This document shows positions 1 to 64,000 of a stretch of DNA of 64,000 nucleotides, piece by piece. Both the position numbers and the translations under genes were made by a program. The stretch is from positions 248,001 to 312,000 of the forward strand of contig NZ_SOBG01000001.1 of the NCBI RefSeq assembly GCF_004365575.1. Direction: 5' to 3'. The stretch is from Hypnocyclicus thermotrophus. GTDB lineage: Bacteria > Fusobacteriota > Fusobacteriia > Fusobacteriales > Fusobacteriaceae. The notes beneath the pieces are model-generated. The model did not search any database. It saw nothing but the letters and a program-made list of their open reading frames with translations, and was not told where the DNA came from. Numbering within the stretch: position 1 is the first letter of the stretch; the number at the start of each line of letters is the position of its first letter.

Positions 1-1584
1 GAAAAACAAAGACTTTTAGAAGGTAGAGAAAAAACTAAAATTCAATTAGAAGCTATTAGAGAAAAAGCTAAAATAAAAATGGGTGATGATAAAGCGGCTA
101 TTTTTGATGGTCATATAACGCTTTTAGAAGATGAAGAACTTTTTGATGAAGTAGTAGAAAAAATAGAAGATGAAGGATATACTGCTGAATATGCTTTAAA
201 TGAAGGAATAAAAGAATATTGTGCTATGATAGCAGCATTAGAAGATGAATATTTAAGAGAAAGAGCTGCTGATTTAGGTGATATTGGTAAAAGATGGATA
301 AAAAATATTTTAGGAGTAGATATTTTAGATTTATCAAATTTACCAAAAAATTCTATCATAATAGCAAAAGATATAACACCTTCAGATACTGCTCAAATGG
401 ATTTAGAAAATGTAGGAGCATTTATTACTGAAATTGGTGGGAAAACAGCTCATTCAGCTATAATGGCACGTACTTTAGAAATACCGGCAGTTGTTGGTGT
501 AGCTAGAATTACTGATAAAATTTTAAATGGAACTGAAATAATAGTAGATGCAAATACCGGATTTATAATAGTTAATCCAAGCGAAGAAAATAAAAATAAA
601 TACTCTAAATTGAGAAAAGAGTTTTTAGAAGAAAAAGAAGAGTTAAAAAAAATAAAAGATAAAGAAGCTATTACAATAGATAATCATAAAGTAAATCTTT
701 GGGCAAATATTGGAAGTCCAAAAGATTTAACAGGAGTGTTAGCAAATGGTGCTGAAGGTATAGGACTTTATAGAACAGAATTTTTATTTATGAATAGTGA
801 TAAATTACCTACTGAAGAAGAACAATTTGCTGCATATAAAGAAGTAGCAGAAAAAATGCAAGGTAAGCCTGTAACTATAAGAACTATGGATATAGGCGGG
901 GATAAAGAACTCTCATATTTAAAATTACCTAAAGAAATGAATCCGTTTTTAGGATACCGAGCTCTTAGAGTATGTCTAAAAGAGAAAGATATGTTTAAAA
1001 CACAACTTAGAGCGCTCCTTAGAGCTTCTAAATATGGTCAAATTAAAATAATGTTACCTATGGTAATTTCTTTGGATGAAGTCAGAGAAAGTAAAAAAAT
1101 ATTAGAAGAGTGTAAAAAAGAATTGAGAAAAGAAAATATAGAATTTGATGAAGAAATTAAAGTTGGAATAATGGTAGAAACACCAGCAACAGCATTTAGA
1201 GCAAGATATTTTGCTAAAGAAGTTGACTTCTTTTCAATTGGAACAAATGATTTAACTCAATATACTCTTGCAGTAGATAGAGGGAATGAAATTATTAGCG
1301 ATTTATATGATACATATAATCCAGCTGTACTTGAAGCAATAAAAGTTACAATAGAAGGAGCCCATGCTGAAGGTATAACTGTATCTATGTGCGGTGAATT
1401 TGCTGGAGATAATAAAGCAACAAAACTTCTTTTAGGACTTGGTTTAGATGCGTTTTCTATGAGTGCAACGTCTATCCCACGAGTTAAAAAAGTTATTTTA
1501 GAATCAAATTATGATGATGCAAAACAATATGCAAATAAATTACTAGAAATGGATACTGCAAAAGAGATAATCTCTAATTTATAG
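1..1584 (+). CDS. ptsI: PTS enzyme I (phosphoenolpyruvate-protein phosphotransferase), 5' end cut off
   Basis: Cytoplasmic enzyme that takes phosphate from phosphoenolpyruvate and passes it to HPr, energising PTS sugar uptake. The reading frame is open from base 1, so the gene starts before the window; 527 residues are visible, against roughly 570 for the family. The phosphorylated histidine lies in GGKTAHSAIMAR (His codon 451-453). The PEP-binding barrel shows GAEGIGLYRTEFLF and the C-terminal MCGEFAGD with its conserved cysteine (codon 1390-1392). An upstream HPr gene would be usual but is outside the window. A strong hairpin follows the stop. The family assignment is secure. Confidence 0.97.
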   Translation, partial: EKQRLLEGREKTKIQLEAIREKAKIKMGDDKAAIFDGHITLLEDEELFDEVVEKIEDEGYTAEYALNEGIKEYCAMIAALEDEYLRERAADLGDIGKRWIKNILGVDILDLSNLPKNSIIIAKDITPSDTAQMDLENVGAFITEIGGKTAHSAIMARTLEIPAVVGVARITDKILNGTEIIVDANTGFIIVNPSEENKNKYSKLRKEFLEEKEELKKIKDKEAITIDNHKVNLWANIGSPKDLTGVLANGAEGIGLYRTEFLFMNSDKLPTEEEQFAAYKEVAEKMQGKPVTIRTMDIGGDKELSYLKLPKEMNPFLGYRALRVCLKEKDMFKTQLRALLRASKYGQIKIMLPMVISLDEVRESKKILEECKKELRKENIEFDEEIKVGIMVETPATAFRARYFAKEVDFFSIGTNDLTQYTLAVDRGNEIISDLYDTYNPAVLEAIKVTIEGAHAEGITVSMCGEFAGDNKATKLLLGLGLDAFSMSATSIPRVKKVILESNYDDAKQYANKLLEMDTAKEIISNL

Positions 1585-1634
1585 TTACCTAATAAATACC
1601 AAGACATTGGTGTTTAAACCCTTTAATTCAATCT

Positions 1635-1672
1635 ATCCCCCCTTATAATATATTTATAAGGGGGGTATTATT
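1635..1672 (+). terminator. Rho-independent terminator after ptsI
   Basis: A perfect 12-bp stem (six C then TTATAA, paired with TTATAA then six G) around a 5-nt loop at 1637-1665. An AT-rich rather than pure T tail follows. It separates ptsI from the exopolysaccharide locus. Confidence 0.8.
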
Positions 1673-1856
1673 ATAAAAAAAGATAAAGATATACCAAAAT
1701 TGTAAAATAAAAATAAAAAATAATAAAACTTTAAAAAGTATGCATTTGGAGATACAATAAATAAATAAATATAAGTTCAGAATAAAGACTTATATATGAA
1801 AATTTACATAAAAAGTCCCGAAATTAAAAAAAATGTATTTATATCGAAAAAAGGTA

Positions 1857-1885
1857 TTTACAAAATTAATGAAAAATGATATTCT
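1857..1885 (+). promoter_or_regulatory. Promoter of the exopolysaccharide locus
   Basis: TTTACA (-35, 1857-1862), 17 bp, then TATTCT (-10, 1880-1885) preceded by an extended -10 TG at 1877-1878. It is the best sigma-70-type match ahead of the first gene of the locus. A second extended -10 (TGCTATTAT, 1906-1914) lies closer to the start but would leave almost no leader. Confidence 0.6.
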
Positions 1886-1930
1886 AACATTGTGTGGTAA
1901 ATATGTGCTATTATATAAGTGGGAGTGGTT

Positions 1931-3331
1931 ATGTTGAAGAAAATTGAATTAAATTTTTTTGAAAAATACTTTTTAGTATTTCTTTTTTTAATAAACGATT
2001 TTTTAATTATTAATTTTTCTATTCTTTTTTTTAATAAAGTTACTTTATTTTTCGATAAATCTATTTTTAAGTCTATTTTTTTTAATTTTTCTCTTTTGGA
2101 AACTTTTTTATTAATATTGATTTTTTATTTTGAAAAAATATATAATTTTGATTTTTGGAATATATGGGAAGAACTTTATAAATTTTCATCTTCTTTGTTA
2201 ATATTCGGTATTATTTTATCTAATTTTTGGTTAATAATTGATAAAAATTATAATTTTTATCAATTATGGTTATATTTATTGTTTTTATTTATTATATTTG
2301 TTATAAATAGAATGGTGTTAAGGTATGTTTTAAGAAAATTAAATTTAAATATAAAAAATGTAGTATTAATAAGTGATGAAGTAAATTTTGATAATATTTC
2401 TAATTATTTAGAGAATTTAAATTTTTTATCTTTTAATAAAATAAAAGGGTATGAAATTATTGATGATGTTAATAATATGGATACTATAAAAAAAGAGATG
2501 ATAAAGAAATATAATAATATAGAAGAATTAATTATTGTTTCATCAAAATTAAATAAATCTACAATAAATGATATAGTTTTTCAATTTGAAGATATAGCTC
2601 CTACTATAAAACTTATTCCAGATTTTTATCAAGGTCATAATTTTTTACTCAATTTTTCATGGAATAAAGTAATCACTCTTGTTTCTCATAAAAATCTTAT
2701 GAATCCTACAAAAAAAATAATTAAAAGAATAATGGATATAACAGGAGCTTTGATAGGCGTTACTTTATCAATCCCAATGTATACAATAGTATACTTTTTA
2801 ATAAAAAAAGAAGATGCTGGAAAAGTATTTTTTGTCCAAGATAGAATAGGATTAAATGGAAAAGCTATAAAAGTAATAAAATTTCGAACTATGGTAAAAG
2901 ATGCAGATGAAGTGCTAGAAAAAATGCTTTTGGAAAATGAAGAAGCAAGAAAAGAATATCAAAAAAATAAAAAATTAAAAAATGATCCACGTATAACAAA
3001 AATAGGAAATTTTTTAAGGAAAACAAGTCTTGATGAATTTCCACAATTTATAAATGTATTAAAAGGAGATATGAGTATAGTTGGACCTAGACCATATTTA
3101 TTTAGAGAAAAAGATGATATGGGAGAAAATTATAAAAAAATTATTGCAGTAAAACCAGGACTTACAGGAATATGGCAAGTAAGTGGAAGAAATAATTTAG
3201 ATTTTGAACAAAGATTAAAATTAGACTTGTTATATATAAGAAACTGGAGAGTATGGCTTGATATAATAATTATATTAAAAACTATAAAAACAGTATTAAT
3301 AAAAAAAGGAGCTAATTATGATACAGAATAG
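1931..3331 (+). CDS. Polyprenyl-phosphate sugar-1-phosphate transferase (WcaJ/WbaP/EpsE type)
   Basis: Membrane enzyme that starts repeat-unit assembly by transferring a sugar phosphate from a nucleotide sugar to undecaprenyl phosphate. The N-terminal half carries several very hydrophobic segments, then a CoA-binding-like spacer. The C-terminal catalytic domain (about residues 260-466) shows KFRTM, RKTSLDEFPQF, SIVGPRPY and KPGLTGIWQVSGRN, all diagnostic of bacterial sugar transferases. I choose ATG 1931 because GGGAG sits 5 bases upstream; the frame opens four codons earlier at a GTG. It is first in the locus and overlaps the next gene by 14 bases. Which sugar it transfers cannot be read from sequence. 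Confidence 0.93.
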   Translation: MLKKIELNFFEKYFLVFLFLINDFLIINFSILFFNKVTLFFDKSIFKSIFFNFSLLETFLLILIFYFEKIYNFDFWNIWEELYKFSSSLLIFGIILSNFWLIIDKNYNFYQLWLYLLFLFIIFVINRMVLRYVLRKLNLNIKNVVLISDEVNFDNISNYLENLNFLSFNKIKGYEIIDDVNNMDTIKKEMIKKYNNIEELIIVSSKLNKSTINDIVFQFEDIAPTIKLIPDFYQGHNFLLNFSWNKVITLVSHKNLMNPTKKIIKRIMDITGALIGVTLSIPMYTIVYFLIKKEDAGKVFFVQDRIGLNGKAIKVIKFRTMVKDADEVLEKMLLENEEARKEYQKNKKLKNDPRITKIGNFLRKTSLDEFPQFINVLKGDMSIVGPRPYLFREKDDMGENYKKIIAVKPGLTGIWQVSGRNNLDFEQRLKLDLLYIRNWRVWLDIIIILKTIKTVLIKKGANYDTE

Positions 3332-4346
3332 TATAGATATAGTTATAATAGGACTAAATGCAGAAAAAACAATAGTTAGATGTCTAAATAGTATAGAAGG
3401 AGTTATAAAAGTAAATAGTGATAAAAAAATAAAAGTATATTATGTAGATGGTGGGTCAGTAGATAATACACTTTTATTAGTGAGTAGATATAAGTTTGTA
3501 AATATATTAAAGTTTAATAAAAAAAATCCTACTCCTGGAGCACAAAGAAATTTTGGATGGCAGCAAGGAAAAGGAGAATATGTTCAATTTATAGATTCTG
3601 ACACTACTCTTGAATTAAGCTGGTTTAATGAGGCTTTAAATTTTATAAAAAAAGATGATAAAATTGGAGCCGTTTGTGGAAAAAGAGTAGAACTTTATCC
3701 ATATATATCTTTTTATAATTGGATAGGAAATATTGAATGGAATCCAAAATTTGGAAATGTTTTAGAATTTGGTGGAGATGTTTTTATAAAAAGAGAAGTT
3801 TTAGAAAAAACAAATGGTTATAAAGATAGTTTAATAGCTGGAGAAGACCCAGAACTTTCTTATAGAATTAGAAATTTAGGATATAAAATTTTGAAAATTG
3901 ATAGAGTAATGACATATCATGACTTAGCTATGATAAATTTTAGACAATATTTAAAAAGAAGTTTTAGAAGTGGATATGCATTTGCAGAAATCAACTATAT
4001 GTATAAAGATATGTGGGGACAAGAACTAAAAAGAATACTAGTAAGAGGAGGAATTTCTTTAATATTATTCATTATTGCTTTATTATTTGTGATAATAGAC
4101 TATAGAATTACTTTATTTGCTATATTGAGTTCGCTATTATTATTATTTAGACCAAGATTGTTTTTAGTAAGTAAGTTTATGATTCTTTATAATTTAAATA
4201 AAGATGAGGGTAAAAAATATGCTTGGCATGTATCGCTTGTTGTTTTACCACAATTTTTAGGAAGCATAAGATTTTATTTAGGAAAATTATTAAAAAAACC
4301 TTTAAAAAATAATAAGATGAGATTATCTACTGGAGGAATAAAATAG
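3318..4346 (+). CDS. Family 2 glycosyltransferase with C-terminal membrane segments
   Basis: GT-A fold transferase expected to add a sugar to the lipid-linked repeat unit at the inner face of the membrane. The N-terminus reads IDIVIIGLNAEKTIVRCLNS with YVDGGSVDNT following. QFIDSDTTLE supplies the DxD-type metal site, and AGEDPELSYRIRNLGYKI fits the acceptor-site ED motif. Two hydrophobic helices follow around residues 245-285. AAGGAG lies 6 bases before the ATG, inside the end of the previous gene. Donor and acceptor are unknown. Confidence 0.9.
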   Translation: MIQNSIDIVIIGLNAEKTIVRCLNSIEGVIKVNSDKKIKVYYVDGGSVDNTLLLVSRYKFVNILKFNKKNPTPGAQRNFGWQQGKGEYVQFIDSDTTLELSWFNEALNFIKKDDKIGAVCGKRVELYPYISFYNWIGNIEWNPKFGNVLEFGGDVFIKREVLEKTNGYKDSLIAGEDPELSYRIRNLGYKILKIDRVMTYHDLAMINFRQYLKRSFRSGYAFAEINYMYKDMWGQELKRILVRGGISLILFIIALLFVIIDYRITLFAILSSLLLLFRPRLFLVSKFMILYNLNKDEGKKYAWHVSLVVLPQFLGSIRFYLGKLLKKPLKNNKMRLSTGGIK

Positions 4347-5365
4347 TGAGATTTTTTTTTATAATATTATTATTAATGTTAACAATAAGTTGTAGTAATA
4401 ATAATACAAAAACTTTATATAATTTTAAAGATAATAATATTAAAAGAGAAACTATTAGTGATAGTGAAATAAAATTATCTTCTGCAGAAATAATAAAAAA
4501 ATTTAATAAAAAAATAAAAGAATATAAATTGAAGCAAGGAGATATAATAGAGCTTATTCCAAATGATATATCATTTAGTAAATTAGAATTAAAAATAACT
4601 CCTGATGGAAAAATTAATTTAAAAGATATTGGAGAAATAATAGCAGAAAATAAAACTATTTTTCAATTGCAAAATGAGATAAATAAAAAACTTTTAAATT
4701 ATTATGATAATTTGAATTATATAATCAATTTAAAGCAAGGGAATAACAGTGTATATGTTTGGGGAAATATTGCAAAACCTGGAGAATACAAGTCAAATTA
4801 TGAGGATACTTTAATTAAAATACTTACTAAAGCAGGAGGAATAAATCTTAATTTTGAAGATTTAATGGATACGAAAATATATTGTAAAATTATTCGTAAA
4901 AATGAAGCTATTGTTATAGATTTGGTTGATATGATCATAAATAATAATCTAATAGGAAATGTATATTTAAATGATAATGATATAATTTACGTGTCTATTG
5001 ATAAGATAAAAGAAAAAAATATATATGTTTATGGGGAAATTACTAGGGCAGGTAAATTAGAATATGAAAAAAATCTAACCTTAATTGATGTAATATTAAG
5101 AAGTGGAGGATTTACAAAAAACTCTGATTTAGAAAAAGTATATTATATACATAAAAATGATAAAAAATATGATATAAGAGTATTAAATTTTAAAAATATA
5201 AAAAATATAAATTACAATAAATTAATAGTAAAACCTGGAGATATGGTATTTGTTGAAAAAAATAATATGTCAAATTTTAATGATTTTTTAATTAATGTAC
5301 TGGAACCTTTAAAAGCAATAAATTTATTTACAGATACAGCAGTCAATATTAATAACTTAAAATAG
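4346..5365 (+). CDS. Wza-like polysaccharide export lipoprotein (SLBB domains)
   Basis: Outer-membrane export protein of the Wza family. The start is GTG, sharing one base with the preceding TAG stop. The signal peptide ends in a lipobox (LTISC, Cys16), so the mature protein should be lipid-anchored. The Poly_export domain follows (YKLKQGDIIELI, ITPDGKINLKDIGEI), then two SLBB repeats (VYVWGNIAKPGEYK and IYVYGEITRAGKLEY). It is followed closely by the Wzc-like gene, the usual exporter pairing. Its presence argues for a two-membrane cell envelope. Confidence 0.92.
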   Translation: MRFFFIILLLMLTISCSNNNTKTLYNFKDNNIKRETISDSEIKLSSAEIIKKFNKKIKEYKLKQGDIIELIPNDISFSKLELKITPDGKINLKDIGEIIAENKTIFQLQNEINKKLLNYYDNLNYIINLKQGNNSVYVWGNIAKPGEYKSNYEDTLIKILTKAGGINLNFEDLMDTKIYCKIIRKNEAIVIDLVDMIINNNLIGNVYLNDNDIIYVSIDKIKEKNIYVYGEITRAGKLEYEKNLTLIDVILRSGGFTKNSDLEKVYYIHKNDKKYDIRVLNFKNIKNINYNKLIVKPGDMVFVEKNNMSNFNDFLINVLEPLKAINLFTDTAVNINNLK

Positions 5366-5374
5366 GAGAAGTTT

Positions 5375-7450
5375 ATGAAATTAAAAAAAAGAAAACAGAT
5401 AATTCCTTTTTATATTTTACAAAAACATATAATTTTAATTTTGATTGTGGGAATATTATCTTTTTTTGTTGTGTGGAATAAATTGAAAAACACAGTTCAG
5501 ATATATTATGAATCAACAGGTATTTTAGAAATAGATCCAGTTATAGTTCCTACATTTTCAATAAATAGTTTTGAGGTATCTCAAAATAGTATTACTCAAT
5601 ATTACGAAAAATATGTAGGGACGCAAATAAAAAAAATTACAAGTAAAAAAATAGTAAAGAGTGCTTTAAAAAAATTAACAAAAGAAGAATTGAAAGCACT
5701 TTATGGTTCTGATGAGATAAATGATTTTTTAGTAAATATATTTATAAGAAAAATAAAAGTAGAATATTTATCTAATACACATTTAGTAAAAATTTCATTA
5801 CAATCAAAACAAAAAATAGGAATTGAACATTTTATTAATTATTTAATGAAAGAGTATATAAATGAATCTAATGATAATAAAATAATAGAAGATAATTTTA
5901 GAATACAATATCTTATTGAAGAAAAGAAAAAAATAGAATCAGAAATTCAAGGGAAATTAGTTTTAGTAAAAAAAATTGCTCAAGAAATAGGAACTGGTAA
6001 TTTTGATTCTAGTGATATGCCTTATAAATCAGAATTAAATAGTTTAGAAACTTCATATGTAGAAGTTTATAAAAATAAAATTGAACAAGAAAAAAAATAT
6101 TTTGAATTAAAAAATGAGATAGAAACTATAAAGAAAATGCCAATAGAAAAAGAGATTAAATCTCTTTTAATTCAAGATAGTGTATATAAAGAGATAAAAT
6201 TAAACTACATAGAAAAAATAAATAAATTAAATGATGAACTTGACTCCATTCCAAAAGGAAGTAATAAGGAAAAACAAATATTAGGAAAAATAAAAGTTTA
6301 TCAAAATAAAATAGAAGAATTAGAAAAAGAAACGAAATATAATCTGAAAAAAAATATAGAAAAATCTAGAGAATATGACCTTAAAATAAAAGAACTTAAT
6401 GCAAAAACAAATTATGAATCAGCAAAAAAACAAGAAGAAGCTATAAAAGAGCAACTTGAAGAAATAAGAGGAAAATATTCAGAAATTTCATTAAAAATAT
6501 TAGAGGCACAAGAACTTAATTTTGATATATTACAATTAAAAACTTCTCTTAGTGAGATAAAAAATAGGATATCATATCTTATTTCTGAAACTAAAAATCC
6601 TGGTCGTTTAAAAATTTTGGAAAGTGCTAGCAAAGTATATGGACCAGCTGGAAATGATGCTATGAAAAGAAAGGTTATTGCGTTAGTATTAGCTTTTGGT
6701 TGGATATCGTTTTTATGTTTTATATATGAAATATTAGATCAAAGGATTAAAACTCCTCAAGATGTAAAATATGCATTAGGATTTTCGTCGGCATGGCCTA
6801 TATCACATTTAAAAAAAGGAAATTTTATATCAGCAAGTTTATATAATACACATAGTGTTATATATAAAGCGATAAAAAGTCTTGTAACAAAATTAAATAT
6901 AGAAAGAGAAAAACATGGAGCTAAAATAGCAGTGATAAATGGGGTGGATAAAAAATCTGGTGTAACAGAATTGATAATAAATGCAGCTCATACAATGAGG
7001 GAAAATTGTGATAAGGTACTTATTCTTGAATTAAATACAGAGAGTGCAAATATCGCTAAAAAAATGCATATAGACATAGATCGAAATTTAGGATTAAAAG
7101 ATTATTTAACGGGGAAAAAATTAAATAAATGTATTTATAAAGATTATGAAAGAAATATAGATATTCTTCATATGGGCGGTATAATCAATATTACAAATAA
7201 AACAATAAAAGAAATTTTAGAAGATTTAAAACAAGAATATGATTTTATATTTATTGATTCAGCTCCAGTTATGCAATCAGCAATGACAGAATATTTGTTA
7301 TTACAATCTGATATTGCAGTACTTGTTATTCATGGGAATTATACAACACATAGTAAACTTATAAAAACCGTTGAGCTTATAAATCAATTTGAAATAGACA
7401 GCTTTACAACAGTAATAAATTGGGGAAGAGTGGGAAAATTTAAAAGATAG
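5375..7450 (+). CDS. Wzc-like polysaccharide co-polymerase with degenerate ATPase domain
   Basis: Inner-membrane protein controlling chain length and export with the Wza-like partner. One transmembrane helix lies at residues 15-36, then a Wzz domain, a long charged coiled coil (about 180-400), a second helix near 433-455 after a PAGNDAMKRK motif, and a cytoplasmic domain. That domain aligns with bacterial tyrosine kinases. The P-loop is replaced by INGVDKKSGVTE near residue 520, with no GK[ST], and Walker A' reads LILELNTES without its aspartate. Walker B (FIFIDSAP, about 625) survives. No C-terminal tyrosine cluster is seen. I infer a structural pseudokinase. Confidence 0.88.
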   Translation: MKLKKRKQIIPFYILQKHIILILIVGILSFFVVWNKLKNTVQIYYESTGILEIDPVIVPTFSINSFEVSQNSITQYYEKYVGTQIKKITSKKIVKSALKKLTKEELKALYGSDEINDFLVNIFIRKIKVEYLSNTHLVKISLQSKQKIGIEHFINYLMKEYINESNDNKIIEDNFRIQYLIEEKKKIESEIQGKLVLVKKIAQEIGTGNFDSSDMPYKSELNSLETSYVEVYKNKIEQEKKYFELKNEIETIKKMPIEKEIKSLLIQDSVYKEIKLNYIEKINKLNDELDSIPKGSNKEKQILGKIKVYQNKIEELEKETKYNLKKNIEKSREYDLKIKELNAKTNYESAKKQEEAIKEQLEEIRGKYSEISLKILEAQELNFDILQLKTSLSEIKNRISYLISETKNPGRLKILESASKVYGPAGNDAMKRKVIALVLAFGWISFLCFIYEILDQRIKTPQDVKYALGFSSAWPISHLKKGNFISASLYNTHSVIYKAIKSLVTKLNIEREKHGAKIAVINGVDKKSGVTELIINAAHTMRENCDKVLILELNTESANIAKKMHIDIDRNLGLKDYLTGKKLNKCIYKDYERNIDILHMGGIINITNKTIKEILEDLKQEYDFIFIDSAPVMQSAMTEYLLLQSDIAVLVIHGNYTTHSKLIKTVELINQFEIDSFTTVINWGRVGKFKR

Positions 7451-7459
7451 GACAAAAAT

Positions 7460-8779
7460 ATGGCTAAAGCAATTATTTTGATATTTATTTCAATGTTAAT
7501 ATCAGCTAGTTTTGTATTAAAAAATAAAAGTGAAAAATCATTTATATATATTGTATTACCTTCTATATTTTTATTTCCAAATAGTTTTTTCTTTCAATTA
7601 AATAGTTTACCACTTATGGAGATAACGATTCCTATTGCATCACTTTTAGTTATCTCTGCTTGGTACGTTTTTTTTAAAATTTACGAAGCAAAATTTACTT
7701 ATTTTGATTTTTTAATTTTACTTTATATAGTGGCTCAATTTATTATTGGAATAATAAAAGGTGAGTTTGGATTTAGTTTTCGAGTATTTCAAAGTGATTT
7801 AATACAAAACTATTTTTTGTATTTTTTTGCTAGATATTATTTTAGAAATAGTAAATTATTAAAAAAATCTCTTAAGATAATAGTAATAATAAACATATTA
7901 ATGCTTATTTTTGCACCTATGGAGATGTTTCAAGGGAAATATATTATAAAATATTTTTGGTTAAGTAGCTATCCTTTTTTACAACAAGCGCCACGTTGGG
8001 GACTCAATAGAATACAATTATTTTTTCCACATCCTATAATCGCAGGGATTTGTTATTCGATTTTTTCAATAATTTCAGTATATTTTTTTGTACATACAAA
8101 GATAAAAAAAGAAAAAATATTTTGGGGAATATCAGTTGTTTTAACATTTATCGGTGTAGTATTTTCTATATCAAGAGGGACAATTGCTTTTTTAATGATA
8201 TTTTATTTGGTATATTTTTTAGAAAGAAAAAAAATTAATTATAAATTTTTATTTATTATAGGAATAATATTTTTTATAGTATTTAAACAAGAATTTTCTA
8301 GTCATGAAGAAGTTCTGGATGATAGTGCAAATTATAGATTAAATTTAATTATGAATATAGATGAATTAATAGGTCAAAGTATGTGGATAGGTTATGGTGG
8401 AAATATAAAATATACTGGTAAAGTGGGATATGCTTGGAATAATGAAGATACGATGACAATAGATAATTTTTATTTATATCGGGTATTTACTGGTGGAATA
8501 ATATCTCTTTCACTTTTTATGTTTCTTATTTTTAGAGCATATTATGAATATCTAAAATTAAAAGAGATAAAAGAATGTATATTAGAAAAAGATATGAAAT
8601 TTGTAAATTTAGCGATAGTAGTAATTTTTTTTATTGTAATAAATTATTTCTTCGTAGCAAATATGTATACTACAGATCTTATATTATATATAATGTTTGG
8701 TATTATATCTGCAAACTATGAAAAATATATATTAAGTACAGATAACAAAGTAGAATATAAATTTAAAAGAATACTATAA
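7460..8779 (+). CDS. O-antigen polymerase/ligase-like membrane protein (Wzy candidate)
   Basis: A 439-residue protein with about ten hydrophobic segments and a large loop around residues 270-330, the general layout of Wzy/O-antigen ligase proteins. VVFSISRGTIAFL in the central helices matches the commonly seen SRG motif of this superfamily. It sits between the Wzc-like gene and the flippase, where a polymerase is expected. It would join lipid-linked repeat units on the outer face of the inner membrane. Wzy proteins are poorly conserved, so the call rests on topology and position. Confidence 0.8.
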   Translation: MAKAIILIFISMLISASFVLKNKSEKSFIYIVLPSIFLFPNSFFFQLNSLPLMEITIPIASLLVISAWYVFFKIYEAKFTYFDFLILLYIVAQFIIGIIKGEFGFSFRVFQSDLIQNYFLYFFARYYFRNSKLLKKSLKIIVIINILMLIFAPMEMFQGKYIIKYFWLSSYPFLQQAPRWGLNRIQLFFPHPIIAGICYSIFSIISVYFFVHTKIKKEKIFWGISVVLTFIGVVFSISRGTIAFLMIFYLVYFLERKKINYKFLFIIGIIFFIVFKQEFSSHEEVLDDSANYRLNLIMNIDELIGQSMWIGYGGNIKYTGKVGYAWNNEDTMTIDNFYLYRVFTGGIISLSLFMFLIFRAYYEYLKLKEIKECILEKDMKFVNLAIVVIFFIVINYFFVANMYTTDLILYIMFGIISANYEKYILSTDNKVEYKFKRIL

Positions 8780-8793
8780 GAGGAGCATAATAA

Positions 8794-10215
8794 ATGGCAG
8801 AATCAATAAAAAAAAATGTACTTATGGTAATATTAAAAAATATATCATTATTAGTTTTTCCCTTAATTACTTTTCCTTATTTATCAAGAGTATTAGGTCC
8901 AGAAGGGATGGGGATTATTAATTTTGCTACAACTTTTTCAAATTATTTTATGCTTATTCCCACAATGGGTATTTCGATGTATGGAGCAAGAGAAATAGCT
9001 ATAGCAAGAGATAATAAAAGAAAGTTAACAAAAAATTTTAAAGAAATATTAATAATTACATTATTATTTACATTTTCAATGTTTTTTTTATATTTAATAA
9101 CAATAATTAGTTTTGAAAAATATAATAAAAATTTTGTTTTTTATTTAATATTTGGATTTGGAATAATAACAAATAGTGTTAGTATAGAGTGGCTTTATAC
9201 GGGGCTTGAGAAGTTTAGCTATACAGTTTCAAGAGGAATAATAATACAAAGTTTATATATTATATCAATATTTATTTTTGTTAAAAATGAAAAAGATATA
9301 ATTTTTATACCAATTTTATTGTTATTATCTAGTTTTATACAAATGCTGATAAATTTTTATTATAGTAAAAAATTTATAAATTATGATCAAAAATTTCATT
9401 TGAAAATTTATAGTAGAATAAAACCAATATTAATTATAACTATAGGAACTTTAGCGTCTACAATACAAGTAACAATGGATATTATAATGTTAGGTTTTCT
9501 TACAAGCGATTGGAATGTAGGGATATACAACGCAGCAATTAGAATAAATAGAATAGTAATAGGACTTTTAATAAGTTTAGGAGCTATTTTTTATTCGAGA
9601 TTATCAAATGTATATGGAAATAATAAAAAAGATGAAGCAAATATAATATCTCAAAATTGGTTAAAGTACATATTGATGATAGTTTATCCGTCAATTATAG
9701 GAATATTTATTCTTTCGGATGAAATTATTTTATTACTTGCAGGTAATGAGTTTAAAGCGTCAATATTTACTTCGAGATTAATGAGTATAATAATATTATT
9801 CTCAGTATTAACAAATTTTTTTGCAATACAACTTTATTCTAATAAAAAGGAAAAAACAGCTATTAAAATAAATATTATAGGAGTAATTGTAGGATTTGTT
9901 TTTAATATTATTTTTATTCCATTATACAAACACAATGGTGCAGCAATTGGAACAATAATGATTAGTTTTATAGTTTCTTTTTTACATATGTATTACACAA
10001 AAAAATATATTAATATAAAAATAGATTTTAGAATTAAATATATTTTGTATAGTCTAATTATGGGAATAGTTTTGTTAAAAGTAAAATCATATTTAGACTA
10101 TAAAATTTATATAAACATTTTAATTATAACATTTTTAGGTGGATTAATATATTTTGGAATATTGTTTATATTTAAAGAAATAAATTTAGAAGAGATAAAG
10201 TTAAAGGGGAAATAA
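8794..10215 (+). CDS. Wzx-type polysaccharide flippase (MATE/MOP superfamily)
   Basis: A 473-residue protein with about twelve to fourteen membrane helices. The start of the first repeat, FPLITFPYLSRVLGPEGMGIINF, is characteristic of the polysaccharide transporter family; it continues to YGAREIA. It would flip undecaprenyl-linked repeat units across the inner membrane. GAGG lies upstream of the ATG, and the stop is immediately followed by the next gene's start. An A9 run near the start does not disturb the frame. Confidence 0.92.
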   Translation: MAESIKKNVLMVILKNISLLVFPLITFPYLSRVLGPEGMGIINFATTFSNYFMLIPTMGISMYGAREIAIARDNKRKLTKNFKEILIITLLFTFSMFFLYLITIISFEKYNKNFVFYLIFGFGIITNSVSIEWLYTGLEKFSYTVSRGIIIQSLYIISIFIFVKNEKDIIFIPILLLLSSFIQMLINFYYSKKFINYDQKFHLKIYSRIKPILIITIGTLASTIQVTMDIIMLGFLTSDWNVGIYNAAIRINRIVIGLLISLGAIFYSRLSNVYGNNKKDEANIISQNWLKYILMIVYPSIIGIFILSDEIILLLAGNEFKASIFTSRLMSIIILFSVLTNFFAIQLYSNKKEKTAIKINIIGVIVGFVFNIIFIPLYKHNGAAIGTIMISFIVSFLHMYYTKKYINIKIDFRIKYILYSLIMGIVLLKVKSYLDYKIYINILIITFLGGLIYFGILFIFKEINLEEIKLKGK

Positions 10216-11166
10216 ATGGATAAAGTACAAGTATTAATGGCTACTTATAATGGTGAAGATTTTATAAAAGAACAAATTAATTCAATACTCAATCAAACAT
10301 ACAAAAATTTTGAATTACTCATAAGAGATGATAACTCTAGTGACAAAACAGTGGAAATTATTAGAGGTTATATAAAAAAAGATAATAGAATAAAATTAAT
10401 AGAAGATAATAAAGGAAATATAGGTATAAATAAAAATTTTGAATTATTAATAAATATTAGTAATACAAAATATATAATGATAAGTGACCAAGATGACATA
10501 TGGTTTAAAGATAAAATTGAAAGATCTTTAAAAAAAATAAAAGAAATAGAAAATGATAAACCAGCATTAGTATTTTCAGACTCTATACTTTATAAAAATA
10601 ATTGTGAATTTGGAAATCATATAGGGAAAAAATTTTATAAATATAATGACTCTAAATTTCTAATGGGGATAAATATAGCACAAGGTTCTACAATGATTTT
10701 TAATGAAAAATTAAAAGAAAAAATTTTACCATTTAATTTTTATTCTGATTATTTGTATGATTTTTATATTTTTAAAAATGCAAAACTTTATGGTAATGTA
10801 TATTTTATAAAAAATCCAACAATGTATTATAGAATACATAATAAAAACCAAATTGGTATAGGTAGTGACTATCTAAATATTATATCTAAAATTCGTGATG
10901 AATATTATAGATATTTTATATTTTATAAAAAAATTAAAGCAGGTGCTTTATTTTATAGTAAAACAAAAGAAAAATATAAAAGAGATATGAATAAAAAAAT
11001 AGAAGTGTTTACACTAATTTTTTTATCAAATAAAAACAGGTTTATAAAATTATATTATTATTTCAAAGAGAAATTTTTTACATATAACTTTTATATAAAT
11101 CTATTTATTGTATTAAATATATTTGTAAATAAATTTAATAAAAATCTCAAGGGGGAAGACTTGTGA
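10216..11166 (+). CDS. Family 2 glycosyltransferase (rhamnosyltransferase-like)
   Basis: GT-A transferase beginning VQVLMATYNGEDFIKEQINS, followed by RDDNSSDKT and ISDQDDIW (metal-binding aspartates). This start is typical of the WcaA/RfbF-like GT2 group that often moves rhamnose; donor specificity is only a suggestion. The start abuts the flippase stop, with GGGGA as ribosome site. The C-terminal third is Lys/Tyr-rich without a clear membrane helix until a short hydrophobic stretch near the end. It overlaps the next gene by four bases. Confidence 0.88.
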   Translation: MDKVQVLMATYNGEDFIKEQINSILNQTYKNFELLIRDDNSSDKTVEIIRGYIKKDNRIKLIEDNKGNIGINKNFELLINISNTKYIMISDQDDIWFKDKIERSLKKIKEIENDKPALVFSDSILYKNNCEFGNHIGKKFYKYNDSKFLMGINIAQGSTMIFNEKLKEKILPFNFYSDYLYDFYIFKNAKLYGNVYFIKNPTMYYRIHNKNQIGIGSDYLNIISKIRDEYYRYFIFYKKIKAGALFYSKTKEKYKRDMNKKIEVFTLIFLSNKNRFIKLYYYFKEKFFTYNFYINLFIVLNIFVNKFNKNLKGEDL

Positions 11167-11771
11167 TAAAGAAAATAATAAGGAAATTAGTATATAAAAT
11201 CGCAATAAGAGACAAGAAATATATGGGATTATATAGAAAAATATGTAAACCAAGAAGTGATGAATATGCGGAGTATTTAAAAAAAATAAATTACCTATAT
11301 TCAATAGGTGAAGGATGTAGAATAAATCCATATGCTGGTTTTACAGATCCTAAATATGTAAAAATAGGTAATAATACATGTTTATCAGCGTGTACAATTA
11401 TTGGTCATGAAGGAGCAGTAGCAGTTTTTGCAACAGCAACAGGAAAAGTATTAGATAAAGTAGGAAAAGTAGTAATTGGTGATAACTGTTTTGTTGGATA
11501 TGGAGCAACTATTATGCCAAATGTAGTAATAGGAAATAATTCTATAATAGCATCTGGCTCTGTGGTAGCAAAAGATGTCCCAGATGGTGTAATTGTTGGT
11601 GGAGTACCGGCAAAAGTAATAGGACTTACCAAAGATTATATAATTCGCCTTGAAGAACAAACTAAAAAATATCCTTGGTATGATTTAATAAAAACAAGAA
11701 CAAAAGTATATGATGACGAAATGGAAAAAGAGTTACTAAAAATGAGATTAAAATATTTTTTTGAAGAATAA
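11163..11771 (+). CDS. Hexapeptide-repeat acetyltransferase (WcaF/LacA-like)
   Basis: A 202-residue left-handed beta-helix acyltransferase. Hexapeptide repeats run from about residue 60 to 160 (VKIGNNTCLSACTIIGHEG, GDNCFVGYGATIMPNVVIG, NNSIIASGSVVAKDVPDG) and end with IVGGVPAKVIG. It probably O-acetylates a sugar of the repeat unit using acetyl-CoA. The start is GTG within the preceding stop region, with a GGGGG ribosome site, so translation is likely coupled. The substrate is unknown. Confidence 0.88.
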   Translation: MIKKIIRKLVYKIAIRDKKYMGLYRKICKPRSDEYAEYLKKINYLYSIGEGCRINPYAGFTDPKYVKIGNNTCLSACTIIGHEGAVAVFATATGKVLDKVGKVVIGDNCFVGYGATIMPNVVIGNNSIIASGSVVAKDVPDGVIVGGVPAKVIGLTKDYIIRLEEQTKKYPWYDLIKTRTKVYDDEMEKELLKMRLKYFFEE

Positions 11772-11782
11772 AGGGGAACATT

Positions 11783-13009
11783 ATGAAGAAAATACTTTAT
11801 TTATGCAGTGAATATCCAGCACTTTCTCATACTTTTATTGATGTGGAAGTTGATGAATTATCGAAAAATTTTGAAATATATACTAGTTCTATAAATTATC
11901 CTAAAAATATAGAAAAATTTAGTGATGACTATGTAAAAAGATTGAATAAAACGTACTATATAAAAAAAGAAAATAAAAAAAATATTTTATTGATAGTATT
12001 AAAATATTTTATTATAAATCCATTAAAATTTATTAATATATTAAATTATACCTATAATCTTTCTGTAAAAAATGGAGTAAAAAATATTATTAAAGCAGTG
12101 GGATATTTTATAGAAGCAATACTTTTACATAATTATATGAAGAAAAATAATATAAAGCATGTACATATACATTTTGCAAATCCAGCAGCTACAGTAGCTT
12201 TAATTGCTAAAGAGTTTGAAGGAATAGAATATAGTATTAGTGTACATGGACCTGATGTTTTTTACAATGTAAAAGAAAATTTAATTGTTGAAAAAATAAA
12301 AAATGCAAAATTTATAAGAGCAATTAGTTATTTTTGTCAGAGTCAACTAATGAGAGAATCTACACCAGATTATTGGGATAAAATAAATATTATAAGGTGT
12401 GGTATAGATTTATCAAAATTTAATAATATAAATGAATTTGTAAAAGAAAAAAAAGAAAATGATAAAATAAATATTTTATGTGTAGGAAGAATAGTGCCAA
12501 GTAAAGGACAATTATTATTAGTAGAGACAGTAAAGAAAGTTATAAAAAAAACAAAAAATTTTAAAGTAACATTTATTGGAGGTGGAGAATATTTAAAAAA
12601 TTTAAAAGAAAAAGTAGAGAAATCGAATTTGGAAAATTACATAGAAATATTAGGGCCTGTAAATAATGATAAAGTTATAAAAGCTCTTGAGAGTAGTGAT
12701 ATATTTGTATTGCCATCATTTGCTGAAGGAGTTCCAATAGTTTTGATGGAAGCAATGTCTAAGAAAATTATTACTATTTCTACTAAAATAAATGGAATTC
12801 CAGAACTTATAGATGATAAAAAAGATGGGTTTTTAGTAGAAGCTTCAAATATTGATGAATTAAGTGAATTATTAATTGAGATTATAAAAAACAGTGATAA
12901 TTATAAAGAATTAAAAAATAATGCAAGAAAAAAAATAGAGAAAAAATACGATATAAGAAAAAATATAATTAAATTAAAAGAATTATTTGAAGAAAATATA
13001 AGTGATTAA
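11783..13009 (+). CDS. Family 4 glycosyltransferase (WcaL/colanic-acid type)
   Basis: GT-B fold transferase of 408 residues. The N-terminus KILYLCSEYPALSHTFIDVE and HIHFANPAATVALIAK resemble the WcaL/AmsK group. The C-terminal nucleotide-sugar domain shows ILCVGRIVPSKGQ, the PSFAEGVPIVLMEAM donor-binding motif with catalytic-type Glu, and ATISTKINGIPEL-like sequence. It is a retaining transferase adding one sugar to the lipid-linked unit. AGGGG precedes the ATG. Confidence 0.92.
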   Translation: MKKILYLCSEYPALSHTFIDVEVDELSKNFEIYTSSINYPKNIEKFSDDYVKRLNKTYYIKKENKKNILLIVLKYFIINPLKFINILNYTYNLSVKNGVKNIIKAVGYFIEAILLHNYMKKNNIKHVHIHFANPAATVALIAKEFEGIEYSISVHGPDVFYNVKENLIVEKIKNAKFIRAISYFCQSQLMRESTPDYWDKINIIRCGIDLSKFNNINEFVKEKKENDKINILCVGRIVPSKGQLLLVETVKKVIKKTKNFKVTFIGGGEYLKNLKEKVEKSNLENYIEILGPVNNDKVIKALESSDIFVLPSFAEGVPIVLMEAMSKKIITISTKINGIPELIDDKKDGFLVEASNIDELSELLIEIIKNSDNYKELKNNARKKIEKKYDIRKNIIKLKELFEENISD

Positions 13010-13031
13010 TAAAATTTAATTAGGAGGAAAA

Positions 13032-14183
13032 ATGTTACTGATTGTTTCGATAATATTAGTTATATGTACTTTACCTGGTTTTTTGGAGATAACTTTATTA
13101 ACTTTTTCTAATGTATTTTTAAAAGATAAAAAAAATAAAAAAATAAAAAAAGATATAAAGTTAGCAGTATTAATACCTGCACATAATGAAGAAAAATTAA
13201 TAAAAAGATGTATTAAAAGTATAAAAAAATCTAGTGATTTAGGATATTCGTATGATATAATTGTTATTGCAGATAATTGCACTGACAAGACAATAGAGAT
13301 TTCGAAATCTGAAAATGTAAAAGTTTTAGAGAGAAATAATAAAGAAAAAAGAGGAAAAGGTTTTGCATTAAAATATGCAATGGAAAAGTTAAAAAATGAA
13401 AATTATTATGGATATATTATCATTGATGCAGACAGTATAATAAAAGAAAATTTAATAGAAGAATTTGGGAATGCTTTTTTAAATGGTGCATTAGCAGTAC
13501 AATGCTTAAATTTTGTAAACGAACCATATATTAGCAGAAGAAACAGTTTAATGCATTTAGCACTTATGTCAATGAATGGGCTTAGACCATTAGGCAGAGA
13601 AAAATTAGGAATTTCAGCAGGGATATTAGGAAATGGGTTTGCATTATCGAAACAACTTATTGATGAAATTGGATATAATGTAAATTCTATTGCAGAAGAT
13701 ATTGAATATCATTTAGAGATTATTAATTCAGGTAAAAAAGTAAAATTTCTAAAAGATACGGCTGTATATTCTGATTTTCCTACTACTGAAGAAGGAGCTA
13801 AAAGTCAAAGGGCTAGATGGGAAGGGGGAAAATTTTATTTACAAAAAAAATATTTTTTTAAATTATTAAAAGAGGTATTTAAAGGGAAATTTCATTTAAT
13901 AGAACCTTTGTTAGATCTTATGATTTTACCATTAGCTTTTCAAGTAACGTTATTATTAATTATTGGAATTATAGGAGGAACTGGATTTAAAATTTATTCT
14001 TTAATAAATATTTTTATTATCTCATTTCATATAGTTTTATCTGTATTATATTTTGGAAAATTAAAGGATTTATTAATTATTTTTGAAGTACCAAAATATA
14101 TATTTTGGAAAATTATAAACTTACCGTTGATATTAAGCCATTCTAAAAAAAATACAGAATGGATAAGAACAGACAGAAAATAA
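13032..14183 (+). CDS. Membrane-anchored family 2 glycosyltransferase
   Basis: A 383-residue protein with an N-terminal membrane helix, a GT2 domain (LAVLIPAHNEEKLIKRCIKS, IADNCTDKT, YIIIDADSI) and two to three C-terminal helices. AEDIEYHLEI and the QRARWEGGK motif correspond to the ED and Q/RxxRW motifs of processive beta-glycosyltransferases. It could therefore be a processive or cellulose-synthase-related enzyme rather than a single-sugar transferase. A strong AGGAGG precedes the ATG. Confidence 0.88.
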   Translation: MLLIVSIILVICTLPGFLEITLLTFSNVFLKDKKNKKIKKDIKLAVLIPAHNEEKLIKRCIKSIKKSSDLGYSYDIIVIADNCTDKTIEISKSENVKVLERNNKEKRGKGFALKYAMEKLKNENYYGYIIIDADSIIKENLIEEFGNAFLNGALAVQCLNFVNEPYISRRNSLMHLALMSMNGLRPLGREKLGISAGILGNGFALSKQLIDEIGYNVNSIAEDIEYHLEIINSGKKVKFLKDTAVYSDFPTTEEGAKSQRARWEGGKFYLQKKYFFKLLKEVFKGKFHLIEPLLDLMILPLAFQVTLLLIIGIIGGTGFKIYSLINIFIISFHIVLSVLYFGKLKDLLIIFEVPKYIFWKIINLPLILSHSKKNTEWIRTDRK

Positions 14184-14202
14184 AGAAAGGTAATAGAATA
14201 TA

Positions 14203-15177
14203 ATGATTGATATATCTGTAATAATAGTATCATTTAATACGCGTGAATTATTAAAAAGATGCATAAATGAATTAAAAAAAGAAATTATGGAAATATCCCA
14301 TGAAATTATAGTAGTAGATAATGATTCAAGAGATGGGACAATAGAAATGCTTGAAACAGAATTTAAAGATGATATTATCCTTAGAAAAAGTGGAGGAAAT
14401 TATGGTTTTGGGATAGCAAATAATTTAGGATATGAAATGGCAAAAGGTAAATATATTTTATTATTAAATTCTGATGCATTTATAAAAAAAGGAAATTTAA
14501 AAAAGGCGCTTGAAAAAATAGAAAGTGATAAGACAATAGGGGTATTAGGTGCTAAGCTGGAATGTGAAAATGGTGATTGGCAACCATCACCAAGATCTTT
14601 TCCAACAGTTTTACAAGATTTTTTTGTACTTAGTGGAATAGCAAGTAAATATAATAAGTCGAGTTTTTTTGGGAAATCTTTAATGACATATAAAAATTTT
14701 AATAAAGAGTTTGAGTGTGATTGGGTAACTGGAGCATTTATGCTTATACGTAGTGATATTATAGGGAAAAAAATATTTGATGAAAGATATTTTATGTATT
14801 ATGAAGAAGTAGATTTTTGTTTAAAAATAAAGGAAAAAGGCTATAAAATAATATATTATCCAGAAGTAGAGGTAATTCATTTAGGAGGAGCTTCAACGAG
14901 TATATTTTCAGAGAAGTTAATATCTAAAAATGGAATGCAGATGACATTATGGAGACTACAGAGTCAATATTTATATTATAGAAAAAATTTTGGATTAATA
15001 ACAGCTTATTCATCTAAATTAATGGAATTAACATGGAATATTATTAGAACATTAAAAAATAAAAATAATAATTTAAAAAAAGAGGAATCAAGAATTATTA
15101 TAAAAATGATTAAAAAGGCATGGGAAAATACAAAAGGTGGAAAAATTTCTCCGGCTTTTCCTTGGAAAGGATATTAA
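14203..15177 (+). CDS. Family 2 glycosyltransferase (WbbL/rhamnosyl type)
   Basis: A 324-residue GT2 enzyme. It shows ISVIIVSFNTRELLKRCI, VVDNDSRDGTIEML, NYGFGIANNLGYEMAKGKY, LLLNSDAF, DWVTGAFMLIRSD and YYEEVDFCLKIKEKGYKI, the hallmark series of WbbL-like rhamnosyltransferases. It is soluble or peripheral. The ribosome site is weak (AAAGG), so expression may depend on coupling to the upstream gene. Specificity for rhamnose is inferred from family resemblance only. Confidence 0.9.
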   Translation: MIDISVIIVSFNTRELLKRCINELKKEIMEISHEIIVVDNDSRDGTIEMLETEFKDDIILRKSGGNYGFGIANNLGYEMAKGKYILLLNSDAFIKKGNLKKALEKIESDKTIGVLGAKLECENGDWQPSPRSFPTVLQDFFVLSGIASKYNKSSFFGKSLMTYKNFNKEFECDWVTGAFMLIRSDIIGKKIFDERYFMYYEEVDFCLKIKEKGYKIIYYPEVEVIHLGGASTSIFSEKLISKNGMQMTLWRLQSQYLYYRKNFGLITAYSSKLMELTWNIIRTLKNKNNNLKKEESRIIIKMIKKAWENTKGGKISPAFPWKGY

Positions 15178-15212
15178 ATTTATTGGGTGTGTGGAGTGTA
15201 AAGGAGAAAAAT

Positions 15213-15704
15213 ATGTTTGAAAATATAAGGGAAGATTTTCGGAATTATAATAAAAAAATTGAATGGGGATTTATTGCTATGCTAATTTATAGATTTGGAA
15301 GATGGAGATATAGAATAAAAAATTCTTTTATTAGAAAACCATTCTCATTAATTTATAAAATACTATTTTTTTATATAAAAGGAAAAGGGATAGAAATACC
15401 TTGTGAAGTAGAAGTAGGTAAAAATTTTAAAATTGATCATCAAGGAGGGATCATTATTAATGGTTACTCCAAGATAGGAAATAATTGTAGAATAAGACAT
15501 AATGTAACATTAGGAATAGCTAGAGTTGGAGAAACAAAAGCTCCAATTATTGGAGATAATGTAGATATTGGTGCAGGAGCAATTTTAATAGGAGATATAA
15601 AAATAGGGAATAATGTTTTGATTGGTGCAGGAGCAGTTGTATTAACTGATGTACCGGACAATTGTACTGTAGTAGGAGTACCAGCAAGAATAATTAAGAG
15701 GTAA
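15213..15704 (+). CDS. Serine O-acetyltransferase-like hexapeptide transferase
   Basis: A 163-residue protein of the CysE/colanic-acid acetyltransferase type. Repeats such as FKIDHQGGIIINGYSKIG, RIRHNVTLGIA, GDNVDIGAGAILIGDIKIG and NNVLIGAGAVVLTDVPDN end in TVVGVPARIIKR. The frame is open from 15120 inside the previous gene. ATG 15213 has AAGGAG 7 bases upstream and the family-typical beginning, so I use it. It most likely acetylates a glycan sugar here rather than serine, judging from the locus. Confidence 0.88.
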   Translation: MFENIREDFRNYNKKIEWGFIAMLIYRFGRWRYRIKNSFIRKPFSLIYKILFFYIKGKGIEIPCEVEVGKNFKIDHQGGIIINGYSKIGNNCRIRHNVTLGIARVGETKAPIIGDNVDIGAGAILIGDIKIGNNVLIGAGAVVLTDVPDNCTVVGVPARIIKR

Positions 15705-15707
15705 GAG

Positions 15708-17210
15708 ATGAAGAAATTTTTTTTAATACTATTTTTGAGCATATATACGTCATTATTTTCGATGTCCATAGGTGTGAATGTTGATTGGATATATGACTGG
15801 AGTAATATGAGTTTATTTACAGACCTTATAAAACAAGCTAGAGGGTTTGGAGATAGTAATGAACCATGGAAAAAAATAGGCGAAATAAAAACAGATAATA
15901 ATGGATGGCCGATAGAAGATTTTGGGATAGTTGTATACAGTGGAAGAAAAAATTATTATGATAAAATATATAATTTAACTTTTGATATTGTAGACAAAGT
16001 ACCTGAAATAAAATTTATAAAATCAACTGGAACTATAAAAAATATAAAAATAACAAATAATAGATATAGTGCAAAACTTTATTTACCTAAAGATAATACA
16101 CAATTAATATTGTCTTTTAAACATATAGGTAGTGGAATAAAAAATATAAAAATAATAGATGAAAAATATAAAAATAATGAAGTGTTTACTGAAGAATTTA
16201 TTGAAATGCATAAATATTTTAAAGTGCTTAGATTTATGGAATTAAAAAGAATAAATGAAACTAGTATCGAGAATTGGAAAGATAGAACTAAAAAAGAAGA
16301 TATTTTTCAAAATAAAAAAGATGGAATAGCATGGGAATATATAATAGATATAGCTAATACATTAAATAAAGATATTTGGATAAATATTCCATATAAAGCA
16401 AATAATGAATATATAAAAAGTTTAGCATTACTTTTAAAAAATGGCTTGAATAAAAACTTAAATATTTATATAGAATATAGTAATGAATATTGGAATACTA
16501 TTTTTCCACAAAATACATGGTTAAAAGAACAGTATATAGAACAAATAGAAAAAAATAAGAATTTAAAAGAATATAAAGTGAAAAATGAATATTTTAAAGC
16601 AACATTAATTGCAGTAGAAAAACTTATAAAAATTAATAAAATTTTTAGTGAAATTTTTGGGAAAAGTGAAATAAATAATAGAGTTAGAATAATAATAGGT
16701 GCTCAAATTGTATGGACAGATGTAATAAAAACACAACTTAAATATATAAAAAAATATTATGGAAAACCAAATAAATACTTTTATGGATTTGCAGGGGGCG
16801 CTTATATAAATGTAGAAAATCCAGATAATAAAAATTTTAATGATATATATAATTTTATTAATAATAAAATAGAAAATTCACCATTAGATTTACAATACAA
16901 AGAAAATGTAAAAATTTCTAAAAAATACAATATAAAATTTTTAGCATATGAAGGTGGAATAGATATTGCAGGAAATGATTTTAAATCCAGTAATGAAATA
17001 GAACAAAAATTTATACAGACAGAAGATTATGTAAAACTTATGAAAAAATATTTAGATATTTGGGATAGATATACAGATAATAGCTTATTTATGTGGTATA
17101 AATCAGGGGCATCAAATAATTGGGGATTTGTAGAAAGTATGGATAATTTAAAAAATAAAAAATTTATTAAAATTAAAAAATTATTATTAGATGAAAATAA
17201 AAAGGAATAG
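15708..17210 (+). CDS. Secreted glycoside-hydrolase-like protein of the polysaccharide locus
   Basis: A 500-residue protein with a signal peptide (KKFFLILFLSIYTSLFS), so exported. The catalytic half has IYIEYSNEYWN, where Glu260 follows Asn as in the acid/base position of clan GH-A hydrolases, and LAYEGGIDIAG with Glu415 in the place of the nucleophile. These suggest a TIM-barrel glycosidase. I do not recognise a specific GH family, and the N-terminal half (about 30-150) looks like a beta-rich accessory domain. It could trim, release or size the polymer made by its neighbours. It starts three bases after the acetyltransferase stop. Confidence 0.65.
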   Translation: MKKFFLILFLSIYTSLFSMSIGVNVDWIYDWSNMSLFTDLIKQARGFGDSNEPWKKIGEIKTDNNGWPIEDFGIVVYSGRKNYYDKIYNLTFDIVDKVPEIKFIKSTGTIKNIKITNNRYSAKLYLPKDNTQLILSFKHIGSGIKNIKIIDEKYKNNEVFTEEFIEMHKYFKVLRFMELKRINETSIENWKDRTKKEDIFQNKKDGIAWEYIIDIANTLNKDIWINIPYKANNEYIKSLALLLKNGLNKNLNIYIEYSNEYWNTIFPQNTWLKEQYIEQIEKNKNLKEYKVKNEYFKATLIAVEKLIKINKIFSEIFGKSEINNRVRIIIGAQIVWTDVIKTQLKYIKKYYGKPNKYFYGFAGGAYINVENPDNKNFNDIYNFINNKIENSPLDLQYKENVKISKKYNIKFLAYEGGIDIAGNDFKSSNEIEQKFIQTEDYVKLMKKYLDIWDRYTDNSLFMWYKSGASNNWGFVESMDNLKNKKFIKIKKLLLDENKKE

Positions 17211-17242
17211 TATTATTTAGCGATGTAAAAAAGGAGTGAAAT

Positions 17243-17989
17243 ATGGATGAAATAACATTAGTAAATGATCTAAAGATAACAGGATTTGAATCGTATAACG
17301 AATTATTCAATGAGATATTATTAAAAAAGAACATTCAAAATTTTTTAATTATTAATTATATGTATTGGGTTCCTTTTGTAAAAGCTAGAAAAGATAAAGA
17401 TTATTTAGAATCTTTAAAATATTCAGGTTATATTTTACCAGATGGAGTAGGACTTTTAACATATATAAAAGTTTTATATGGAAAAACATTATTAAATTTA
17501 AATGGAACAGATTTAAATCCAGAATTAATAAAATTTTTTAATGATAAAAATATGAAGATAGCACTTTACGGTACTACTCAAGAAAATATAGAAAAGTGTG
17601 TAAAATCTTTAAATTCAAAAAATATTGATATATATTATTATCAAAACGGATATAGGGGACTTGATTTTTCTAAAATAGAAGATAATTCAGTTCTATTTGT
17701 AGGGAAGGGTAGTCCAATACAAGAGATTTGGGTGAAAAATAATTTTAAAACTATAAAAGAAAAAAAGCTTATAGTAGTCACTGTAGGTGGATATTTTGAT
17801 TTTGAAGCTGGTTTTTATAAAAGAGCTCCTAAATTTATAAGAGATTTAAAAAGTGAATGGATATATAGAATTTTAGACAATCCTAAATTACAAATACCTA
17901 AATATATAAATAATTTTTATTTTCCATGGTTTATATTTAAAGACTATATTAAACTCAAAAAGAAAGTAAAAGAAAAAATTTATGTATAA
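17243..17989 (+). CDS. WecG/TagA/CpsF family glycosyltransferase (GT26)
   Basis: A 248-residue transferase that adds an amino sugar or hexose to a lipid-linked acceptor. Family marks are YILPDGVGLL, LNGTDLNPEL (the catalytic Thr/Asp region), YQNGYRG, FVGKGSPIQEIWV and VGGYFDFEAGFYKRAPKFIR followed by LKSEWIYRILDNP. It is the last gene of the locus, after a 32-base gap with AAGGAG, and is followed directly by a strong terminator. Confidence 0.93.
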   Translation: MDEITLVNDLKITGFESYNELFNEILLKKNIQNFLIINYMYWVPFVKARKDKDYLESLKYSGYILPDGVGLLTYIKVLYGKTLLNLNGTDLNPELIKFFNDKNMKIALYGTTQENIEKCVKSLNSKNIDIYYYQNGYRGLDFSKIEDNSVLFVGKGSPIQEIWVKNNFKTIKEKKLIVVTVGGYFDFEAGFYKRAPKFIRDLKSEWIYRILDNPKLQIPKYINNFYFPWFIFKDYIKLKKKVKEKIYV

Positions 17990-18026
17990 AACTTTCAAAT
18001 TAATTTTTGAAAGTTTTATTTTTTTT
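17988..18026 (+). terminator. Terminator of the exopolysaccharide locus
   Basis: A 12-bp stem (AAAACTTTCAAA paired with TTTGAAAGTTTT) with a 6-base loop, followed by ATTTTTTTT. It begins at the stop codon of the last transferase and is the first intrinsic terminator seen after 1665. Confidence 0.92.
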
Positions 18027-18050
18027 GAGGAAAAGTGTAGAGTTAAGTAG

Positions 18051-18061
18051 TATAATATAAT
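18051..18061 (+). promoter_or_regulatory. Candidate -10 of the lipoprotein pseudogene
   Basis: Two overlapping TATAAT boxes (18051-18056 and 18056-18061) lie about 35 bases before the ATG at 18094. TTGAGG at 18025-18030 is a weak -35 with a long spacer. Confidence 0.4.
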
Positions 18062-18093
18062 AGAGGTAATTAATATATGAAAGAGGTGGGATA

Positions 18094-20379
18094 ATGAAAC
18101 GGGTAATAATTCTAAATTTATTGGTAATAATGACGTTTTTTACAGGTTGTTTTGGGAATAAAGATAATAATACAGATACTATAAATACTGGAGGAGGAAG
18201 TGCGTCAGTTGTAACGGTATCTGGTAATTTATCGACAATATCAAGTGCAACTACTAATGGAAGTATAGCTTTTAATACAACAGGAACAAGTGTTACGGGA
18301 AAATATAAATATATTTTAGCTTGAAACAAAAGAACCTATAAAAGGTGAAATAAAAAATGATGGTTCGTTTTCTGTATCTGTTTTTACAGGAGAATATATG
18401 TTTTATTTCTTAAATGAGTATGGAATAAAATTAAATGAACTTGGATTTGATACTAGTGATAAAACTGTTGGGGAAATAAATAAAAGTCTTGATTTAGGTG
18501 ATATTGAAGTAGATGAAATACAAAATAAAATAGTTGCAAAAAGCGAGAATATAGAAACAAAAGATGGAAATAAAGTTGTGATACAAACAAAAACTAAATC
18601 AGAAGTTAAATTAAATAATACAATTATTAAAACAAAACTAAAAAAAGTAACAAAAACTATAATAGAAGATAATAATTTAGGAGAAGTACAGGAAGATAAG
18701 ATAATAATTATTGTAAAATCAACAGATACAGTAAAACAAAAGATAGTATTAGAATTTTCTAGTGAATCAGAATCAGAGGATGTACCAGAATTAGAATTTA
18801 AAACTATAAAAATAGTAAAAGAAGAAAAAATTACAATAAATGGAGAAACCAAAGTAAAAATAACAACTAAAACAAAAACTATAGTCACATTTGATGCAAA
18901 AGAAGTAGGAAAAGATATTGAAACAGTAAATGATAAATTGAAAGATGATTATAATGATGGAATATTAGATACATCAAATATTTTAACATGGAATATAACT
19001 GCAGATGATTTTAATGTATTAAACCCAAAATCATTATCCGAAGTATATGATAGTATAAGAAATATAGAAAATAAAAGTAATAGTAATGCTATAAATTATT
19101 TATTTAAAGCTATATTAAGTACAGAAGAGCTTGAAACCACTATTAGAGACGAAATATTAGATGGATTGAATAATACTACATTGGTAAATCAGCTTAAAAA
19201 TGATACGGATTATAAAACATTTAAATATGCATTAGATTTTTATAAACCTTCTACTTTTTATAATCTACAATCAAAAAATGTATTGAACAAATTAGATAAT
19301 ATAGTAGATTTAATAGAAAATTCTTATTTAGTAGGTGAAACAGTTGTATTAGATAGTAAAATTTAACAGATGGATATAATGTAATTATTACGCCAGAAGT
19401 GTTTGAAATAATGAGTGGATTATTTAAAGTATTTGTGTCTCAAGTATATTGGTTGGCTTCTTTTGATATTTCTGATGAAGCTGATTATACTATATTTGAA
19501 AACTTAATAGAAAATTTTGATTCGTTATATTCAAATTCAAATACATTAAGTGAATTTTTAAATAGTTATTTTAAAGATCTATCTACATTTGATGTAAATA
19601 ATGATTATCAACAAAAAGCTCTTACTTATATAAAAGAAGCAATAACAGAAATTATAGAAGGTATAGATGGAATATCTGTATATAATGTTGATAATTTGTC
19701 AGATAAGGCAAATATTATTTCTTTTGATTCTCAAGTAGAGAAAGATGATTTATTAGATGGATTAGAAATAATAAAAGAAGCATTAAGTGATGAAGGAGCA
19801 ATAATTAAGACAGAAGATGGAGAATCATTTAGAATTAATTTATCAAAATTATACACTTTTGATTTGAAAAAAATGATGATAGATTTGACACAAGGAATAA
19901 CAAATTTAGACAAAGCAGATTATGAAATGGAAGTGAATTTTTTAAATTCTACATTAGGTGGAATTTTCCCTGATGGTATACCAACTTTATTAAAAGATGA
20001 TATATTAGAAGTTGAAACATATGAAGAAAGACCAGTAATATTAGATAATGGAGAAATGTATTGGAAACATTTTATAGTTATAAGAGAGTATGATAGTAAT
20101 TATAAATTTACAAAAGCAGAAGTATATGATGAAGAAAAAGATGAATTAGTAGCAAAATATATATATGAATATGATGATGAAAATAATACAGTAAAAGTAA
20201 TAATAAGTGATAAAAATGGAAATGAAACTGGGGAATATAGATTATATCAAAATAAATTAAACGGACATCTCATAGAAGAAGTTGTTTTAGTATATGAGTC
20301 TAATGGAAAAGAAATATTAATGAAATACATGTATGATGAAAATGGAAATAAAACTAGCGAGGAAAAAGTTATTAATTAA
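18094..20379 (+). pseudogene. Frameshifted large surface lipoprotein
   Basis: Three consecutive open stretches read as one about 760-residue lipoprotein. Residues 1-76 have a signal peptide and lipobox (FFTGC) then a Ser/Thr-rich start, ending at TGA 18322-18324. The next frame continues LETKEPIKGEIKNDGSFSVS without its own start. The shift must lie between the TAG at 18317 and the TGA at 18324. At 19357-19366 (TAAAATTTA) the frame shifts back and continues LTDGYNVIITPEV to 20379. The middle is Lys/Glu/Thr-rich and repetitive; the end has imperfect YIYEYDDENN-type repeats. I do not recognise the family. It could be a decayed gene, phase-variable, or carry sequencing errors. Confidence 0.75.
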
Positions 20380-20383
20380 AAAT

Positions 20384-20413
20384 AAAAAGCTCTGTAAATA
20401 CAGAGCTTTTTTT
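20384..20413 (+). terminator. Terminator after the lipoprotein pseudogene
   Basis: AAAAAGCTCTGT pairs with ACAGAGCTTTTT around an AAAT loop, ending in a T7 run. It shows the region was, or is, an independent transcription unit. Confidence 0.9.
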
Positions 20414-20432
20414 AAAAAGTCTAAGGAGAAAT

Positions 20433-21578
20433 ATGAAAAAGAATATTTTATTATTTTTATTATTATTTAATAATATTTTTTCAAATGAAATATTTTATAA
20501 ATATAGTAATCTATATAATAATACTGAGTATAAAATATATTCTCAAAATTATTTTATAGATTACAATTTTTTTAATGTAAACTATGTTGAAAAAAAAATA
20601 AAATTCCAGAAATAGATTATTTTAGTGATTTATTAAATCTAGGATTAGATTTTAAATATTATAGTTTTGAATATAAAAGTATAAATTTTAAAATACCGTA
20701 TTTTTATTTAGATAATGAGAAATTAGAAATGGAAAAAAGTAAAAATTATATAATATCAAATAGAATAACAATTCCTTTTAAAAAATATAAAATAAGTATT
20801 AAATATAGTAAAAATATTAATCAAAATTATAAATTTATATCAAATTATGGTAACTTTATTTTTAATGATTTTGATTATAAAGGTTATAAATATAGTATAG
20901 AAAAAGGTAAATATAAATTTATATATGATATTAATAGTTTTAAAACAAATTTTAAATTAAATAACGTATCTGAATTAGGAAAATTTAATGGGAAATGGTA
21001 TTTAATATCATTAGGAACAAATAATTTAAAGATTAATTATAGAAAGATTTATTCAACTTCATATTTTGATATAACTAAAAATAATGCATTTTTTGTTACA
21101 AGTAGTCTGGATAGATATTTTTATGGGAAAGCTAATATAGATATAGAAAATTATGAATTAGAAAATGACTATATTAAAAAAATTATAGAAATAAATTTAT
21201 ATTAAATAATAAATTTGGTATTATACAAAATAACAGTAATATTTATTTAATGACAGAATATTATAAAACTCTTCTTAATCTTTTTTTTATTAAAATATCA
21301 GAAAAATACAAAACAGAAAATATATATTATGATATACCAAAATATATGTATTATAATATATTAAATATAGGATATGAGAGAAAGATAAAAAATAATTTTA
21401 TTATAGGTATAAATAAAATAATTCCAATTGTATTAAATATAAAAATAAAAACAATAAAGACAAAAAAAATAATATAAATGCAAATATGATGGGGGATATG
21501 AATAAGAATTTTAAAATAGGAAAAACGAAAGAAATAATCTTAAGTGGAGTAACAATTTATTTTAAATATGAAATCTAA
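20433..21578 (+). pseudogene. Frameshifted outer-membrane-like protein
   Basis: Begins with AAGGAG and a signal peptide (KKNILLFLLLFNNIFS). It then breaks into four frames that read as one protein of about 380 residues, rich in alternating hydrophobic/polar, Tyr- and Asn-rich strands as in a beta-barrel, ending GVTIYFKYEI. Each break is a -1 shift whose permitted interval contains a poly-A run: A9 at 20590-20598, A7 at 21176-21182, A8 at 21462-21469. One extra A at each restores the frame. Family unknown. It follows the lipoprotein pseudogene, so the two may form a surface pair. Confidence 0.65.
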
Positions 21579-21837
21579 ATTTATGATAAAATATAAAATA
21601 AGTATTTCTTGATTTAGGAAACAAAATATAGAAAAAAGTAATTTTATTTACTTTAAATGAGGTATAGATAAATATTGAGTTTCATATAAATTATATATTA
21701 TCTTTTGAAATGAAAACAGTATCATAAAAAAAACTAATTTTGGATGAATAAAATAGGATAAAATGTAATGGAATTTCAGATTTTCGTTCTTAAAACATAG
21801 AAAATGTATTTTTTTCGTTAAAAAAGTTAAAAAACTA

Positions 21838-21866
21838 TTGACTTTTTATAAAAAATATAGTAATAT
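21838..21866 (+). promoter_or_regulatory. Promoter of the LacI-type regulator
   Basis: TTGACT (21838-21843), 17 bp spacer, TAATAT (21861-21866). The predicted transcription start, near 21873, lies just upstream of the operator at 21879-21894. Confidence 0.75.
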
Positions 21867-21878
21867 AACTATTGATTA

Positions 21879-21894
21879 ATGTAACCGTTTACAT
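21879..21894 (+). promoter_or_regulatory. LacI-family operator, autoregulatory position
   Basis: ATGTAACCGTTTACAT is a near-perfect dyad with the central CG typical of LacI/GalR-family sites; its complement fits the WTGNAANCGNWNNCA consensus. It lies between the promoter and the ATG of the regulator, where binding would block transcription. Confidence 0.75.
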
Positions 21895-21909
21895 CAAAGG
21901 GGTGTAGAA

Positions 21910-22926
21910 ATGAATATAAAAAAGGTGGCAGAATTATGTAATGTTTCTGTAGCTACAGTTTCTAGAGTTATTAATAAAAAAGGGAACGTAAAGAAAGAAA
22001 CAGAGGAAAAAATACTAAAAGTAATAGAAGAGCTTAATTATATACCAAATGCACTTGCTAGAAATTTATCTAAACAGGAAAGTGATGTAATAGGGGTAGT
22101 AGTTCCAGATGTTACTAATGTTTTTTATACTGAAGTTATAAAAGGAATAATGGAAAGCGCTAGCGAAAATAATTTACATGTAATCTTTTATAATACAGAT
22201 TCTGATATGGAAAAAGAAATAAATGCGCTCAAAATGATAAAAGAACAAAGATTAAAAGGAGCACTTTTAATTAGTGCATTAAAAAAGAGTAATAAAGATA
22301 AAAAACTATTGAAAAAAACGCTTGAAACATTGGATATGCCTCTTATATTAATAAATAAATACATAGATAATTTACCATATGATGGAGTATTTACAGATGA
22401 TATAATGGCAGGATACTTGCTTACAGAAGCTCTTATAGATAATAAACATAGTAATATAGCTATACTTACAGGGGCTAAAAACTCTATTGTAGCAAATAAT
22501 AGAGTGATAGGATATAAAAACGCTTTTAAAGATTATAATATAGATATAAAAAATGAAAATATTATATATGCAGATTTTAATAGTATTGAAAATAGTTATA
22601 AAATAATAAAAAAACATTTTTCAAATAAAGATATACCAAAAGGGATAATAGCAGGAAATAATAATATAACTATTGCCTGTGTAAGGTATTTTAATGAAAG
22701 AAAAATAAAAATTAATAAAGATGTGTCTCTGGTTGCATTTGATGATATTGAAATCTTAAACTGGTTGGGCGTGGAGCTTACAGTAGTAAGTCAAAATCCT
22801 AAAGAGATGGGAAAAGAAGCATTTAATATGCTATTTAATAGAATAAATAATAAAAGTATACCTATTAATAGAATACATGTAGTACCAGAATTAATACTTC
22901 GAGGCTCAGAAAAAATATTAAAATAA
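21910..22926 (+). CDS. LacI-family transcriptional regulator of nucleoside genes
   Basis: A 338-residue regulator. The N-terminal helix-turn-helix is canonical (NIKKVAELCNVSVATVSRV, then the hinge NALARNLS). The C-terminal periplasmic-binding-like domain starts at DVIGVVVPDVTN and ends with the dimerisation region VPELILRGSEK. An operator sits in its leader, and a matching one at 28078-28091 precedes the aldolase-pdp-add-deoC operon. I infer autoregulation and repression of nucleoside catabolism. The effector is not readable; a nucleoside or a sugar phosphate is plausible. Confidence 0.93.
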   Translation: MNIKKVAELCNVSVATVSRVINKKGNVKKETEEKILKVIEELNYIPNALARNLSKQESDVIGVVVPDVTNVFYTEVIKGIMESASENNLHVIFYNTDSDMEKEINALKMIKEQRLKGALLISALKKSNKDKKLLKKTLETLDMPLILINKYIDNLPYDGVFTDDIMAGYLLTEALIDNKHSNIAILTGAKNSIVANNRVIGYKNAFKDYNIDIKNENIIYADFNSIENSYKIIKKHFSNKDIPKGIIAGNNNITIACVRYFNERKIKINKDVSLVAFDDIEILNWLGVELTVVSQNPKEMGKEAFNMLFNRINNKSIPINRIHVVPELILRGSEKILK

Positions 22927-22942
22927 ATAATTGGAGGTAGAA

Positions 22943-23563
22943 ATGGATATAAGTTTTTTAGATTGGTTAGGATATTTGGCATCATTTATAGTTCTTGTAT
23001 CACTTACAATGAGCTCTATTCTTAGACTTAGATGGTTTAATTTGTTTGGAGCATTACTTTTTTCAGCATATGGATTTGCAATAGGGTCAATACCTACTGG
23101 AGGAATGAATGCTGGAATTGTACTTATAAATATTTATTATTTAGTGCAATTATATACACAAAAAGAAGATTTTAAAATAATAAGAGCAGAGAAAGAATCA
23201 GAATATTTAAAATATTTTATCAGTACAAATTATAATGAGATAGAAAAATATTTTGATGTAAAAGATTTAGAAGGAGAAAAAGAATATTATTTTATGCTTA
23301 GAAATAATCACACAGCTGGTATTTTAGTAGGTGAATCACAAGAAAATAATAAAACATTTTTTATTAATATAGATTATGTAACACCTGAATATAGAGATTT
23401 TAAATTAGGGAGTTATTTTTTTAATCAAAATATAGATTTTATTAAAAATAGAGGTTATACTAAATTAAAGACTAAAACAAATAATGAAACACATAAAAAA
23501 TACTTAGAAAAAATAGGATTTAAAAAATCAAATGATGAGTACTACATCAAAGAAATAGCTTAA
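22943..23563 (+). CDS. Membrane protein with C-terminal GNAT acetyltransferase domain
   Basis: A 206-residue protein. Residues 1-70 form about three hydrophobic helices (DWLGYLASFIVLVSLTMSSI; LFGALLFSAYGFAIGS; AGIVLINIYYLVQL) resembling YgjV-type small membrane proteins. Residues 75-206 look like a GNAT fold, with VTPEYRDFKLGSYFF as the acetyl-CoA-binding motif and HKKYLEKIGFKK at the end. I use ATG 22943, 5 bases after GGAGG; the frame opens four codons earlier at TTG. It lies between the regulator and the phosphorylase, so it may be coexpressed. Its substrate is unknown. Confidence 0.75.
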   Translation: MDISFLDWLGYLASFIVLVSLTMSSILRLRWFNLFGALLFSAYGFAIGSIPTGGMNAGIVLINIYYLVQLYTQKEDFKIIRAEKESEYLKYFISTNYNEIEKYFDVKDLEGEKEYYFMLRNNHTAGILVGESQENNKTFFINIDYVTPEYRDFKLGSYFFNQNIDFIKNRGYTKLKTKTNNETHKKYLEKIGFKKSNDEYYIKEIA

Positions 23564-23584
23564 TTTTTTTTTAGGAGGAATAAT

Positions 23585-24400
23585 ATGTATAATAAAGTAA
23601 TGGAAACAGTAGAATTTTTAAATGAAAGAGTAGAAATGAGACCAAAAGTAGCAATTATTTTAGGTTCAGGACTTGGAGATTTGGTTGATTATATTGAAGA
23701 AAAAATAGAAATACCTTATGAAGAAATACCAAATTTTCCTGTATCAACAGTTGCAGGACATGCAGGTAAATTAGTATTTGGAAAAATTAATGGAGTAGAA
23801 GTTCTTGCAATGAAAGGTAGATTCCATTATTATGAAGGTTATGAAATGAAACAAGTTACATATCCTATTTATGTAATGAAACAGTTTGGAATAGAAAATA
23901 TGATTGTAAGTAATGCAGCTGGAGGAATAAATAAAAATTTTAAACCGGGGACATTAATGCTAATTACGGATTTTATAAATATGTTTGGAACAAATCCATT
24001 GATTGGTAAAAATGATGAAAGATTTGGAGTAAGATTCCCAGATATGTCAGAAGCTTATTCAAAAGAACTTATAAGTTTAGCTAAAAAAGTAGCTGAAAAA
24101 AATAATGAAAAATATGAAGAAGGAACATACTTAGGGACAACAGGACCGTCATATGAAACAGCTGCAGAAATAAAAATGATGTCAATAATGGGAGCAGATG
24201 CAGTAGGAATGTCTACAGTTCCTGAAACAATAGTAGCTAATTATTTAGGTATAAAAGTATTAGGAATATCATGTATTACAAATATGGCGACAGGAATTGC
24301 ACAAACTGCTCATTCTCATGAAGCAGTGGTTGATATTGCAGTAAAAACAGGTGAAAGATTTTGTAAATGGGTAGTAGATATAGTATCAGAATTAAAATAA
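23585..24400 (+). CDS. punA: Purine nucleoside phosphorylase (trimeric class)
   Basis: Cleaves purine (deoxy)nucleosides with phosphate to the base and (deoxy)ribose-1-phosphate. The 271-residue length and motifs VAIILGSGLGDLVD (phosphate loop), VAGHAGKLVFG, MKGRFHYYEGY, VSNAAGGIN, GPSYETAAEI and GADAVGMSTVPE are those of the PNP/MTAP trimeric family. AGGAGG precedes the ATG. Its product feeds DeoB (32069) and then DeoC (31256) for deoxyribosides. Confidence 0.95.
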   Translation: MYNKVMETVEFLNERVEMRPKVAIILGSGLGDLVDYIEEKIEIPYEEIPNFPVSTVAGHAGKLVFGKINGVEVLAMKGRFHYYEGYEMKQVTYPIYVMKQFGIENMIVSNAAGGINKNFKPGTLMLITDFINMFGTNPLIGKNDERFGVRFPDMSEAYSKELISLAKKVAEKNNEKYEEGTYLGTTGPSYETAAEIKMMSIMGADAVGMSTVPETIVANYLGIKVLGISCITNMATGIAQTAHSHEAVVDIAVKTGERFCKWVVDIVSELK

Positions 24401-24433
24401 TTAAAAGTAAAACTAACAAAATAAAAAATAATC

Positions 24434-24476
24434 TTGACTTAGTATAAGTTTTTTAAGTAAAATAAAAAAACGTTTT
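24434..24476 (+). promoter_or_regulatory. Promoter of the nucleoside ABC transporter with operator-like dyad
   Basis: TTGACT (24434-24439), 18 bp, TAAAAT (24458-24463). The palindrome AAAACGTTTT (24467-24476) covers the expected start site and has the central CG of a LacI-type site, but lacks the TG/CA arms of the two stronger operators. Its regulatory role is uncertain. Confidence 0.5.
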
Positions 24477-24506
24477 AAAAAATAAATTGATATTAGGAGG
24501 GTATCC

Positions 24507-26042
24507 GTGAGCAACTATATATTAGAGATGAAAAATATTCGAAAAACTTTCTTAGAAGGGAAAGTTGTAGCAAATGATGATGTTTCTCTAAGAGTAAGAA
24601 AAGGTGAAAAACATGCAATCGTTGGAGAAAATGGTGCAGGGAAATCTACTCTTATGAAAATATTAAACGGATTATATCAACCAACATCAGGTGATATATA
24701 TTTTCATGGTAAGAAAGAAATAATAAATGGTCCTGGAGAAGCGGCAAGACTAGGTATAGGAATGGTATACCAACATTTTATGCTTGTGCCAACTCTTACA
24801 GTAGCAGAAAATATGATACTAGGAGTAGAACCTAAAAAAGGATTAGAATTAGATATTAATACTGCTAGAGAAGAAGTAAAAAAAGTATCTGAAAAATATG
24901 GATTAGCTATAGATCCAGATGCTAAAATAAGTGATTTATCTGTAGGGATGCAACAAAGAGTTGAAATTTTAAAAATATTATTTAAAGGTGCAGAATTATT
25001 AATATTTGATGAACCTACAGCAGTTCTTATTCCTCAAGAAGTAAAAGAACTTTATAAAATTATGGACAATTTAATAGCTGAAGGAAAAACAATAATATTT
25101 ATTACTCATAAATTACAAGAAGTTTTAGATATTGGGGATAATATTACAGTTATTAGAAAAGGTAGAGATGTAGGAAATTTATCAGTAAAAGACGCTACAA
25201 AAGAAAAAATTGCTAATATGATGGTTGGAAGAGCAGTTTTATTTGATGTAGAAAAACCTGAAGTAGAATTAGGAGACGATTTATTAGTAGTTAATAATAT
25301 AAAAGTTAAAGGAAATAAAGGTGGAGTATTAGCTCTTGATGATGTTTCGTTCACAATAAAAGCTGGAGAAGTTGTAGGAATAGCTGGTGTTGAAGGGAAT
25401 GGACAATCTGAACTCATAGATGTACTTACAGGGCTTAGAAAAATAGAAGCTGGAACAATTACATTAGAAGGAGAACCTCTTGCTAATATAACTCCTAGAG
25501 AAGCTACATTAAAAGGAGTGTCTCATATACCAGAAGATAGATTGAAAAGAGCAGCGATAAGTCAGTATACATTAGAAGATAATTTAGCATTAGGACAACA
25601 TCAAGATATATATGCAAAAGGAATTTTGAGAGCTTTTAGAGATTTTAATAAAATAACAAAAAAAGCAAAAGAATATCTTGAAAAATATGATATAAGACCT
25701 AGAGAACCAAAAATAATATTTGGTAGAATGTCAGGTGGGAATCAACAAAAAGTAATAGTTGCTAGAGAACTTGAAAAAAATCATAAATTTTTAATAGCTG
25801 CTCAACCAACAAGAGGAGTGGATATAGGAGCTATTGAATCTATTCATAAAATAATACTTTCAGAAAAAAAAGAAGGTAAAGCTATTATGGTAGTATCTTC
25901 AGAACTTTCTGAAATATTAAACTTAAGTGATAGAATAGTAGTAATGTTCCACGGAAAAGTAATGGGAATATTAGATAGAAAAGATGCTACAGAAGAAAAA
26001 TTAGGAATATTAATGGCAGGAGGTAAGCTTGATGAAAAATAA
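24507..26042 (+). CDS. Nucleoside-type ABC transporter ATPase (two ABC domains)
   Basis: A 511-residue protein with tandem ABC domains, as in the NupA/YufO/RfuB group that powers nucleoside uptake. Domain 1 has Walker A GENGAGKSTLM, Q-loop YQHFMLVPTLTV, signature LSVGMQQR, Walker B LLIFDEPTAVL and HKLQEV. Domain 2 has GVEGNGQSELID instead of a GKS P-loop, then MSGGNQQKVIVAREL and QPTRGVDIG, the usual degenerate second half. The start is GTG after AGGAGGG. It overlaps the first permease gene by 11 bases. Confidence 0.93.
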   Translation: MSNYILEMKNIRKTFLEGKVVANDDVSLRVRKGEKHAIVGENGAGKSTLMKILNGLYQPTSGDIYFHGKKEIINGPGEAARLGIGMVYQHFMLVPTLTVAENMILGVEPKKGLELDINTAREEVKKVSEKYGLAIDPDAKISDLSVGMQQRVEILKILFKGAELLIFDEPTAVLIPQEVKELYKIMDNLIAEGKTIIFITHKLQEVLDIGDNITVIRKGRDVGNLSVKDATKEKIANMMVGRAVLFDVEKPEVELGDDLLVVNNIKVKGNKGGVLALDDVSFTIKAGEVVGIAGVEGNGQSELIDVLTGLRKIEAGTITLEGEPLANITPREATLKGVSHIPEDRLKRAAISQYTLEDNLALGQHQDIYAKGILRAFRDFNKITKKAKEYLEKYDIRPREPKIIFGRMSGGNQQKVIVARELEKNHKFLIAAQPTRGVDIGAIESIHKIILSEKKEGKAIMVVSSELSEILNLSDRIVVMFHGKVMGILDRKDATEEKLGILMAGGKLDEK

Positions 26043-27090
26043 ATTAAAAGAGCTAGCAATACCTTTTTTATCGGTATTAATCGCACTTGTAATTGGTGGA
26101 GGAGTTATAATTTATCTTGGTGAAAATCCATTAACTGCATATGGATATTTATTTGGTGGAGCATTTGGAAGCGATAGAGGTATAGCAAGAACGATGCTTG
26201 AAGCGACACCTATGATATTTAGTGGACTTGCAATAATGTTTGCTTATCAAGCTGGAATGTTTAATATAGGAGCTCAAGGACAGGTAGTTATGGGTGGACT
26301 TGCAGCAGCAGCAGTAGGAGCATTTGTTAATAATCATTTTATAAATAACGTATATGTAGTAGTATTAATCGCAGCAATAGCAGGATTTTTATGGGCAGCA
26401 ATAGCAGGATATTTAAAAGCAAAGCTTGGAGTCCATGAAGTAATTAGTACGATTATGTTAAACTATATAGCTAGTAATTTTGAACAATATTGTTTGAATT
26501 ATCCTTTAAAAGAAGGTGGACCTCTTGGACCAACACCTCAAACACCTCCAGTAATGGAAATATCAAGATTACCATTATTGTTACCTGATAGTAGAGTATA
26601 TTTAAATGTAGGATTTATTATAGCTCTAGTAGCAGTAGTTGTTGTATGGTTTATCTTTAATAAAACTGTATTTGGTTATGAAATAAAAGCAGTAGGATTT
26701 AATTTTACAGCAGCAGAAAATGCTGGTATAAATGCTAAAAAGATATTATTATTAACTTTAGGGATTAGTGGATTATTAGCTGGTCTTGCAGGAGCTGAAA
26801 GAGTTCTTGGAGGAGTTGGACAATATACATATAGACAAGGATTAATGGCAGAATATGGATTTGATGGTATAGCAGTTGCACTTTTAGGTAAAAATACTCC
26901 TATAGGAGTATTAATATCAGCGTTCTTATTTGCAACACTAAGAGTTGGAGGAAGAGCAATGCAATTTAACACTTCTATTCCAAGTCAAATCATTATAATA
27001 ATTCAAGCAGTAATTATATTACTAATTGCTTCAGAAAATATGCTTTCTGATTTACTTAAAAAATTTAAGAAAAAGGAGGCTAAAGCATAA
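26032..27090 (+). CDS. Nucleoside-type ABC transporter permease 1
   Basis: A 352-residue inner-membrane permease of the branched-chain/ribose-like superfamily, similar to NupB/YufP. About nine hydrophobic segments, with EATPMIFSGLAIMFAYQAG, NIGAQGQVVMGG, GVHEVISTIMLNYIA and AENAGINAKK (the coupling region). I use ATG 26032; GGAGG lies 7 bases upstream within the ATPase gene. It pairs with the following permease, with which it shares one base. Confidence 0.93.
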   Translation: MKNKLKELAIPFLSVLIALVIGGGVIIYLGENPLTAYGYLFGGAFGSDRGIARTMLEATPMIFSGLAIMFAYQAGMFNIGAQGQVVMGGLAAAAVGAFVNNHFINNVYVVVLIAAIAGFLWAAIAGYLKAKLGVHEVISTIMLNYIASNFEQYCLNYPLKEGGPLGPTPQTPPVMEISRLPLLLPDSRVYLNVGFIIALVAVVVVWFIFNKTVFGYEIKAVGFNFTAAENAGINAKKILLLTLGISGLLAGLAGAERVLGGVGQYTYRQGLMAEYGFDGIAVALLGKNTPIGVLISAFLFATLRVGGRAMQFNTSIPSQIIIIIQAVIILLIASENMLSDLLKKFKKKEAKA

Positions 27091-27968
27091 TGGGTATATT
27101 TATTAGTTTAATTTTAGCCACAATAAGACAAGCGGCTCCAATTTTAATAACAGCTATTGGAGGAGCATTTTCAGAGATAACAGGTGTTGTAAATATAGGA
27201 CTTGAAGGTATGATGTTAATGGGTGCATTTAGTGCTGCAATTGGATCATATTATACTGGAAATCCTTATATAGGAATTATATCTGGTATGGTAGCTGGAG
27301 GATTAATGGCAGCAGTACATGCAGTACTTAGTATAAAATATAAAGGAAATCAAACAGTATCAGGTGTTGCGATAAATTTATTTGCATCAGGATTTACAGT
27401 ATTTATGCTTAGAGTATTGTTTAATCAATCAGGAAATACTCCATCTGTACCAAAAACACCACAATTATTTGGGATGTCAATAATAGTTTATATTATTTAT
27501 ATATTAGCATTTGTTGCAATATTTGTAGTATATAGAACTGTAATAGGGCTTAGAATGAGAGCAGTTGGAGAACATCCATTAGCGGCAGATACAGTAGGAA
27601 TAAATGTAGATAAAATAAGATATATTGGAGTAATATTATCAGGAATGTTTGCAGGACTTGGAGGAGCTTATTTATCAATAGGAGCTTTAGCACAATTTAC
27701 TAAAAATATGTCAGCAGGAAGAGGATTTATTGCTTTAGCAGCGGTAGTATTTGGTAAATGGAATCCAAAAGGAATACTTTTAGCAAGTTTATTATTTGGA
27801 TTTGCTGATGGATTACAAACTTTAGCACAACAATATGTAAAAGCTATTCCACCGCAATTTATTCAAATGTTACCATATGTTTTAACACTTCTTGCGCTTG
27901 CAGGGGTAGTTGGTAAAGCGGTAGCACCTAGTGCGTCAGGGAAACCATATGATAAAAACGAAGCTTAA
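27090..27968 (+). CDS. Nucleoside-type ABC transporter permease 2
   Basis: A 292-residue permease similar to NupC/YufQ. It shows APILITAIGGAFSEITGVVN, NIGLEGMMLMGAF, GNQTVSGVAINLFA, EHPLAADTVGINV (cytoplasmic coupling motif) and GRGFIALAAVVFGKW. The ATG overlaps the previous TAA by one base, so it is translationally coupled. No BmpA-type binding lipoprotein gene is present beside this transporter. Confidence 0.93.
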   Translation: MGIFISLILATIRQAAPILITAIGGAFSEITGVVNIGLEGMMLMGAFSAAIGSYYTGNPYIGIISGMVAGGLMAAVHAVLSIKYKGNQTVSGVAINLFASGFTVFMLRVLFNQSGNTPSVPKTPQLFGMSIIVYIIYILAFVAIFVVYRTVIGLRMRAVGEHPLAADTVGINVDKIRYIGVILSGMFAGLGGAYLSIGALAQFTKNMSAGRGFIALAAVVFGKWNPKGILLASLLFGFADGLQTLAQQYVKAIPPQFIQMLPYVLTLLALAGVVGKAVAPSASGKPYDKNEA

Positions 27969-28042
27969 TAATATTATTTAAAAATTAATAAAATTATACT
28001 TGAAATATTGGAAATTTAAGGGTAATATTAAATATAGTAGAG

Positions 28043-28064
28043 TCCGGGAGAAAATCCCGGATTT
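28043..28064 (+). terminator. Terminator after the nucleoside transporter genes
   Basis: TCCGGGA/TCCCGGA, a 7-bp GC-rich stem with a GAAAA loop and a short T run. It is conspicuous in AT-rich DNA. It separates the transporter from the next operon, though the weak tail may allow read-through. Confidence 0.6.
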
Positions 28065-28077
28065 CGAAGAGAAATGT

Positions 28078-28091
28078 TGTAATCGATTACA
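28078..28091 (+). promoter_or_regulatory. LacI-family operator of the aldolase-pdp-add-deoC operon
   Basis: TGTAATCGATTACA is a perfect 14-bp palindrome with the central CG. Including the T at 28077 it fits WTGNAANCGNWNNCA, and it closely resembles the site before the LacI-type gene. A TATAAT at 28113-28118 lies downstream, so the operator is close to or over the -35 region. Confidence 0.75.
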
Positions 28092-28112
28092 TGTTTAATG
28101 TGATAAGCATAT

Positions 28113-28118
28113 TATAAT
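28113..28118 (+). promoter_or_regulatory. Candidate -10 of the aldolase-pdp-add-deoC operon
   Basis: A perfect TATAAT 74 bases before the aldolase ATG. No good -35 is spaced correctly (TTACAT at 28087-28092 is 20 bp away, inside the operator), so the -35 call is left open. Confidence 0.5.
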
Positions 28119-28191
28119 TAATTTATCTATAATTTTGGATATTTAGATATATTGGAATTAATAAAAAAAGAAAAATAGGAGGAATAAATAT

Positions 28192-28842
28192 ATGAAAATA
28201 TTTATAGATACAGCAAATGTAGAAGATATAAAAAAAGCAAATGATATGGGTGTAATATGTGGAGTAACAACTAATCCTTCATTGATTGCTAGAGAAGGTA
28301 GAGATTTTAAAGAAGTAGTTACAGAAATTACTACTATTGTTGATGGGCCTATTAGTGCAGAAGTAGTATCATTAGAAGCAGATAAAATGGTAGAAGAAGC
28401 ATTAGAATTAGTAAAAATTCATAAAAATATAGTAATAAAATTACCTATGACAATAGATGGACTAAAAGCTTGTAATATACTTACTAAAAAAGGAATAAAA
28501 ACAAATGTAACATTAATTTTTAGTGCAAATCAAGCATTATTAGCAGCAAGAGCAGGAGCAACTTATGTAAGTCCATTTGCTGGAAGACTTGATGATATAG
28601 GAGTAGATGGAGTAGCTTTAATAAAAGAGATATCAGAAATATTTAAAGTACATAGTATAAAAACAGAGATAATAGCAGCAAGTGTAAGAAATGGACTACA
28701 TGTAAAAGAGTGTGCAAAAGCAGGAGCACACATTGCAACAATACCATATGGAGTAATAGAAAAAATGACACAACATCATTTAACTGATGCAGGAATAGAA
28801 AGATTTTTAAAAGATTGGGAAGGATTCGTTAATAAAAAATAG
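28192..28842 (+). CDS. Transaldolase-like fructose-6-phosphate aldolase (small TalC/Fsa type)
   Basis: A 216-residue class I aldolase of the small transaldolase subfamily. It shows [42 protein letters not shown] (Schiff-base Lys83), [19 protein letters not shown] and [11 protein letters not shown]. It acts on sugar phosphates in the pentose phosphate/fructose-6-phosphate area. Leading a nucleoside operon, it probably helps recycle ribose-5-phosphate. Transaldolase versus Fsa activity cannot be separated reliably by eye. AGGAGG precedes the ATG. Confidence 0.92.
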
Positions 28843-28900
28843 AATATATTAATATAGAATGTTTAAGGGTATAAAATTATAGTTTAGGAGGAATGGCAAT

Positions 28901-30214
28901 ATGAGAGCAGTAGATATTATTCAAAAAAAAAGAGATAATTTTGAATTGACTAGTGAAGAGATTAGTTTTTTATTAGACGAATATTTAGAAGGAAATGTAC
29001 CTGATTATCAAATGTCATCATTTTTAATGGCTGTATATTTTAATGGTATGAAAAAAAAGGAATTAAAAACTTTTACAGAAAAAATGATGCATTCGGGAGA
29101 CTTAATAAAATTTGAAGGTGTAAATAAATTTTTAATAGATAAACATAGTACTGGTGGAGTAGGAGATAAAACTACTATTGCATTAGCACCAATATTTGCA
29201 AGTTTTGATATAGGAACTGCAAAACTTTCTGGAAGAGGTCTTGGACATACCGGAGGAACAATTGATAAATTTGAATCAATAAAAGGGTTTACTTTTCCTG
29301 AAACAAGAGATGAACTTGTAAATATGGTAAATAAAACTGGAATAGGTCTTATGGGATATTCAGATAAAATAGTTCCACTTGATAAAAAATTATACTCTTT
29401 AAGAGATGTAACAGCTACTGTTCCAAGTATTCCTCTTATTGCTAGTAGTATAATGAGTAAAAAATTAGCAGTATATGCTGATGGAATAATATTAGATGTA
29501 AAAGTAGGTAGTGGAGCATTTATGAAAACACTTAAAGATGCTACAGACCTTGCTAATACAATGCTTGATATAGGAGATAGTTTTGATAGAAAAGTAGTAG
29601 CAGTACTTACTGATATGGATCAACCATTAGGAAGAGCAGTTGGAAATACTTTAGAAGTTATTGAAGCAATAGAAACTTTAAAAGGAAATGGGCCAGAAGA
29701 ATTTACTTATTTAGTTGAAACTTTAGCAGCAGTTGGATTACAAGTAAAAGGAGATGTAAAAACATTAGAAGAGGGTAGAGAAAAAGTATGGGACATGATC
29801 AAAAGTGGAAAACCTCTTGAAATGTTAAAAGGATTTATTAAAGAAGCTGGAGGAAATCCAGGTATTGTAAATGACTATTCATTATTACCAACAGCTAAAA
29901 ATAAACTTGAAGTTAAATCAGATAAAACAGGACATGTAAGTAAAATAGAAGCTGAAATGATAGGAAAATCTGCTATGGTTTTAGGTGCAGGAAGAGCTAC
30001 AAAAGAAGATATTATAGATCATGCTGTAGGGCTTGTGCTTAATAAAAAAATTGGTGATGAAATAAAAGAAGGAGAATTATTGGCTACTATTTATTATAAT
30101 GATGATAAAAATTTAAATTCTTCTATTAAACTTTTAAAAGAAGCATATGAAATATCAGAAAAAGAAATAGAGAAAAAAGATGTAATTTTAGATATAAAAA
30201 GTGTAAATATTTAA
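28901..30214 (+). CDS. pdp: Pyrimidine-nucleoside phosphorylase
   Basis: Phosphorolysis of uridine, thymidine and deoxyuridine. The 437-residue protein has DKHSTGGVGDKTT (phosphate-binding glycine loop), KLSGRGLGHTGGTIDK (family signature), and the C-terminal barrel with GHVSKIEA. It resembles Gram-positive Pdp more than DeoA. AGGAGG lies before the ATG. Its neighbours in the operon are adenosine deaminase and deoxyribose-phosphate aldolase. Confidence 0.95.
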   Translation: MRAVDIIQKKRDNFELTSEEISFLLDEYLEGNVPDYQMSSFLMAVYFNGMKKKELKTFTEKMMHSGDLIKFEGVNKFLIDKHSTGGVGDKTTIALAPIFASFDIGTAKLSGRGLGHTGGTIDKFESIKGFTFPETRDELVNMVNKTGIGLMGYSDKIVPLDKKLYSLRDVTATVPSIPLIASSIMSKKLAVYADGIILDVKVGSGAFMKTLKDATDLANTMLDIGDSFDRKVVAVLTDMDQPLGRAVGNTLEVIEAIETLKGNGPEEFTYLVETLAAVGLQVKGDVKTLEEGREKVWDMIKSGKPLEMLKGFIKEAGGNPGIVNDYSLLPTAKNKLEVKSDKTGHVSKIEAEMIGKSAMVLGAGRATKEDIIDHAVGLVLNKKIGDEIKEGELLATIYYNDDKNLNSSIKLLKEAYEISEKEIEKKDVILDIKSVNI

Positions 30215-30245
30215 TGGCTTTAATATAGAGATTAGGAGGAGTCTC

Positions 30246-31238
30246 ATGAATATACAAAATATAAAAAAAGTAGAGCTTCATCTTCACTTAGATGGGTCAC
30301 TTAGACCGAGTACAGTATTAGAATTAGCAAAAAAAGATGATATTGAATTACCTACATATGATTTAAATAAATTAAAAAAATATTTAAGTGTAGATGAGCA
30401 TAATAAAGATTTAGTAGAATATCTAAAAAAATTTGAAATACCGGGTAAAGTTATGCAAACAAAAGAAAATCTTTCAAGAGTAAGTTATGAACTTGTAGAA
30501 GATTTAGCAAAAGATAATTATATTTATGCTGAGATAAGATTTGCACCACATTTTCATTTAGAAAAAGGATTAAATTTAGAAGAAGTGGTAGAAGCTGTTT
30601 TGAAAGGAATAGAAAAAGCTACTAAAAAATATGATATAAAAATTACTTTACTACTTTGTATAATGAGACATCTTTCTTTAGAAAAAGCTTTTGAAATATT
30701 AAATTTAACAGAAAAATATATAGGAAAAGGGGTATCAGGACTTGACCTTGCTGGAGATGAATTTAATTATCCAGCTACTATATTTAAAAAAGTTTTTAAT
30801 GTAGCTAGAAATAAAGGGATACCTTTTACGATACATGCAGGTGAAGCTAGAGGTCCTGAAAGTGTTTGGGAAGCTATTAGCTTGGGTGCGAAACGATTAG
30901 GGCACGGAATAAGATCATATGAAGATGAAAGATTAATAGACTGTTTAAAAAAAGAAGATATCGCGTTAGAGTGTTGTCCAATCAGTAATTTGCATACCCA
31001 TGCTATAAAAGATTTTCGTAATTATCCACTAAAATTTTATGTTGAAAATAATATAAATGCTTGTTTAAATACAGATAATAGGACTGTATCAAATACTAAC
31101 TATCAAAAAGAGGTAGACTTTTTATCTAGCTATATTAATATAGATTTAGAAGATATAAACAAATTTAATAAAAATGCAATTAAATCAGCATTTATAACTG
31201 AAGATGAAAAAAAACAGCTTTTAAATAAATTAAAATAA
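30246..31238 (+). CDS. add: Adenosine deaminase
   Basis: Zn-dependent hydrolase converting (deoxy)adenosine to (deoxy)inosine, which the purine phosphorylase can then split. The 330-residue amidohydrolase shows VELHLHLDGSLRP (metal-binding His12 and His14), FTIHAGEARGPESV, RLGHGIRS and NACLNTDNRTVS with the catalytic aspartate. All key residues are present. It lies 31 bases after pdp with AGGAGG. Confidence 0.95.
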   Translation: MNIQNIKKVELHLHLDGSLRPSTVLELAKKDDIELPTYDLNKLKKYLSVDEHNKDLVEYLKKFEIPGKVMQTKENLSRVSYELVEDLAKDNYIYAEIRFAPHFHLEKGLNLEEVVEAVLKGIEKATKKYDIKITLLLCIMRHLSLEKAFEILNLTEKYIGKGVSGLDLAGDEFNYPATIFKKVFNVARNKGIPFTIHAGEARGPESVWEAISLGAKRLGHGIRSYEDERLIDCLKKEDIALECCPISNLHTHAIKDFRNYPLKFYVENNINACLNTDNRTVSNTNYQKEVDFLSSYINIDLEDINKFNKNAIKSAFITEDEKKQLLNKLK

Positions 31239-31255
31239 ATGATGGAGGAATAATA

Positions 31256-31921
31256 ATGGAATTAAATAAATACATTGATCATACAGTATTGAAAGCAACT
31301 ACAACAGTAAATGATATAAAAAAACTTTGTGCAGAAGCTAAAGAATATAAATTCTTTTCAGTTTGTGTAAATGGTAGCTATGTTAATTTAGCTAAAAAAG
31401 AATTAGAAGGAAGCGATGTAAAAGTAGCTGCTGTAATTGGATTTCCTTTAGGGGCTATGAGTAAAGAGGCTAAAGTATTTGAAGCAAAAAAATGTATTGA
31501 AGATGGAGCAAATGAGATAGATATGGTTTTAAATATTGGATTGCTTAAATCAGGAAAATATGATGAAGTAGAGCAAGAAATTAGAGAAATCAAAGAAGCT
31601 ATTGGAGATAATGTATTAAAAGTAATATTAGAAACTTGTTATTTAACAGATGATGAAAAAAGAAAGGCTTGCGAATTATCTGTAAATGCTAAAGCTGATT
31701 TTGTAAAAACATCTACAGGATTTGGAACAGGTGGGGCAACTTTTGAAGATGTAGCACTTATGAAAGAAGTAGTAGGGGATAAAGCACAAATAAAAGCTTC
31801 TGGAGGAGTAAGAGATTTTGAAACTGCTAAAAAATATATTGATATGGGAGTAACTAGACTAGGGACTAGTTCAGGAGTATTATTAATGACTACAGGAAAA
31901 GCAAAAGAAGGAGAGTATTAA
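31256..31921 (+). CDS. deoC: Deoxyribose-phosphate aldolase
   Basis: Splits deoxyribose-5-phosphate to acetaldehyde and glyceraldehyde-3-phosphate. The 221-residue class I aldolase has YIDHTVLKATTT, VIGFPLGAMS, ANEIDMVLNIG, VILETCYL and FVKTSTGFGTGGAT with Schiff-base Lys151; Lys180 of IKASGGVRD completes the site. It ends its operon, followed by a terminator. Confidence 0.97.
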   Translation: MELNKYIDHTVLKATTTVNDIKKLCAEAKEYKFFSVCVNGSYVNLAKKELEGSDVKVAAVIGFPLGAMSKEAKVFEAKKCIEDGANEIDMVLNIGLLKSGKYDEVEQEIREIKEAIGDNVLKVILETCYLTDDEKRKACELSVNAKADFVKTSTGFGTGGATFEDVALMKEVVGDKAQIKASGGVRDFETAKKYIDMGVTRLGTSSGVLLMTTGKAKEGEY

Positions 31922-31926
31922 TATAT

Positions 31927-31974
31927 GGGCGTTTATAGCGCCCCTTTTACTATTTTTGTAATTAAAAAAATAGT
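31927..31974 (+). terminator. Terminator after deoC
   Basis: GGGCG/CGCCC stem with a 7-base loop, then CTTTTACTATTTTT. A second, overlapping AT-only dyad (ACTATTTTT / AAAAATAGT, 31949-31974) follows. It separates deoC from deoB. Confidence 0.65.
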
Positions 31975-32068
31975 ATAAAGAAAGAAAATAATGCGCTTTT
32001 TAAGTAGATTTTATAAAAAATTTAATATTTTACTATTAATATAAGATATAGGAATTAGGAGGTATAAT

Positions 32069-33244
32069 ATGAAAGATATAGAAAGAGTAACAGTTATAGT
32101 TTTAGATAGTGCTGGAGTAGGAGAGTTACCAGATGCAAAAGATTTTGGTGACGAAGGTTCAAATACATTTGGACATATAGCGGAAGCAGTTGATGGAATA
32201 AGTTTACCAAATATGCAAAAAATGGGACTTGGAAATTTAACAAATATAAAAGGAGTAGATCCTTTAGTAGAAACAAATGGAGCTTATGGAAAAGCTAAAG
32301 AAGCTTCAAAAGGAAAAGATACAACTACTGGACATTGGGAAATAGGAGGAGTTATTTTAGAAAAACCATTTCCTACATATCCAAATGGATTTCCAAAAGA
32401 AGTAATAGAAGAATTTGAAAAAAGAACAGGAAGAAAAGTTTTAGCGAATAAACCATCTTCTGGTACTGTTATACTTGATGAATATGGAGAAGAACAAATG
32501 AAAACAGGAGCATTTATAGTTTATACTTCTGCTGATCCAGTTTTTCAAATAGCAGCACACGAAGAAATAATTCCTTTACAAGAATTATATAATGCTTGTA
32601 AAATAGCTCTTGAAATTTGTAATGAAATGTCACCAGTGGCTAGAGTAATAGCTAGACCATATGTAGGAGAAGGGAAAGGTAAATTTACTCGTACATCAAA
32701 TAGACATGATTATTCAATAGCACCACCAAAGGAAACAATACTTGATAAAGTAAAAGCTGCAGGATTAGATGTAATAGCGATTGGAAAAACAAGTGATATT
32801 TTCTCAGGAAAAGGTGTAACTGATTCAAGAGGAACAAATAAAGATAATAAAGATGGAATATTAAAAACAATAAAAGCGTTAAAAGAAGATACAAAAGGAT
32901 TGATTTTTACAAATTTAGTTGATTTTGATATGGTTTATGGTCATAGAAGAAATCCAGAAGGATATGCAAACGCATTAATAGAATTTGATAATTATTTACC
33001 AGAAATAATAGAAAATATGAAAGAAAAAGAGGTATTGATAATTACAGCTGATCATGGATGTGACCCTACATACAAAGGAACAGACCATACTAGAGAATAT
33101 ATTCCTATATTAGTATATGGAAAAGGAGTAAAATCTGTAAATATAGGAGAAAGAGAAACTTTTGCAGATATAGCTGCTACAATTGAAGAAATTTTATTAA
33201 ATAAAGAAGTTGAAGGAAGCTTTGCAAAAGAAATATTAGAATAA
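32069..33244 (+). CDS. deoB: Phosphopentomutase
   Basis: Interconverts (deoxy)ribose-1-phosphate and -5-phosphate, linking the phosphorylases to DeoC and the pentose phosphate pathway. The 391-residue alkaline-phosphatase-superfamily enzyme shows [15 protein letters not shown] (metal ligand and phosphorylated residue region), [35 protein letters not shown] and [24 protein letters not shown] precedes the ATG. It is transcribed apart from deoC. Confidence 0.96.
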
Positions 33245-33301
33245 AGTTAAAGAATTATATTAAAATTTGTTATTTCTATTAAAATATTAAAAAAGATATA
33301 T

Positions 33302-33331
33302 TTGATTTTTATAAAAAATAGTTTCTATAAA
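33302..33331 (+). promoter_or_regulatory. Possible promoter of the 5'-nucleotidase gene
   Basis: TTGATT (33302-33307), 18 bp, TATAAA (33326-33331), about 80 bases before the ATG. This is a weak call in very AT-rich sequence. Confidence 0.35.
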
Positions 33332-33414
33332 TAATAAATAACAATATTGTATTTTAGATATATAATTTAGAATATATTAATTTTGTAATAAAAAACTATA
33401 AAAAGGAGAAATCA

Positions 33415-35367
33415 ATGAGAAAAGAAAAAATATTTTTAAAAGCAAGAGCATCATTAGTTTTTATGTTTTTATTAAGTGTTATGATATTTGGAGCAGATAA
33501 AAAGATTACTATTATGGAAACATCAGATATACATGGTAGAATTTATGCATATGATTATGCAATTGATGCACCAGATAAAGATGCAGGATTAGCTAAAATC
33601 ATGACAATTATAAAAGAAGAAAAAGCCAAAGATCCAGATACAATATTAATTGATAATGGAGATACGGTTCAAGATAATAGTGCAGAATTATTTAATGATT
33701 TACCAACTCATCCAATGATTCAATCATTAAATTTAATGAAATATGATGTATGGGTATTAGGTAATCATGAATTTAATTTTGATTTAAATTTTTTAAAAAG
33801 AAATATAAAAGGATTTAATGGAACAGTATTAGCAGGAAATATTTACAATACAGATAATGAAGAAAGATTTGTAAAAGCATATAAAATATTTAATATAAAA
33901 GGAGTTAGAGTTGCAATTGTTGGAATGATAACACCTAATGTAACGCGTTGGGAAGCAAGTAGTCCAGAGCATTTTGAAGGGTTAAGATTTACAAAATTAA
34001 TTGATGAAACAGAAAAAGTATTAAATGAATTAAATGGGAAATATGATGTATTAATAGGTAGTTATCATTTAGGAAGAAAAGGGGAATATGGAGGAGCAGG
34101 ACTTTATGATATAGCTGATAAATTTCCTCAATTTGATGTATTATTTGGTGGACATGAACATGCTAAATATATAGAAAACAGAAATGGAGTACAATTAATA
34201 GAACCTGGGAAATATGGTGCAGCAGTAGCAAAAGCAGTTATAACAGTTTCTGAAAATAAGGATAAATATAAAGTTGCATCAATAAAACTAGAAAATATTG
34301 ATACTATAAAAGTTAAAGAAGATAAAGAAATCTTAGATAAATTTGAATTTGTTGATAAAAAATCTAAAGAAGATGCTAATAAAGTTGTAGGAAAAATAAC
34401 AGATGATTTTATAAAAGGAGTAGATTATATTACAAAAGCTGATAAAGTAACAACAATGCCAACAGCACAAGTGGAAGATACAGCTATAATAGATTTAATA
34501 AATGATGTGCAAATGTTTTATTCAAAAGCAGATGTTTCATCGGCAGCACTATTTAATTTTGGAAGTAATTTGAAAAAAGGAGAATTTAAGAAAAAAGATG
34601 TAGCATATATCTATAAATATCCTAATACTTTAATAGGAGTAAAGATAACAGGTAAAAATTTAAAAAAATATATGGAATGGTCAGCATCTTATTATAATAT
34701 TTATCAATATGGAGATTTAACAGTTAGTTTTAATCCTAATGTAAGAGGATATAATTATGATATGTTTTCTGGAGTTACTTATGATATAAATTTATCTAAA
34801 GAAGCTGGAAATAGAATAGAAAATTTAAAATTTAAAGGGAAACCGATAGATGAAAACAAAATATATAAATTAGCTGTAAATAATTATAGATTTGGAACAT
34901 TATTAGGGTTAAAATTAGTAACACCTGCAGATAAATATTATGATTCTTATGCTACAATGCAAGATTCAGGAAGAATTAGAGCATTAATTATAAAATATGT
35001 ACAAGAAGAAAAAAATGGTGTAATATCACCAAAAGTAGATAATAATTGGAAAATTACAGGAGTAATATTGGAACATCCATTAAAAAATAAAGTGTTTGAT
35101 ATGGTCAAAAAAGGTGAAATAAAAATACCTACATCAAGTGATGGAAGAACAAAAAATATAAAATCATTAAATATAAGAGATTTAGAAAATAAAGGAATTA
35201 TAAAACTTTCTGATATAAAAGGGATTATAAGATATAAAGTAAAACCAGGAGATACATTAAGTAAAATAGTTAAGGATAAAAATATTGAGTGGAAAGATAT
35301 TGCTCAATTAAATGGATTAAAAAATCCAAATAGATTGAAAGTAGGACAAATTATATATCTTTATTAA
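33415..35367 (+). CDS. Secreted 5'-nucleotidase/2',3'-cyclic phosphodiesterase with C-terminal LysM
   Basis: A 650-residue exported enzyme (signal peptide around VFMFLLSVMIFGA). The metallophosphatase domain has METSDIHGR, LIDNGDTVQDN, VLGNHEFNFD and LFGGHEHAKY. The 5'-nucleotidase C-terminal domain covers about 340-540. The last 45 residues form a LysM module (YKVKPGDTLSKIVKD, LNGLKNPNRLKVGQIIYLY), which should bind peptidoglycan. It would generate nucleosides from external nucleotides for the neighbouring transporter and phosphorylases. AAGGAG precedes the ATG. Confidence 0.92.
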   Translation: MRKEKIFLKARASLVFMFLLSVMIFGADKKITIMETSDIHGRIYAYDYAIDAPDKDAGLAKIMTIIKEEKAKDPDTILIDNGDTVQDNSAELFNDLPTHPMIQSLNLMKYDVWVLGNHEFNFDLNFLKRNIKGFNGTVLAGNIYNTDNEERFVKAYKIFNIKGVRVAIVGMITPNVTRWEASSPEHFEGLRFTKLIDETEKVLNELNGKYDVLIGSYHLGRKGEYGGAGLYDIADKFPQFDVLFGGHEHAKYIENRNGVQLIEPGKYGAAVAKAVITVSENKDKYKVASIKLENIDTIKVKEDKEILDKFEFVDKKSKEDANKVVGKITDDFIKGVDYITKADKVTTMPTAQVEDTAIIDLINDVQMFYSKADVSSAALFNFGSNLKKGEFKKKDVAYIYKYPNTLIGVKITGKNLKKYMEWSASYYNIYQYGDLTVSFNPNVRGYNYDMFSGVTYDINLSKEAGNRIENLKFKGKPIDENKIYKLAVNNYRFGTLLGLKLVTPADKYYDSYATMQDSGRIRALIIKYVQEEKNGVISPKVDNNWKITGVILEHPLKNKVFDMVKKGEIKIPTSSDGRTKNIKSLNIRDLENKGIIKLSDIKGIIRYKVKPGDTLSKIVKDKNIEWKDIAQLNGLKNPNRLKVGQIIYLY

Positions 35368-35369
35368 AA

Positions 35370-35397
35370 GAAGAGCCGTAAGGCTCTTCTCTAATTA
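35370..35397 (+). terminator. Terminator after the 5'-nucleotidase gene
   Basis: GAAGAGCC/GGCTCTTC, a perfect 8-bp stem with a GTAA tetraloop, followed by TCTAATTATT. It ends the nucleoside region. Confidence 0.85.
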
Positions 35398-35417
35398 TTA
35401 ATAAAAGGAGATAATGT

Positions 35418-36596
35418 ATGAAAAAGTATATGGATTTAATAATTTCTGCAATTTTGTTTTTAATTTTAATTATTTTTCAAATTAATTTTTTAAATCAACA
35501 AAGTAAAAGAAAAAAATACTTTAAACAAGAATTTGAGGTAGCAATTGTAGAAAATATAATAAAAGAAAGATTGGAAAAAGATAAAGTTATTGACAATAGA
35601 TATAATGGAAGTCAAACATTAAAATTAAAAATTTTAACCGGGAGATTAAAAGGAAAAGAATTTGTAGTAATTAATCCAATGAGTGTAATGCATAATGCAA
35701 AGGCTGTTAAAGGGATTAAAATGATTGTAGGGATAACAAAAGAGAACGGGAAAGATTCTATTTGGGTTTATAATTATAAAAGGGATTATGTAGTATATAT
35801 ACTTGGTGGATTATTTATGATGTTATTAATAATGTTAGGTAAAAAGCAGGGAATTAGATCTTTAATTTCTTTAATTATTACAGGAAGTAATATAATTTTT
35901 ATTATATTACCACGTATTTTTGCAGGACAAGATCCAATAATGGTTTCTATAATAACTATATCAATAACAACTATTATATCTTTTTTATTAATAAGTGGAT
36001 ATAATAAAAAGAGTCTATCTGCTATATTAGGAACTGTTGGTGGAAGTATTATAGCAGGGACATTAGTTTATATAGCAGGGAAATTAGCAGGTTTATCTGG
36101 AGTTACAATGGATAAAGGTCAACAATTACTTTATGTAGCTAGAGATTATAATATAAAGATAAAAGGATTACTATTTGTATCAATTTTAATAGCATCTCAC
36201 GGTGCGATAATGGATGTAGGAATGTCTATAGCTTCTTCTGCATCGGAAATATATAAACATAAAAAAACTATATCAACATTAGAACTTTTTACTGCATTAA
36301 TGAATATTGGAAAAGATATAACTGGAACTATGGCTAATACTTTGATATTGGCTTTTGTAGGAAGTTCTTTAAATTTAATGATGTTAATTTATGGATATAA
36401 TATGCAATATTTACAATTTATGAATATGCCAATTATTGTTACAGAAGCTATAAATGGTTTTGCTGGAAGTATAGGAATTATTTCAACAGTACCATTAACA
36501 GCATTAATATCTGTAATTTTAATAAAAAAAAGTAATATAAATAATAATTTATTAAAGAAAAATTTATTAAAGAAAATTATGACTCTAAAAAAATAA
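35418..36596 (+). CDS. YibE/F-like multipass membrane protein
   Basis: A 392-residue protein with one N-terminal helix, an extracytoplasmic beta-rich domain (about 40-125) and seven to eight C-terminal helices. LIASHGAIMDVGMSIASSASEI and FTALMNIGKDITGTMANTLILAF are the conserved core of the YibE/F family. The function of this family is not established. It is a single gene between a terminator and a convergent gene. Confidence 0.85.
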   Translation: MKKYMDLIISAILFLILIIFQINFLNQQSKRKKYFKQEFEVAIVENIIKERLEKDKVIDNRYNGSQTLKLKILTGRLKGKEFVVINPMSVMHNAKAVKGIKMIVGITKENGKDSIWVYNYKRDYVVYILGGLFMMLLIMLGKKQGIRSLISLIITGSNIIFIILPRIFAGQDPIMVSIITISITTIISFLLISGYNKKSLSAILGTVGGSIIAGTLVYIAGKLAGLSGVTMDKGQQLLYVARDYNIKIKGLLFVSILIASHGAIMDVGMSIASSASEIYKHKKTISTLELFTALMNIGKDITGTMANTLILAFVGSSLNLMMLIYGYNMQYLQFMNMPIIVTEAINGFAGSIGIISTVPLTALISVILIKKSNINNNLLKKNLLKKIMTLKK

Positions 36597-36621
36597 TGTA
36601 TTTAAAATAATTTTATTTTAA

Positions 36622-37395
36622 TTATGATGAGCCTTTTTTTATAGTTAAACTAATTATTTTAGGGATAAAAAAACGTGGTAAAAATTTTTGAATAAAAATT
36701 AAAAATTTATTATAATTGCCATAAAGAATAAGTTTTTTGTTATTATTAAATTTTTTAATAGAATAGTTTACTACTTTTTCAGCGTTAGGAATATTTCCTC
36801 TCCATTTACTAGGCGTAATATTTGATTTTTCTAAAAATTCTGTATTAGTAGCACCTGGACAAAATAAAGATATAAAGATATTTTTGTTTTTATTTTCCTC
36901 AATTAAGGATATAATAAAATTTGTAACAAAAGATTTGGATGCTGAATAGGTATTCATATATGGTACTGGCTGAAAACTTGCCGTTGAAGAAACAACTAAT
37001 ATTCTACCATAATTTTGTTTCTCCATTTTTTGTAGTAAATATTTTAATAATTTAACTATTGATAAAATATTTACTTGAATAATTGATTCATCTATTGCAA
37101 TATCATAATTTATAAATTTTTTCAAAATTCCTATACCAGCACAATGAATAAAATAATCAATTGTTATGTTATTAATAGATGAATTTAAAATTTCAATAAA
37201 ATTATTTTTAGATAAATCAAGGGGAAGGACTGTAACATAAATATTATATTTATTTTCAAAATCAAATTTTATATTATTTAATATATTTTTTCTGCGAGCA
37301 ATTAAAATAAGATTATAATGATTTTCAGCATAATATTTAGCATATTCATATCCCATTCCACTACTAGCACCAGTAATTAAAGCTGTTTTATACAT
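36622..37395 (-). CDS. Short-chain dehydrogenase/reductase
   Basis: A 257-residue classical SDR. It has TGASSGMGYEYAKYYAE (NAD(P)-binding loop), LIARR (favouring NADP), CAGIG in place of NNAG, VSSTASFQP with the catalytic Ser, YSASKSF with Tyr and Lys, and CPGATNTEF. It resembles the DltE/YqjQ-like group. The substrate is unknown. It is last in a minus-strand series after a small membrane protein and a DUF697-like gene. Confidence 0.9.
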   Translation of the reverse strand: MYKTALITGASSGMGYEYAKYYAENHYNLILIARRKNILNNIKFDFENKYNIYVTVLPLDLSKNNFIEILNSSINNITIDYFIHCAGIGILKKFINYDIAIDESIIQVNILSIVKLLKYLLQKMEKQNYGRILVVSSTASFQPVPYMNTYSASKSFVTNFIISLIEENKNKNIFISLFCPGATNTEFLEKSNITPSKWRGNIPNAEKVVNYSIKKFNNNKKLILYGNYNKFLIFIQKFLPRFFIPKIISLTIKKGSS

Positions 37396-37404
37396 AATAT
37401 CACC

Positions 37405-37647
37405 TTATAATAAAAAAAATATTAAATAAATAAGTAAAAAAATATTTATAAATAAGCTAATTAAACATATTAAAATTAAAAAATCAAATTTTTTTTTAAA
37501 TTTTTCAAATACTAAATTAATTGCTTCTATTTCTTCTTTTATTTTTTCAATATCTTCAGTATTTTGTATATTAATTTTAGAAAAATTTTCTTTAATAGTT
37601 AAACTATTATTTTTTCTTAAAAAACCTCTTTTTAACAATTCAATCAT
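37405..37647 (-). CDS. Small membrane protein with coiled-coil region
   Basis: An 80-residue protein. Residues 15-55 are charged and helical (INIQNTEDIEKIKEEIEAIN), and the C-terminus is one very hydrophobic helix (LILICLISLFINIFLLIYLI). I use the second of two adjacent ATGs because it lies 6 bases from GGAG; the first (37650) lies only 3 bases away. It sits between the SDR and the DUF697-like gene with short gaps, so it is probably coexpressed. I recognise no family. Confidence 0.6.
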   Translation of the reverse strand: MIELLKRGFLRKNNSLTIKENFSKINIQNTEDIEKIKEEIEAINLVFEKFKKKFDFLILICLISLFINIFLLIYLIFFLL

Positions 37648-37665
37648 CATTTACTCCTTTGTTAA

Positions 37666-38595
37666 TCACTTTTTAATGTTATTTTTAAAAATGTTTGAAA
37701 TATTATCTTTTATACCTATTTCATTTATAGATTTTAACGCATTTTCACGGCTAATTTTTCTACTTAATTTTTCATCAAATTCAGATGAATATTTGCAGTA
37801 TTCTTTTGTAAGATAACCAACTCTTAAAGAAAGTAGTGCATTACAAGTACCATCAAATATACTATCAGTTATTTTTCCACCAATTTTACTTATTATAGGA
37901 AAACTGGATAAAAATTGTTTTAAAAATGAATCAACTAATTCAGTAATAGTTATATCTGAAAATGCTGATGCAGCTAAAACATTTGCAAGAACAGAAATAT
38001 AAATATTAAGAATTTCTTTTAATTTTGGTCTTTGATTATATAAATGAGCTATTTTCCAAATAAGTTCAACTTGTAATTTTAATATAAAAATAGCATCTAA
38101 AGTACCATTTTGTGATATGGCAGTAGATACAAAAATAGATTTTGCATAATCTTTTATAAGTTTATCACATTTTTTATCTGTAGTTTTTTCTATTTCTCTT
38201 AAAATGGTTTTAATTCCATTTATACTATTTGCATTTTCAAGAGATTTTATTAAATTACGATTAATATATTCTTGCATATAATTTTTTTTTAATCTTTTTT
38301 TATATTCTTTGAGTATTCTTTTTTTGTATTTATAATAAAAATCTCTTTTTTCATCAGGACTAGAATAAATATATGGTCTTTTAAGAGATTTTTGCAATAA
38401 AAATAATTTAATAATAGGATATATCATAGAAATAAAAATGATTATATATATGCTCCAAATTACATAATACCCATAAGGAATTTTACTTCCTACTTTAATA
38501 GAAAAATTATCTAAATCATTATAAAAAGAAATACTCCAGAATATAAATAATCCAATTATAAAAGGGATTAAACTATTGAATAATATCTTTTTCAT
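37666..38595 (-). CDS. DUF697 (YcjF-like) membrane protein
   Basis: About 309 residues from the ATG at 38595. Two N-terminal helices (SLIPFIIGLFIFWSISFY; YVIWSIYIIIFISMIYPII) precede a basic stretch and a C-terminal DUF697-type domain (NVLAASAFSDITITELVDSF, GKITDSIFDGTCNALLSLRV, GYLTKEYC). The frame opens 81 bases earlier at 38676 inside the diguanylate cyclase gene. ATG 38595, overlapping only 23 bases and preceded by GAGG, is more natural. DUF697 proteins are often linked to GTPases, but none is next to it here. Confidence 0.75.
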   Translation of the reverse strand: MKKILFNSLIPFIIGLFIFWSISFYNDLDNFSIKVGSKIPYGYYVIWSIYIIIFISMIYPIIKLFLLQKSLKRPYIYSSPDEKRDFYYKYKKRILKEYKKRLKKNYMQEYINRNLIKSLENANSINGIKTILREIEKTTDKKCDKLIKDYAKSIFVSTAISQNGTLDAIFILKLQVELIWKIAHLYNQRPKLKEILNIYISVLANVLAASAFSDITITELVDSFLKQFLSSFPIISKIGGKITDSIFDGTCNALLSLRVGYLTKEYCKYSSEFDEKLSRKISRENALKSINEIGIKDNISNIFKNNIKK

Positions 38596-40177
38596 TATTT
38601 TCAACCTCAATTCTATTTCTTCCATTTGCTTTGGCATAGTATAAAAGTTCATCAGCTTTTGCAATGGTTTTATCAATATTTTCTATAAACTCAGTTATAC
38701 CTACACTCATAGTAATATTTATTTTATGAGTTAATGGTTTTTTATTTAAATAAGTTTGAATGTCTTCAAGAATCAAATAACTTTCTACTATATTTTTATG
38801 AGGTAAAATAATTATAAATTCTTCGCCACCATATCTACCAACAATATCATTTTTAGTAGTGAATTTTTTTAATAATTTAGCAAATTCATGTAAGATTTTA
38901 TCGCCCATTTGATGACCATATTTATCATTTACTTGTTTAAAATGGTCTAAATCAATAAGTGCAATAGAAAAAGGAATATTTCTATCAATAAGCTCTTTTA
39001 ATCTTAAAAAAATAAATTTTCTATTGTATACTTTAGTGAGCTCATCAGTCACAGCATATTTTATTAATTTTTTTTCTCTACTGATTACTTCTTTTTTTAA
39101 TCTATTTATTTCAGTAGCGATACTAGATATTTCATCTTGTGATATTAAATTAATATCGTGTATATTATAATTTCCTTTTTTTAATTCTTCGATATTTGAA
39201 ATGATATGTTCCATTTTTTTAGTTACAGTATTATTAAAAATAATAGAAGAAAGAAATACAAAAACAATTATTAAAATAATAAACTCTATAACTAATACAA
39301 GAAAGAGTTCATTTGTATATTGTGAAAGGATAGAAAAATCATAATGAGTTTCTAAAATGTAGTTTTTAATAAATCCTTCTCTATCTACAGAAACTAATAT
39401 ATATTTTTTATGCCAATTTTTTTCATCTAATGATAATTTACCTTTATTTTTTATTTCATTTAATGTAACTAAATTAATATTTTTATCATTTATTAGAGAG
39501 CTACCATTTTTACCATCATAAATATTTATATATTTTAAGAAAAAATTAAATTTATAATTATCTATTTTTTTTAAAATATTATTTTTAAAATAATTTGGGT
39601 AAAACTCTTTGTTTAAATAATTATCTAAATTAATTACACCAATAATTATATTAAAATTTTTATCTCTGTATATTGAGTATACTTTTTTTTGAGTATTTTC
39701 AAAAAAAATGTCTCCAATATAAAAATCTTGTTTTTTTAATTTATTAAAGTAATAATTTGTATGATCACTAAGAATAGAGGAAATGTTTTTATTTAAATAT
39801 TTTTTTTCATTACTTGAAAAAACAACTTTATTATTTTTATTAAAAATAATTATGTCTTCAAATTGATTATTTTTATTAATATAATTCAATTCATCTTCAT
39901 TCCATTTACTTCGAGTTTTACTTATTTTATTTAAATTTATTAATTCATTTTCTATTTCATTTACTTTTTTTATTAAAAATGTTTTTGATTCTAAAAAATT
40001 TTCTTTTAAATAATATTTTATATCACTTATTAAGTAAGCTTCATATTTTTTTTCTTCAGTATCAATAAAATTTTTCATATGATAATTTTCATAAATTCTA
40101 ATAAATGAAAATAAAATAGAATTTGATATAAATAATATTGTTATTATATAAATAATAAATTTTCTTTTCATAGTCAC
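38573..40177 (-). CDS. Membrane-bound diguanylate cyclase with extracytoplasmic sensor and HAMP
   Basis: A 534-residue protein expected to make cyclic di-GMP. It has helix 1 (about 5-25), a large extracytoplasmic sensor region (26-285), helix 2 (about 290-313), a HAMP-like linker and a GGDEF domain from about 370. The domain shows TDELTKVYNRKF, LIDLDHFKQVND, YGHQMGDK and the active-site GRYGGEEF near residue 448. The inhibitory I-site RxxD is missing its arginine (TKND), so product inhibition through this site is not expected. The 3' end overlaps the DUF697-like gene. Confidence 0.92.
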   Translation of the reverse strand: MTMKRKFIIYIITILFISNSILFSFIRIYENYHMKNFIDTEEKKYEAYLISDIKYYLKENFLESKTFLIKKVNEIENELINLNKISKTRSKWNEDELNYINKNNQFEDIIIFNKNNKVVFSSNEKKYLNKNISSILSDHTNYYFNKLKKQDFYIGDIFFENTQKKVYSIYRDKNFNIIIGVINLDNYLNKEFYPNYFKNNILKKIDNYKFNFFLKYINIYDGKNGSSLINDKNINLVTLNEIKNKGKLSLDEKNWHKKYILVSVDREGFIKNYILETHYDFSILSQYTNELFLVLVIEFIILIIVFVFLSSIIFNNTVTKKMEHIISNIEELKKGNYNIHDINLISQDEISSIATEINRLKKEVISREKKLIKYAVTDELTKVYNRKFIFLRLKELIDRNIPFSIALIDLDHFKQVNDKYGHQMGDKILHEFAKLLKKFTTKNDIVGRYGGEEFIIILPHKNIVESYLILEDIQTYLNKKPLTHKINITMSVGITEFIENIDKTIAKADELLYYAKANGRNRIEVENNEKDIIQ

Positions 40178-40242
40178 CTCTTATAAAATATTTTAAATAA
40201 TATATTATATATATTTTAACATTTTTATATTAAAATTCAAAT

Positions 40243-40273
40243 AAAAAAAGTAGAGTCAGACATGTGACTCTAC
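40243..40273 (-). terminator. Minus-strand terminator without an annotated upstream gene
   Basis: GTAGAGTCA/TGACTCTAC (40250-40258 and 40265-40273), a 9-bp stem with a 6-base loop. Read on the minus strand it is followed by seven T (40243-40249). There is no T tract on the plus strand. No minus-strand protein gene lies before it, so it should end a small RNA. Confidence 0.8.
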
Positions 40274-40320
40274 ACAAAAATTAGAAAACTAAAAGGGGAG
40301 AATATTAAGGTTCTCTTGTA
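40243..40320 (-). ncRNA. Candidate small RNA, about 77 nt
   Basis: On the minus strand TTGTTT (40350-40355), 18 bp and TATAAT (40326-40331) predict a start near 40319, and the terminator at 40243-40273 ends it. The RNA would have a small GAGAA/TTCTC stem at its 5' end. A single-stranded TCTCCCCTTTT segment follows, complementary to a ribosome site such as AAAAGGGGAGA, and then the terminator hairpin. This layout is that of a trans-acting regulatory RNA. Evidence is sequence layout only. Confidence 0.5.
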
Positions 40321-40391
40321 TATATATTATATTATAAAAAAAATATAAAAAACAATATTTTTATATAAAATAAAAAATTTTCAATATATTA

Positions 40392-40431
40392 TAAAATATG
40401 ATATTATTATTTTGTAAAATATGATATTATT
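40392..40431 (+). repeat. Tandem 17-bp operator-like direct repeat
   Basis: TAAAATATGATATTATT occurs exactly twice (40392-40408 and 40415-40431), 23 bp apart centre to centre. Each contains the dyad AATATGATATT. The second copy lies just before the AGGAGG of the following diguanylate cyclase gene, so it may be a regulator-binding pair or part of the promoter. Confidence 0.6.
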
Positions 40432-40447
40432 TTTAGGAGGTGACAAA

Positions 40448-41425
40448 ATGAAAGAAATAAAAAATTTTGAAGAGCTTGATGAGTATTTATATAGAGGTTC
40501 TCTTATTTTTGCTATTTTAATATCTATTATATTTATAATATTTAATATTATAGTAAGATTTCCAATATTAATAAATATAAAATGGTTATTTTTGATATTA
40601 ATGTCGTTATTTTTTTATAAATTTGATAAAAATCAAAAAAAAATGAAATTTTACTATTTTGGATTTTTAATATGGTTTTTTATTCCTTATGCCTTTATTG
40701 ATTCGGGAGGAAGTGCAAATAATACTATTTTATATTCATTTTTATTAGTTATGATATTAAATTATTTATTTAAAGGAATTAAAAGATTATTTTTAGTATT
40801 TTCTTTAGTTATTGTGAATATTATATTAATATATATAGAATTTAAACATCCATATTTAGTTAAAGAATATAGTATAACTAGTCAATTTATAGATAGAATG
40901 ATACAAATATTTTTTACTTTTTCATTTTCTACTTTTATAACTTCTAAATATTCTAAAATATATGAAAAATTAAATCAAAAATTATTTAGACTAGCTAATT
41001 ACGATATTTTAACAAATACATTTAATAGAAATTATTTTAATATGCATTTAAATGAATTAATAAAAGATTATAAATATTTAATTTTATTAGATATGGATAA
41101 TTTTAAGAAATTAAATGATAATTATGGACATTTATTAGGCGACAAAGCTTTGATAAAAATAGTAGAATTATTAAAAGAAAATTTTAAAAATGATATTATA
41201 TGTAGATGGGGTGGAGATGAATTTGTAATATTATCAAATTTAGATAATTATAAAGAAAAATTGTTAAAAACAAATCAAAAATTTTGTGAGTACATAAAGA
41301 AATATGAAGAAAGTGTAAACTTTAGTTATGGAGTAGCAATTATAGACAGTATTAAAAATCCAGATGAGTTATTTAGATTAGCTGATTTAGATTTATATAA
41401 AAATAAAACAATAGTTAAAAGTTAA
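40448..41425 (+). CDS. Integral-membrane diguanylate cyclase
   Basis: A 325-residue protein with about six N-terminal membrane helices (residues 20-165) and a cytoplasmic GGDEF domain (from about 175). It shows YDILTNTFNRNYF, LLDMDNFKKLND, YGHLLGDK and CRWGGDEFVIL near residue 255. The I-site arginine is absent (FKND). I use ATG 40448 because TAGGAGGTG lies 7 bases upstream; the frame extends back to an ATG at 40421. No c-di-GMP phosphodiesterase or receptor is encoded nearby. Confidence 0.92.
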   Translation: MKEIKNFEELDEYLYRGSLIFAILISIIFIIFNIIVRFPILINIKWLFLILMSLFFYKFDKNQKKMKFYYFGFLIWFFIPYAFIDSGGSANNTILYSFLLVMILNYLFKGIKRLFLVFSLVIVNIILIYIEFKHPYLVKEYSITSQFIDRMIQIFFTFSFSTFITSKYSKIYEKLNQKLFRLANYDILTNTFNRNYFNMHLNELIKDYKYLILLDMDNFKKLNDNYGHLLGDKALIKIVELLKENFKNDIICRWGGDEFVILSNLDNYKEKLLKTNQKFCEYIKKYEESVNFSYGVAIIDSIKNPDELFRLADLDLYKNKTIVKS

Positions 41426-41456
41426 TGGGCGAGAGCATTTTATGTAAGCTATAATT

Positions 41457-41486
41457 AAAAAAGATTGCTTTTAGCAATCTTTTTTA
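41457..41486. terminator. Bidirectional terminator between convergent genes
   Basis: AAAAAAGATTGC/GCAATCTTTTTT with a TTTTA loop. It has A and T tracts on both sides and serves the cyclase gene (+) and the chemoreceptor-like gene (-). Confidence 0.9.
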
Positions 41487-42587
41487 TATATTTATTTTTA
41501 AATCATCAAAAGTTAACCATATTTTGTCAAGTTTTTCCATAGTTGATTTTAAATCCACGATTTTTTGATTTAATAAATTAGATAAATTAGTTATTAATTT
41601 CAAATTGAATTCGCTATTTTCTTTTGTTTCTTCAGCTTCTTTTGATATGCTTTCAATTGCAGTTTTTATATGAAAAATAGCAGTCATCTGTTCGCTTATA
41701 AAATTCACAATTTCTTTTGTTTTAGTATTACTAACATCATTTGTCTGAGAAATATTATTTATTTTTTCAAATACAATATTATTTATTTTAAGACCTGTTT
41801 CTACATTTTTTGAGACTGTATCGTTGGCATTTTTACTTTCAGATACATTATTTTGTATGTCTTTTATAAGATTTTCTATTTTTTGTGTTTCAATATTTGT
41901 TTGTTCTGCAAGTTTTCTTATTTCATCAGCAACAACACTAAATCCTTTTCCGGCTTCTCCAGCCCTAGCAGCTTCAATAGCAGCATTTAATGCTAGTAAA
42001 TTAGTTTGTTCTGATATTTTGTTTATTGCAAATACTATATTTCCTATATTTTTTGATGTACTTATTAATTTATCTATTTTTTCATTAGCTTCTTGAATAC
42101 TGTTATTAATTAAATTCATATTTTTGTTTAATGAGTTAATATCTATTTTGCTTTCTTCAACTTGTAGTTTTGCTTTATTAGAGATTTCTAATAGATATTG
42201 TGCATTTACATTAATTGTAGCTGAAGACGTAGATATTTGCTCAATAGAAGATAATGCTTCGTTTATGTCATTAGATTGGTTAGTCATTTTCTCCATAATA
42301 ATATTTGCATTATTTTTTAAATGTATAAGTCCATATGTTAATTCTTCGTTTTCTCCTGAATTTATAGAATCAAGAGAAATTTCTAATGCTTTGTTATCCA
42401 TATATATTTCTTCTAAATGTTCTTTTAAATGGTTTATTTCATAATTTTTTTCTTCTGTTTTAGAATTATGGTAGATAAATGATAATAAAAATATTGAAAT
42501 TATTATTGAAATAAAATTATATTTCTCTAAGAAATTTGAAAAATATATAATACCGTAAAATACGATGAGATATAAACTAAACTTCAT
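41484..42587 (-). CDS. Methyl-accepting chemotaxis-like protein without a sensory domain
   Basis: A 367-residue protein. Two hydrophobic segments occur in the first 45 residues with almost nothing between them, then a coiled-coil signalling domain. The hairpin tip [21 protein letters not shown] and [14 protein letters not shown] are the strongly conserved chemoreceptor core. It has no recognisable ligand-binding region, so it may sense a membrane or cytoplasmic cue. No che genes are in this window; the signalling partner is unknown. AAGGAG precedes the ATG. Confidence 0.9.
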
Positions 42588-42621
42588 AAAAATCGCTCCT
42601 TTTCACTCACTTTCTTTTTGT

Positions 42622-42666
42622 GATAGAGATAGACGGGAGTGTGAAAGGTAAATATCTATCTCTATC
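42622..42666. repeat. Inverted repeat built from GATAGA hexamers
   Basis: GATAGAGATAGA (42622-42633) and its complement TCTATCTCTATC (42655-42666) form a perfect 12-bp dyad around 21 bases. Each arm is itself two copies of GATAGA. It lies in the leader of the chemoreceptor-like gene. No T tract follows on either strand, so it looks more like a regulatory dyad or mRNA structure than a terminator. Confidence 0.65.
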
Positions 42667-42717
42667 ATTTATTTTATTAGGGTGGCAAATCAAAAATAAG
42701 AATTTATTATTTTAAAA

Positions 42718-43788
42718 TTATAATTTTTTTAGTTTGAATTTTTTCCAAGGTGTAATAATATCTAAAAATCTTAAATCATTATTACTTATTCTTCCAATTA
42801 CATTACTCTTTCCATTATTTTTAATATTTTGTAATGCAATATGGAGCTCACCTTTATATCTTAAATAGTTATCATTTTCTATAAATACATCACCTTTTTG
42901 TATATCTCTAGTATTTTTGGGTGGAATTGAATTTGTATATTTTATTCTAGGCATAGTAGAACGAATAGTATAATTACTAGCATCGCCTCGATAATAATGA
43001 AGTTCTTTAAATACTATATTATATTCTGTATCTGATAATTCTATTTCTGTTTCAATATCTAATGTAATTAATTCTTTGTTTATTTCACTTAATTTTTTTA
43101 ATTCTTCTTCACTAGCAAAACAATTTGCGATTATTACATCATCTATCAAGTCACTATAAAAAAGATCTTTTGCTTGAGTATCTATTGGCAAATCTCTATG
43201 TTCTTCTAAAGTACAAAGACCTTCAGATATATTCCATGGTCCAAATGTAGCATTTTGAGAATTAACAAATGCAGCTAGTCGAATACCAGCTTTTTTGAAA
43301 TCTAAGCTGGATTTAATAAAATTTTCTTTAGATAATCCAGACAATCTTTTTGGATAAAAATTATGACAACCAGTTAATTTATGTAAGTTTGGATGATATG
43401 ATAAAATATTTTCAAGATATTTTGTACCTGTACTAGCATTTAATTCAATAATTAATTCATAAGGATTAAAAGTCATAATAGATTCTTCATTTCCACTATA
43501 TGATTCATCAAGTCTTAAACCATCAACATTTAGAGTATTAAAAAATTCTAAATTGTCATAATCAACCCCAAGTTTATTTAATACAGCTGGTGAGACATCT
43601 GCAATTATTTTAAAATTTAAATTTTTCGCATAAGATATAGTTTTTTTAAATGTATCTAAATCTCCATCACTAGATAAAAGACAAGTAAAAATACGCGTAA
43701 AACCATATTTTTTTGCAAGATTTAAATAAGTTTTATTTTTTTCAAATGTAGCATGTTCAGGATAGATTGAAATTCCTAACTTTCTCAT
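42718..43788 (-). CDS. MupG-like 6-phospho-N-acetylmuramidase (DUF871)
   Basis: A 356-residue protein of the DUF871 family. The TIM-barrel starts MRKLGISIYPEHATFEKNKT, with FTRIFTCLLS, IIADVSPAVL, VDGLRLDESY, HNFYPKRLSGLS and NATFGPWN. A C-terminal small beta domain covers about 245-356. MupG of this family cleaves PTS-imported MurNAc-6-phosphate disaccharides from cell-wall recycling. It follows the PTS genes in the same direction, which supports a disaccharide-6-phosphate substrate. A sugar other than MurNAc-GlcNAc is possible. Confidence 0.85.
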   Translation of the reverse strand: MRKLGISIYPEHATFEKNKTYLNLAKKYGFTRIFTCLLSSDGDLDTFKKTISYAKNLNFKIIADVSPAVLNKLGVDYDNLEFFNTLNVDGLRLDESYSGNEESIMTFNPYELIIELNASTGTKYLENILSYHPNLHKLTGCHNFYPKRLSGLSKENFIKSSLDFKKAGIRLAAFVNSQNATFGPWNISEGLCTLEEHRDLPIDTQAKDLFYSDLIDDVIIANCFASEEELKKLSEINKELITLDIETEIELSDTEYNIVFKELHYYRGDASNYTIRSTMPRIKYTNSIPPKNTRDIQKGDVFIENDNYLRYKGELHIALQNIKNNGKSNVIGRISNNDLRFLDIITPWKKFKLKKL

Positions 43789-43849
43789 AAATTATTCTCC
43801 TTTAAAATATATTATTTATGTTTTTCATCAAATTTAAAGCTTAATTTTA

Positions 43850-43936
43850 TTATAAATTTATTTTTAATAGCAATTTTTTTTCCCAAAATCTATTATTTAT
43901 CTTTATCTTTTTTCTTTTTAATTTTGTTATATTCAT
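43850..43936 (-). CDS. Possible 28-residue basic peptide between PTS and MupG-like genes
   Basis: An ATG at 43936 has TTGGAGG 7 bases upstream. It opens a 28-codon frame, very Lys/Asn/Ile-rich, just after the EIIC terminator and before the MupG-like gene. It could be a leader peptide or a gene remnant. Evidence is limited to the good ribosome site. Confidence 0.25.
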   Translation of the reverse strand: MNITKLKRKKIKINNRFWEKKLLLKINL

Positions 43937-43950
43937 GAGTTAGCCTCCAA

Positions 43951-43990
43951 AAATATTTTCAGCATCCCTTAAAAGGGACGCTGAAAGTAG
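43951..43990 (-). terminator. Terminator after the PTS EIIC gene
   Basis: TTTCAGC.TCCCTT pairs with AAGGGA.GCTGAAA (43957-43986) with one mismatch. It is followed on the minus strand by ATATTTTT. It may only partly separate EIIC from the MupG-like gene. Confidence 0.8.
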
Positions 43991-44023
43991 AGTGAATTAA
44001 AACTTTTAAAATTTATGAAAATA

Positions 44024-45391
44024 TTAAGCAGAAACTGTTTGAGTTTCTTCTTCTTTTAGGAGTGAATCTTCATAAATTTTCAAGAATGGGATATATATTA
44101 TAGTAGATAAAACTATTAATCCTAAACTTAATACAAATGCCATAAAATTAAAATTTGTTGCAAAGAATGCAGCTATTGGAGCAGGTGTTGTCCAAGGTAC
44201 TAATGTTATTATTTTTCCTACTAATCCTGATTTTACTGCAAACCATGCAATTGTTGCATTTATTATTGGTACAGTTACAAAAGGTATAAATAATATTGGA
44301 TTCATTACTATTGGAGAACCAAATATAACAGGTTCATTTATATTAAATAATCCAGGGACTATTGATATTTTTCCAATAGAACGTAAGTGTTCTACTCTAC
44401 TTCGAGACATTGCTATAGCTAGACCAAGTGTTGCTCCAGAACCACCTAAATAAACAAATGAATCTAAGAAGCCACCTGCAAATATTTTAGGTAAAACTTC
44501 TCCTGCTTGTAATGCTGCTTGATTGGCAGCTAAGTTTGAGAGGATTATAGGGTTTATTATTGCTACAACTACATTTACACCGTGTAAACCAGCAAACCAA
44601 AGTACATGTACAATAATCAATATAGAAATAACTGCTGGTAATGAATCAGATGCTGAGACTAGGGGTTGGAATAATCTCATAATTAATTCAGGAATCATTA
44701 CTCCTTGAACTTTTTGAACAATTATACTTATAGGTTGAAATATTAATATCATTGCTATTATTGGAGTTAGTAATTCAAATGATCTAGCTATAGCAGGTGG
44801 TACTGAATCGGGTAATTTTATCGTTAATTTAGCTTTTACTAATATTTTAAATACTTCAACTGATACAAATGCACAAATAATAGCAGTAAATAAACCTTTT
44901 GCATCGAGATACCGTGCATCCATAACTGGCATCCAACCTCCATCAGGTATATGGAAAAGATTAGAAGCACCACTTGCTTGGCCAACAGGTAACCAATCAA
45001 GTTTTGCTGATGTCAATAAAAATGTAAATAATGATAAAAATCCACCAGTAATATTATTTAAGCCATATTGCTGAGATAAACTATAACCTATACCAAATGA
45101 TACAAATAATGACATTATCCCCATACTTACATAAAATGGTTGAACCCAATTAGCTTTATGAGCCGCCATTAGATCAGCATACCATTTCATATATATAGGA
45201 TTTTTGATACCTTCTGATAGGTATTCTTGTGAAATGGGTAAATTTACTAATAATAATACAATAGAACCAATAATTAAAAATGGCATTGTAAAAACGAAGC
45301 CATCTTTTAAGGCAGTTAAATGTTTATTACTGGCCATTTTTCCTGCAATTGGTAGAAGTTTTTCTTCTACAAAATTCATCATTTTACTCAT
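44024..45391 (-). CDS. PTS permease EIIC, lactose/cellobiose family
   Basis: A 455-residue membrane permease with about ten helices. LKDGFVFTMPFLIIGSIVLLL, WFAGLHGVNVV, GGSGATLGLAIAM and FNINEPVIFGSPIVMNP are signatures of the cellobiose/chitobiose/lactose EIIC family. The NEP motif near residue 345 binds substrate. With EIIA and EIIB encoded separately upstream, it forms a complete enzyme II. A beta-linked disaccharide is expected, possibly a wall disaccharide given the MupG-like gene downstream. Confidence 0.95.
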   Translation of the reverse strand: MSKMMNFVEEKLLPIAGKMASNKHLTALKDGFVFTMPFLIIGSIVLLLVNLPISQEYLSEGIKNPIYMKWYADLMAAHKANWVQPFYVSMGIMSLFVSFGIGYSLSQQYGLNNITGGFLSLFTFLLTSAKLDWLPVGQASGASNLFHIPDGGWMPVMDARYLDAKGLFTAIICAFVSVEVFKILVKAKLTIKLPDSVPPAIARSFELLTPIIAMILIFQPISIIVQKVQGVMIPELIMRLFQPLVSASDSLPAVISILIIVHVLWFAGLHGVNVVVAIINPIILSNLAANQAALQAGEVLPKIFAGGFLDSFVYLGGSGATLGLAIAMSRSRVEHLRSIGKISIVPGLFNINEPVIFGSPIVMNPILFIPFVTVPIINATIAWFAVKSGLVGKIITLVPWTTPAPIAAFFATNFNFMAFVLSLGLIVLSTIIYIPFLKIYEDSLLKEEETQTVSA

Positions 45392-45509
45392 AATATCCTC
45401 CTTATGTTTTATATAAATATTTACTAAAAAATACTATTTTAAATAACTCTTTTAAAAAATGAGCTATTAATTCTGATGTAAAGAAAGTTTTTAATTTTTA
45501 TTTTATAAA

Positions 45510-45824
45510 CTAATTATATAATTTTTTATACATGGAAATAAATTCTTTTATTAAATCTTTTGCCATTATAGCTGTCATTAAATGATCTTGAGCATGAACC
45601 ATAAGTATATTTATTTCTATTTTTTCTCCATTAGCTTCCATAAAAATAAGTTCTGTTTGTAATCTATGAGTTGCTAATATCTTTTCTTCAGCTTCTTTCA
45701 TTTTTTCATTAGCTTTTGTAAAATTACCTTGTTTTGCAAAATCAAGAGCTTCAAAAGCTAAACTTTTACTTTCACCAGCATTTCCTACAAGTTCCATTGC
45801 TATACTTTCTAAATCAAATTCCAT
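45510..45824 (-). CDS. PTS EIIA component, lactose/cellobiose family
   Basis: A 104-residue three-helix cytoplasmic phosphocarrier. MVHAQDHLMTAIMAKDL carries the phosphorylated His77 and the metal-binding Asp80. VGNAGESKSLAFEAL is the conserved N-terminal helix. It receives phosphate from HPr and passes it to EIIB. GAGGAGG precedes the ATG. Confidence 0.95.
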   Translation of the reverse strand: MEFDLESIAMELVGNAGESKSLAFEALDFAKQGNFTKANEKMKEAEEKILATHRLQTELIFMEANGEKIEINILMVHAQDHLMTAIMAKDLIKEFISMYKKLYN

Positions 45825-45838
45825 TTTTCCTCCTCAAA

Positions 45839-46138
45839 TTATAAGCTAAGCGCAAAATCTAGTATTTTAGCTCCATTTAATGTACCATAATCTCTTGAAT
45901 CAATGACTTCTACAACTTTATTATGTTTTTTAGCTATTTCAGTAAGCTCATTTTTCTTAAATCTAACTTGTGGTCCTAATAAAAATACATCATATTCATT
46001 TAATTTGTCATGAAAATTTTCTAATCCTAAAGCATCAATTTCAATTTCCAAACCTCTTTTATCAGCTTCTTGTTTCATTTTTCTTACAACAATTGATGTA
46101 GACATTCCTGCACTACATAATAATAATATTTTTTTCAT
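45839..46138 (-). CDS. PTS EIIB component, lactose/cellobiose family
   Basis: A 99-residue protein starting MKKILLLCSAGMSTSIVV. Cys8 is the phosphorylation site in the typical P-loop-like turn. FLLGPQVRFKKNEL and VIDSRDYGTLNGAKIL complete the family pattern. It is first in the operon, with AGGAGG before the ATG and a promoter at 46197-46225. Confidence 0.95.
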   Translation of the reverse strand: MKKILLLCSAGMSTSIVVRKMKQEADKRGLEIEIDALGLENFHDKLNEYDVFLLGPQVRFKKNELTEIAKKHNKVVEVIDSRDYGTLNGAKILDFALSL

Positions 46139-46196
46139 ACCTCTCTACCTCCTAAAAATTTTATTTATTTTTTCAGATATTCTTTATCTTGACCTA

Positions 46197-46225
46197 AGTC
46201 TATAACATTTTCTTTTTTGTGTCAA
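46197..46225 (-). promoter_or_regulatory. Promoter of the PTS operon
   Basis: On the minus strand TTGACA (46220-46225), 17 bp, TAGACT (46197-46202), about 60 bases upstream of the EIIB start. The -35 is perfect; the -10 matches four of six. Confidence 0.6.
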
Positions 46226-46311
46226 ATTTCAGTAAAAAATGTGCTTTTTTCGTCTTATAAGTTTTATAATAAAAGGAATTATTCTGTTTTTTTTTAAAAG
46301 GTATTGATTTT

Positions 46312-46351
46312 ATTATAATTAAATTTTTAAAATATTAATTATAATTAAATT
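46312..46351 (+). repeat. Iteron-like 14-bp direct repeat upstream of the Rep_3-like gene
   Basis: ATTATAATTAAATT occurs at 46312-46325 and 46338-46351, a period of 26 bp. It lies in very AT-rich DNA just before a gene for a protein resembling plasmid replication initiators. Only two copies are seen. Confidence 0.5.
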
Positions 46352-46364
46352 GGGAAAAATAAAT

Positions 46365-46392
46365 TTGTTTTTTTTCGTTTATAAGGTATAAT
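46365..46392 (+). promoter_or_regulatory. Promoter of the Rep_3-like gene
   Basis: TTGTTT (46365-46370), 16 bp, TATAAT (46387-46392), about 62 bases before the ATG. The spacer contains one of the TTTTTTCGT-TTATAAG motifs. Confidence 0.55.
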
Positions 46393-46454
46393 TAATATAT
46401 AAATATTTATAAAAAAAATTTTAAAAAAAAAATTTTTTAAAAAAAGGTGGGAAA

Positions 46455-47591
46455 ATGAAGATACCGTATCTTAATAATTATTATATTTACATTCAAAATG
46501 AGAAAAAAATTACAAAACGTGAAAGAGAATATCTTAATATTTTAATTGATGAATTTTCTAAATTTAAAAAAAATTTGATTTATGATATTGAAACAGTGAA
46601 AAAAAATTTTGATATTTCCGTAAAAGATTTTTATGAGATACTTATTTCTATTTCAAATAAAAGATATATTTTTGAGATATATGAATTAGAAAGTAAAATA
46701 GCAGAAGGGATCTTTTCTATAATTAATAGTATAAAAATGTCAAAAGATATATTAGAAGTAGAATTTAATGAAATATTATTTGAAGCTTTAAATCCAGACA
46801 GTATATTTTATAAATTTGGTTTTTTATCAATTTTAAAAATAGAAAGTCAAAATATACTTGATTTATATAATTATTTTTTAAGGTATCTCAATAGAAATAA
46901 AGGAGAATTTGAAATAGAAATAGAAAAATTAAAAAATATATTACAAGTAGAAGAAAAATATGGTAGATTTTATGACTTTGAAAGATATGTATTAAAAAAT
47001 ATTATAGAAGAATTAAATAATAAAAGTGATTATATTTTTAGATACGAAAAAATAAAAATAGGTAATTCTAAAAATAATAGAATTAAGTCTTTAAAATTTT
47101 ATTTTGAAAATAGAAAAGAGTTAGAATTATTTAATAATATAGATGAATTGTTAAATATAATAAAGTATGAAATAAAAAATTTTGAAAAATTTAAAAAATT
47201 ATTTTATTTGTATTTAAATAAGAAAAATATTAAATATATAAAAAATAATATAGAGTTTATAAAAGAGCATTTTGATGGTGATTATGAAGAGTATTTAGAA
47301 AAAGCATTAAAAGAAAATTATTATTCTAATCATTTTAAAATATTAGATAAAAATGGGGAGAGGTTGGATTTACTTGTTGATTTAGAATCAGAATATCATA
47401 ATATTTTTCAATTTGAAACAGATATATATAAAATTTTAAAAGAGATAAAATTTTATTATGATATAGATTTTTTAAAAAAATTATATGAATTTAGAAAAAA
47501 TAAGATATTATTTTATGAAGATAAAACAATTAAAATAATTGGTGAATATAATAAAAATTCTAAAAGTTTTTTAAAGATATATAAAAAATAA
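46455..47591 (+). CDS. Rep_3/RepB-like winged-helix protein, function unclear
   Basis: A 378-residue Lys/Glu/Ile-rich protein without signal or membrane segments. Residues about 105-215 (FLSILKIESQNILDLYNYFL, VEEKYGRFYDFERYVLKNI, IEELNNKSDYIFRYEKI, IKSLKFYF) follow the pattern of the second winged helix of Rep_3 plasmid initiators. The N-terminal 100 residues could be the first. The last 160 residues are unfamiliar. AGGTGGG precedes the ATG. It could be a chromosomal initiator relic, a regulator of the divergent PTS operon, or part of an integrated element. The similarity is by eye only. Confidence 0.5.
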   Translation: MKIPYLNNYYIYIQNEKKITKREREYLNILIDEFSKFKKNLIYDIETVKKNFDISVKDFYEILISISNKRYIFEIYELESKIAEGIFSIINSIKMSKDILEVEFNEILFEALNPDSIFYKFGFLSILKIESQNILDLYNYFLRYLNRNKGEFEIEIEKLKNILQVEEKYGRFYDFERYVLKNIIEELNNKSDYIFRYEKIKIGNSKNNRIKSLKFYFENRKELELFNNIDELLNIIKYEIKNFEKFKKLFYLYLNKKNIKYIKNNIEFIKEHFDGDYEEYLEKALKENYYSNHFKILDKNGERLDLLVDLESEYHNIFQFETDIYKILKEIKFYYDIDFLKKLYEFRKNKILFYEDKTIKIIGEYNKNSKSFLKIYKK

Positions 47592-47641
47592 TTTGATATT
47601 ATTTGTAAGTTAAATTTTTTTTAATTAAAAAAGGTGAGTAT

Positions 47642-49186
47642 ATGAAAATAGTAAATATAGAAAAAATGAAAGAAATTGACAAAAGAGCATATGAAAAATA
47701 TAAAATTAATGAAATATTGTTAATGGAAAACGCCGCTATTTCATCCTATAATTTATTAAAGGAAAATTTTAAATTAAAAAAAGAAAAAATATTTATCATT
47801 TGTGGTATAGGAAATAATGGTGGAGATGGATTAGCGCTTGCTAGAAAATTATATAGTGAAAATTTTAATGTGTCGTATTATATTATTGGAAATGAAGAAA
47901 AATATAGTCAAATTTCTAAAATAAATCTAGAAATTTTAAAAAATATAAATATTAAAAGAGAAAAGGACTACGAAGAAGGACTAGAAAAAGCTACACTTAT
48001 TATTGATGCTATTTTTGGTATAGGTTTAAGAAGAAATATAGAAGGAGAATATTTTGAAATTATTAACAAAATAAATAATAGTAATAAAAAAATTGTTTCC
48101 TTAGATATTCCTTCTGGGATTAATGGAGATAACGGTAAAATAATGGGAACAGCTGTAAAATCTACTTATACAATAGCGTTTGGTGCATTAAAATATGGAA
48201 ATATACTTTATCCAGGTTGTGAATATAATGGTGAAATTTCATTATCTAAAATATCATTTCCAGTTGAAAATTATAATGATATAAAAACAAATATTAATTT
48301 ACCACTTGAAATCCCTTTAAGAAATGAAAATAGTCATAAAGATAGTTTTGGAAAGGTAGTGTTTTTAGCAGGATCAAAAAAATATTTGGGAGCACCAATA
48401 TTTTCTACAATGGGATTTTTAAAATCTGGTGGTGGCTATGCTAGGCTTATTACTTCTAAAAGTATTATAAATATATTATCAACAAATGCAAAAGAAATAG
48501 TTTATTTTGGAATGAGTGAAAATGAAAGTGGAGGAATAAGTTTTAAAAATATTGATAAAATTAAAGAAATTTTTCTACAAAACAAAATGATAGTTGTAGG
48601 ACCGGGGATATCAATTACTGAAGATAATAGAAAAATCATTAGAGAGATTATAAATCTAGATGTTCCTATTTTATTTGATGCAGATGCATTAACTATAATT
48701 TCTAAAGATATCAATATATTATATAATAGAAAAAATAAAACGATACTTACTCCTCATTTAGGTGAATTAAGTAGATTACTTAATATATCTATAGAGAAAA
48801 TAAATAAAAATAGAGTAGAAATATGTAAGGAATTTGCAGTAAAATATGGAGTTATTTTAGTAGTAAAAATAGCTCGAACAGAGATTTATTATCCAAATGG
48901 AGAAATTTTTATAAATTTAAGTGGAAATAGTGCACTTGCTACTGCAGGAAGTGGAGATGTGTTAACTGGAGTTATTGCGAGTCAATATATATTAGGGCTA
49001 TCAATAGAGGAAGCAGTAAGGCAAGGAGTTTTTCTACACGGATTTACAGCAGATATTATAGCTAAAAATAAAGGGAAGGACGGAGTAATAGCTAGTGATT
49101 TATTAGAATATTTACCTATTGCTATGAAAAAAATAAGAAAAAATTATAATAAAATATTAAAAAAATATAGTATTAAAAATTATTAA
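47642..49186 (+). CDS. nnr: Bifunctional NAD(P)H-hydrate epimerase/dehydratase
   Basis: Repairs hydrated NAD(P)H. The N-terminal YjeF_N domain (about 1-215) epimerises R/S NAD(P)HX: ENAAISSYNLL, CGIGNNGGDGLALARKL, IDAIFGIGLRR, SLDIPSGINGD. The C-terminal ribokinase-like dehydratase domain (about 225-500) has FLAGSKKYLGAP, VVGPGIS, LFDADAL, LTPHLGELSRLL and GNSALATAGSGDVLTGVIA with the catalytic Asp. At 514 residues it is a normal fused Nnr. It lies 50 bases after the Rep_3-like gene. Confidence 0.96.
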   Translation: MKIVNIEKMKEIDKRAYEKYKINEILLMENAAISSYNLLKENFKLKKEKIFIICGIGNNGGDGLALARKLYSENFNVSYYIIGNEEKYSQISKINLEILKNINIKREKDYEEGLEKATLIIDAIFGIGLRRNIEGEYFEIINKINNSNKKIVSLDIPSGINGDNGKIMGTAVKSTYTIAFGALKYGNILYPGCEYNGEISLSKISFPVENYNDIKTNINLPLEIPLRNENSHKDSFGKVVFLAGSKKYLGAPIFSTMGFLKSGGGYARLITSKSIINILSTNAKEIVYFGMSENESGGISFKNIDKIKEIFLQNKMIVVGPGISITEDNRKIIREIINLDVPILFDADALTIISKDINILYNRKNKTILTPHLGELSRLLNISIEKINKNRVEICKEFAVKYGVILVVKIARTEIYYPNGEIFINLSGNSALATAGSGDVLTGVIASQYILGLSIEEAVRQGVFLHGFTADIIAKNKGKDGVIASDLLEYLPIAMKKIRKNYNKILKKYSIKNY

Positions 49187-49277
49187 TTAGATAAAATTAA
49201 ATATGATAATTTTTATAAAAATAAAATCATTAATAGAAGAGATTGTAATTTTTATTTTAGTGATAAAAAGGAGAAAA

Positions 49278-49871
49278 ATGTTTCTTAATAAAGATTATTT
49301 TCAAAATGATGCAATATTTTTAGCGAAAGATTTATTAGGTAAAATTTTAGTTAGAGAAATAAATGGTAAAAAGATATTATGTAAAATAGTAGAAACAGAA
49401 GCATATATAGGGCCTGAAGACAAAGCATGTCATGCATATAATAATAAAAGAACAAAGAGAACAGAAGCTATGTTTTTAGAAGGTGGATGTACTTATGTAT
49501 ATATGATATATGGGATGTATAATTGTTTAAATATTGTAGCAAATAAAAAAGATAAACCAGAAGCAGTATTAATAAGAGCAGTAGAACCACTTAATGAATT
49601 AGAATATTTAAAAAAGAACAGAAATATTAAAAGTAAAAAAAGATATGATTTAACAAATGGTCCAGGGAAACTTTGTAAAGCTCTTAAAATAGATAAAAAA
49701 TTAAATAAATATGATTTATGTAAAAATAAAAAACTTTTTATTTTAGATAGTAAAGATAAAAAAATTGAGATAGTAGAAGCTAAAAGAATTAATATTGAGT
49801 ATGCAGAAGAATATAAATATAAACTTTGGAGATTTTATATAAAAGGTAATAAATTTGTATCAAAAATTTAG
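49278..49871 (+). CDS. 3-methyladenine DNA glycosylase (AAG/MPG family)
   Basis: Base-excision repair enzyme removing alkylated and deaminated purines. The 197-residue protein has FLAKDLLGKILVREI, IVETEAYIGPEDKACHAYN with the catalytic Glu, FLEGGCTYVYMIYGMYNCLN, and LTNGPGKLCKALKI. I use ATG 49278 (GGAG 5 bases upstream, matching the usual N-terminus) rather than the open-frame start at 49203, whose first 25 residues are an unrelated hydrophobic stretch. Confidence 0.94.
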   Translation: MFLNKDYFQNDAIFLAKDLLGKILVREINGKKILCKIVETEAYIGPEDKACHAYNNKRTKRTEAMFLEGGCTYVYMIYGMYNCLNIVANKKDKPEAVLIRAVEPLNELEYLKKNRNIKSKKRYDLTNGPGKLCKALKIDKKLNKYDLCKNKKLFILDSKDKKIEIVEAKRINIEYAEEYKYKLWRFYIKGNKFVSKI

Positions 49872-49884
49872 AATGGAGAATAAT

Positions 49885-49935
49885 ATGAATAGAAAGCTAT
49901 ATATGAAAAAAATAAAAGCTCCTCTTGAGAAATAG
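49885..49935 (+). CDS. Possible 16-residue peptide, doubtful
   Basis: ATG with GGAG 6 bases upstream and TAG after 16 codons, just after the glycosylase gene. It may be the leftover start of a lost gene. No other support. Confidence 0.15.
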   Translation: MNRKLYMKKIKAPLEK

Positions 49936-49984
49936 GGCTATTGATATATTTTAATAAAATAGATATAAAGTAATATAAAAATAT

Positions 49985-50018
49985 AAAGAGTATTTCTAAA
50001 TATTTAGAAATACTCTTT
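49985..50018. terminator. Bidirectional palindromic terminator
   Basis: AAAGAGTATTTCTAAA (49985-50000) pairs with TTTAGAAATACTCTTT (50003-50018). It is an almost uninterrupted 34-bp palindrome between the convergent glycosylase and CoA-disulfide reductase genes. Confidence 0.85.
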
Positions 50019-50026
50019 AATTTTAA

Positions 50027-52510
50027 TTAGATAAATAAATTACTATTTGCATTTTCAGAATCACCTAAATAAGTAGCAACTCCTCCAATTTCAACTCCGT
50101 CAATTAATTCTTCTTCTTTTATTCCCATTAAATCCATAGACATTTGACAAGCGATAATTTTACCACCATTATCTAAGAATTGTTTCATAAGAGTTTCTAC
50201 AGAATCAACATTATTTTTTTTCATAACAAGTTTTATCATTTCAGCACCCATTCCTCCCATGTTCATTTTAGAAATAGGAAGTTTACCAACATGTTTTGGA
50301 AGCATAATATCAAACATTTTAGCTAAACCTGATTTTTTAACTTTTACTCCGTCTTTTTTTAGAGCAGTTAATCCCCAGAAAGTAAAGAACATGCTTACTT
50401 TTTTACCCATTGCAATAGCTCCATTAGCTATAATAAATGAAGCAAGTACTTTATCTAAATCTCCACTAAATACAACTATAGTTTGTCCATCTAAAGTTTT
50501 TGCAGGAGCATTAGTTGTATTTTCAACTTTTGGTGTATTTTTTTGTATTTTAGCAGTAATTATTCCTTTACTAGAAGTCACTTCAAGTAATCTATTACCT
50601 GTTTTATTTGCCCAAGCAACTACATCTTTTTTAAATCCAGGATCAGTTGCTTTAATAGATAAAATATCACCATCCTTTAATTCTTCTATTGTTTTAAAAG
50701 TTTTCATTATAGGTCCTGGGCATTGTAATCCACAAGCATCTACTTCAATACTTTTTGCATCTTCAGCATGAGCAACATGCATTCCACCATCATTTTCAGT
50801 TATATAGTTATCAATCCCTGTTGAAGTTCCGTCATTTTTAAATATTCCAATATTTGATTGTTCTACTGTAGTTGGATACCAGAATTTATATCCACCATTC
50901 AAGTTTCTTGCTTTAAATCCATTTTGTACTAATATTCTATAAGCTAAGAATCCTCTTACTCCAATAGCACAATATACAATATATTCTTTTTCTTTGTTTA
51001 ATTTATCGAGATTTTTTCTTAATTCGTTTAAATCAATATGAATTGAACCAGGTATAGTACCAAGCATATTTTCTTCTTTTGTTCTTATATCAAGAAGTAC
51101 CGATTTATCAGGATCAAGATCTTTCAATTCATGCCATTCAATATGTTTTAATTCGCCATTTTTAATGTTTTCAGCTATATAACCAAAGAAATTTATAGGA
51201 TCTTTTGCTGAGTTAAATGGTGGAGCATAAGCAAGTTCTAAATCTTGTAAATCCCAAGCTTTAATACCACCTTTCATAGCAGTAGCGATAACATCAATTC
51301 TTTTATCAACACCATTATATCCTATTCCTTGAGCACCATATATTGTACCAGTTTCTTCATTATATACAAGTTTTAAAACTATAGGAGTAGAACCTGGATA
51401 ATATCCAGCATGATCATTTTTATTTACAATAAGAGTTCTATATTTTATTCCATATCTTTTTAAAGTTTTTTCATTAAGACCAGTAGAAGCCGCAGTCATG
51501 TCAAATACTTTTGCAATTGCAGTTCCCATTGTTGCAATATATTTATTTTGTTTTAATCCTAGCATATTATCAGCTACAAGTCTACCTTGTCTATTAGCAG
51601 GCCATGCTAGAGGGACAAGAATTTTTTTATTTGAAACAAAACAGTTTACTTCTATAGCATCTCCAACTGCATAAATATCTTTATTTGAAGTTTGCATATA
51701 CTCATTTACTTTAATTCCACCAGTTTCACCAATTTCTAAATTAGCTTCTTTTACTAATTTTACTTCAGGTCTTACACCAATTGATAAAATTACAATATCA
51801 GTATCAATAAAATCACCATTTTCTAAAACAACAGTAGTTTTATCGCCATTTTTTCTAAATTCAGTAACACCGTTATTCAAATAAAGTTCTACTTCTTGTT
51901 CTTTTAAATGTAAATGTAATTGAGCAGCAATATCAAAATCCATAGGTGTTAAAATTTGATTAGCTTTTTCAATTATAGATACTTTTAATCCTTTGTGTTT
52001 TAAATTTTCAGCGACTTCTACTCCTATAAATCCGGCACCAATAACTACAGCTCTTTTAGCTTCTCTAGTTTTCAATCCTTCGATAATGTCATCCATATCA
52101 TTCATATTTCTAAGAGTATAAACATTATCAACATCATTAATCCCTTTAATAGGAGGTTTTATTGGAGAAGCTCCAGGAGAAAGTAACAATTTATCATAAC
52201 TTTCTTCATATTCCTCAGAAGTTTCTAAATTTTTTAATATAACAACTTTTTTTTCAGTATCTATTTTTATAGCTTCAGTTTTTACTCTTACGTCGATATT
52301 AAATCTTTCTTTCATCCCTTTAACAGTTTGAACTAATAAATTATCTCTTTCTTTTATTACACCACCAATATGATAAGGTAATCCACAGTTTGCAAAACTA
52401 ATGTAATCTCCTCTTTCAATCATAATGATTTCAGTTTCTTCGCTTATTCTACGAAGTCTAGCAGCAGCACTAGCACCACCAGCGACACCACCGATAATAA
52501 TTACTTTCAT
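50027..52510 (-). CDS. CoA-disulfide reductase fused to rhodanese, TusA and DsrE-like domains
   Basis: An 827-residue cytoplasmic flavoprotein. Residues 1-445 form a CoA-disulfide/persulfide reductase: FAD motif VIIIGGVAGGASAAARLRR, active Cys42 in FANCGLPYHIGG, second dinucleotide site VVIGAGFIGVEVAE. Residues about 455-550 are a rhodanese domain with Cys514 (VYCAIGVRG). Residues 588-660 are TusA-like (DACGLQCPGPIMK, Cys597). Residues 670-827 are DsrE2-like, with ACQMSMDLMG near 785. All four domains retain a cysteine, so sulfane sulfur may be relayed within one chain. AAGGAGG precedes the ATG, with a promoter and Fur-like box upstream. Confidence 0.95.
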   Translation of the reverse strand: MKVIIIGGVAGGASAAARLRRISEETEIIMIERGDYISFANCGLPYHIGGVIKERDNLLVQTVKGMKERFNIDVRVKTEAIKIDTEKKVVILKNLETSEEYEESYDKLLLSPGASPIKPPIKGINDVDNVYTLRNMNDMDDIIEGLKTREAKRAVVIGAGFIGVEVAENLKHKGLKVSIIEKANQILTPMDFDIAAQLHLHLKEQEVELYLNNGVTEFRKNGDKTTVVLENGDFIDTDIVILSIGVRPEVKLVKEANLEIGETGGIKVNEYMQTSNKDIYAVGDAIEVNCFVSNKKILVPLAWPANRQGRLVADNMLGLKQNKYIATMGTAIAKVFDMTAASTGLNEKTLKRYGIKYRTLIVNKNDHAGYYPGSTPIVLKLVYNEETGTIYGAQGIGYNGVDKRIDVIATAMKGGIKAWDLQDLELAYAPPFNSAKDPINFFGYIAENIKNGELKHIEWHELKDLDPDKSVLLDIRTKEENMLGTIPGSIHIDLNELRKNLDKLNKEKEYIVYCAIGVRGFLAYRILVQNGFKARNLNGGYKFWYPTTVEQSNIGIFKNDGTSTGIDNYITENDGGMHVAHAEDAKSIEVDACGLQCPGPIMKTFKTIEELKDGDILSIKATDPGFKKDVVAWANKTGNRLLEVTSSKGIITAKIQKNTPKVENTTNAPAKTLDGQTIVVFSGDLDKVLASFIIANGAIAMGKKVSMFFTFWGLTALKKDGVKVKKSGLAKMFDIMLPKHVGKLPISKMNMGGMGAEMIKLVMKKNNVDSVETLMKQFLDNGGKIIACQMSMDLMGIKEEELIDGVEIGGVATYLGDSENANSNLFI

Positions 52511-52570
52511 TTATTCATCCTCCTTAAATTTTAATAATAGATTGTGAAAAAAAACATTTTATAAGTCATA

Positions 52571-52589
52571 AATAATGTATATCATTATA
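52571..52589 (-). promoter_or_regulatory. Fur/PerR-family box over the start site of the CoA-disulfide reductase gene
   Basis: ATAATG-TATAT-CATTAT is a dyad that matches the Fur consensus GATAATGATAATCATTATC at 14 of 19 positions. It covers the predicted transcription start (about 52585), a repressing position. Confidence 0.55.
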
Positions 52590-52591
52590 TT

Positions 52592-52620
52592 ATAATAATA
52601 TAATATGTTTGATTTGTCAA
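52592..52620 (-). promoter_or_regulatory. Promoter of the CoA-disulfide reductase gene
   Basis: On the minus strand TTGACA (52615-52620), 17 bp, TATTAT (52592-52597). It has a perfect -35 and ideal spacing. Confidence 0.8.
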
Positions 52621-52772
52621 TATTATTTTTTCTTTAAATTATTATTCTAAAATTTTTTTGAAATCCTTTAAAAAAAATTAAAATTTTATATTATTAAAGA
52701 TTTAGACATTAATAAAAAATGAAATTTTGACGAAAATATATATTAGTATAACAATAGTTAGGAGTTGGTAAA

Positions 52773-53297
52773 ATGAAAAAATATTTTTTAATTTTAGTAT
52801 TATTATGTGCAACAATAACAAATGCACATACAATTGAACTTGAAGGAGGAATTGGAATAATAAATAGTATTTCAACTGGAATAACAGGAATTATTCCACT
52901 TAATCAATATTCAAAAGATATTTTAATTAATTATAGTAGTGGGATGACGCCATTAATTGGAGAATATTATGGTGTAAGTATTAAGCTACAAGAACCTAAT
53001 GGATTTAGATATGGGATTTTTTATAAAGAAAGAACTATATATGATGGATTATGGGAGGATATTTTTAGTAATATTTTTTCAGGGGGAAGCTCAAATAGTA
53101 ATGCGCCAGATAGTAAATACGATATATATGGTATAGGATTAGATAAGGTGTTTTCAAGTGATGAGTTCTTTAGTCCATGGGCTGGAATAGATATAGGATA
53201 TAGTTATTTACGTAATAAAGATAGTTGGAGTGGAGAAAATGGATATAAAGATTCTTTTTATATGGACTTTAAATTAGGAATAATGATAAGATTTTAA
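52773..53297 (+). CDS. Small exported protein, probably outer-membrane barrel
   Basis: A 174-residue protein with a signal peptide (KKYFLILVLLCATITNAHT). Alternating strands follow (LEGGIGIINSIST, YGVSIKL, FRYGIFYKERTIYDG, WAGIDIGYSYLR, FYMDFKLGIMIRF), ending in an aromatic residue as outer-membrane barrels do. I recognise no family. It stands alone between a promoter-containing gap and a terminator, with AGGAG before the ATG. Confidence 0.65.
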   Translation: MKKYFLILVLLCATITNAHTIELEGGIGIINSISTGITGIIPLNQYSKDILINYSSGMTPLIGEYYGVSIKLQEPNGFRYGIFYKERTIYDGLWEDIFSNIFSGGSSNSNAPDSKYDIYGIGLDKVFSSDEFFSPWAGIDIGYSYLRNKDSWSGENGYKDSFYMDFKLGIMIRF

Positions 53298-53342
53298 TCT
53301 CGCTATAATTAAATAAAAGAAATATATTAATATTAAAAAAAA

Positions 53343-53400
53343 TAAATATTCTAAATAAAAAAACAGCTAAGATTTAGCTGTTTTTTATTTAGAATATTTA
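53343..53400. terminator. Very long bidirectional palindromic terminator
   Basis: A 27-bp stem with a single-base bulge and a 3-base loop. The core AACAGCTAA/TTAGCTGTT is flanked by T/A tracts, extended outward by CTAAAT/ATTTAG and TAAATATT/AATATTTA. It lies between convergent genes. Confidence 0.9.
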
Positions 53401-53413
53401 ATATTGATAAATA

Positions 53414-54172
53414 TTATTTTATGTTTTGATTGTTTATTATATATTCAAAAGAAAGGTTTCCACCAAATATATCAAGTGCACTTCCTACAGTATAATGAAT
53501 TTTTCCATTTCCAATACTATTAATAAGCTTAATATCTTCAAGAGAACGAATCCCACCAGCATATGTAGTAGGAATAGAACAATAATCATTTATAAGATAA
53601 AGAAGTTCTTTGTCAATCCCTTGTTTTTTACCTTCTACATCCACTCCATGTATTAAAAATTCATCACAATAATTTTCTAATATTTTTATATTTTCTTTAG
53701 ATATTTCAAAATTAGTAAAATTTTGCCATCTATCAGTTACAACATAGTATTTATTATTATTTTTTCTACAACTTAAATCTAATACCAATTTATCTTTTCC
53801 TATTAAATTGGATAAATTTTCTAGACGTTTAAAATCTATTTTACCATTATTAAATACATAGGAAGTAACAATTACATGACTAGCTCCGTATTCGATATAC
53901 AAATTTGCATTATTAATAGTTATTCCACCACCAATTTGTAGTCCATTAGGAAAAGCTTTTAATGCTGAAATAGCTTCTTCATCATTTCCAATACCTAGTT
54001 TAATTACATGTCCGCCAGTTAAATTATATTTTTTAAAAAGCTTTGCATAATAACTAGCAGGTTTATCAGAAACAAAGTTTTCAATAATGGAATTTGTCTT
54101 ATTATCTGAAAGAGTTCCTCCGACGATTTGTTTAACTTTTCCATTATGTAAATCGATACATGGTCTAAACAT
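53414..54172 (-). CDS. hisA: HisA of the eukaryotic type (ProFAR isomerase)
   Basis: Histidine-pathway isomerase, 252-residue TIM barrel. The sequence follows the eukaryotic His6 pattern rather than the common bacterial HisA: RPCIDLHNGKVKQIVGGTL with catalytic Asp7, SYYAKLFKKYNLTGGHVIKLG, LQIGGGITINNA, ASHVIVTSYVF, LVLDLSCRK, YCDEFLIHGVDVEG, TTYAGGIRSLEDI and VGSALDIFGG. It stands alone; no other his gene is in the window. This suggests transfer or a scattered pathway. AGGGGG precedes the ATG. Confidence 0.92.
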   Translation of the reverse strand: MFRPCIDLHNGKVKQIVGGTLSDNKTNSIIENFVSDKPASYYAKLFKKYNLTGGHVIKLGIGNDEEAISALKAFPNGLQIGGGITINNANLYIEYGASHVIVTSYVFNNGKIDFKRLENLSNLIGKDKLVLDLSCRKNNNKYYVVTDRWQNFTNFEISKENIKILENYCDEFLIHGVDVEGKKQGIDKELLYLINDYCSIPTTYAGGIRSLEDIKLINSIGNGKIHYTVGSALDIFGGNLSFEYIINNQNIK

Positions 54173-54481
54173 ATTTCCCCCTTAAAAATTTATAATTGTT
54201 TTTATTTTTTATATTGTAACGTAGTTTTATAATAATTTCAAATGCTATATAAAACTTATATTGATTATATATATTATAGATATATATAATTTCTATATTA
54301 TAAATAAGACAAAAAAAGAAGTGAAATCATCCTTTATTTACTAAGAAAAAGAATAAAAATAAATTCTTGTATTAGTTAAGCGGTACTATATACGACAAAA
54401 ACTATTGACTAATTCATTGTTTTTTTGTATTCTATAATAGAAGAAAATTTAAAATAAATCTGAAAAAAGGGGTATGTTGTT
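54173..54481. other. Intergenic region before the XRE/TPR regulator
   Basis: About 310 AT-rich bases between divergent genes, with no open frame or strong hairpin. The end carries the promoter at 54405-54433. Confidence 0.5.
54405..54433 (+). promoter_or_regulatory. Promoter of the XRE/TPR regulator
   Basis: TTGACT (54405-54410), 17 bp, TATTCT (54428-54433). A TATAAT overlaps at 54433-54438 but would need a 22-bp spacer. Confidence 0.6.
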
Positions 54482-55762
54482 ATGAAAATATTATCACCAA
54501 ATGAAAAAATTGTGTATCTAAGAAAAAAATTTAAAATTAGTCAAGTAGAACTTACACAAGGAAAATTTTCAAGAAGTTATCTTGGGATGGTTGAAATAGG
54601 GAAAACAAATTTCAATAAAAAATTTGCAAAAGCTATAGTAAATAATTTTAATACTATTTTATCTAATCGGGGGATAGATGAAAGAGTAGAATTAGATTAC
54701 TTATTAGAAACAAAAGACGAGCAAATGAAAAAAATATCTGATAATTTTTTACAAAGAATTGAAACTGGAGAAGATATTGAAACTATAGCTCATGAAGTTG
54801 AAAAATATATCCATGAATATAATATTGATACTAAAATAGAGCTTTATAAAAAAATAGCGGATACATTGTATACTAATCATAATTTTAAAGAATCATTATA
54901 TTATTATCTTAGAATTTTTAACGACATAATTATATCTAAAAACAATAAAATATTATCTGAAGTTTCATTAAATATAATAAGAATATCATATAATTTAGAA
55001 AATTATGATGAAATAGTAAGATTAGAAAAATTAATTAGATATTTTTTAGAAGAATTTGAAGAAGAAATAAGAAATAAAATAATATTTAATCTAGGACTTA
55101 CATTTTATAGATTATCACAATATGAAGAGTCTTTAGAGTATTTTAAAAAATTAGAATATATAAAAGATAGAGAAACTGTTTTTAGAGTTCAATCAATGAT
55201 ATCACTTGTTTTAAGAGGATTAAAAGAATATGATAAATCACTTTTTATACTTAGAAGTTTATTAAAAAAATACGAGGAAAATGACAAAAAAATATTAATA
55301 AATATGTATTTATTAGAATTATATAAAGAAATAGAAAACATAGAAAAAGTAAAATATTATTTTAGAAAAAATAGAAAACTTTTAGATGTTCATATAAATG
55401 ATGTAGATGCTGATTATCTTTTAAAACATTATTATGAAATAGCAAATACAGCATTATATCTAAATAGAAATGAAATAGCTAAAACTTATTTTGAAAGATT
55501 AATGGATATAGAATATGATGATATTACATTTGATTTGGCTTTAGAATATAGATTTAATACTATAGAAAAATTATTATCTTTATATAATAAAAAAGATTTT
55601 CATAAAGCTAGAAAATTATTTGATAAATATATAAAATTATTAAATTATAAAAAAGATTTTATATATGGATATTATTTTATAGAATATTTTAATAAGTTTA
55701 ACTATAAAGAAAACATAGAAAAAACAATATTTAAATTAATAAACATTAATAAACATTTATAA
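54482..55762 (+). CDS. XRE-type helix-turn-helix regulator with TPR-like repeats
   Basis: A 426-residue protein. The N-terminal 60 residues fit an XRE helix-turn-helix (IVYLRKKFKISQVELTQGKF, SRSYLGMVEIGKTNFN). The rest is helical with TPR-like pairs (ELYKKIADTLYTNHNFKESLYYYLRI, IIFNLGLTFYRLSQYEESLEYFKKL), as in the Rgg/PlcR-type peptide-responsive regulators. It may sense a small peptide or metabolite and may control the TRAP transporter genes that follow. Both ideas are inference from architecture and position. Confidence 0.8.
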   Translation: MKILSPNEKIVYLRKKFKISQVELTQGKFSRSYLGMVEIGKTNFNKKFAKAIVNNFNTILSNRGIDERVELDYLLETKDEQMKKISDNFLQRIETGEDIETIAHEVEKYIHEYNIDTKIELYKKIADTLYTNHNFKESLYYYLRIFNDIIISKNNKILSEVSLNIIRISYNLENYDEIVRLEKLIRYFLEEFEEEIRNKIIFNLGLTFYRLSQYEESLEYFKKLEYIKDRETVFRVQSMISLVLRGLKEYDKSLFILRSLLKKYEENDKKILINMYLLELYKEIENIEKVKYYFRKNRKLLDVHINDVDADYLLKHYYEIANTALYLNRNEIAKTYFERLMDIEYDDITFDLALEYRFNTIEKLLSLYNKKDFHKARKLFDKYIKLLNYKKDFIYGYYFIEYFNKFNYKENIEKTIFKLININKHL

Positions 55763-55813
55763 AATATATAGCGTTCATCTAATATATATATGTGATGATT
55801 ATAAATGACAATA

Positions 55814-55842
55814 TTGACTTTTTTTTTAATTTTTTGTAAAAT
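55814..55842 (+). promoter_or_regulatory. Promoter of the TAXI-TRAP operon
   Basis: TTGACT (55814-55819), 17 bp, TAAAAT (55837-55842), about 60 bases before the binding-protein ATG. Confidence 0.75.
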
Positions 55843-55902
55843 ATTCTTAAATATAGACGTGTATACATAGAAATATATAAAAAGACAAGGGAGGGTACTA
55901 TT

Positions 55903-56916
55903 ATGAAAAAATATATTTTAAAATTATTATTATTAACTCTTGCATTTGCTTTTGTAGCATGTGGAGGCGGAAATACTAATACAACGAGTAGTAAAAAAAC
56001 TTTTATTACAATAGGTACAGGAGGAGTTACTGGGGTTTATTATCCAACAGGTGGAGCAATAAGTAAGATGATAAATTCAAAATCAGAATATAATATAAAA
56101 GCAACTGTTGAATCAACTGCAGGGTCAGTTTATAATATCAATGCGGTATTAAAGGGTGATTTAGATTTTGGTATAGCACAATCTGATAGACAGTACCAAG
56201 CATATTACGGTCAATCTGAATGGAAAGAAGCTGGAAAACAAGAAGAATTAAGATCAGTATTTTCTATCCATCCAGAATCAATTACTTTAGTAGCATCAGT
56301 TGATAGTGGAATTAACTCAATAAAAGATTTAAAAGGAAAAAGAGTTAATTTAGGAAATGTGGGTTCTGGACAATTACAAAATGCTAAAGATGTATTAGAA
56401 GCTGTAGGAATTTCAGAAGACGATATAAATGCTGAATATGTAAAAGCAGTCGAAGCACCAGGACTTTTACAAGATGGAAGAATAGATGCATTTTTTTATA
56501 CAGTAGGACATCCAAGTGGAGCTATAAAAGAAGCTACTTCTGGAAGAATAAAAGTAAAAATAGTAAATATAACAGGGCCTGAATTTGATAAATTAATAAA
56601 TGATAAACCTTATTATGCAAAATCTATAATAGAAGCTAAAAATTATCCAAATGCGCAAAATACAGAGGATATAAATTCAATAGGAGTAAAAGCAACATTA
56701 ATAACTTCGACAAAAGTTAGTGAAGATGTAGTATATGCTATTACAAAAGAAGTATTTGAAAATTTTGAAGATTTCAAAAAACTTCATCCAGCTTATTCTA
56801 CTCTTACAAAAGAAAGTATGCTTCAAGGATTATCAGCACCTATTCATAAAGGCGCTTTAAAATATTATAAAGAAGCAGGACTTATGAAATATATAAAAAA
56901 AGAACTAATTAAGTAA
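55903..56916 (+). CDS. TAXI-family TRAP transporter binding lipoprotein
   Basis: A 337-residue solute receptor. The signal peptide ends in a lipobox (AFVAC), so it is anchored rather than free. FITIGTGGVTGVYYPTGGAI, VESTAGSVYNINAVLKGDLD, IAQSDRQYQAYYG, GKRVNLGNVGSG and DAFFYTVGHPSG are characteristic of TAXI receptors, which bind carboxylates such as glutamate. It is followed by a hairpin and the fused permease. Confidence 0.95.
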   Translation: MKKYILKLLLLTLAFAFVACGGGNTNTTSSKKTFITIGTGGVTGVYYPTGGAISKMINSKSEYNIKATVESTAGSVYNINAVLKGDLDFGIAQSDRQYQAYYGQSEWKEAGKQEELRSVFSIHPESITLVASVDSGINSIKDLKGKRVNLGNVGSGQLQNAKDVLEAVGISEDDINAEYVKAVEAPGLLQDGRIDAFFYTVGHPSGAIKEATSGRIKVKIVNITGPEFDKLINDKPYYAKSIIEAKNYPNAQNTEDINSIGVKATLITSTKVSEDVVYAITKEVFENFEDFKKLHPAYSTLTKESMLQGLSAPIHKGALKYYKEAGLMKYIKKELIK

Positions 56917-56924
56917 TTGATAAG

Positions 56925-56948
56925 GCCTCCAATCTTTAGGAGGCTTTT
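56925..56948 (+). terminator. Intra-operon terminator/attenuator between receptor and permease
   Basis: GCCTCC/GGAGGC stem, 8-base loop, then TTTTAT. It is likely leaky, giving more receptor than permease message. Confidence 0.75.
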
Positions 56949-56976
56949 ATATTTCAAATAAAGGGAGTGTGAAAAG

Positions 56977-59025
56977 ATGTCGAAATTAGATGAAAATATA
57001 GCAGAAGAATTATTAGAAGAAGAAATAGGAAAGATAAGACACAAAAGAAAATTTGATTCTTTTTTAATATCTACAATTTCTATTTTATGGGCTTTATTTC
57101 AGTTAGCATTACCAAAATTTTTAATATTAGATAGTGTATCAACAAGAGCAATACACCTTACTTTTGCTACAGTTCTTATATTTTTAAGTGTTCCAATGAT
57201 AAAAAGGCCATTAAAGAAATTTAAATTTTTACATGAAATAGACAAAATACCATTAATAGATATCATATTTGCTATACTATCTATTTTAGCTATTTTATAT
57301 ATAATAATAGATAAAGAAGGAATAGCCAAGAGAGCTGGTATGCCAAATACAAATGATTATATTATGGGAATAACTACTATTATTTTAATACTTATTGCTG
57401 CAACAAGAGCAATAGGTCCTGCATTACCAATAATAGCTATGTTAATTTCTTTATATGGATTTTTAGGACCAAATATGCCAGGAATATTTGCATTTAGAGG
57501 AGTGTCTCTTACAAAATATCTTACACAGATATCACTTTCTACTGAGGGAATATTTGGTATTCCACTAGATGTATCTGCTAATACAGTATTTTTATTTGTT
57601 TTATTAGGGGCATTACTTGATAAAATAGGAGCTGGACAATTTTTTAATGATTTATCATTTGCATTACTTGGAAAATATAGAGGCGGTCCAGCAAAAGCAT
57701 CTGTTGTATCAAGTGGACTTAGCGGACTTATTTCAGGGTCAAGTATAGCAAATGTAGTAACTACAGGAACTTTTACAATTCCATTAATGAAAAAAAGTGG
57801 TTATCCTGGTAAAATAGCAGCAGCTACAGAAGTTGCAGCTAGTACAAATGGACAACTTATGCCTCCTATTATGGGAGCAGCAGCATTTATTATATCAGAA
57901 TATCTTGGAGTATCTTATATAGAAGTAGTAAAAGCAGCGATAGTACCAGCTTTTGTATCATATATAGCGTTATTTTATATAACACATTTAGAAGCGTTAA
58001 AATTAGGAATTAAAGGATTACCAAAAGCAGATTTACCGAATTTTTTTAAAGTACTAAAAAATGGATGGCACTATTTAATACCATTATCAGTTTTAATATA
58101 TGAGTTAATGATAATGAGACATTCGCCAAAATTATCAGCTTTTAATGCGATAATTGTTTTATTTGCTGTAACATTTGTTCAAGAACTTATATCAGCTAAA
58201 AAAAATAATAAAACTATAGTTGAAGGACTAAAAAATGGAATATTTATAATAACTGATGGACTTATAGCTGGTTCAAGAAATATGATGGGAGTAGCATTAG
58301 CTACTGCAGCAGCAGGAATAGTTGTTGGAGTTGTATCTCTTGGAATTGGTAGTATGATAGTACAAATAGTAGAAGTATTATCAAATGGAAATTTATTTTT
58401 ATTATTATTTATAACAGCTATTGCAAGTTTAATATTAGGAATGGGATTACCTACAACAGCAACATATATAGTAATGGCATCTATTACAGTTCCTGTGATA
58501 TTAAAGCTTAGTGCTGTTTATTCATTTAATCCTGTTGCACCAGTAGCAGCACATTTATTCTGTTTCTATTTTGGGATATTAGCCGATGACACTCCGCCTG
58601 TTGGTTTGGCAGCTTATACAGCAGCAGCTATTGCAAAATCAGATCCAATCGAGACAGGGATACAAGGATTTATATATGATTTGAGAACAGCAGTAATACC
58701 ATTTATGTTTGTATTTAATCCAGATTTAGTTTTAGTAGGAATAAACAACTGGCCAGAAGGAATATTTATATTTATAATGACATCATTAGGAGCATTAGCA
58801 TTTACTAACTTTACTCAAGGATGGTTTATAATTAAAAATAAATGGTATGAAACAATATTATTCGCAGTAGCAACTTTAATATTGTTTTACCCTAAGTTGA
58901 TTAATCTTTTACTACATATAGATAATATTCATAGATACGTATTTTATATATTTGGATTATTAGTTTATGGATTAATATATTTCTTGCAAAAAATTAGAAT
59001 AAAAAAAGAAGTGAAAATAGCATAA
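56977..59025 (+). CDS. TRAP transporter fused permease (4TM/12TM)
   Basis: A 682-residue membrane protein joining the small and large TRAP permease subunits, as usual for TAXI systems. Motifs include GGPAKASVVSSGLSGLISGS, AAATEVAASTNGQLMPPIMG, MGVALATAAAGIVVGVVS, LGMGLPTTATYIVMA and YFGILADDTPPVGLAAYTAA. It uses an ion gradient to import the carboxylate delivered by the receptor. AGGGAG precedes the ATG. Confidence 0.95.
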   Translation: MSKLDENIAEELLEEEIGKIRHKRKFDSFLISTISILWALFQLALPKFLILDSVSTRAIHLTFATVLIFLSVPMIKRPLKKFKFLHEIDKIPLIDIIFAILSILAILYIIIDKEGIAKRAGMPNTNDYIMGITTIILILIAATRAIGPALPIIAMLISLYGFLGPNMPGIFAFRGVSLTKYLTQISLSTEGIFGIPLDVSANTVFLFVLLGALLDKIGAGQFFNDLSFALLGKYRGGPAKASVVSSGLSGLISGSSIANVVTTGTFTIPLMKKSGYPGKIAAATEVAASTNGQLMPPIMGAAAFIISEYLGVSYIEVVKAAIVPAFVSYIALFYITHLEALKLGIKGLPKADLPNFFKVLKNGWHYLIPLSVLIYELMIMRHSPKLSAFNAIIVLFAVTFVQELISAKKNNKTIVEGLKNGIFIITDGLIAGSRNMMGVALATAAAGIVVGVVSLGIGSMIVQIVEVLSNGNLFLLLFITAIASLILGMGLPTTATYIVMASITVPVILKLSAVYSFNPVAPVAAHLFCFYFGILADDTPPVGLAAYTAAAIAKSDPIETGIQGFIYDLRTAVIPFMFVFNPDLVLVGINNWPEGIFIFIMTSLGALAFTNFTQGWFIIKNKWYETILFAVATLILFYPKLINLLLHIDNIHRYVFYIFGLLVYGLIYFLQKIRIKKEVKIA

Positions 59026-59031
59026 ATTATT

Positions 59032-59060
59032 AAAGTAGTGCAATTAGCACTACTTTTTTT
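59032..59060 (+). terminator. Terminator of the TRAP operon
   Basis: AAAGTAGTGC/GCACTACTTT, 10-bp stem, AATTA loop, with the T tract continuing to 59060. Confidence 0.92.
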
Positions 59061-59149
59061 AATTACATATATATAAATACTTTTAACATTGATTTTATTA
59101 ATAAAACACTATAAGTTTATTTTTTTAGTACTATTATACTAATTTTTTA

Positions 59150-59178
59150 TTGACTTTTTGTAAAATATATGATATTTT
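59150..59178 (+). promoter_or_regulatory. Promoter of the DAACS symporter gene
   Basis: TTGACT (59150-59155), 17 bp, TATTTT (59173-59178), about 43 bases before the ATG. The -10 is weak. Confidence 0.55.
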
Positions 59179-59220
59179 TTTGTTACAAATGTATTAAAAA
59201 AATATACAGGAGGATTTTAT

Positions 59221-60408
59221 ATGAAAAAATTAGGATTGTTAAGTAAACTTATAATTGGAATTATTTCAGGTATAATTATAGGTCTTATATCAAAAAGTTT
59301 AAATAACTTTAGAATTGTCAGAATAATGTCTACATTTTCATCAATATTTGGAAATTTCTTAAAATTTATAATACCGTGTATTATAATAGGATTTGTCGCT
59401 CCAGGTATAGCGGATTTAGGTAAAAAAGCAAATAAATTATTAGGATTAACAGTAGTTATAGCATATGTATCTACTATAGTAGCAGGATTTAGTGCTTTTT
59501 TAATTGGAAGTAATATATTACCAAAATTTATAAAAGCAAAAGAGCTTAGTAAAAATAATAGTATAAATATAGAACCATTTTTTACAATAGATATGCCTCC
59601 AATAATGGGAATAATGACAGCTTTAATATTTGCTTTTTTAATTGGACTTGGGATGGCACATTTAAAGTCAACAAATTTATTTAATGTAATAGATGATTTT
59701 CAAAAAATAATGAAAAATACAGTAAACGCAGTACTTATTCCATTCATTCCATTACATATAGCAGGAATATTTGCAAAAATAAGTGCAAGTGGGGAAATTT
59801 TTTATACAATGAAAACATTTTCATCAGTATTTATAATGATTTTATCACTTCAATTTATTTATGTATTGGTGCAGTATTTTATTTCATGTACATTTGCAAA
59901 TAAAAATATGTTTGAAGCAATAAAAAATATATTGCCAGCTTATTTTACAGCATTGGGAACACAATCATCAGCTGCTACAATACCAGTTAGTTTAGAATGT
60001 TCTAGAAAAAATGGTGTAGATGAAGAGATAGTAGATTTTGTAGTACCCTTAGGAGCTACGATACATTTAGCAGGAGATACAATTACATTAGTTTTAGCTA
60101 CAATGGCAGTTCTTTTAATGTCAGGAACAACTCCAACATTTACTATGATGTTTCCATTTGTTTTAATGTTAGGTATTACAATGGTTGCAGCTCCAGGAAT
60201 ACCAGGAGGAGGAGTTTATGCTACATTAGGACTTTTAGAAAAAATGTTTATGTTTGGAACTGGACAACAAGGATTAATGATAGCTATACATTTTGCTCAA
60301 GATAGTTTTGGAACGGCTACAAATGTAAGTGGTGATGGCGCAATAGCAATACTTGTAAATACAATAAATAAAAAAATAAAACAAGTAATATTAAATAAAG
60401 TAAATTAA
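59221..60408 (+). CDS. Dicarboxylate/amino acid:cation symporter (DAACS family)
   Basis: A 395-residue secondary carrier of the GltP/SdcS/SstT superfamily with about eight helices and two re-entrant loops. TALGTQSSAATIPVSLECSRK (serine-rich loop HP1), PLGATIHLAGDTITLVLATM (NMDGT-equivalent region) and AAPGIPGGGVYATLGLLEKM (HP2) mark the family. Replacement of NMDGT by HLAGD places it in a divergent branch, so the substrate (glutamate, aspartate, serine or dicarboxylate) is open. AGGAGG precedes the ATG. Confidence 0.92.
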   Translation: MKKLGLLSKLIIGIISGIIIGLISKSLNNFRIVRIMSTFSSIFGNFLKFIIPCIIIGFVAPGIADLGKKANKLLGLTVVIAYVSTIVAGFSAFLIGSNILPKFIKAKELSKNNSINIEPFFTIDMPPIMGIMTALIFAFLIGLGMAHLKSTNLFNVIDDFQKIMKNTVNAVLIPFIPLHIAGIFAKISASGEIFYTMKTFSSVFIMILSLQFIYVLVQYFISCTFANKNMFEAIKNILPAYFTALGTQSSAATIPVSLECSRKNGVDEEIVDFVVPLGATIHLAGDTITLVLATMAVLLMSGTTPTFTMMFPFVLMLGITMVAAPGIPGGGVYATLGLLEKMFMFGTGQQGLMIAIHFAQDSFGTATNVSGDGAIAILVNTINKKIKQVILNKVN

Positions 60409-60412
60409 TATT

Positions 60413-60453
60413 AAAAATCCCATTTAATAAATAAATTATCAAATGGGATTTTT
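60413..60453. terminator. Bidirectional terminator
   Basis: AAAAATCCCATTT (60413-60425) pairs with AAATGGGATTTTT (60441-60453), with a 15-base loop, between convergent genes. Confidence 0.88.
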
Positions 60454-60455
60454 AA

Positions 60456-60686
60456 TTATTTTAATAATTTTATTATATCTTTTGGAGATAATACTCTTCC
60501 AGTAGATTTAACTATCTCATCAACTACAAGAGCTGGGGTACTCATTACTCCATATGCCATAATATCTTGAATATCTTCTACTTTTTCTATTTGTGCATTT
60601 AATTCTAATTCTTCTATAGCTTTTTTTGTATTCGCTTCTAAAGTTTTACAATTTTTACATCCTGAACCTAAAATTTTAATTACCAT
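60456..60686 (-). CDS. Small thioredoxin-like protein (redox-active disulfide protein)
   Basis: A 76-residue single thioredoxin-fold domain starting VIKILGSGCKNCKTLEANTK with a CxxC motif (CKNC), cis-Pro in MSTPALVVDE, and GRVLSPKDI at the end. It belongs to the short archaeal/bacterial glutaredoxin-like group often found next to ArsP/UPF0718-type permeases, exactly as here. It may reduce or shuttle a thiol-bound substrate for the permease. Confidence 0.9.
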   Translation of the reverse strand: MVIKILGSGCKNCKTLEANTKKAIEELELNAQIEKVEDIQDIMAYGVMSTPALVVDEIVKSTGRVLSPKDIIKLLK

Positions 60687-60740
60687 GTTTAATCACTCCT
60701 TTTAAATTAATATTTAGAAATTTATATATTATATAAGATA

Positions 60741-61274
60741 TTAAAAATTTTGTGTATTTTTATATATTTTTATTTTTTCTTCATCAGAAATAATTTTGTT
60801 TAATATTTCTGCAATAATAATTATTCCAAAAATATCTACTATTAATCTTGTTATTGCAAATTTTGCTCCTAATGATGACATTTCAAATAAAAACATAGGA
60901 ATTTTTGTAGTTGACCATGCACCTAAAAATATTATAATGTTTTTAAATTTTACTCCTTTTTTCATAAATACAGTTGCTATAGGAAATGCACCATATAAAG
61001 GACCTGCAGCAGCAGAGCCTATAAATATAGCAAGAAAAATACCTTTTAGCCCTGATTTTTCTCCTAAATGTTTAGTCATAGTTTCTTTTGATATCCATAT
61101 ATCTAATAAACCTAATAAAATAAAAATAGGAGGTATAATTAAAATCATTTCTTTTAAAGAATTAATTGTAATAAAAAAACTTTTCTTACCAATTTCAAAA
61201 TTTATTGCTAAAAGTATTAATAGCATAGTTATTGTAATTAAAAAGAATACATATCGTTTAACTAATTTTTTCAT
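60741..61274 (-). CDS. Half-size permease of the UPF0718/ArsP-like family, subunit 2
   Basis: A 177-residue membrane protein with about five helices. It has WISKETMTKHLGEKSGLKGI, FIGSAAAGPLYGAFPIATVF and IIIFLGAWSTTKIPMFLFEM. The sequence corresponds to one half of the usual permease, which has two repeats in one chain. Its ATG directly follows the stop of subunit 1. The pair would form a heterodimer. The substrate is unknown; relatives export arsenicals or other thiol-reactive compounds. Confidence 0.8.
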   Translation of the reverse strand: MKKLVKRYVFFLITITMLLILLAINFEIGKKSFFITINSLKEMILIIPPIFILLGLLDIWISKETMTKHLGEKSGLKGIFLAIFIGSAAAGPLYGAFPIATVFMKKGVKFKNIIIFLGAWSTTKIPMFLFEMSSLGAKFAITRLIVDIFGIIIIAEILNKIISDEEKIKIYKNTQNF

Positions 61275-61751
61275 TTAAATCACTACCTTACCAATTATAA
61301 ATGCTACTATAAAAGAAAATATAAATGCTAATAAATTTCTAGCTATAGTAAATTTTGTATTAAAATATGTTTTTTCAATAGAAAAAGTAATTATTCCTAC
61401 CATCATGAGTGTAGATATAAAAGATGCAATTTGCATATATCCAGCGCCATTTTCAAGAAGTAAAGCAGCAGTAGGGAAAGCTATAAATCCAGGTATTAAT
61501 GTAATAGAACCTATTATAGCCGATATTAATATACCAAAAATTCCAGATTTATCTCCAATTATTTTAGATATTAATTCTGGACTAAAAATAGCTAAAAGTA
61601 TTCCTGCTAATACAATAACTCCTAAAAATTGAGGTAAAATATTTTCAAATGCTTTTAATCCTTTTTTTAAAGCTTTTTTAGTTTTATTTTTATCTTTTAT
61701 AAAAGAAATAAATAATAAAATTAATGTTATTAAATATAAAATTATTGTCAT
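61275..61751 (-). CDS. Half-size permease of the UPF0718/ArsP-like family, subunit 1
   Basis: A 158-residue protein with about five helices, homologous in layout to the following gene: LISKIIGDKSGIFGILISAI parallels HLGEKSGLKGIFLAIF, and IPGFIAFPTAALLLENGAG parallels AGPLYGAFPIATVFMKKG. It therefore looks like the other repeat of a split permease. GGTGG precedes the ATG. It is first of a three-gene set ending in the thioredoxin-like gene. Confidence 0.8.
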   Translation of the reverse strand: MTIILYLITLILLFISFIKDKNKTKKALKKGLKAFENILPQFLGVIVLAGILLAIFSPELISKIIGDKSGIFGILISAIIGSITLIPGFIAFPTAALLLENGAGYMQIASFISTLMMVGIITFSIEKTYFNTKFTIARNLLAFIFSFIVAFIIGKVVI

Positions 61752-61853
61752 TATATAACCACCTTTTTTATTTCAAATGAAATATTTTTAAATATATAGT
61801 ATATCATATAAATAAAATATTTTATATAATTATTTTTTTGAAATTATAATTAT

Positions 61854-64000
61854 TTATTTTGCATTCATTATTAACATTTGTAATCTATTTTCTATATTTG
61901 CAAAACTTGTATTTTGATCGTAATCTAATGCAAGAATTTGTATATCAGGATAACGTTTTTTCATAGGTTTTATTAATCCTCTACCTGTAACATGATTTGG
62001 AAGACATCCGAATGGCTGTACAATAATAAAAGATTTCACTCCTTTTTCGGCATATTCTAATATCTCAGCAGGTATTAACCATGTTTCTCCTGAATTATAT
62101 GATTTATCTACAAGTCCTTCTATTTTTTTACTTAAATCTTTAATACTTATTTTTTTTTCATAAAATTTAAAGTTTTTCATTCGTTTATTAATTTCTTTAA
62201 GAACATAATGATAAGCTTTATCTGTAACATCTGCATATAAAAAACTTAATGCAGGGTTTGGGAAATGATGTTTTTTTATCCCTTCTTTTATTGTAATAAC
62301 TTCTCTTCTAAAGAAATCAACCATTCCAGCCATTATTACTTCTAGTCCATTATTTTCTAGATATTCAACTATTTTATAATTTGCTGTTGAATGATAGTTC
62401 ATAAGAATTTCACCAATAAAAAAAACTTTTGGTTTGTATTCTTGTTTTGTTTCTATCTTATTAAATCTTTCTACAGCTTTCTCAAATATATTAAAAGGTT
62501 CAAAAAATCCTTTTTCAAGAGAATTAGCAATTTTTTTTACATAATATTCATAAACTTGTTTTGTTTCACCTTTATTCACTTCATAAGGTTTTATTTTTCT
62601 TTTTATTACTTGTAAAGTATCAATAATTGCTACTCCTACAAGCATACGTACTTGAAATTTTATTCCAAGTTTTATTCCAGGATGTACTCCAAGCGGGTCA
62701 TTACCTGTAGTTACTATAGGAATATTTTCATAACCAAATGAATTTAAAGCATTTCTTATGACCATTAGATACTGTGCTGCTCTACAATCTTCACAATTTT
62801 GAGCAAGTCCAAAAGCAATTTCATTAGGATTATATTTTTTTTCTTCCAAGACTTTTAACATTTCTCCAGTATTTATAAAAGCTGGATAACACATATCATT
62901 ATGTACGTATTTTTTAGCAAGTTCTATAGCTCTTTCATCAGCAATTTCAAGTCTTTTAGCTTTATAACCTAAGTGTTTTACAACAGCTGTAGCAATTTCA
63001 CTAAATGCTTCTGAAAGGTTTGGAATTAAAATTGTTTTTAACTTTTTATCTTCATATTTAAATCTAGCTTTATATCCATTTTCTAAAGATTTTATTTTAA
63101 ATTCTTTTTTCTCTTTTCTTTTTTCTTTTATTGTTTCAATAAAAGATTTTATTCTAATATTAAGAGGACCTATTACTTCTCCTTCATCTACTTTTAAAGC
63201 CAATAGTTGTTTATTAGAAATTTTATTTAATATTCTTGCAAGTTCATCACTATTTATAGCATCATGCCCACAACCAAAACTAATTATTTGAGCTACTTCT
63301 ATATCTGGCTGTTTTGCAGCCCATAATGTAGCCAGAATCATTTCTGAATGAAATCTATTATTTACATCTATCATAATGTTTTCTATATCTTTATCGTTTA
63401 TATCATAAGGGACAGAATCAATAGTTAATATAGGTATATTATTTTGAGTAAATATTGATGAAATATTATGATTAATTAAACTATCTGAATGATAAGGTCT
63501 TGCGGCTAAAAGGACAGCAAAAGTATTATGTTCTTTAGCATATTCTATTGCCTCTTTACCTATATTTATTAGTTCTTCATTAAATTTATTTTGTGAAATA
63601 TTTGCTATATCAATAGCTTTTTTTATTATATTTTCTTTTAAATTAAATGTTTCGGTCATATATTTTATAATTTGTTTATCCTTTAATTTTTCACTTGTCC
63701 ATCTAAAAGTGGGATTATCAATTATTAGATTATATCTATTACTTATATCATTATTTTGAGAAAGCATTAAAGCTGAACCTTGTACTACCGCACATAATCC
63801 ATCTGAATTTTTTAATTTTTTAGTAATTTTAGGTAATTTTAAAAAAGTAGGGATAAAAATTCTATCTACTTTTTTTTGAGCAAGATTTTCAATATGCCCA
63901 TGAGCTAATTTTGAAGGGAAGCATATAGTATCTGAAGGTATAAATTTCATTCCTTCTTCAAATATTTTGTAAGAGCTATTATCTGATAAAATCACTTTAA
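61854..64000 (-). CDS. 2-hydroxyacyl-CoA dehydratase activase-related protein (DUF2229), 5' end cut off
   Basis: C-terminal 713+ residues of a large protein; the frame continues past the window end, so the GTG at 63995 should not be taken as the start. FPSKLAHGHIENL near the cut is the DUF2229 region, and relatives carry two BadF/BcrA-type activase domains before it. The rest resembles the 2-hydroxyglutaryl-CoA dehydratase (HgdB-like) fold: SFGCGHDAINSDEL, NDMCYPAFINTGEML, AQNCEDCRAAQYLMVIRNAL with clustered cysteines, and QPFGCLPNHVTGRG. It probably binds an iron-sulfur cluster. The physiological substrate of this family is not known. Confidence 0.88.
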   Translation of the reverse strand, partial: KVILSDNSSYKIFEEGMKFIPSDTICFPSKLAHGHIENLAQKKVDRIFIPTFLKLPKITKKLKNSDGLCAVVQGSALMLSQNNDISNRYNLIIDNPTFRWTSEKLKDKQIIKYMTETFNLKENIIKKAIDIANISQNKFNEELINIGKEAIEYAKEHNTFAVLLAARPYHSDSLINHNISSIFTQNNIPILTIDSVPYDINDKDIENIMIDVNNRFHSEMILATLWAAKQPDIEVAQIISFGCGHDAINSDELARILNKISNKQLLALKVDEGEVIGPLNIRIKSFIETIKEKRKEKKEFKIKSLENGYKARFKYEDKKLKTILIPNLSEAFSEIATAVVKHLGYKAKRLEIADERAIELAKKYVHNDMCYPAFINTGEMLKVLEEKKYNPNEIAFGLAQNCEDCRAAQYLMVIRNALNSFGYENIPIVTTGNDPLGVHPGIKLGIKFQVRMLVGVAIIDTLQVIKRKIKPYEVNKGETKQVYEYYVKKIANSLEKGFFEPFNIFEKAVERFNKIETKQEYKPKVFFIGEILMNYHSTANYKIVEYLENNGLEVIMAGMVDFFRREVITIKEGIKKHHFPNPALSFLYADVTDKAYHYVLKEINKRMKNFKFYEKKISIKDLSKKIEGLVDKSYNSGETWLIPAEILEYAEKGVKSFIIVQPFGCLPNHVTGRGLIKPMKKRYPDIQILALDYDQNTSFANIENRLQMLIMNAK

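Follow-up and report, generated by a model that had tools for sequence, protein, structure and literature searches.

Recent frameshift pseudogenes of AT-rich bacteria are dispensable genes broken by single-base indels, often placed in runs of A, in which codon bias and expression signals are still kept. In insect endosymbionts, Tamas et al. reportedly described in 2008 genes that are disrupted at poly(A) tracts and rescued by polymerase infidelity (cited in PMC5574713). Phase variation, by which a gene is switched on and off, usually depends on one tract, not three. Homopolymer contingency loci, for example the G/C tracts of Campylobacter, unite surface genes with homopolymer tracts (PMC8355987).

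Here we describe two adjacent genes of Hypnocyclicus thermotrophus, located within a window of 64,000 nucleotides (positions 248,001 to 312,000 of contig NZ_SOBG01000001.1), by whose numbering all coordinates are given, and both read on the forward strand. Gene 1 (18094-20379) is lipoprotein-like and gene 2 (20433-21578) is strand-rich; a surface role for the two products may be supposed. A sequence-only reading of the window had reported five frame changes in these neighbours, a claim that is borne out by recomputed frames, stop-to-stop limits and a codon model, with moderate support for the fifth. We consider that the two are recently inactivated orphan surface genes, that is, pseudogenes, with a probability of about 0.7. 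They share with the frameshift pseudogenes of AT-rich bacteria the features given above, but here a neighbouring pair of genes carries five shifts, two of which lie outside runs, and the relatives searched yielded no intact orthologue to prove the ancestral frames. The endosymbiont genes likewise lose their frame at A runs, in a genome that is AT-rich, whereas at this locus there are several shifts per gene, some outside runs, and A7-A8 is not avoided in coding DNA. In contrast to contingency loci, there are three scattered tracts of A7-A9, all out of frame, and a single long tract acting as a switch is lacking.

The draft genome comprises 2.22 Mb in 17 contigs and is 99.98% complete. Its purine nucleoside phosphorylase is nearest to Cetobacterium (77%), which makes a place in the Fusobacteriales most likely, and its composition and family structure would suit Hypnocyclicus, with a GC content of 24.8% (PMC8310279). 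The codon model was 3-periodic and of order 4, and was trained on long open reading frames from 459 kb of the same genome with the 18094-21578 region excluded. Broken genes were sought with a frameshift-aware Viterbi scan, setting aside overlapping genes and stretch ends, in the window and in about 395 kb of stretches sampled as background, 60 kb of which lie outside contig C1. By the codon model and the stop-to-stop limits, the reading frame of both genes is interrupted in what was formerly coding sequence, and the long pieces have positive coding log-odds throughout in the expected frame, with scores like those of intact genes that match them in GC.

In gene 1 the coding signal crosses two one-base frame changes. 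The first piece (18094-18324) begins with a start codon that has GAGGTG on its 5' side, encodes a putative lipoprotein-type signal peptide and ends at an out-of-frame stop, its in-frame log-odds being positive; the candidate lipobox, recognised by eye, is FFTGC behind a hydrophobic stretch, with F at the -3 residue where L is usual. A +1 step, confined by stop-to-stop limits to 18320-18324 and free of any homopolymer, leads into the second piece (18323-19366), of which the 347 codons score 0.33 each on average, placing it at the 84th percentile among intact genes with a comparable GC content. A -1 step similarly limited to 19360-19366 leads to the third piece (19366-20379), with 337 codons reaching a natural stop at 0.35 per codon (89th percentile). 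Runs of at least six bases are absent near both shifts, while the two A7 runs that gene 1 does contain are unshifted, and its GC content of 24% is ordinary. A structure model shows beta repeats at the C-terminal end with a local pLDDT of about 70-82. Just past the first shift (18385-18400), an in-frame ATG at 18398 has AGGAG six bases to its 5' side and is a possible internal restart.

Gene 2 has a GC content of 14.5% and contains three one-base frame changes. Its first piece (20433-20615) has a start codon with AAGGAG and a signal-like hydrophobic N-terminal stretch; the frame then changes within 20591-20615. The second piece (20600-21205, about 201 codons) is strand-rich, stands at the 71st percentile of genes of similar GC and is open beyond chance (P<0.0005). 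The next change lies within 21178-21205, again by stop-to-stop limits as for the one before, and is followed by a third piece (21208-21477) that is recognised by its openness, its coding score being weak. The last change (21417-21477) is the least supported of the five and precedes a final piece of 32 codons (21478-21578) ending in an aromatic, beta-strand-like tail. In the short pieces generally, where coding scores are near zero or low, the frames rest mainly on openness, for which shuffling gave P<0.0005 for the 84-codon piece and 0.016 for the final 32 codons. This last shift is only moderately supported, because the final piece is short and 3% of ordinary gene ends (9 of 306) look alike in the same frame. 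As the sequence-only reading had stated, all three steps are -1 and each occurs at a poly-A run (A9 at 20590, A7 at 21176 and A8 at 21462). All three runs of at least A7 in gene 2 are at shifts, while its T7 and T8 runs are unshifted; in genes of similar GC, intervals this wide hold such an A run by chance with probabilities of about 0.09 x 0.10 x 0.23. A single-sequence AF2 model of the second piece is mostly strand at very low confidence (pLDDT 29.5), and the label 'barrel-like' is a guess; the quality of the structure models was insufficient for comparing folds.

Between the genes, a terminator-like hairpin at 20384-20411 is listed on the reverse strand, although its stem also reads on the forward strand and is followed there by a T run. 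Promoter matches barely exceeded those in shuffled sequence (54 against 42), and no promoter is claimed. Directly upstream (window 1-18000) is a cluster for polysaccharide export and synthesis, comprising an SLBB export protein, an AAA kinase, a Wzy-like protein, a flippase, several glycosyltransferases and a WecG gene; this last has relatives in just 2 of 40 other genomes searched. At 46455-47591 there is a Rep3-type plasmid initiator-like protein (Rep3_C), on what is a chromosome-sized contig.

Comparison with orthologues, proposed by the sequence-only reading, found no intact counterpart of either gene (gene 1: 61-96 genomes of the order and a GTDB contig scan; gene 2: 61 genomes). For gene 1, a search of 96 genomes of the order gave no relative of the third piece, one of 61 gave just marginal, partial matches to the second, and the GTDB contig scan returned no relative; gene 2 had no usable relative in 61 genomes, and neither gene matched any Pfam family above cut-off. 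Marginal protein matches (L011, L012 and L127-L130; E 4e-4 to 0.07) were rejected as orthologues, being short parts at 25-35% identity. DNA matches to gene 2 elsewhere in the genome were low-complexity AT sequence, and protein comparison disclosed no paralogue. Such missing relatives are as expected of dispensable genes.

The contrast that the sequence-only reading drew with all other genes holds within the window, where the Viterbi scan found no further shift outside gene overlaps and where an A8 near 5383 and an A9 near 8808 sit within intact genes; across the genome, however, broken genes as such are not uncommon, and seven others were found in the 395 kb outside the window, each with one shift and all accessory. 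In a type I restriction methylase, HsdM, the frame change (L119:5397-6916; G000:C1, about 317.4-318.9 kb) parts HsdM_N from N6_Mtase. The other six, with one frame change each, are a GGDEF sensor, an FtsX-type permease, a GNAT acetyltransferase, and TPR, MFS and MatE proteins, and are found at L112:1875-3427, L115:16818-18064, L118:3843-4281, L119:11896-12479, L122:4088-5286 and L124:863-1427. A Pfam scan of six of the seven (all but the TPR protein) confirmed the named family, with matches flanking the break on both sides for HsdM and MFS. Most raw Viterbi shifts were discarded as overlaps between ordinary genes, marked by a Shine-Dalgarno site, or as stretch-end artefacts; a candidate in L124 near 10184 crosses a run of N and another in L114 is a gene end, and neither was counted. 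The sample suggests that about 2% of the genes of this genome are broken and, because the other broken genes are accessory too, accessory-gene decay is its normal background. Five shifts within 3.5 kb, set beside seven genes of one shift apiece in the remaining 455 kb, have a P of about 4e-9 to 5e-8, calculated post hoc.

The 312 intact genes contain 826 runs of at least A7, 258 of at least A8 and 41 of at least A9. Synonymous shuffling of the 459 kb shows no depletion of A7 (568 seen, 535 expected) or A8 (217 and 200), but coding runs of at least A9 are depleted (41 against about 80 expected) and those of at least T9 are absent (0 against about 11). A runs of 7-8 bases, being as frequent as expected, are probably not strongly slippery in this genome, and runs of at least nine A are probably slippage-prone, since they are avoided; the latter depletion agrees with a nine-nucleotide threshold reported in many bacteria (PMC1088944). 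General homopolymer sequencing error is unlikely, because it would break many intact genes that bear such runs.

The sequence-only reading had left the choice open between decay, assembly error, and phase variation or slippage. Decay is now the best supported, because the shifts are concentrated in two orphan genes, equal runs read through by the hundred elsewhere, and nonsense codons are absent. The main competitor, which we regard as unlikely yet ahead of the remaining alternatives, is a local sequencing or assembly error, such that both genes would be whole in the organism, bases having dropped out of the consensus in a difficult and extremely AT-rich stretch. The very low GC of gene 2, its three shifts at A runs and the lack of accompanying nonsense codons would all suit an error of this kind, as would a draft in 17 contigs of which one sampled stretch (L124) has a run of N, maybe from masking. 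But fifty intact genes below 20.5% GC read through, some of them at 11.5-15% GC with runs of at least A8, and neighbouring genes ought to have been hit too; nor would such an error readily explain gene 1, in which GC is ordinary, both shifts are outside long runs and the A7 runs are intact. A different possibility, that each piece is a small gene in its own right, or that an internal restart in gene 1 yields an N-terminally truncated protein, is very improbable. The ATG at 18398 with its AGGAG speaks for a restart; however, coding signal persists from the 18324 shift to this codon, and the product would have no signal peptide and would still run into the second shift. The other pieces have no Shine-Dalgarno-linked start near the junction, and they abut or overlap within 5-61 bases, lacking the start signals and the spacing expected between real genes.

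Slippage rescue or phase variation would have the A runs of gene 2 produce some full-length protein or on/off switching. This we hold to be improbable, because the shifts of gene 1 are outside long runs, gene 2 needs three simultaneous corrections, and A7-A8 is not depleted. It draws some support from the uniform direction of the steps in gene 2, a direction for which RNA polymerase could compensate by insertion slippage, from the predominance of insertions at A/T runs (PMC5574713), from reports that expression may persist in disrupted genes bearing A9 runs (PMC1088944) and from the avoidance of longer A runs in coding DNA here. Yet all three corrections (A9, A7 and A8) would have to occur in one transcript, while E. 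coli RNA polymerase reportedly needs runs of seven T or more, and still longer ones of A (PMC6260861), and genome-wide transcript data from Buchnera showed no restored frame (PMC5574713). In gene 1, shifts without a run leave nothing to be rescued in this way. Slippage-prone runs, typically A/T of at least nine, do not accompany each shift, there being A9 at one, A7 or A8 at two and none in gene 1; neither is there a single hypermutable switch tract, since gene 2 has three separate out-of-frame steps and the steps of gene 1 are outside tracts. The specific proposal that the three A runs of gene 2 are each held one step out of frame, allowing low-level expression through serial RNA polymerase slippage, seems to us the least credible of all.

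Under recent decay, the two genes would have encoded accessory, lineage-specific surface proteins, one lipoprotein-like and one strand-rich and exported, on which selection was presumably relaxed when they were no longer needed. Single-base indels would then have accumulated, the one-base losses of gene 2 probably arising mainly by replication slippage in A runs and the shifts of gene 1, which lie outside runs, requiring ordinary indels, and both genes would have lost their function. No in-frame nonsense codons occur alongside the shifts in either gene. About 6.2% of substitutions in the two genes would create a stop; some 48 substitutions would therefore be needed before three stops were expected, which sets a ceiling of about 1.4% per site on neutral divergence since the genes were inactivated. 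Provided that the genes are in decay, the complete absence of nonsense codons means that the decay is recent, although it could also be read as an artefact specific to indels. Start codons, Shine-Dalgarno sites and the terminator-like hairpin are kept, as are long pieces with normal codon bias; the kept Shine-Dalgarno sites in both genes and the normal codon bias count against decay.

For annotation, the open reading frames of this region are best recorded as two broken genes rather than six or seven small proteins. The run counts provide a yardstick, in that A runs of up to eight are tolerated at their expected frequency and those of at least nine are avoided, which bounds slipperiness in this AT-rich genome. 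The decay of accessory genes is, in this organism, an ordinary process.
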